A program made the translations under genes and the position numbers. Shown piece after piece: positions 1-28,086 of a stretch of DNA of 28,086 nt (positions within the stretch are counted from its first letter, which is position 1; each line of letters begins with the position of its first letter). The stretch is taken from positions 1-28,086 of IMG/VR virus record IMGVR_UViG_3300023702_000391; one strand, given 5' to 3'. The notes beneath the pieces were generated by a model that saw only the letters and a program-made list of their open reading frames with translations, did not search any database and had not been told where the DNA came from. This stretch comes from a virus.

Positions 1-597
1 ACTTTAGATGCTAATGCTAAATCTATAAATCAAGTTAACCAGAACAATGTTAGAACTATGAATCAAGTTGCTACTATGCAACCTCAGTTAGATATGAAGA
101 TTGATCAGCTAAATGCAGATACAGCTACAAAGCTTTATGATGGAACTACTATAGCTTTACAAAATAAAGATAACTTCTATAATTGGAGAAATAAAGCTTA
201 TACTGATGCATTTAACGATGCACTTACCAATAAAGCTAATACATATAATATGAATCAACTTTATGATTACTATAGCATTAACCCAAGTACAGGTGGTATA
301 GTAGAATTCACTGACGATGGTAGAAAGCTTGCAAAAAATAGTTCAGGAAATCAAACTCAACAGTCTATAAAAAACTATCAATATTTACAGGAATTAATGG
401 GTGACAAAGAAGTACCAGAATGGCTTTATAATCAGATTTATTCTACAGATCCAGGAAATTCAGGTATGACTAAGGCACAGCAAGAAATGCTTAATAATAG
501 ATTTAATCCTAATACAAGAGCAGCAAAAAAAGGAAAAGAAATAAAGAGATTATCAAAGTGGGCAGTACCATTTTACAGTGGTAAGATGGGGATGTAA
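1..597 (+). CDS. 3' end of an unidentified phage protein (partial)
   Basis: The reading frame is open from the first base, so the gene begins outside the window. An internal Met at base 58 should not be taken as the start, because in-frame residues upstream (T-L-D-A-N-A-K...) continue the same Asn/Gln-rich style. The visible 199 residues are hydrophilic, rich in Asn, Gln, Lys and Tyr, and have no membrane segment. The C-terminus is basic (R-A-A-K-K-G-K-E-I-K-R around residues 153-163 counted from the internal Met). The gene ends in TAA, 59 bases before the next gene on the same strand. Its place ahead of the cargo-type and polymerase genes suggests an internal virion or structural protein. 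I do not recognise a family, and the function is inferred only from position. Confidence 0.75.
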   Translation, partial: TLDANAKSINQVNQNNVRTMNQVATMQPQLDMKIDQLNADTATKLYDGTTIALQNKDNFYNWRNKAYTDAFNDALTNKANTYNMNQLYDYYSINPSTGGIVEFTDDGRKLAKNSSGNQTQQSIKNYQYLQELMGDKEVPEWLYNQIYSTDPGNSGMTKAQQEMLNNRFNPNTRAAKKGKEIKRLSKWAVPFYSGKMGM

Positions 598-656
598 ACC
601 TAAAGGGTTTATGCAAAACACTTTGTAAACTTATATAATTATATTAATTTCACATC
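598..656 (+). promoter_or_regulatory. Intergenic spacer with possible promoter element
   Basis: This 59-base AT-rich gap precedes the 1136-aa gene. It contains ATATAATTATATTA at 633-646, whose core TATAATTATA is a perfect palindrome. The same 14 bases recur at 24353-24366 upstream of the holin-like gene, the only other sizeable gap on this strand. A weak 5-bp hairpin (596-600 with 606-610) overlaps the preceding stop codon but has no T run. A promoter role is inference, since AT-rich sequence can produce such matches by chance. Confidence 0.3.
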
Positions 657-3600
657 ATGGCAACATATATAAAAGGAGCGGATACGTACTTACCAAATAC
701 TAAACCGTTTACACCGGATTATAAATTTTTATCTACGGTTTTACAAACTAGAACGGATAAGTATAATGCTAACTATAAAGCTACAAATGACATATACAAT
801 AGAGTTGTTTATTCTGACTTATCAAGAGAAGATACAAGAGAAAGAAGAGATCAGTATACAGAACAAATAGCACCTCAGATTGAAAAGATATCTGGGTTAG
901 ACTTATCTATACAATCTAATGTTGACGCTGCCAAAGGTGTCTTTGCACCATTCTATGAAGATGATGTTACAGTGAAAGATATGGTATTTACATCAAGATA
1001 TAGAGATCAATCACAAAGAGCACAGAACTTATTAAATTCTCCTGATCAAACAGTACAAGAAAAATACTGGGATGTTGGAGTAAGGGCTATGCAATATAAA
1101 ATGGATGAGTTTATTAATTCTGATGCTGAAGATGCATTAAGAATGGCGCTTCCTCAATATGTACCAAAAGCTAATTTATTTAAACTTAGTTCTGAGTTAT
1201 TATCTAATATGGATCCTCCGTTAAATATGGAGATGGATAGATTTAATTCATCTAAAAATCCAAATTATAATCCTAATATACCTGAGTCAAGAGAAAATCC
1301 AAAACTAATATATAATACCGATTGGATTATTACTGAGCAAAATGGTGCTTTAGTTACAGGGGCTGCATTACAGACAATTAAAAATAATCTTTTAACTAAT
1401 CCTGCCGTACAAAGATCATATCAAACAGAAGCATATGTATCAAGTATGGACCGGGCTCATGAAGCTGTAAAAAATGGTGTAGCTACATCTATTTCTAATG
1501 GTCAAGATATGTGGGCTGAAGAAACTATAAGAAGAATAGCAACTAATAATAAAGTTGAATTAAGCAATGATCTTGAGTCTTTACGTAAAGCAGAAGCTTC
1601 TGCAGTTAATTGGTCTAATTTCAAAGGGTCAAATGGAATTGTACCAGGCGGACAATTAGATAAATTAAATAAAGAACAGTTATCTACTTTAGAAAAGTAT
1701 AAACTAGAAATTGAATCTAAAAAGCAAATAGCACTAGAAGCGGAAAGACCAAGCCCTACAAGAAATAATCTTCTTAATAAAGCATATAATTTATATATGC
1801 AAAGTAATATTAGTAATGATATGCAAAGTGCAGCACAAGATTGGAGTGCTAGAAATTACACTCGTAAGATGACTGCTAATCCATTTGCTGTTGATGAGAA
1901 GAAGGCTAAGTATGACATGGCTCAAATTAATGCACGTAGTCGAAATCAACTTATCAGAGATAGAATTAATAATGATAGAAAGGATGCTAATACTGTATTA
2001 GACAAAGGTTATAAATATGATAAGGATGGTAATCTTATTAAATTACCATGGGCAGAAGTTTCAAATTCAATGAGCTCGCCATTTAATAAAGGATCCGTAA
2101 CATTTAGTGATCCAAATGCACTAGATTTTAAAACAGAAAATAATAAAATTAATAAAAATGAAGATGTCATAGGTGACTTTTTTGTTGACCATGCGAACGA
2201 TCTAAATACAATATTACCCGTTAAACTTGATGCTATATTTGGAAATACTGAAAGTCCTGGTATGCTTGCAATCTTAAACCCACTTGGTAATACTGAAAAT
2301 GAAAATTCAGAGTATACTATAACTATACCAGGAAAAAATGAATATATATCAGAACCTATAGTTCTTCAAGGTAATATTGCAAGTTTAAAAAGGCAAATAT
2401 TAAATCAAGCAGAAAGCAATCCAGAACTAATAAATAAAATCTATACTCAAATTAAATCTAATTTTACAGATACAGAAAAACTAACATTAGCAGATCCTAA
2501 TTTAACTACTGGTTATAATAAATCTTTATATGCAGGAATGATTAAAAGATTAAACGAGATTGATCAGAAACAAAATGGTATAGATGTACGGGGTCAAGAA
2601 ATACATAAAGTTGCCTTAAATGCTGCAGAAATAAATGATATATCAAATACGGTACAAAACAATAAAGACATAAAAGGATTTATTGATAATGGATTTCCTT
2701 CATCTATTTTTACAAGTGATGGTATGATAGAAAGTTTAGAAGATTATCAGACTAGAGTAATTGGTTTAGTTAAGGAAGGGGTTGCAACAAATTATGATGC
2801 AATTGGAATTGATAAAGGTACAAGCGATAAGAAATATTATAAAGATATGGATCTAAGTACTGGTAAAAAAGAATATTTAAATTTTATTGATGAATCATTT
2901 GTTCGTGAAAACGGGACAACTGGTTCAAGGACTATAAGAGAGTATTCAGATGTTCCGTTTAAAAACGCTAGAATAAGTAAACCAGTTACTTCAATAATGT
3001 ACACTGATGATACAGAAAGGGTAGTTAGATCAGAAAATAAAAATCAACTTGATCCTTTAACTAGACGAAAAGTACGAGTAATTGATGAATATCAAATTAA
3101 ATTAGAAGCAGCTAAAGTTTATAATGCACTTTATAATGAATTGAATGCAGCTCTTCAAGGAAGAAGAGATATAAACACTCCTTCAACTTCATATGCTTCA
3201 TTGTTAGAGGGAGTGCGTGGTGAAACATACTCTAATCTAGGGAATAATCCTGCATTTAATATGCCTGTGAATCCACTTAATCCAACTCCAGGCGCAGTAA
3301 AATTTTTAGCAGACTTTAATAATCAGATAAATGACATGAAATCAAAGGGTATTATTTATGGTGTTGGACTTGGTGATATACAGAATCAAGATGAAAAATT
3401 AAAACAAGATCCTTTAGCATTAGAAGTTCTTGAGGCTTATACACAGGATATGTCTAGTTGGTTAAATCAAAATAGCAGCCCAACATCTTCAAAAAATTCT
3501 CCAATATCTAATATTGCTTATTATCCTGTATATGGTGTAGCAAAAGCAGGTAATAAAAATAGTGCAGCGTATAAAGTAAATGAATTTTCTAACTGGATAG

Positions 3601-4067
3601 AAGGTCAAAGAAAGAGATTTGGTGATGAAAAGGTAGATAAGATAAAAGATGCAGGTGGAATTTTTATTGTATTTCCTCAAGATAATGATCTTAATTCTAA
3701 ATCTAAAAATAATAGATATGACTCTAAAGTATTTAATGATATAATGGCTAGTGGTAGTAATTATAAAAATTATTATGGAGGTAAAGATAATGGAATAACC
3801 GATTCAGGTGAATTAAGAATAACAAGAAATGGAACTGGTAACTATACTATGATACTTACAACAAATGAATATAACCCTAAACCAAGTGACCCAGATAAAT
3901 TACAAAATTGGAAAGAGTATACTAGTTCAACTAGTGGTCCAAAACCCATGAGTTTTGCTAATGATCTAAGGGGTATTGATTTACATGTTGAAGAGTTAAT
4001 TGAAGATATGAGAAAGTTGGAAGCACGAAATTCTAGATTAAGAAAACTAGATCAACAAAAAAATTAA
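657..4067 (+). CDS. Internal virion/cargo-type protein of crAss-like phage
   Basis: A 1136-aa protein with no membrane segments. The N-terminal ~120 residues (A-T-Y-I-K-G-A-D-T-Y-L-P at the start, then P-F-T-P-D-Y-K-F-L, R-D-Q-Y and G-L-D-L-S motifs, then A-K-G-V-F-A-P-F-Y) match a pattern I associate from memory with large proteins encoded just upstream of the giant polymerase gene in crAss-like phages. The rest is Asn-, Asp- and Lys-rich, with no catalytic motif that I can see. The last ~30 residues form a charged helix suited to coiled-coil assembly. The start at 657 follows an AT-rich leader with no Shine-Dalgarno, and the stop is 6 bases before the next start, so the two are translationally linked. 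The likely role is packaged cargo or a structural protein near the portal and tail. The exact role is not determined. Confidence 0.65.
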   Translation: MATYIKGADTYLPNTKPFTPDYKFLSTVLQTRTDKYNANYKATNDIYNRVVYSDLSREDTRERRDQYTEQIAPQIEKISGLDLSIQSNVDAAKGVFAPFYEDDVTVKDMVFTSRYRDQSQRAQNLLNSPDQTVQEKYWDVGVRAMQYKMDEFINSDAEDALRMALPQYVPKANLFKLSSELLSNMDPPLNMEMDRFNSSKNPNYNPNIPESRENPKLIYNTDWIITEQNGALVTGAALQTIKNNLLTNPAVQRSYQTEAYVSSMDRAHEAVKNGVATSISNGQDMWAEETIRRIATNNKVELSNDLESLRKAEASAVNWSNFKGSNGIVPGGQLDKLNKEQLSTLEKYKLEIESKKQIALEAERPSPTRNNLLNKAYNLYMQSNISNDMQSAAQDWSARNYTRKMTANPFAVDEKKAKYDMAQINARSRNQLIRDRINNDRKDANTVLDKGYKYDKDGNLIKLPWAEVSNSMSSPFNKGSVTFSDPNALDFKTENNKINKNEDVIGDFFVDHANDLNTILPVKLDAIFGNTESPGMLAILNPLGNTENENSEYTITIPGKNEYISEPIVLQGNIASLKRQILNQAESNPELINKIYTQIKSNFTDTEKLTLADPNLTTGYNKSLYAGMIKRLNEIDQKQNGIDVRGQEIHKVALNAAEINDISNTVQNNKDIKGFIDNGFPSSIFTSDGMIESLEDYQTRVIGLVKEGVATNYDAIGIDKGTSDKKYYKDMDLSTGKKEYLNFIDESFVRENGTTGSRTIREYSDVPFKNARISKPVTSIMYTDDTERVVRSENKNQLDPLTRRKVRVIDEYQIKLEAAKVYNALYNELNAALQGRRDINTPSTSYASLLEGVRGETYSNLGNNPAFNMPVNPLNPTPGAVKFLADFNNQINDMKSKGIIYGVGLGDIQNQDEKLKQDPLALEVLEAYTQDMSSWLNQNSSPTSSKNSPISNIAYYPVYGVAKAGNKNSAAYKVNEFSNWIEGQRKRFGDEKVDKIKDAGGIFIVFPQDNDLNSKSKNNRYDSKVFNDIMASGSNYKNYYGGKDNGITDSGELRITRNGTGNYTMILTTNEYNPKPSDPDKLQNWKEYTSSTSGPKPMSFANDLRGIDLHVEELIEDMRKLEARNSRLRKLDQQKN

Positions 4068-4073
4068 AAGTAA

Positions 4074-7000
4074 ATGGAAAACGGATCTAATAAACCATTA
4101 GCACAAGAAATTAAAAATCAGGAAAGACCAGCTCCAAGTATAATACCTGAAGGACAGTTTCGTTTTGAGCCTATAGCAGAAATGTTTGAGACTCCTGACA
4201 CTAAATTTAACGACTATTTGATGAGTAGTAGTTTAGCAGCTGACGATTTTTCAGGAGTAAATCAATATAAAACTGATATAGATAGATATGGTATTGATGC
4301 TATGGCATCTTTAGGAGTTGCTATTCCTAGTTTTGCAACAGATACTTATAATCCAGTTTCTCAAAATGTTCCTGATAGAAAACTAAATGCGGGTTCCATT
4401 ATTGATCGTTTATCAGATTTAGAATCTAAACCTTTCTATGAAAAAAGATTATCCCCTATATTTTCTGGAATGAGGCAAAATCAATTTTTAAGATATTATA
4501 ATCATCCAGAGTTTGATAAGTTAGGGTATTCTCCATATTCTAATATGGAAAATTATTATAATGCAAATTCAACTATTTGGGATGATTTTAGCAGAATGGG
4601 TGGTCAATGGATGTCTCTTGCTGGTACCGGATTAAATTCTGTATATGGATCAATGTTTAGTGGTGGTGATTACTTTCAACCAGATACTGAATCAGCAACT
4701 GAGTTTGAAGATATAATGGGCATTGGATCATCAACAAGAGGTGGTGTTGGAGGATTTATAAATAACTTAGCAGCTAACTCTGCATACACAGGAGGCATAC
4801 TTGCTTCAATAGCTATTGAAGAGCTTATACTTGCCGGTGGAGCAGCACTTTCAGGAGGAACATTAACTGGAGCTGCTATGGCAAAGACAGCTGCAAATGC
4901 TGCAAGAGGTGTAAAAAGTTTATTTAGTTTTACTAAGCTATTTGATAGAACAAGAAAAATTTTAGAAAAGGCTAAGCAAATTGATACGGCAAGAGATTTT
5001 TATAATGCTTCTGTTACAGGTGGTAAAATGGTGGTTAATACTTTAGGTAAAGGATTTACACCAAATACTGTAAAAGCATTTCAAAATATGAAGACTGCCC
5101 AGAATGCTGGACAAAATATGAGCAATCTTGCTAAGATGGGTACTGGCTTTGGAGGTTTCTATAGAGATATTAGAGCAGTAAACTTAGCAATGGCTGAGAG
5201 TAAACTTGAATCAGGAATGGTTTATAACAAAGTAATGCAGCAAGGTCTTACAGATGCTAATAACTTTAGTGGAGGGCAGGGTATTACTGATGGAAGAGAT
5301 GTTGCTAATGCAGCTAATCAAGCAGCATTTAAAACTATGTTGGCTAATGCTCCACTTATATATGCTAGTAACTGGTTTGTTATTGGTAATGCACTGGGTG
5401 GTTTCCAAAGAGGTATACAAAGATCTTTAGGTTCTACTTTTCAATCAGGTGTAAATAAAAATATTATAAATACTGCAGGTAAGAAAGTTATAAATGGTGC
5501 AGGTGAAGTAATTAAAAACCCATTTAAATATATAGGACCTGGATTTAAAAGTACTGTAGCAAAAGTTAAAGCAGGTGGAGTTGCAGGACTTGCTGGTTCA
5601 GGAGGTATGGCAATGCTTAACTATTTTGCTGCAAACGTTGCAGAAGGTATACAGGAAATTGGACAAGAAGCTATTTCAGCAGCAACTACAGGTTATTATA
5701 CAGAAATACTAAACAATCCTGCTCAAGGTGGAGAGGCCCTTAAGAATCAAATGATACTATCAGCAATGGGAGATCAGTTTTCTTCACAAGGAGCAGGTAC
5801 ATTCTTGTCTGGTTTCTTAATGGGTGGTTTAGTAAGTGGTCCTCAAAAATTATTTTTTCAAGGTGTACCTTCTATATATAAATTTGGTTTGCAAGAAGCT
5901 GGTATTGGCTTAGCAAGTAAATCTCAGAAAGAAGCATATTCTGAGTATAAGACTAATAGAGAAACAATGATTAATAAAGTTGTTGACTCTTATAACAAAT
6001 CTTGGAATTCACAAGCAGTTGATCCTTCAAGTCTATTTGATTTAAATAGACTAAACTTTATGGTTCAAAAAGAGCTAGCTGAAAATATAAAAAGTGGCCT
6101 TGAAATATTTGGTCATGTTGACAATGCAGATAGAGCTAAGTTCCAACAATATTATACCATGTTTGCTGGTAATGGATCTTATCATTTTAAAAATCAACTG
6201 CGAGGATTTTTAGAACTATCTGATGCAGAATTATCTCAAGCGTTTCCTGGTGTATCTAATAAAGATAAGAAAGATGGTAAGTTAAGAGGGCGTATTAATG
6301 ATATGCTTGTTGGCATTGATAAGATGGAAGAGTCTTATAATAAGAATAAAGATAAATATAAAAATCCATTTGATAGAAGTAAATTTAATCCAAAGACACA
6401 ACAAAGACAGTATGTAGACGAAATGCTTAATGAAGAAGCGTATGAACATGTACGTTATTTATATATGTTTACTAATGATGGATTTACCAGAGCATTAGAA
6501 AGAGCAGATGGTATTTATTCTAAGTTGCAATCTGATCCTTTATTTGATAAAATGTCTGCAAATGATATAACTAGTTTGCTTGATGAGAAATCAATTCAAA
6601 ATGAGATAGATATGTTAAACCTTGAAGTGATTGCAACTAAAGGTGCAACTCAAGGTATTGGAGAATCTAACAAAACCAAAAGAGAAAAAATTAAAAGATT
6701 ACAAGCTATTCAAAAGATTATTTCTGATCCACAAAATAGATTTAAGAATGGAACCTTTAAAAGAAACAAACTTTTAAAAGGAAAGCTTAGAAATGAGTTT
6801 AGAAACTATGTAAGATTTATGGCATCTACTGAGGGAACATTTGCTGATGAATCTAAAATTGATGCAGCCCTTGAGCAAATTGTTGATTATGGAGCATTAA
6901 AAGGAAGAGCACGTGTATATGATAAAGCTATTCAATATATGCAAAATCCTGAAAAATTTTCTGAAATTCAACAAAGAGCATATGAAGTAAATAAAGAAAT

Positions 7001-10000
7001 CTATAATCAGCGTTCTAAGATTACTGAATCAATGGTAAAACAATATGTAGATATTGTTGAGGCAAATGAACTAATAAATCAGTTAGGTAAGATAGGTGTT
7101 TATGCAGCTACAGGGGAAACACAAATGTTTTTACAAACAGGTAATGCTGCATTCTTACAAACCTTTTATGATGATAATGGTAGAGTACAGCCAGAAGTGC
7201 ATACAATATTATATAAGCAAATTCAAGATTATTTAACGGATTATAAAGAGACAAGAGCAGAGCAAGATAAAAAAGACAACCCACAAACCGAAGAGGAAAT
7301 TGCAATTGAAGAAAGTGAAGAAACAAGGTCTTCACTTGATTTACTTTTAGAAAAGTCAGGTATAGACATAAAGATTAATGCAAGCACTAATAGCCCTTTA
7401 TTAGTTAAAGCATTAGAAAGAAGTTATAAAAGCTATAGAGCAAAACAAGCAAGATTAGGTTTGCCTATTTTAGATAGTACTAACTGGATGAGTTCTGCAG
7501 AAGCTATAAATATTAGAAATGTTATTAATGCAATTAAAAAAGTATGGGCATCAGGGCAATCTGAAATTGGTGTAGAAGGAATTCTTGAATTTAATAATCC
7601 ATTAGAATCAGATGTAATAAAAGGTGATATTGGATTTGAAGAGTTTTTACTTGACTCTGAAGTATTAATTAATAATCCAATTATAACATCTATATTAAAC
7701 CAATCAGGAGTTGATATGGCTGATATAGTTGAGAGTCCAGATGTAAAATTAGAAGAAGGTCAAGCTCTAGAAAACACACCACAAATAAAATTCTATAAGG
7801 CGGGTGTTATTGCCGACGTATATAAAATATCTGTAGTAGAGAAAGACACCGAAGAAATTGTAGAGAACTACAAGTTTTTAGATAAAAAAGGCAATGAACT
7901 TTCAAAAGATATTATTGAGTTTTTAGATACTAACTTTGGCTCTATTCTAGCATCTTTCAACGCAAATGAAGTTAAAAAAGTTACAAATGCTTTAGATGCC
8001 TTAAATAAGAACCTTGTAGATTCATCAACATCTTTTGATTTTGATGGAGTATCAGGATTAACATATGGTCAGGTTATATATAAAGACGGTATAAAATATA
8101 TTATTGTTCAAGATCCACTCTCTTCTAAAAAGTACGGTGAGAATCAAAAACTTAAAATAATTAAAGAGTCTGATAATATAGGCCCTATTGCAGAAAGAAA
8201 GGTTTTGTTTATATCACAAGGAGAGTTCAAAGATAAGTTTACTTTAGAGGAAACTACATTTAATTTAATACCAGATTCTGTTACTAAGATTCAAATACAA
8301 GATCTTACTACTTTATATCCACATGTAAATTACACTGAGGGAAGTACGGAGTCTGATAACGTTAATGCAAAAGAAAGATATAATGCTATTCTTAGCATGT
8401 TAACAGCAAAAGAAATAGAAGGCTTACAATTAGTTGTTACTCTTGATTCACAAGGTGGGACTAATACTGGATCATATGCAGTTAAAAATAGAGCTGGAAA
8501 AGTATATAAAGAAGGCAACCCATTAATAGATAGATTACGTAGTAAATACATAGTTGGTATAAGAATACAATCTCCAGAATTAGCTGCATCAATTAATGAA
8601 AGGCTAGAAGAGATGGGTATTGAACCATCTAATAGTCCAGAAGGTGTCTTTGCATATTTGAATAATGAATCTTTTTTAATTAGAGATCAACGTACAGGTA
8701 ACCCTATAGATCCTAGATCTATGACTAGAGAACAAGCAAGTAATGTTATTCTTGCTCAGAAAAACTTAAATGCAGAACAAAAACAACAGGCACTTGAGCG
8801 TGTACATAATGCGTTTGCATTAAACGCACTTGTAGTTCAAACGTTTGACAATTTAAATATAGATGAAGATGTAACTTACATTATGGCAAATTCAAAAGAT
8901 TTACCTTTTGGATTAAATTTAACTCCAGGAGGAGGACAAGTTGCATATGCCAAATCTAGAGAAAGAGTTTATCCTTTATCTATGGATGAATTACAGTATA
9001 GTACTGCAGATCAGGAAGGCAATCTATTTGTATTTGATTTAAAATATGATAGAAAAACAGGTAGGAGAATTTATGACTTTAGTACAAATTTAAAAGGTGA
9101 AGAAAGAAACTCTCTAGAAAATGCAATAGAAGCACAGCTTAAAAAGCAAGATCAATGGGATAATTTATTAAAAGCTGGTAAGGGAACGGATAGATATCTA
9201 GCTATGGTTAGACTGCCCAATGGTACATACGTAAAGGTAAATTTAACACCTAGAAAATTAACAAAAGAAGATTTAGAAGGTGAAGTAGTTAAAAATAAAA
9301 AAACAGGAGAAGCAGAACTTGTAACAACAGGTATATATAGAGATATAGTAGAAGCAGCCAGAAGAATAGGCAATATAAAAGATCAAGAAAAAGGGATAGA
9401 GGAAGCTGATAAATTTAATAAAGAGTTATCAGAAAAGTTATTTTTAAGTAGTTTTCCCGGCAATCTTATAGAGATAAATGTATCACCAAGTGGTACTATT
9501 TATATTTCTTTTGATAATAAAGATGCTAATATAAGTTTGGATATTGGTTTAACTACAGAAGAGGTTAATGTAACAGATAAATCTGCTAAAGATCTAATTG
9601 ATGATTTAGTTGCGAAATTTAATCTTAATGCTGATGTAGAAAAATATAATGCAACTTTAGAAGTTAAAAACTTTAGAGCATCTTTTGCAAAAAATGTATC
9701 ACCTCAAGAAATATATGATAATACTACTACAGAAGTATTAAAACAAGTAGTAAGAAAACAAACTGTAGAAATTTCAGCTAGTTCAGATGCTTTACAACTA
9801 TCACGTGATATAGCTTTTATTCCTAATACAGATAAAAGCAATGAGCTAGAAATAGAATCTGCACTAGGTAGAGATAAACCTACAGCAGCAGAAGCAGAAT
9901 ATTCTGTATCAGATATGGAAGAATCTGAGTTTGAAGAAATGATTGATGAGAATAATTTTGGAGATTATAAAGAAAATATTGAGCATGTTGTAAATGCAAT

Positions 10001-13000
10001 ACTTAGAGGTATAGAGTTAAGTTCACGTGAAAAACAATTAATGAAGAATGATGTCTTCAGCCAATCAGTTATTTTACAAGTTACAAAGCAAGGGGGTCCA
10101 GGTTCATTAGCTATTGAAAAAAATAAAAAGACAACAAAGCTTGATGCTGTTAAAGCTGAGCTAGAATCTCTCAGAGTAAAGTTAGAAGAAGGCCTGACTA
10201 ATAAGAGGGATAAAGCATTAGCTATTATGAATAGCAAGGAGTATCAAGATCTATTAGCTAAAAGAAAAAAAATAGAAAGAGGTGCTAATAAGTTAGTGCA
10301 AGCATCTTCTGAAGCAGAGCGCATTGATGATTACAATGAATTTTTAGATTGGGCAAGCGATAATTTACCAGATATAATTGGTATAGAAGATCTAATAACT
10401 CTTGCTGATAATGGTATTTCAAAAGGATATGAAAGGGTTGGTTCTTTTGTTTTAAACTTAGATAGAATAGCAAATGGTGTTGATGTAAATGGTACTATAT
10501 ATACTAGCCCATTAAGTCCATATAAATATCATGAAGCTTTCCATAGTATCTTTAGAACTGTCCTTACTCAAGAACAGATTGATAGATATAGAAGGATTGC
10601 TAAACCAGAAGTAAAAGCTAAGTATGGGTCTAAATACAAAACAGAATTAGAAAAGTTTAGAAATTCTGCTCAGCAATATCAAGATATGTCTGATATTGAA
10701 CTGGAAAATGAGTTTATTGAAGAGTATATGGCTGATGAGTTTGAGGCATTTAAAAAGAATCCAAGAAGCTCTAAAACAAATACAGAAATAAAATCATTCT
10801 TTACTAAATTAATAGAATGGATTAAAGGTGTACTCTCTAAGTATTCTTCTATGGAGTTACTTACATTATATGAAAACATAGACGCTGGTAAATTTAAAAA
10901 TGCACCTATCCAACTTAATGAGTTTACTCAACTTGAAAATTCTTTAGGTGGATCAATTAGTGTTGCTAATGCACTAGTTAGATATGATACTGCTTCTAAA
11001 GTAGTAGAAAAAGGAGAGCCTGTGGGACAACTATATGTTGATTCAGATGTAATAGATCCGTTAATTAGGTCTATGGCTGGTATGTTTATAAATAGAGTAA
11101 AAGAACTTTCTCTAACTGGAGATGACTATAGTTCTTCTGATATTTATGATGATCTTTCACTTGACTTTATTGTAATGCTTGATCCAGATGGAGAAGCAAA
11201 TAAAGGTTTTTCTGGAGTTAAAAAAGAATATCTTAAACAACTGAATGATGCATTTACAAATTATCCAGAGGATATTAAAAAAGAAGTTTTTAATTTGATT
11301 AATATAATTTCTGGCATGGATCAGGCTAATCAATTAAAAATAGAAAATATTGAAGATGCATCGGGTATAAGAACTACAAGTGACTTTAATAAAGCTGTGT
11401 CTGAAATAGGCGGCTTCAATTCTTTATCATACAAAGTAAGATCATATATAGCAACTACAACTATGGTTGGTACTGATTTCTTTGGTAAAACAGAGTTAAC
11501 AGAAGGAGAGCCTTTAATTGTACCGGTTAAGTTTAATGAAGCCTATACGGCATTGCTTAAATCAGTTTCAAATGAAAGTAATGCTGCTATAATGCTTAAG
11601 AGAATGTACTCATACTCTAGATTAAATCCACAAGGTAAAGCGGTAGTAGATAAACTATTTAATGACACAGGTTTAACAATAGAAGCCTTAACTTCTTCTG
11701 AACCTTTTAAAGATGTTACGGATGGTTCTTTGTTAATTTCAATACTAAAAGGATTTGAAAACTATAAGGTTGATTACTTATTTAATGAAAGAGATTCTGA
11801 TGGTAACTTATTAGTATATACCGCATCTGAAAGAGATGATATTAATGCTCAGTTAGATGAATGGTCTCAAGCATATATAACAAAAAGAAAACTTGCTGTA
11901 GCTAATCCAGAAAAAGTAAAAAACTTTCTAAGATTAACAAAGGATATGAAAGAAGTTATGACATCATATCCAGAAGATACATCTATGGTATATCAAAAGT
12001 CTAGAGAATTTTCTGAACGAATGTTTGATTTAATAGGTATTAGATTAAGTCCTAATTATATTGCTTATAGTATTGCTAAAGTTAAAACAGAAGAAGATTT
12101 AGCAGATAGCCCTGAGCTAAAAGCATTAAAAGACGGATATACAGATGAATCAATTACAGATGAATTACTAGATCAACTATATGAAGGTTTAAGTACAAAC
12201 AGTGATATATTTTCTACTAAGGAAGATGGAATGGCATCAAGACTTACTAAATTAAGTCTTGCAAATGCTAAGATGGATGAAACTATTGGTGCATCTACAT
12301 TTGTAAATCCTAATGGTGATATAGTATATGGGCATCAGTTACCTACGTTCCATTTAAAAACAATGGCTGCTCTTAATAATCAAGCAAAAATAAATGAGTT
12401 GCTCAATGACGAATTCTTATCAAATAACTATTTGCTTAAGAATGAAGCGTTTTTAAATTTATCTAGAGAAAATAGATTGAAGATAATTAGAGTTGCCGGT
12501 AGTAAAATTAAAGAAAAAATTACTGCTGCTGATAATGATCAAATAACTGAAGATTTATTAAATGAATCTATATCAGGAAATAAAGCTACTCAAAGCTTTG
12601 GTGAATTTACCGCACAAGAGTTTGCTATATCTCTTATAAATAATTACACGTCAAACTTTAATAGAAGAACAGGTGTAGTTGAAACAGTAAATGGTAAAGA
12701 TGAACAGAAAGTTGCATTGTCCCCTGTATTTTTAAGAGTAATGGAAGCCGCTAATACAGGAGACTTGGCTTCTTTACCTGTAATAAAAGCAGTTACAAAT
12801 AAGAATGGTAATATTGTTCTTACAGCAGAAGCCGTAAATACTTTTGTAAATAGTATAGAAGCTGAGTTTAATAGAATTAGTGCAGAGCTATTAGCATTTG
12901 AAACTGAACCAGGCAACATTGAAGGTTTTAATAATGAGAAAAGTAATAGAGCAGATAAGGGTAGAGCTTTTAAATTTACTAACAATGATCTTTTACTTTC

Positions 13001-16000
13001 TGAAACAACTAAAAAAGCACTGATAGAAGTTGCTACAGAAAAAGCTAAACTAGGTGAAACTGTTTCTCTTAAAGAAGCTATATTATTGGCGACTGGAGTA
13101 ACAAGCTCATCTATGAGAGCTGAACTTAATGATAGTTTGGAAAATAGCTTTAAAGATTTTATGGATTTACTTACATCTTTAAATGTAAAGAATAATCTAT
13201 CTACACAAGTATTAAAAGGATTAGACGCTTCTAATAGTGGTTCAAAACCTAATGTTAACTTATCTATGTTAAAGTTAAACCTCACAACTGACAGCACTTA
13301 TAATTTAAAACAAATATTTTTTAATAACTATATTAACTCAAAAGCATTAAATGATTTATTTCTTGGTGATCAAGCTATAAGTCTAAAGAGTATGGTTGAT
13401 AAAGTTAAAAGAGCTAAGTTGCAAAATGCAGCATACTATAGTGCATATAGTGAAATCATTGATCCTAGCAAAGGTATAACACATGCTAGTACTAATTTTG
13501 ATTTATATCCGTTTCAAGATCCAATAGCTAAATCTGATTTTACAGGTAATGATATAGAGCTGGCTGATGCACAAGTTTACATTACTACAAAAGGTATACG
13601 TTATTCAACATTTGGATTTGGAAGATTAAGTCCTGCAATGGCAGCAATGCTAGATACTATTGATAAAGGAGATACTATAAGTGCTGATAGAGCATGGGGT
13701 TCTAAAGAAGGTTCAATTAACTTATCAAAGCAGCAAGACTTTATAAATTCTAAAAAGTTTGTATACATGGATGGTAAGACAGCTTTAAAAATGTCTGTTA
13801 CTGTACTAACTAAAGAGTATACATCTAAATATAATAAAGACACTGGCATATGGGAAGCTAAACCTAATATGAAGCAGCTCCATTATTTACGTGAGCAAAT
13901 GGAAGCCAATGAAGAAGTAAATCAAAACTTTGCTATGGCAGCACCTACTTCAGCTATGAAAATGTTGAAGCAAGGAGTTAACTCACTTACATCAAATCAA
14001 TTTGATATAACTGATGATTTAAATTCTATTAATTTAGATACTTCATATCTTGGTCTACAAGTTATAAATCCTTCTAATAAAACTGTAATAACTGACCTGA
14101 ATCAAATAAAGGAGCTTATAACTTCTGAACAAGATGATAATGTTAAAGTATTTATAAAAGGGAGTCCAGAGTTAGATACTGTAGGAAAAGTAAAAGAAGC
14201 ATATAATAAAGCAGTTAGCGAAAGAGTAATTTTAAAGTACAAAAACAAAAGAAATTTAGTTTTTAGTTTTGATACAGCACTTGATGAATTTGAACTATCA
14301 AAAGAAAAAGGTTCAATAACACCTAACCTTGCAGCATTTTTATTAGAAGCACAACAAGGCCTTATGGCTTCAGGTGCAACTTCAAATTTACTTGAGTTTT
14401 TTGCTGTTGAAGATGGAGTTCAAAAATATAATTTGAATAGTCCTGTGACTGCTAAAAAGTTTGAGCAGCTTTTCTTAACATACTTTAGTAAAGGTACACT
14501 AAGAGAAAAAGTACCTGGTACTTCAGTTGCATTACTGTCTTCATTTGGTCATAAGGTTTATAGACGTGTGTATGAAATGGAAAATGGTATGCCTAGTAGA
14601 TCTGAAATTGTAAGAGAAAGCGCTTATAATGGGGAAGGTTTAGAAGATATAAATAATCTTATTGATGGTAAATACGATGGTGTTCTTGTTCTTGATGTTT
14701 TAAGAACGGGTGTTATGGAATATAAAAATGATGATGTTGTAAATGGTGAGCCTACAGGAATAAGGTATAGTGAAAGTATTATGCCTGCTATGGATAAAAA
14801 TATAATGGAGTTAATTCAAGAAAACCCAAATGCTTCAATACCACCTGTAATAGCTAAAATGTTTGGGGTACGTATACCTACACAGGATAAGCATTCTGCA
14901 ATAAATATAAGAATTGTTGATTTTATGCCTGTGTATTACGGTTCTACTGCAATATTTCCTAAAGAACTTGTAGAAATATCAGGAGCGGATTTTGATATTG
15001 ATAAAGTATATGCGTTAACAAAAGAATACTACTTAGATGGTAATAAAAACTTTAGAACATATGGTAATGGAGATGGAAACTCTTATTTTGAGTATGTCAA
15101 GTACATGAACTTAAAATCATCTGAACCCAATAACATATTTAGTAAAGCATCTTCTTTATATAAAGATAAAACTCTTGCTATAAGAAGAAGTAATGCTTTA
15201 ACTGAAGAAGAAAAAAATATAGTTACTGATGATAAAGCTGTAAACAAGATTAGTGAAGAAGCTCTTAGAGCAATGTTGATATTAGGTTTACCTGTTACTA
15301 AAGCGCAATTTAAATCATACGTTGAAAAACACGGATCACCAAATGAAGCAGTATTAAATAATAATATTTTAGACTATAGATATACTTTAGCCGGCAACAC
15401 TGGTGTAACAGGTAAAACATTAAAGTCTATTGATCAGGATAATGGAGAAGGTAAATCTGATTTGCCTATAGCTTATCAAGCAGCTGATTTAAAAATGCTA
15501 GAAGATTTATTTGATGAGCTTTCTGAAATTGAGGGTATAGAATTATTTGCAAGTAGAAAAGATTCTGATGTAGATGTTGATACGCTACACGGTATGGTAA
15601 GAGCTTTTGAAGCAAATAAAGGTGCTGCAATTGGTGCCATTGTAAAACCTAATGTAGCTTTAAGTTTATTACGTGAATATAAAATTAAATTAAAGAGACC
15701 TATAAAATTTGATGGTAATGAATATGATGGATTTACTAAAAGTAAAATAAATGGAGAAAGAATACAAGATATTATTTCTACTTTAGTTACAATGGAGACT
15801 GATAATGCTAAAGAGCGTTTGATAGCTAAATTTGGCCTTAATAAACATGCTGTTGGTTTAGTTGGTAATATGGTTTCTTTGGGAATTCCACTAAGAACTT
15901 CAATTTTATTAGTAAACTCTGCTGAAATAAGGGAGTTATATAATCTAGCTTTATATAAAAAAAATAAGTATGATGCAAGCTTAGAAACACTTTTATCTCA

Positions 16001-18470
16001 ACGTATAAATTCAACAGCTTCATTAGTTGCTAAAGAAAAAAAGAGCGGTAATAAAATACCATTTGTAAAACTATCAGATAAATTTTTAGAGACAGCCGTA
16101 GATAGCACACAAGATTTAACAAATAATGAAAAACTTCAAATATTATTTTTATTTAATAGGCTTAATAAGATTAACAAATTTACAGTTGAGATAAATAATG
16201 TAACAAGTCTTACGCAAGGTCTTCCTCAGTCTATACCTGAGATGAAAAATTCTATTGAAAAGATTACTAGTTTATTTGATGAGAGTGCACCTGTAAATGT
16301 TAGATCTATTTATGGTAAAAAAAGTAAAACTTGGCAGAGTACTTATCTAAAAATATTTGGTCAAATACATAATGATCTTTTGCCTAATACTATTTTAACT
16401 ATGAGTAAAGACTTTAATGATATATTAAAGCCTACTTATAGTCAAATGGACACTAATAAGAAGTCGTTTGATAATGATGTAAGAAATGGTATTGAGCAAG
16501 ATTTATTGTCTTACTTAACAATTAAGTCATATCAACACCTTCTTAATAATAGCTCTGGTAATTCTTCTGTAGAAAATACACTGCTTTATCCTGGTGTTGT
16601 TGGTGTAACAGACCTGTCTTTAGTTAAAAGGATAGAAGACTTACGTACAGATAGAGCTATTAAAGGTAAAGAGTATAACTATTTTTTAGATAGCTTTGTA
16701 GGCACACAATATGCAGGTGCTGAGGGTAATAATACAGGAATGAATATAGTAAAAGCAGATACATGGAGAAGATTAAATGAGGCTAATAAGCTTGATCTTC
16801 AAACATCATTTGCAAAACTATATGGTTCTCTTGAGACAAGAGAAATAGCAGAGGATATTTTGCACTATATGATGATAAAGGATGGGTTACAACTTAAGTA
16901 TGGAAGTCTTATGAGTGCAATGAGTCCTTTTATAATGAATAAATATCTTAAGAATGTTGGTTCTGTAGAGGCTGCACTTAAAGGACAAGTAGAATTTGAA
17001 AGTGTCTTTGGTATCTCTAAAGAAGAAGTGATGAAAGATTTTAAATATGGATACTTACAATCTAATATTGTAGGACCATTGCTTTTTACTTATGACGCTT
17101 CTATTCTTGATGAAGGTTTTACTTTTGACCCGGTTTCTAGACCTAATAAATTTAATATTACTTCTGAAATTTTTGATCATGTAAATGCAAAAGAACTTAT
17201 AAGAGTTAAGGTAGACAAAGGACGAGGAGAAGAATATGTATTATTTAGAATTCTTGCTAAAGAAGATCCTTATTCAGCTGTAACTGTATACTCTGAAGTT
17301 CCATCAATGGGATCTAATCAACAGTTTGGTGGTGGCTTTGTAGGTGGACCTAGACTTACATATAATCAAGTAAGAATGATAGGTAAAGGAACTACACAAA
17401 ATAGTTTACCTAAAGAAAGAACCGCACAAGGAACACAACCAGCATCACAAACTAGTGAGGTTGGGGTAGAAGTTACTAATGAAAAGTATTCCAGAAACTC
17501 GTTAGATAATGATTCAAGCAGTATGTATTTATTTACAGACAATGCTGAAAGAACGTCAAGACCAACCGCATCTTCTCCTAATATTACTGAAGGGTGGTAT
17601 GCAGAAAAATATAAAGATAAAACTAATAAACCTTTACATTATGGTAGTACTAGTAATCCTACCAGTGCTGTTATAAGAGGTAAAAATAATGCTTACCCTA
17701 TTTCTACAATGAGTGCTTATGGCACTAACTGGACTAATGAAAATTTTGATTTATTTAAAGATACCATTGATGATGAGATAGCTCAAATTAAACAAGATTT
17801 ATCTAAATTTAAAACTCTTAAATTGGGTGACTTTAGAATAGGTCAAGGAGGCAGATTTGCTAAATTACCTTCTCAGCACCAATCTTATTTAGACTTTAAA
17901 TTACTAGAATTAGGCATTGACAATTCAGGTAACAGTCCTAAAGTAATTAAACCAACACAACAAACTAGTGAGGTTGAGTATCCTGTTGATACCAACCCTG
18001 CAGCTATACAAGATGTAAATGAAGTATTAAATTCTCCATCAGCAATAGTAAATCAAACTACAGACTCTGTAACAGTCAAAGCGGATGTAGATGCAGCAGA
18101 AACAAATATAGCTGACATGGCACAAATAATGGCTGAGTTGTCTAAGAACTCAGATAGTCTTATCTTTGATGAAAGCGGTAATGCTATCATAGAAGATACA
18201 GATATGAGCATACCAGAAGCAACAGAGGCACAACAACAAGAGCGAGAACAACTAGAACTTGATCTTTTTTCTTCAGAGGAAATTTCAGAAGCTCCAAGTC
18301 TATCAGAATGGTGGGATGCAAATGTTGAAGGTAATAGTGCTGCTTTAGAAAAGCTTTCTGGAGAAAATATAAAAACACTTGACGATGCAATAGCTTTATA
18401 TGGTGATTTATTTTCACAAACAGAACAAGGAGAACAAGATATAATTGAAAGACTTAAATGTCTCATATAA
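4074..18470 (+). CDS. Giant polyprotein with virion RNA polymerase core
   Basis: A 4798-aa multidomain protein and the main marker of this phage group. In order: (1) residues ~220-600, hydrophobic Gly/Ala-rich stretches typical of ejected virion proteins; (2) ~600-2080, mostly charged helical sequence of unknown role, with a coiled coil near 2020-2080; (3) a zinc-metalloprotease-like domain, H2153-E-A-F-H2157, with a downstream E2216/E2217 region; (4) an RNA polymerase core ~3150-3960, with R3600-I-P-T and D3639-F-D-I-D3643, the DxDxD magnesium-binding loop of the crAss-like/YonO/eukaryotic RDR polymerase clan; (5) a small domain ~4470-4620 set between two Gln-Thr-Ser-Glu-Val linkers. The characterised relative, gp66 of Cellulophaga phage phi14:2, is about 2200 aa and is injected with the DNA to transcribe early genes. 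This chain is about twice as long, so it looks like a polymerase fused to cargo and protease modules. No in-frame TAG or TGA interrupts it. Confidence 0.88.
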   Translation: MENGSNKPLAQEIKNQERPAPSIIPEGQFRFEPIAEMFETPDTKFNDYLMSSSLAADDFSGVNQYKTDIDRYGIDAMASLGVAIPSFATDTYNPVSQNVPDRKLNAGSIIDRLSDLESKPFYEKRLSPIFSGMRQNQFLRYYNHPEFDKLGYSPYSNMENYYNANSTIWDDFSRMGGQWMSLAGTGLNSVYGSMFSGGDYFQPDTESATEFEDIMGIGSSTRGGVGGFINNLAANSAYTGGILASIAIEELILAGGAALSGGTLTGAAMAKTAANAARGVKSLFSFTKLFDRTRKILEKAKQIDTARDFYNASVTGGKMVVNTLGKGFTPNTVKAFQNMKTAQNAGQNMSNLAKMGTGFGGFYRDIRAVNLAMAESKLESGMVYNKVMQQGLTDANNFSGGQGITDGRDVANAANQAAFKTMLANAPLIYASNWFVIGNALGGFQRGIQRSLGSTFQSGVNKNIINTAGKKVINGAGEVIKNPFKYIGPGFKSTVAKVKAGGVAGLAGSGGMAMLNYFAANVAEGIQEIGQEAISAATTGYYTEILNNPAQGGEALKNQMILSAMGDQFSSQGAGTFLSGFLMGGLVSGPQKLFFQGVPSIYKFGLQEAGIGLASKSQKEAYSEYKTNRETMINKVVDSYNKSWNSQAVDPSSLFDLNRLNFMVQKELAENIKSGLEIFGHVDNADRAKFQQYYTMFAGNGSYHFKNQLRGFLELSDAELSQAFPGVSNKDKKDGKLRGRINDMLVGIDKMEESYNKNKDKYKNPFDRSKFNPKTQQRQYVDEMLNEEAYEHVRYLYMFTNDGFTRALERADGIYSKLQSDPLFDKMSANDITSLLDEKSIQNEIDMLNLEVIATKGATQGIGESNKTKREKIKRLQAIQKIISDPQNRFKNGTFKRNKLLKGKLRNEFRNYVRFMASTEGTFADESKIDAALEQIVDYGALKGRARVYDKAIQYMQNPEKFSEIQQRAYEVNKEIYNQRSKITESMVKQYVDIVEANELINQLGKIGVYAATGETQMFLQTGNAAFLQTFYDDNGRVQPEVHTILYKQIQDYLTDYKETRAEQDKKDNPQTEEEIAIEESEETRSSLDLLLEKSGIDIKINASTNSPLLVKALERSYKSYRAKQARLGLPILDSTNWMSSAEAINIRNVINAIKKVWASGQSEIGVEGILEFNNPLESDVIKGDIGFEEFLLDSEVLINNPIITSILNQSGVDMADIVESPDVKLEEGQALENTPQIKFYKAGVIADVYKISVVEKDTEEIVENYKFLDKKGNELSKDIIEFLDTNFGSILASFNANEVKKVTNALDALNKNLVDSSTSFDFDGVSGLTYGQVIYKDGIKYIIVQDPLSSKKYGENQKLKIIKESDNIGPIAERKVLFISQGEFKDKFTLEETTFNLIPDSVTKIQIQDLTTLYPHVNYTEGSTESDNVNAKERYNAILSMLTAKEIEGLQLVVTLDSQGGTNTGSYAVKNRAGKVYKEGNPLIDRLRSKYIVGIRIQSPELAASINERLEEMGIEPSNSPEGVFAYLNNESFLIRDQRTGNPIDPRSMTREQASNVILAQKNLNAEQKQQALERVHNAFALNALVVQTFDNLNIDEDVTYIMANSKDLPFGLNLTPGGGQVAYAKSRERVYPLSMDELQYSTADQEGNLFVFDLKYDRKTGRRIYDFSTNLKGEERNSLENAIEAQLKKQDQWDNLLKAGKGTDRYLAMVRLPNGTYVKVNLTPRKLTKEDLEGEVVKNKKTGEAELVTTGIYRDIVEAARRIGNIKDQEKGIEEADKFNKELSEKLFLSSFPGNLIEINVSPSGTIYISFDNKDANISLDIGLTTEEVNVTDKSAKDLIDDLVAKFNLNADVEKYNATLEVKNFRASFAKNVSPQEIYDNTTTEVLKQVVRKQTVEISASSDALQLSRDIAFIPNTDKSNELEIESALGRDKPTAAEAEYSVSDMEESEFEEMIDENNFGDYKENIEHVVNAILRGIELSSREKQLMKNDVFSQSVILQVTKQGGPGSLAIEKNKKTTKLDAVKAELESLRVKLEEGLTNKRDKALAIMNSKEYQDLLAKRKKIERGANKLVQASSEAERIDDYNEFLDWASDNLPDIIGIEDLITLADNGISKGYERVGSFVLNLDRIANGVDVNGTIYTSPLSPYKYHEAFHSIFRTVLTQEQIDRYRRIAKPEVKAKYGSKYKTELEKFRNSAQQYQDMSDIELENEFIEEYMADEFEAFKKNPRSSKTNTEIKSFFTKLIEWIKGVLSKYSSMELLTLYENIDAGKFKNAPIQLNEFTQLENSLGGSISVANALVRYDTASKVVEKGEPVGQLYVDSDVIDPLIRSMAGMFINRVKELSLTGDDYSSSDIYDDLSLDFIVMLDPDGEANKGFSGVKKEYLKQLNDAFTNYPEDIKKEVFNLINIISGMDQANQLKIENIEDASGIRTTSDFNKAVSEIGGFNSLSYKVRSYIATTTMVGTDFFGKTELTEGEPLIVPVKFNEAYTALLKSVSNESNAAIMLKRMYSYSRLNPQGKAVVDKLFNDTGLTIEALTSSEPFKDVTDGSLLISILKGFENYKVDYLFNERDSDGNLLVYTASERDDINAQLDEWSQAYITKRKLAVANPEKVKNFLRLTKDMKEVMTSYPEDTSMVYQKSREFSERMFDLIGIRLSPNYIAYSIAKVKTEEDLADSPELKALKDGYTDESITDELLDQLYEGLSTNSDIFSTKEDGMASRLTKLSLANAKMDETIGASTFVNPNGDIVYGHQLPTFHLKTMAALNNQAKINELLNDEFLSNNYLLKNEAFLNLSRENRLKIIRVAGSKIKEKITAADNDQITEDLLNESISGNKATQSFGEFTAQEFAISLINNYTSNFNRRTGVVETVNGKDEQKVALSPVFLRVMEAANTGDLASLPVIKAVTNKNGNIVLTAEAVNTFVNSIEAEFNRISAELLAFETEPGNIEGFNNEKSNRADKGRAFKFTNNDLLLSETTKKALIEVATEKAKLGETVSLKEAILLATGVTSSSMRAELNDSLENSFKDFMDLLTSLNVKNNLSTQVLKGLDASNSGSKPNVNLSMLKLNLTTDSTYNLKQIFFNNYINSKALNDLFLGDQAISLKSMVDKVKRAKLQNAAYYSAYSEIIDPSKGITHASTNFDLYPFQDPIAKSDFTGNDIELADAQVYITTKGIRYSTFGFGRLSPAMAAMLDTIDKGDTISADRAWGSKEGSINLSKQQDFINSKKFVYMDGKTALKMSVTVLTKEYTSKYNKDTGIWEAKPNMKQLHYLREQMEANEEVNQNFAMAAPTSAMKMLKQGVNSLTSNQFDITDDLNSINLDTSYLGLQVINPSNKTVITDLNQIKELITSEQDDNVKVFIKGSPELDTVGKVKEAYNKAVSERVILKYKNKRNLVFSFDTALDEFELSKEKGSITPNLAAFLLEAQQGLMASGATSNLLEFFAVEDGVQKYNLNSPVTAKKFEQLFLTYFSKGTLREKVPGTSVALLSSFGHKVYRRVYEMENGMPSRSEIVRESAYNGEGLEDINNLIDGKYDGVLVLDVLRTGVMEYKNDDVVNGEPTGIRYSESIMPAMDKNIMELIQENPNASIPPVIAKMFGVRIPTQDKHSAINIRIVDFMPVYYGSTAIFPKELVEISGADFDIDKVYALTKEYYLDGNKNFRTYGNGDGNSYFEYVKYMNLKSSEPNNIFSKASSLYKDKTLAIRRSNALTEEEKNIVTDDKAVNKISEEALRAMLILGLPVTKAQFKSYVEKHGSPNEAVLNNNILDYRYTLAGNTGVTGKTLKSIDQDNGEGKSDLPIAYQAADLKMLEDLFDELSEIEGIELFASRKDSDVDVDTLHGMVRAFEANKGAAIGAIVKPNVALSLLREYKIKLKRPIKFDGNEYDGFTKSKINGERIQDIISTLVTMETDNAKERLIAKFGLNKHAVGLVGNMVSLGIPLRTSILLVNSAEIRELYNLALYKKNKYDASLETLLSQRINSTASLVAKEKKSGNKIPFVKLSDKFLETAVDSTQDLTNNEKLQILFLFNRLNKINKFTVEINNVTSLTQGLPQSIPEMKNSIEKITSLFDESAPVNVRSIYGKKSKTWQSTYLKIFGQIHNDLLPNTILTMSKDFNDILKPTYSQMDTNKKSFDNDVRNGIEQDLLSYLTIKSYQHLLNNSSGNSSVENTLLYPGVVGVTDLSLVKRIEDLRTDRAIKGKEYNYFLDSFVGTQYAGAEGNNTGMNIVKADTWRRLNEANKLDLQTSFAKLYGSLETREIAEDILHYMMIKDGLQLKYGSLMSAMSPFIMNKYLKNVGSVEAALKGQVEFESVFGISKEEVMKDFKYGYLQSNIVGPLLFTYDASILDEGFTFDPVSRPNKFNITSEIFDHVNAKELIRVKVDKGRGEEYVLFRILAKEDPYSAVTVYSEVPSMGSNQQFGGGFVGGPRLTYNQVRMIGKGTTQNSLPKERTAQGTQPASQTSEVGVEVTNEKYSRNSLDNDSSSMYLFTDNAERTSRPTASSPNITEGWYAEKYKDKTNKPLHYGSTSNPTSAVIRGKNNAYPISTMSAYGTNWTNENFDLFKDTIDDEIAQIKQDLSKFKTLKLGDFRIGQGGRFAKLPSQHQSYLDFKLLELGIDNSGNSPKVIKPTQQTSEVEYPVDTNPAAIQDVNEVLNSPSAIVNQTTDSVTVKADVDAAETNIADMAQIMAELSKNSDSLIFDESGNAIIEDTDMSIPEATEAQQQEREQLELDLFSSEEISEAPSLSEWWDANVEGNSAALEKLSGENIKTLDDAIALYGDLFSQTEQGEQDIIERLKCLI
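4740..5870 (+). other. Hydrophobic ejection-type N-terminal region of the polyprotein
   Basis: Residues ~222-600 hold several Gly/Ala-rich apolar segments: ~233-277 (reading G-I-L-A-S-I-A-I-E-E-L-I-L-A-G-G-A-A-L), ~500-520, and ~574-592 (F-L-S-G-F-L-M-G-G-L-V-S-G). Between them lie helical stretches, including E-G-I-Q-E-I-G-Q-E-A-I near residue 525. The rest of the chain is hydrophilic, so this region is the likely membrane- or tail-passing part. That role is inferred from composition and from known ejection proteins. No enzymatic motif is visible. Confidence 0.5.
10330..10920 (+). other. Zincin-like metalloprotease domain (HExxH) in polyprotein
   Basis: Residues ~2087-2282. H2153-E2154-A-F-H2157 is an intact HExxH zinc-binding helix, preceded by a strand-like stretch (V-N-G-T-I-Y-T-S-P) and the K-Y lead-in. 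About 60 residues on comes E-F-I-E-E-Y-M-A-D-E-F, where E2216 or E2217 is the probable third zinc ligand. An amphipathic helix (F-F-T-K-L-I-E-W-I-K-G) follows. This order of HExxH, an E-x-x-A-D-E helix and a K-x-I-E-W-hydrophobic helix fits metallopeptidase-like domains in large phage polyvalent proteins. Maturation of the polyprotein is a plausible role, but no cleavage site is visible. Confidence 0.7.
13500..15950 (+). other. RNA polymerase catalytic core (two double-psi barrels)
   Basis: Residues ~3143-3959. The beta'-type barrel runs from V-P-G-T-S-V-A at 3480 through R3600-I-P-T, then D-F-M-P, to G-A-D3639-F-D3641-I-D3643-K-V-Y. The order and spacing parallel NRAPT to NADFDGD in bacterial beta'. 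A candidate beta-type barrel lies at ~3170-3300: I3170-T-T-K, then D3233-G-K-T-A-L-K3239-M and A3290-P-T-S-A-M-K3296-M, which offer conserved-looking lysines. Downstream, a Gly/Ala-rich N-K-G-A-A-I-G segment at ~3848 and T-D3910-N-A-K-E may correspond to bridge-helix or trigger-loop elements. The beta' barrel is well supported; the other assignments are tentative. Confidence 0.85.
17437..17463 (+). repeat. Linker direct repeat, left copy
   Basis: A 27-base unit matching 17950-17976 at 24 positions, with a perfect 17-base core (acaaactagtgaggttg at 17447-17463). Both copies are in the same reading frame, 513 bases apart, and encode P-A-S-Q-T-S-E-V here and P-T-Q-Q-T-S-E-V in the other copy. 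Confidence 0.85.
17464..17949 (+). other. C-terminal small domain between duplicated linkers
   Basis: Residues ~4464-4625. The stretch reads Y-L-F-T-D-N at 4485-4490, then A-V-I-R-G-K-N-N-A-Y-P-I-S-T-M, a helix F-K-D-T-I-D-D-E-I-A-Q-I, then G4590-Q-G-G-R-F-A-K-L-P. This order resembles a small alpha/beta domain found as stand-alone proteins and fused to giant proteins in phages. In those I recall a F-G-D-N-like strand, an I-R-G-x-x-N-A helix and a G-x-G-x-A-x-L-P loop, which would suit nucleotide or nucleoside binding. That recollection is not a verified family assignment. The domain sits between two nearly identical linkers, suggesting a mobile module. Confidence 0.5.
17950..17976 (+). repeat. 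Linker direct repeat, right copy
   Basis: Second copy of the 27-base linker unit, with the perfect 17-base core at 17960-17976. It follows the small domain and precedes an acidic, Gln-rich tail of about 160 residues that ends the polyprotein. Confidence 0.85.
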
Positions 18471-18485
18471 TTAAACAATAATCAA

Positions 18486-21400
18486 ATGGCTAAATGTTAC
18501 AATAGAAATGATCCAGGATACCAAGCATTGAAAGATGAGTTTGGAACTAATCTTAGAACATCTAAGATTATCAATGACTGGCAACGTGTTAATGATTCTG
18601 ATGTGTTTCCTAGTGTTGTCCAAGCTCAGACAATGGTTAAGGATCAAAACATTGCATTTTCACTAAAGACTAAAGCTTTTGGTGAAAGTGTTCTTGACAA
18701 TTTAAGAAGAGAAAGAATAGGAAGTAATTTAGCTGGTCAGTTTTTAATTAATAATTCTAATCCTAATACTCAATCATATGATGAAGCCTTTTTAGAAAGT
18801 AATCTAAAAAGATTTTACAGATATTTAGACATTAATAATATACCAAGAGAATCCTTCTCTGTAACAAGAACACCGAAGAGTTATAGAATAGAAGCTAATA
18901 ATGATATATTTTCAGCCAGAGATATACTAGAAAAATCAAGGTCTTGGGATACTAACAGATCCAGAGCTGTGGTTATGCATCTTAAGAGAATGTTTCCGCA
19001 GGTACAAGTTAAAATGCTGTCTGTTGCTCAAGCTAAAGTAATGTATGAATCATTACCAAAAACTAAAACCAACAACGTTGCTTTCAATGAAGTAAATTCT
19101 TTTTATATGGATGGTGTAGCTTATCTAATAAAAGGTAGAGTTACAGATGAAATAGCTATTGAAGAAATGTTGCATCCTTTTATAGATGCAATAAAGATGG
19201 ATAATGAGGAATTGTTTAATTCACTGCTTGATGAAGCAGTAAATAACTTTCCTGTACTATCACAGCAAATTGAAGATGCTTACAATAATAGTACAAGAAA
19301 CTTCAGCGATACTGAAATAAATATTGAAATTGTAACACAAGCATTGTCAAGACATTTCAAAAAAGAATATGAGACAACACCAACAAAAAACTTTTTAGCA
19401 AAAGTTAAAGAGGTTATTGAATGGTTTAAAGGTGTAATAGAAAACTTAAATCAATATATCACTGGAAGAGATCTTCCTGTATCTGCTATTAAACCAAGTA
19501 CAACACTTAGTGATGTAGCTAAACTTCTTAATACAGAAGGTATTCAGTTTAAACTAGAAAAAAGAGTGGATGGTAAACTTAGATATAGTTTATCTCCAGC
19601 TAAATTAATACAAATTAAAGATGCATTAGAAAGAGCTAATGATACACAGAAGCCTATTATAATGCAGTTGTTTAATGTAGCACTGGCTGAGAACTCAGGT
19701 ATGATTGACTCTCTCTCAGCATCAGTAAAAAATGCAGCTGCAGGAGATTCTATTGTAACACTTAATAAAGAGGATCACACATACATAAACTCTAATGATT
19801 CTGAAAAGGTATATACATCAGTAACTACTGCTATAAAGGGAAAGATGGACCCAAATCAGCAAATTGCACATAAAATTAATTTGGATATTGGTAATGAAGT
19901 TGATACATTATTAGATGGGGTTATTGCAAATCTTTCTTTTGAAGATTCATATGCTGCATTAGAAACAAGCAATATATCTAAAGAAGGGGCTAAAAAAGTT
20001 TTTGAATCTTTACAGGACGTTCTTGAAAATAAAATACCGGCTGAACTAAAAAATGGTTCAATTATACTATCTCAAGTTGTTTTATTTGATGAAGCATCTA
20101 AGATTGCTGGTACTGCAGACATATTTATTATAGATAAACATGGTAAGATAAGTATCATGGATTTAAAAACTTCAAAAAATGAACTTAGCAAACTAAAACC
20201 ACTTAATGATCTAAAATCAAAACGTATAGGAAATCAATACAGAGAACAAGTTTATTCTTTAGGAAAAGATAGTAAGTTGGTGGATCAATATGATAAAAAA
20301 GGTGTTCTGATAAAAAAAGGATTAATTCAAGAACTCACTACAGAGGTACAACACAACTTACAAGTAAACCTATACAAAAGGATGGCTGAAAATATGGGGT
20401 ATGAAGTATCCTATGATGAATGGGCTACATCTACAGTACATTTTAAGGTTGGTATAACAGGTACAGGAACAGAACAAGTATTTGATGGTTCAGTAGAATT
20501 TGATGGTTGGTACCCTCATCCGGTAGGTGAAAACATACCTTATGTAAATGCGATTGTACCAGAAGCAATAAACTCATATCAAAAAAGTAAACTTGAACAA
20601 GATCAAGAAGGTACATATAATAAAATATGGAATGGTAAGGATCAAAAAGATGAGACAACTGAAGAAGATAAAAAAGCAGCAGAAAATTATGAGGAATACA
20701 GTACTGCAGCAGGTGTATTAAGTAAATATCAGGAAGCATTAATTCAAAAAAGAGATATGATTCCTTTGTTAAAGTCCAATATATATATGGAATCAACAAA
20801 AGAAAATGAGATTGATCAAATATCTAAGACAATAGCTTATATAAATTTAGCTATGGCTAGTGATGATAAAAGTATATCAATAGCGTTATCTGAGGTATTA
20901 CAGGATGCATTAGCACAAGTAAAAGACTTTAGGTCTTATGTTGAAAATCCAAAAAATATTAATTCACCAGAGTATGTTTCTTATGTTTTAAATTTTGATA
21001 AGTACATGAAGACATTTGAGGGTCTGTTTATACTTAAAGATTTAAAAGGATTAAACAAGACTCAAAAGAACTTAATACTTTCATTACAACAACAACTTAA
21101 TTTACTTAGTGGTGCTGGTACTGACACAGGAGGAATAGTAGGTACTGCATTGAAAGACTATGTAAAAGAAATAGTCAGGTTAAAATCAAGCAATGATTAT
21201 GGCGGTAAAAATAGTTTATTTACTGAGAAAGACTTAGAACTTTTAATGGAAAAAGCTGCAGATATTAGTGATGCGCAGTATTTAGTTGATGACATAGCAA
21301 CATCTGGAGATGTTTTATTATCTGTAATGGATAAAATAAGAAAAGCTCAAAATCAAAAACTATTAGATCTTGTTGGTCAAAGAGAAACAGTTATTAGAGC

Positions 21401-24314
21401 TGCAGGTCAAAAGCTTGCAAAATTATCTCCAGAATTAAAGCTTGATGAGCTTTATAAGTTTATGTTAGAATATGATGCTGACGGTACTTTCAACGGAAGG
21501 TATGTAACAATAATAGGTGAGCAATACTGGGCTATACAAAATGAACTTAGAAGTAAGTTATATGATAATGAAGGTACACCCTATCAATATAGAGATGTAT
21601 TTGATTTAGAAACTGCAAGTCAAGAAGATATAGATTACAATATAAATCTAGCTGCAAATAAACAAGCATACGGAGACTTCTATATAGCAGAAGAAAAAAG
21701 AGAGGATGGATCATTACGTCCATCTGGAATGTATCATAAGTATACTCAAGAGTTTATAGATGCTAGAAATAAACATGAAGTATGGATGCCCGGTTCTGAA
21801 AGTAATAAACGGGGTATCTGGGTACATAATAAAAGTGCTGTATCAGATGCTGAGTATGCAGTATTTGTTGCAAGATATTATGAACCAATAGAATATACTA
21901 AAGCTGTTAGAATTAATGGTGTAGTAACAGGACAGATTATACGAGATCGTCAAGGTATGATGGTTCCTAAAGTAGAGTTTAGAGAAGTATTATTAACTAC
22001 ACTTGATGGACGCAACATGAAAAATCCAAAATATGACGCTATAATGAGTGGTACAGATGCAAAGTCTGTAGCTGAAAGAGAGTTTTATAATTTGTATATT
22101 AAAATGTATGAAAAAGAATTATTAAATAAAATTCCTATTGGTCAAAGAGCAAATATGCTTGGTAGAGTTCCTTTAGTACAGAATAAATTGATGAATGAAA
22201 TTAAAGATAAGGGTACTATATTTACTAAGTTATACGCTAGTATGACTGAAAGTAAAGTCTGGAATATGTTTCAGCAAACATCAACTCAAAAAAATGTTAT
22301 ATTAGATAATCAAGGTTATATAATAGATCAAGTACCTGTATATTATACAGGTAGACCTAGGTTAGATAATGATATTGCTGATCTTCAAAAAGAAATAGAT
22401 CTTTTAAAATCAAGGTATAAAAAGAATGATATTCAAGATCAGAGATATAATAAAGAAATAGCGTTACTAAATGGTAAAATGGTAAGGTTAAGAGCAACAC
22501 CAAGTAGAGGTCAAGTTAGTACAGACATGGCGTCTAGTTTACTTAAGTTTAGTGCTATGGCGCAGAACTATGAAACAATGGGTGCTGTAGATGATACGTT
22601 AAAAGCTTTTGTAAAAGTAATAGAGCAAAGAACTTATACTCCTGCTCCTGGGTTAAGACTAAATCTAAAGGCAAAAATAAAAGATAAAGTTGCTGAAAAT
22701 CTAGGAACTAAAGCAAATACAAGTACACAAGAAAAAAATGTAGTACGTAGAGCTAAGAAGTTTATGTCTATGATTCATTATGACAATGAAAATATCACAC
22801 AAGGCGCTTGGGATAAAATTGCAGGTGGTATTATGCAAATGTCTTCTTTATCATATGTAGCATTTAATCCATTTGGTAACTTTAATAATTACTTGATTGG
22901 TAGGATTAACAACAATATTGAATCTATAGGTGGTAGATTTTATTCTCAAAGTGCTTTTAAAAGAGCAACTTGGGAATATAATAAAAGAGCAATACCATCA
23001 TTAGTTTATAGAACTGCACATGGTGGTGCAGAAGATTTTATTGACGTAGCAACATTTGGTATAATACCTGGGTTAGCTAAAGCTGACTATAATAAAAAAT
23101 TACCTAACAGCAAGTACGAGGCATTTGTAGATATGTTCAGAATGATGGATAGCATGTCTGATATACGTGAACAAAGTTCAGATACGAAAGATGGTAAAAG
23201 TTGGTTTGATAGAGCAACTGAGTGGGGTTATATAATGCAGGATGCTGCTGAGTATAATTCTCAAACTAAAGTAGGTATGGCTATACTTATGGATACCTAT
23301 CTTAAGAATACCAAAACAGGTGCGCAGTTATCATTTTATGATGCATTTGAATATGATGCAAAAACAAATAAGAATAAAATTAAAGATGGCTTTGATAAAT
23401 TAATCAAAAAAAATGGACAAGAAGTACCTTATACTGATGATGTTAGATATGAAATGAGAAATGAGATTAGAGAGGTAAATAAACAAATACATGGTAATTA
23501 TTCTAAAGAAGATAGAATTGTTCTTCAGTCAAGTACACTTGGTTCTTTAGCGCTTCAATTTAAAAAATGGTTAGTTCCAGCAATTAAGGCAAGATATCAA
23601 AGGGAATACTTTGATCAAAATTTAGGATGGATGGAAGGCAGATATAAATCTGCATTTTCATTTATAAGTTATGTTAAAAAAGAACTTGCTCAAGGTAACA
23701 TAAACTTTAGAACAATGGGTAAAGGATATCTTAATCAACAAGTTAATGAGTATACTAGAGAAAAGTTTGGAGAAGAAGGAGTAAGAGATTATGGTAAAGG
23801 TGGTAATATAGATCAAAGAGCAAAGAATAGATTATTTGGTTTTTATAGAACTATGGGTGACTTGGGTATTATGCTTAGTACTATGCTTATTTCTTTGGCA
23901 TTTGATGATATACTATCTGGAGATGATGATGATAGTGATACTGAAAAGAGATTTAAGAATTTAACTAGATATCAAGCAGATAGAGTATATAAAGAACTTG
24001 TGTTATTTATGCCTTCTTTTGCAGGATTTAAACAAGTTGAACAAATGTTTAACTCTCCTGTTGCCGCATCAAGATCAGTAAATGAGATGTCTGAGGCTTT
24101 TGAAATGGTTTTCCTTGGTGGTTTTATATATACAATGGCAAAAGTAACTGGAAAAGAAGAAGCATTTTATGCTAACTCTAATTATGTATATCAAAAAGGT
24201 AAAAGAAAAGGAGAACTAAAGGTATATAAAAACATTAAAGACGTTTTCCCAATACTATATTCTATTCAAAAATGGGATTCATACCTTAAGAATTCAGACT
24301 TTTATATTAAATAA
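18486..24314 (+). CDS. Second giant virion-type protein with nuclease domain
   Basis: A 1942-aa protein starting 15 bases after the polyprotein stop, in an A-rich leader. Residues ~1-160 form an N-terminal domain with no motif I can name. Residues ~165-330 carry a degenerate metalloprotease-like fold, E226-E227-M-L-H230-P-F, then I-E281-I-V-T-Q-A-L and a V-I-E-W-F-K-G-V-I helix. Residues ~440-660 are a RecB/Cas4-like PD-(D/E)XK nuclease domain with D545 and D559-L-K561. The long C-terminal part (~700-1942) is helical with K/E-rich coils, a possible membrane or buried helix (L-G-I-M-L-S-T-M-L-I-S-L-A near 1800) followed by a D-D-D-D patch, and no further motif. crAss-like phages typically have two or three giant genes side by side whose products travel with the virion polymerase, and this fits that position. 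Whether it contacts the polymerase is inference. Confidence 0.75.
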   Translation: MAKCYNRNDPGYQALKDEFGTNLRTSKIINDWQRVNDSDVFPSVVQAQTMVKDQNIAFSLKTKAFGESVLDNLRRERIGSNLAGQFLINNSNPNTQSYDEAFLESNLKRFYRYLDINNIPRESFSVTRTPKSYRIEANNDIFSARDILEKSRSWDTNRSRAVVMHLKRMFPQVQVKMLSVAQAKVMYESLPKTKTNNVAFNEVNSFYMDGVAYLIKGRVTDEIAIEEMLHPFIDAIKMDNEELFNSLLDEAVNNFPVLSQQIEDAYNNSTRNFSDTEINIEIVTQALSRHFKKEYETTPTKNFLAKVKEVIEWFKGVIENLNQYITGRDLPVSAIKPSTTLSDVAKLLNTEGIQFKLEKRVDGKLRYSLSPAKLIQIKDALERANDTQKPIIMQLFNVALAENSGMIDSLSASVKNAAAGDSIVTLNKEDHTYINSNDSEKVYTSVTTAIKGKMDPNQQIAHKINLDIGNEVDTLLDGVIANLSFEDSYAALETSNISKEGAKKVFESLQDVLENKIPAELKNGSIILSQVVLFDEASKIAGTADIFIIDKHGKISIMDLKTSKNELSKLKPLNDLKSKRIGNQYREQVYSLGKDSKLVDQYDKKGVLIKKGLIQELTTEVQHNLQVNLYKRMAENMGYEVSYDEWATSTVHFKVGITGTGTEQVFDGSVEFDGWYPHPVGENIPYVNAIVPEAINSYQKSKLEQDQEGTYNKIWNGKDQKDETTEEDKKAAENYEEYSTAAGVLSKYQEALIQKRDMIPLLKSNIYMESTKENEIDQISKTIAYINLAMASDDKSISIALSEVLQDALAQVKDFRSYVENPKNINSPEYVSYVLNFDKYMKTFEGLFILKDLKGLNKTQKNLILSLQQQLNLLSGAGTDTGGIVGTALKDYVKEIVRLKSSNDYGGKNSLFTEKDLELLMEKAADISDAQYLVDDIATSGDVLLSVMDKIRKAQNQKLLDLVGQRETVIRAAGQKLAKLSPELKLDELYKFMLEYDADGTFNGRYVTIIGEQYWAIQNELRSKLYDNEGTPYQYRDVFDLETASQEDIDYNINLAANKQAYGDFYIAEEKREDGSLRPSGMYHKYTQEFIDARNKHEVWMPGSESNKRGIWVHNKSAVSDAEYAVFVARYYEPIEYTKAVRINGVVTGQIIRDRQGMMVPKVEFREVLLTTLDGRNMKNPKYDAIMSGTDAKSVAEREFYNLYIKMYEKELLNKIPIGQRANMLGRVPLVQNKLMNEIKDKGTIFTKLYASMTESKVWNMFQQTSTQKNVILDNQGYIIDQVPVYYTGRPRLDNDIADLQKEIDLLKSRYKKNDIQDQRYNKEIALLNGKMVRLRATPSRGQVSTDMASSLLKFSAMAQNYETMGAVDDTLKAFVKVIEQRTYTPAPGLRLNLKAKIKDKVAENLGTKANTSTQEKNVVRRAKKFMSMIHYDNENITQGAWDKIAGGIMQMSSLSYVAFNPFGNFNNYLIGRINNNIESIGGRFYSQSAFKRATWEYNKRAIPSLVYRTAHGGAEDFIDVATFGIIPGLAKADYNKKLPNSKYEAFVDMFRMMDSMSDIREQSSDTKDGKSWFDRATEWGYIMQDAAEYNSQTKVGMAILMDTYLKNTKTGAQLSFYDAFEYDAKTNKNKIKDGFDKLIKKNGQEVPYTDDVRYEMRNEIREVNKQIHGNYSKEDRIVLQSSTLGSLALQFKKWLVPAIKARYQREYFDQNLGWMEGRYKSAFSFISYVKKELAQGNINFRTMGKGYLNQQVNEYTREKFGEEGVRDYGKGGNIDQRAKNRLFGFYRTMGDLGIMLSTMLISLAFDDILSGDDDDSDTEKRFKNLTRYQADRVYKELVLFMPSFAGFKQVEQMFNSPVAASRSVNEMSEAFEMVFLGGFIYTMAKVTGKEEAFYANSNYVYQKGKRKGELKVYKNIKDVFPILYSIQKWDSYLKNSDFYIK
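18978..19475 (+). other. Degenerate zincin-like domain (EExxH)
   Basis: Residues ~165-330 align by eye with the metalloprotease domain of the polyprotein. E226-E-M-L-H230 sits where H2153-E-A-F-H2157 would be. The following helix I-E281-I-V-T-Q-A-L-S-R-H-F-K-K matches I-E2216-E-Y-M-A-D-E-F-E-A-F-K-K without gaps over 15 residues. Both domains then run into an I-E-W-hydrophobic-K-G amphipathic helix. The first zinc-binding His is Glu, so normal zinc catalysis is unlikely. The domain may be structural or regulatory. Confidence 0.6.
19750..20480 (+). other. PD-(D/E)XK (RecB/Cas4-like) nuclease domain
   Basis: Residues ~422-665. The motifs fall in the order expected for the RecB nuclease superfamily: S445-V-T-T near the start, G469-N-E-V-D473 (the usual G-x-x-x-H helix, with Asp in place of His), then A-G542-T-A-D545 followed by I-S-I-M-D559-L-K561-T-S-K, and finally Q-Y-R-E-Q-V-Y and Q-V-N-L-Y-K-R helices with a G-Y-E-V strand. 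The catalytic D545, D559 and K561 are all present, so activity is plausible. It is fused inside a virion-type protein rather than encoded alone. Confidence 0.8.
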
Positions 24315-24396
24315 GACAAATTTGCAGGTTTAATATTAGTCTTAGTCAATTGATATAATTATATTATAGTATAAACCTCTAAGTAAAAAATAAAAA
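24315..24396 (+). promoter_or_regulatory. Intergenic spacer with repeated AT element and inverted repeat
   Basis: An 82-base gap between the giant gene and the holin-like gene. It holds ATATAATTATATTA at 24353-24366, identical to 633-646. A 7-bp perfect inverted repeat, aggttta (24326-24332) and taaacct (24372-24378), brackets the element. The bases before the start are A-rich (taaaaaataaaaa), the usual Bacteroidota leader. It may let the lysis gene be transcribed separately, which is inference. Confidence 0.3.
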
Positions 24397-24810
24397 ATGC
24401 AAACTAAAATTACATTAGTGGTACTATCATCATTTTGTACATATCTGTGTACATATTTCTTAAATTTATCAATGGATAATATGGAACAATACTTAGCTGT
24501 GGTATCTGTATTGTGGTTAGACGGCATATTTGGAATATGGGCAGGTGTAAAAAGAGAAGGCTTTAAAACATATAAAGCACTTAAAATAATTAGAAATACA
24601 GCTGTGTGGGTTGCTATACTTACTGTAACACTTACTGTAGAAAAAGGATTTACAGGAACATCTTGGTTATCAGAGGTAGTTATGGTACCTTTTATATCAC
24701 TTCAGTTAATGAGTGCTCTTAAAAACGCTTCTATGGCAGGTTTAATAAAAGCTGATCAACTTAATAAGATTTTAGATATGATTGATAATCATAAAGGATT
24801 AAGAAAATAA
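24397..24810 (+). CDS. Holin-like small membrane protein
   Basis: A 137-aa protein with four apolar segments, at about residues 4-23, 30-50, 67-84 and 90-110, then a hydrophilic tail (A-D-Q-L-N-K-I-L-D-M-I). The stretch W-L-D-G-I-F-G-I-W-A-G-V-K-R-E-G-F after the second segment matches the D-x-x-x-G-x-x-A-x-x-x-x-x-x loop typical of the Bacteroidota/Firmicutes phage holin_4 type family. Holins form inner-membrane lesions that release the endolysin. It is the last gene of the plus-strand block and stops just before a terminator hairpin. No endolysin is visible beside it in the window, so the lysis partner must lie elsewhere. Function rests on topology plus the loop motif. Confidence 0.7.
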   Translation: MQTKITLVVLSSFCTYLCTYFLNLSMDNMEQYLAVVSVLWLDGIFGIWAGVKREGFKTYKALKIIRNTAVWVAILTVTLTVEKGFTGTSWLSEVVMVPFISLQLMSALKNASMAGLIKADQLNKILDMIDNHKGLRK

Positions 24811-24840
24811 AAAGGGGCCAAATAATATGACCCCTCTTTT
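24811..24840. terminator. Bidirectional terminator between convergent genes
   Basis: Stem agggg (24813-24817) with cccct (24831-24835), extended past one mismatch by ca/tg, around a 7-base AT loop. An A run precedes it and a T run (tctttt) follows, so both strands can end here. It sits in the 37-base gap between the converging holin-like gene and nrdA. Confidence 0.8.
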
Positions 24841-24847
24841 ATAAAGC

Positions 24848-26473
24848 TTATCCTTCACAGGATGAACATTCTAAAATATTACGTGCAAAATCTTGAGCCG
24901 AACTTTTACTAAACTGATAGTATAATGTTTTAATTCCTTCTTCCCATGCATATAAATACAACTGATTAATTTGCTTAGCAGATACAGATGGATCAATCAT
25001 TAAATTTAATGACTGTGATTGATCAATATACTTCTGTCTTTGTGCAGCTTGTAATACTATTTCTTTAGGAGAAATTTCAACAAAAGATTTAAATACTTCT
25101 TTAGTGGGAAAGTCTAGATGTTGTACGCTACCATCTTTTTGTAAAATAGACTTCCAGATTTTATCTGTATTTAAACCATGCTTTTCAAGTTCTTTTTCTA
25201 AGAATGGGTTTCTATATATAGTTTTAGATTTAGCCAGATCTTTAATGAAATAGTTAGACTTAATAGGTTCTATACCCATAGACACAGCACCATGTATAAA
25301 TGAACTAGACTTAGTAGGTGCAACAGCAATAAGAGTGGTGTTAGCATATCCTTCTCTAAGACATGTGTAGTTATACTGATTATGTAATTCTCTTGAGGCA
25401 ATCTCACTTCTATCTTTAAGCGTTCTAAAGATTTCACTGTTTAGTCCTTTAGCTCTTAAAGAATCAAATTCAAGAAGCTTAGACTGCAGCAATGAATGAT
25501 AACCTAAAACACCAAGACCAATTGCTCTATGCTTTTCAGCAAAGTTATAAGCTCTCTTCATACCTGGCATAGTCTCAGACTTAATAATAAATTCATCCAT
25601 CACTGCATTTAAGAAGTATACGTATGTTTCAATTGCGTCAGTTTCTTTTATTTCATCCCAGTGCAATAGATTAATAGAGCCAAGGCAACATACAAAAGAG
25701 TTATAACTATCTGTTGGTAGTTGAATTTCAGAACAAAGATTAGATGCTGTAATTTCCATACCAAGTTCTTTGTAAGGAGAATTGTTATTAGAGTTGTCTT
25801 TAAACATAATATAAGGAAAACCAAATTCACTTCTGTTTTGAATAATCTTAGCCCATATTTTACGCTTAGTTTTATCTCCCTCTTTCATTTCTTGCATCCA
25901 TTGGTCACTAACTGTAATTCCATACTGTAAATTTTGTATAGGATTACCTTCTGTACCAATGTCTAAAAACTCTAAAATGTCTGCATGTTCAACAGGTAAG
26001 TATACTGCACAAGCACCACGTCTAGCTTCAGACTGTTTGCACACATCTACTACTGTATCATATATTTTAGCATAATGCACTGGGCCATCAGCAAGTCCTC
26101 CCGTTGATATTTCTGACCCTCTTGATCTGATGTTGCCTAAAAAAGCACTTGTGCCTCCGCCATATTTACTCATCATTCCAATTTCACGTCCTGCATTTAA
26201 AATGCTATCTAAGTTATCATCAACGTTAGATCCATAGCAACTAATAGGCAAACCTTTTTGTTTACCAAAATTTATCCATACAGGGGTGGATAAAGAATAA
26301 AATCCCCTTGACATGTAATCTTCAAACTTTTCAGCAAAGCCCTTAATGTTTAGATATTTTTCAGCTTTAATAGCAATATCTTTAATTCTTTGCTCAGGTG
26401 ATTCTGATATGTAACCTCTTGATAGGAATGTACGACTATTTTCATTTAGCCAATAGTATTTTTTATATATCAT
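24848..26473 (-). CDS. nrdA: Class I ribonucleotide reductase large subunit
   Basis: Reduces ribonucleoside diphosphates to deoxy forms with the small subunit encoded upstream. All key residues of the family are present: C79 in I-S-C-Y-G-S-N (E. coli C225), N245-L-C247-S-E249 (N437, thiyl C439, E441), C262/C263 in V-C-C-L-G-S-I-N (C462), radical-transfer Y518-Y519 (Y730/Y731), and a C-terminal C536-S-S-C539 pair for thioredoxin or glutaredoxin reduction. At 541 aa it is about 220 residues shorter than E. coli NrdA. C79 lies ~146 residues nearer the N-terminus, so the ATP-cone (overall activity) domain is absent, as is common in phage enzymes. It is the last gene of the minus-strand block, 22 bases after the secreted-protein gene, and ends near the bidirectional terminator. 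Product identity is secure. Confidence 0.95.
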   Translation of the reverse strand: MIYKKYYWLNENSRTFLSRGYISESPEQRIKDIAIKAEKYLNIKGFAEKFEDYMSRGFYSLSTPVWINFGKQKGLPISCYGSNVDDNLDSILNAGREIGMMSKYGGGTSAFLGNIRSRGSEISTGGLADGPVHYAKIYDTVVDVCKQSEARRGACAVYLPVEHADILEFLDIGTEGNPIQNLQYGITVSDQWMQEMKEGDKTKRKIWAKIIQNRSEFGFPYIMFKDNSNNNSPYKELGMEITASNLCSEIQLPTDSYNSFVCCLGSINLLHWDEIKETDAIETYVYFLNAVMDEFIIKSETMPGMKRAYNFAEKHRAIGLGVLGYHSLLQSKLLEFDSLRAKGLNSEIFRTLKDRSEIASRELHNQYNYTCLREGYANTTLIAVAPTKSSSFIHGAVSMGIEPIKSNYFIKDLAKSKTIYRNPFLEKELEKHGLNTDKIWKSILQKDGSVQHLDFPTKEVFKSFVEISPKEIVLQAAQRQKYIDQSQSLNLMIDPSVSAKQINQLYLYAWEEGIKTLYYQFSKSSAQDFARNILECSSCEG

Positions 26474-26495
26474 ATTCTTTCATATTATATTTAAT

Positions 26496-26996
26496 TTATT
26501 TACACACAAGAGTAAAGAAATATTTTAATGACTTTGACTGACCAAATGATTCACCTTCAATAATAACTTTTACTTTTTCTTTGTTGTTATTGTTTATAAG
26601 ATTACTAAATTTAATATAGTTTTCATTTGCAAAATACAGACCTCCGCTTTCAGAAGCCATGCAGTCATATGTTTCAATATCACCGTTTTGTCTTTTGACT
26701 TTAATTAACCCAAATATAGTTTTATACCCAATAGTTACATTAGGTAAAGAAGAGTACTCATATAAGTTAATTTTTGCTGCTCCTCCGTAATCTACTACTT
26801 TTACAATAAGACTTGCACCACTCTGTGCTGAATTATTAAATTTACCTTCAAAATATCCAACTTTTACTTTATCTCCTGTTGGATCTCCAAATTCATCTAC
26901 AACTTCTGAAATTTCCCAATCACCATACGCTATATCTTGCGCATTGATATTAATAACTGTAATAGAAGCTAATAATAATAATAATAATGTTTTCAT
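26496..26996 (-). CDS. Small predicted secreted protein between nrdB and nrdA
   Basis: A 166-aa protein with a clear Sec signal peptide: M-K-T, then six Leu encoded by six TTA codons, A-S-I-T-V-I-N-I-N-A-Q, with probable cleavage after A-Q at residue 20. There is no lipobox Cys. The mature ~146 residues are beta-rich and polar, with only two cysteines (C112 and C165), which could form a disulfide after export. The W-E-I-S-E-V-V-D-E-F-G-D-P-T-G-D-K opening resembles small exported proteins I have seen in Bacteroidota, but I cannot name a family. It lies 25 bases after nrdB and 22 before nrdA on the same strand, so it is probably cotranscribed, yet an exported protein has no obvious role in nucleotide reduction. 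A host-derived envelope or superinfection-exclusion protein is one possibility, by inference only. Confidence 0.7.
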   Translation of the reverse strand: MKTLLLLLLASITVININAQDIAYGDWEISEVVDEFGDPTGDKVKVGYFEGKFNNSAQSGASLIVKVVDYGGAAKINLYEYSSLPNVTIGYKTIFGLIKVKRQNGDIETYDCMASESGGLYFANENYIKFSNLINNNNKEKVKVIIEGESFGQSKSLKYFFTLVCK

Positions 26997-27021
26997 AATA
27001 ATAATATTTAATAGTTAGTTT

Positions 27022-28002
27022 TTAAAATAGATCATCTTCTGTGATGCTCTTACTCTTTTTATTGTAGTCAACGCTTTTCTTGTAGAAAAAATCTCCTTCT
27101 TTTGTTCCAGTTATCTCTATGTCAAACCATTCTACAGACCTTAGCAGATTTTCATCAACTTCAAATATTGGTTTCATTCCTATCTTTTCTAAAGAGTTAT
27201 TAAATCTGTTTTTTATAAAGTGTTGTATTGTATTCTTAGGTAAAAAGTTAAGTTCACCTTTTTCAAAAATCCAATCTAGTATTCCACACTCAGCTATATA
27301 AGCCTTTTTACATGCTGAGTCAATTAAATCTTCAAACTCTACATCAAACCACTCAGGATTTTCCTTCTTTATGATATTAATAATCTCAGCTCCAAAGTTA
27401 CCATGTATCTCTTCTTCTTTACTAGTAGCCTCAACAACATTAGATATACCTTTGAATAGGTTCTTTTCTTTATTAAAGCTCATCATAATCAGAAACTGAC
27501 TGAATAGACTTACATGTTCTATAAATAAAGAAAACAAAAGTACAGACTTTGTATACATCTTATTATCTCTAGAGCGTGTACCATCTAGATATTTTTTTAA
27601 ATACTTAAGTCTACCTTCTATTGCAGGTACTTCAATAACTGATTGAAATTCTTTTTCTAATCCTAAGATTCTCAGTAGTTTAGCATATGCATCTTTATGT
27701 CTTACTTCAGATTCAGCAAATGTAAATCCTACATCACCAACTTCAGTGATAGGCATCCTTTTATATAAGTCACCCCAGAAAGTCTTTACGTTAACCTCTA
27801 TCTGAGCAATTGCTAGCATAGTCTTTTTAATAACATCTCTTTCAGCTGGTGTAATAGTTACTTTAAAATCTTGTATATCTTCAGTAAAATTAAATTCTGT
27901 ATCTATCCAATAAGAATGTCTAATTGCATCTTTATATGCTAACAGCTGCGGATATTCATAAGGAAGTATGTTTACTCTAGGTAAGAAAATGTTTTTATTC
28001 AT
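27022..28002 (-). CDS. nrdB: Class I ribonucleotide reductase small subunit
   Basis: A 326-aa diiron ferritin-like protein that generates the radical used by NrdA. Ligand pattern by comparison with E. coli R2: E69 (D84), E99-V-R-H102 with radical Tyr at Y106 (E115, H118, Y122), E162 (E204), and E197-E-I-H200 (E238, H241). W32 in Y-W-I-D-T-E matches W48. The C-terminus ends E-D-D-L-F, like the NrdA-docking tail of the family. It is the first gene of the minus-strand block. The ATG at 28002 follows an A-rich leader (ataataaaaaaaat). The frame stays open upstream to the window edge, but those 28 codons are unrelated to the family and cover a terminator hairpin, so I keep this start. Confidence 0.95.
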   Translation of the reverse strand: MNKNIFLPRVNILPYEYPQLLAYKDAIRHSYWIDTEFNFTEDIQDFKVTITPAERDVIKKTMLAIAQIEVNVKTFWGDLYKRMPITEVGDVGFTFAESEVRHKDAYAKLLRILGLEKEFQSVIEVPAIEGRLKYLKKYLDGTRSRDNKMYTKSVLLFSLFIEHVSLFSQFLIMMSFNKEKNLFKGISNVVEATSKEEEIHGNFGAEIINIIKKENPEWFDVEFEDLIDSACKKAYIAECGILDWIFEKGELNFLPKNTIQHFIKNRFNNSLEKIGMKPIFEVDENLLRSVEWFDIEITGTKEGDFFYKKSVDYNKKSKSITEDDLF

Positions 28003-28023
28003 ATTTTTTTTATTATTGAGGAT

Positions 28024-28056
28024 TAAAAAGCCACATCTTTGAATAAAAAGTGTGGC
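28024..28056 (-). terminator. Rho-independent terminator upstream of nrdB
   Basis: Read on the minus strand, GCCACA (complement of 28051-28056) pairs with TGTGGC (28030-28035). The stem extends through cttt/aaag (28037-28040 with 28047-28050) past one bulged base, followed by TTTTT. It most likely ends a minus-strand gene lying beyond the window edge, so nrdB would need its own promoter in the 20-odd bases after it, or readthrough. On the plus strand no T run follows, so it acts in one direction. Confidence 0.75.
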
Positions 28057-28086
28057 CGTTAGGTAATATAATTTACTAAAAATTAC

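Follow-up and report, generated by a model that had tools for sequence, protein, structure and literature searches.

A 4798-residue reading frame from a largely marine crAss-like lineage joins a putative zincin-bearing module to a predicted gp66-type RNA polymerase

Genes of the locus

The window, i.e. the whole 28,086-nucleotide stretch analysed here (IMG/VR virus record IMGVR_UViG_3300023702_000391), contains an uninterrupted 4798-aa reading frame in which a virion-type RNA polymerase core had been predicted between positions 13500 and 15950, corresponding to aa 3143-3960 (Table 1). Scans of this ORF against Pfam, PHROGs and NCBIfam yielded nothing useful, and nucleotide searches of phage records revealed no homologous match. 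In hhalign comparisons, the front part of the ORF (module A), its rear part (module B) and a separate ORF downstream (module C) each aligned with the matching module of known crAss-like phages, and non-matching modules mostly remained below 4%.

Table 1. Positions of the genes and features of the locus in the window
Feature	Position	Strand	Basis or remark
1136-aa ORF before the fusion	657..4067	+	Present in 12/12 larger relatives searched; position where crAss-like phages keep cargo proteins C1/C2
Fused ORF, modules A and B	4074..18470	+	4798 aa; A, putative zincin-bearing RNAP-associated virion protein; B, predicted gp66-type RNA polymerase
Module A, aa 1-2256	4074..10841	+	hhalign 93-97% to A proteins
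Zincin motif HEAFH, aa 2153-2157; likely third ligand E2216/E2217	10530..10544	+	Invariant in 45/45 homologues
Linker at the A/B junction, aa 2257-2298	10842..10967	+	Disorder predicted from a block pLDDT of 29-38 in the AlphaFold model covering aa 2020-2920
Module B, predicted gp66-type single-chain RNA polymerase with length-variable C-terminal tail, aa ~2301-4798	10974..18470	+	6VR4 matches of two models
Beta'-type double-psi barrel region, aa ~3477-3650	14502..15023	+	Model aligns from its residue ~567 with the largest subunits of cellular RNAPs
RIPT (aa 3600-3603) to DFDID (aa 3639-3643), putative metal-binding catalytic loop	14871..15002	+	Motif, conservation
Variable C-terminal tail of B with insert, aa ~4440-4620	17331..18053	+	Insert seen here and, beyond the window, only in two near-identical contigs
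Module C, 1942-aa ORF; PD-(D/E)XK-like domain at aa ~463-641	18486..24314	+	crAss001 gp49 / C-terminal part of p-crAssphage gp44

Module C matched crAss001-like gp49 at 99.9% by hhalign (with tblastn E-values in the 1e-22 range), and also the C-terminal part of p-crAssphage gp44. The original prediction had joined delivery, processing and transcription functions in one product; the transcription functions are not all contained in it, as this third module is encoded by an ORF of its own. Further downstream lie genes for a holin and for ribonucleotide reductase subunits. On the other side of the fusion, the 1136-aa ORF showed no detectable sequence relation to crAss001 gp45 and gp46 or to the matching genes of other phages.

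Two further features of module C were observed. Its PD-(D/E)XK-like nuclease domain (19872-20408 in the window; PDDEXK_1 E 0.01; GTADIFI...IMDLKTSK) is located in module A (residues 1709-1855) in crAss001-like gp47, and is as such a domain that changed proteins. Moreover, an EExxH motif (EEMLH) at aa 226-230 (19161-19175 in the window) is invariant in 42/42 homologues, and the C protein of phi14:2 has HEIMH. EEMLH is possibly a second zincin motif in which glutamate has replaced the first histidine across the clade.

The polymerase core and its fold

The R3600-I-P-T and D3639-F-D-I-D motifs were indeed located exactly where they had been predicted, with the D3639 codon at base 14988, and the core does fall within the final third of the protein. 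R3600, P3602 and all three aspartates are invariant among 45 non-redundant homologues (33-85% identity), which served for both conservation analysis and modelling, and the DxDxD loop lies in the beta'-like context of a crAss-like virion RNA polymerase. A second DxDxD string, DVDVD at aa 3830, is outside the RxPT context. Searching with 200 aa around the motif, tblastn retrieved annotated Crassvirales RNAP catalytic subunits at E-values of 1e-14 to 6e-12, far beyond chance. Specifically, the matches comprised cr110_1 (1e-14; annotated as hypothetical), p-crAssphage gp44 (6e-12), crAss001 (6e-12) and, at 2e-3, a phi14:2 protein with DFDID at residues 1361-1365. A phmmer search of the giant ORF against PDB sequences gave no match even at E 1, indicating that the relation to gp66 is visible mainly by profile or fold.

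The best PDB match of an AlphaFold model of aa 2911-4110 (built with the 45 homologues; pLDDT 82.8, pTM 0.82) was 6VR4, the phi14:2 virion polymerase, both in Foldseek (E 4.5e-30) and by structural alignment, in which VIA-align superposed 6VR4 residues 683-1820 with Z 21.2 over 936 residues at 3.8 Å. Further fold matches were QDE-1 (Z ~17), Thermus phage polymerases (~9-10) and cellular largest subunits (~6). The model aligned to the latter from aa ~3477, in agreement with the double-psi barrel that had been anticipated around aa 3480-3650, and the predicted membership of the phi14:2 gp66 clan of crAss-like virion-type polymerases is likewise supported by the 6VR4 match. At the level of the overall fold, this match places both active-site barrels in one predicted chain of gp66-like architecture.

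A second AlphaFold model (aa 2020-2920; pLDDT 73) matched 6VR4 residues 95-696 over aa 2318-2920 (Z 8.8, 491 residues; next match 5.8). The models thus place the start of the gp66-type polymerase near aa 2300, directly after the low-confidence stretch at aa 2257-2298, from where it fills the remaining chain except for the variable tail. Length changes are concentrated in the B tail at aa 4381-4740, and the insert within it (~17391-17933 in the window) is weakly similar to DUF7831 (E 0.002).

The phi14:2 gp66 protein (PDB 6VR4; KC821624 gp077, 2180 aa) is also a two-barrel single-chain RNAP, with its DFDID in the same RIPx context. However, it is encoded by a free-standing gene, with A (gp078) and C (gp076) separate, and is only ~16-18% identical to the 4798-aa protein. 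KC821624 gp077 was equated with the published gp66 by its length and fold match, the record's own gp066 being a different protein.

Module A, its zincin motif and the linker

No match was found when aa 1-2642 were compared with phage records by tblastn, and for the N-terminal ~400 aa of module A no relative was detected outside the clade. Using hhalign, aa ~410-723 matched A proteins from three phages, namely Dulem virus 41 and bajarodcaudo virus 1 (93-95%) and Leptolyngbya phage Lbo-JY46 (95%), and aa 2091-2279 matched residues 2103-2295 of crAss001-like gp47 (96.6%) as well as the equivalent region in three giant proteins of Suoliviridae (96% for two, 66% for the third). Judged by sequence, module A is the counterpart of crAss001 gp47 and p-crAssphage gp45, i.e. 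the "RNAP-associated protein fused to zincin" of the p-crAssphage annotation. In the cyanobacterial phage Lbo-JY46 (PP438436.1), both module A (hhalign 95%) and module C (99%) have clear counterparts, so that crAss-type transcription-block proteins occur outside Bacteroidota phages.

The HEAFH motif is situated on a helix before the linker and is followed downstream by E2216/E2217, nearly invariant among the 45 homologues. An HExxH motif with a downstream acidic residue, here likely the third ligand, is the pattern of a zincin metalloprotease, and the end of module A is identified as a putative zincin by motif and profile match. The same HEAFH is present in the crAss001-like, Dulem virus 41 and Suoliviridae proteins. 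A fold comparison of aa 2020-2920 had no zincin structure among its matches, from which the absence of a zincin fold does not follow. The linker behind the motif is ~42 residues long, and the phi14:2 gp66 fold begins just behind it.

Of the ejection-type and protease regions that had been proposed to precede the core, both are supported in part, the protease region by this invariant motif. As for the ejection-type region, the family to which the N-terminal half belongs by homology has a crAss001 virion cargo member (PMC10172136), but module A has just one weak hydrophobic segment (aa 241-259), which is missing from some relatives. This segment may be membrane-active, and we retain the reading of the N-terminus as a "TMP-like ejection protein" only as a weak one.

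Nature, distribution and lineage of the fusion

In all likelihood, the 4798-aa product consists of two crAss-like transcription-block proteins fused head to tail, with the zincin-ending A joined by a short flexible linker to the gp66-type two-barrel polymerase B. Together, crAss001-like gp47 (2341 aa) and gp50 (2412 aa) amount to 4753 aa, compared with 4798 aa here. Beyond the observed sequence, modules, fold match and conservation of the fusion, a mechanism can be proposed in which D3639, D3641 and D3643 of B would hold the catalytic metal, and the separate downstream C (crAss001 gp49 type) would complete the transcription set. Because crAss001 gp47, gp49 and gp50 were all detected in virions by mass spectrometry (PMC10172136), we label the A-B chain as putative virion cargo. 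By analogy with relatives, the chain would be packaged in the head together with C and ejected partly unfolded, after which B would refold in the host and transcribe early genes without the host polymerase. Most likely the fusion does no more than ensure that A and B are packaged 1:1; their proteolytic separation is possible but not required.

It is also conceivable, if rather unlikely, that A and B remain a single covalent chain for the whole of infection, with the polymerase tethered via A to the entry channel and transcribing early genes during genome entry. For the marine lineage, this would be much like the proposal for the tape-measure polymerase of Thermus phage P23-45. The 5002-aa gp96 of that phage is a giant virion protein as well, with a two-barrel vRNAP, a metallopeptidase and membrane regions (PMC10770324; fold match Z 8.8), but its polymerase is N-terminal, clampless and part of a siphovirus tape measure.

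Also rather unlikely is a true polyprotein, in which the zincin terminating A would cleave the linker at head maturation or after entry and free a gp66-sized polymerase. The protease is indeed located directly before the predicted disordered linker and the polymerase fold, and the polymerase is a free chain in phi14:2 and crAss001. However, phages that encode A as a gene of its own (crAss001-like, p-crAssphage, cr110) equally have the zincin at this place, ~180-210 aa from the C-terminus of A, which argues against an origin of the protease as a means of releasing B or of processing a polyprotein. Moreover, the p-crAssphage polymerase is fused to C, and that chain has no HExxH. The self-processing implied by the original prediction is thus unsupported, and head-to-tail fusion remains the preferred reading.

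It is very improbable that the DxDxD protein descends from a polymerase but is now inactive or repurposed and purely structural, given that none of the 45 diverse homologues departs from the three catalytic aspartates, R3600 or the flanking motif and that the two-barrel fold is kept. Finally, the idea that two genes were falsely merged into the long ORF during assembly is refuted in practice. Among 80 viral contigs fetched with the core, 75 span both HEAFH and DxDxD; A and B do lie in two ORFs in three of these (two being plain frame changes relative to 96-100% identical intact relatives), but in the other 72 both motifs share one ORF, with a spacing of 1458-1775 aa and down to ~42% identity. 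The Suoliviridae reference genomes cr55_1, cr60_1 and cr50_1 agree, with an A-B ORF and a separate C.

The joined layout, which had been presented as an oddity, is the same in Suoliviridae and in essentially the whole marine clade and similar in Flavobacterium phage Fpv3, and giant vRNAPs of up to ~6000 aa are described as a hallmark in a review (PMC10136315). Neither the length nor the fusion of the 4798-aa ORF is new, and it is an ordinary member of a known crAss-like layout. The Suoliviridae proteins (cr55_1, 4551 aa; cr60_1, 4494 aa; cr50_1, 4774 aa) likewise carry the HEAFH zincin followed by the DxDxD polymerase in the last third, but belong to gut phages on another branch of the core tree, and cr60_1 needs stop-codon recoding. 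Translated with table 11, its A-B ORF (NC_055891.1) contains 55 in-frame stops, in line with the recoding reported for Suoliviridae. Fpv3 has a 4287-aa ORF with DYDID at 3116; the module-A zincin profile found no match in Fpv3, whose sole HExxH is near the C-terminus, so that Fpv3 is claimed only as a case of a giant ORF whose core occupies the same relative position.

The same three modules are found in crAss001 (Steigviridae), with HEAFH in gp47, but as three genes, gp49 and gp50 being on the opposite strand to gp47. p-crAssphage (Intestiviridae) likewise has an A with zincin (gp45) and a polymerase (gp44), but the latter is fused to C instead of A; this A / B-C layout is that of Intestiviridae and Crevaviridae, and the three-gene layout that of Steigviridae. 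Across the group, the way in which A, B and C are distributed over genes thus varies (separate; A / B-C; A-B / C). Because they have repeatedly been fused in different pairs, they very probably act together, and these shifting fusions make A and C candidates as partners of the putatively injected polymerase.

What is new is the lineage, a deep, mostly unnamed and largely marine crAss-like branch for which the domain boundaries of a giant "hypothetical" ORF of a large group are now settled. In a tree of 31 cores, the window is located in an all-environmental clade with its own branch (support 100/100, length 2.12), outside Steigviridae, Intestiviridae, Suoliviridae and Crevaviridae and a member of none of them. 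The A-B label, assigned both to this clade and to Suoliviridae/Fpv3, needs three changes on the unrooted core tree. Placement in Crassvirales or their close kin comes from complete, larger relatives with a crAss-type terminase and portal and a transcription block ending the structural genes, the window itself containing neither terminase nor portal. Specifically, a 114-kb relative carries TerL (phrog_6681, 1.3e-59) and portal (phrog_6547, 5e-88), and the crAss001 portal was found in 9/12 records. In a single-sequence search, the crAss001 MCP matched 2/12 records.

The label "marine" stems from the IMG/VR sample series, which we take to be mostly marine, and from the match to Virus NIOZ-UU157. 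Among viral structures, this marine, unclassified virus was the top match, at 36% identity across the core, but it is deposited as pieces of uncharacterised protein, with no polymerase study in the literature searched. A crAss-like polymerase core was also observed in Spirosoma oryzae DSM 28354 (NZ_PVTE01000009.1), in a 3367-aa ORF with DxDxD at 1779. Its module layout differs, and the match was left out of host assignment; the core itself is possibly that of a provirus or carried phage in a Bacteroidota host.
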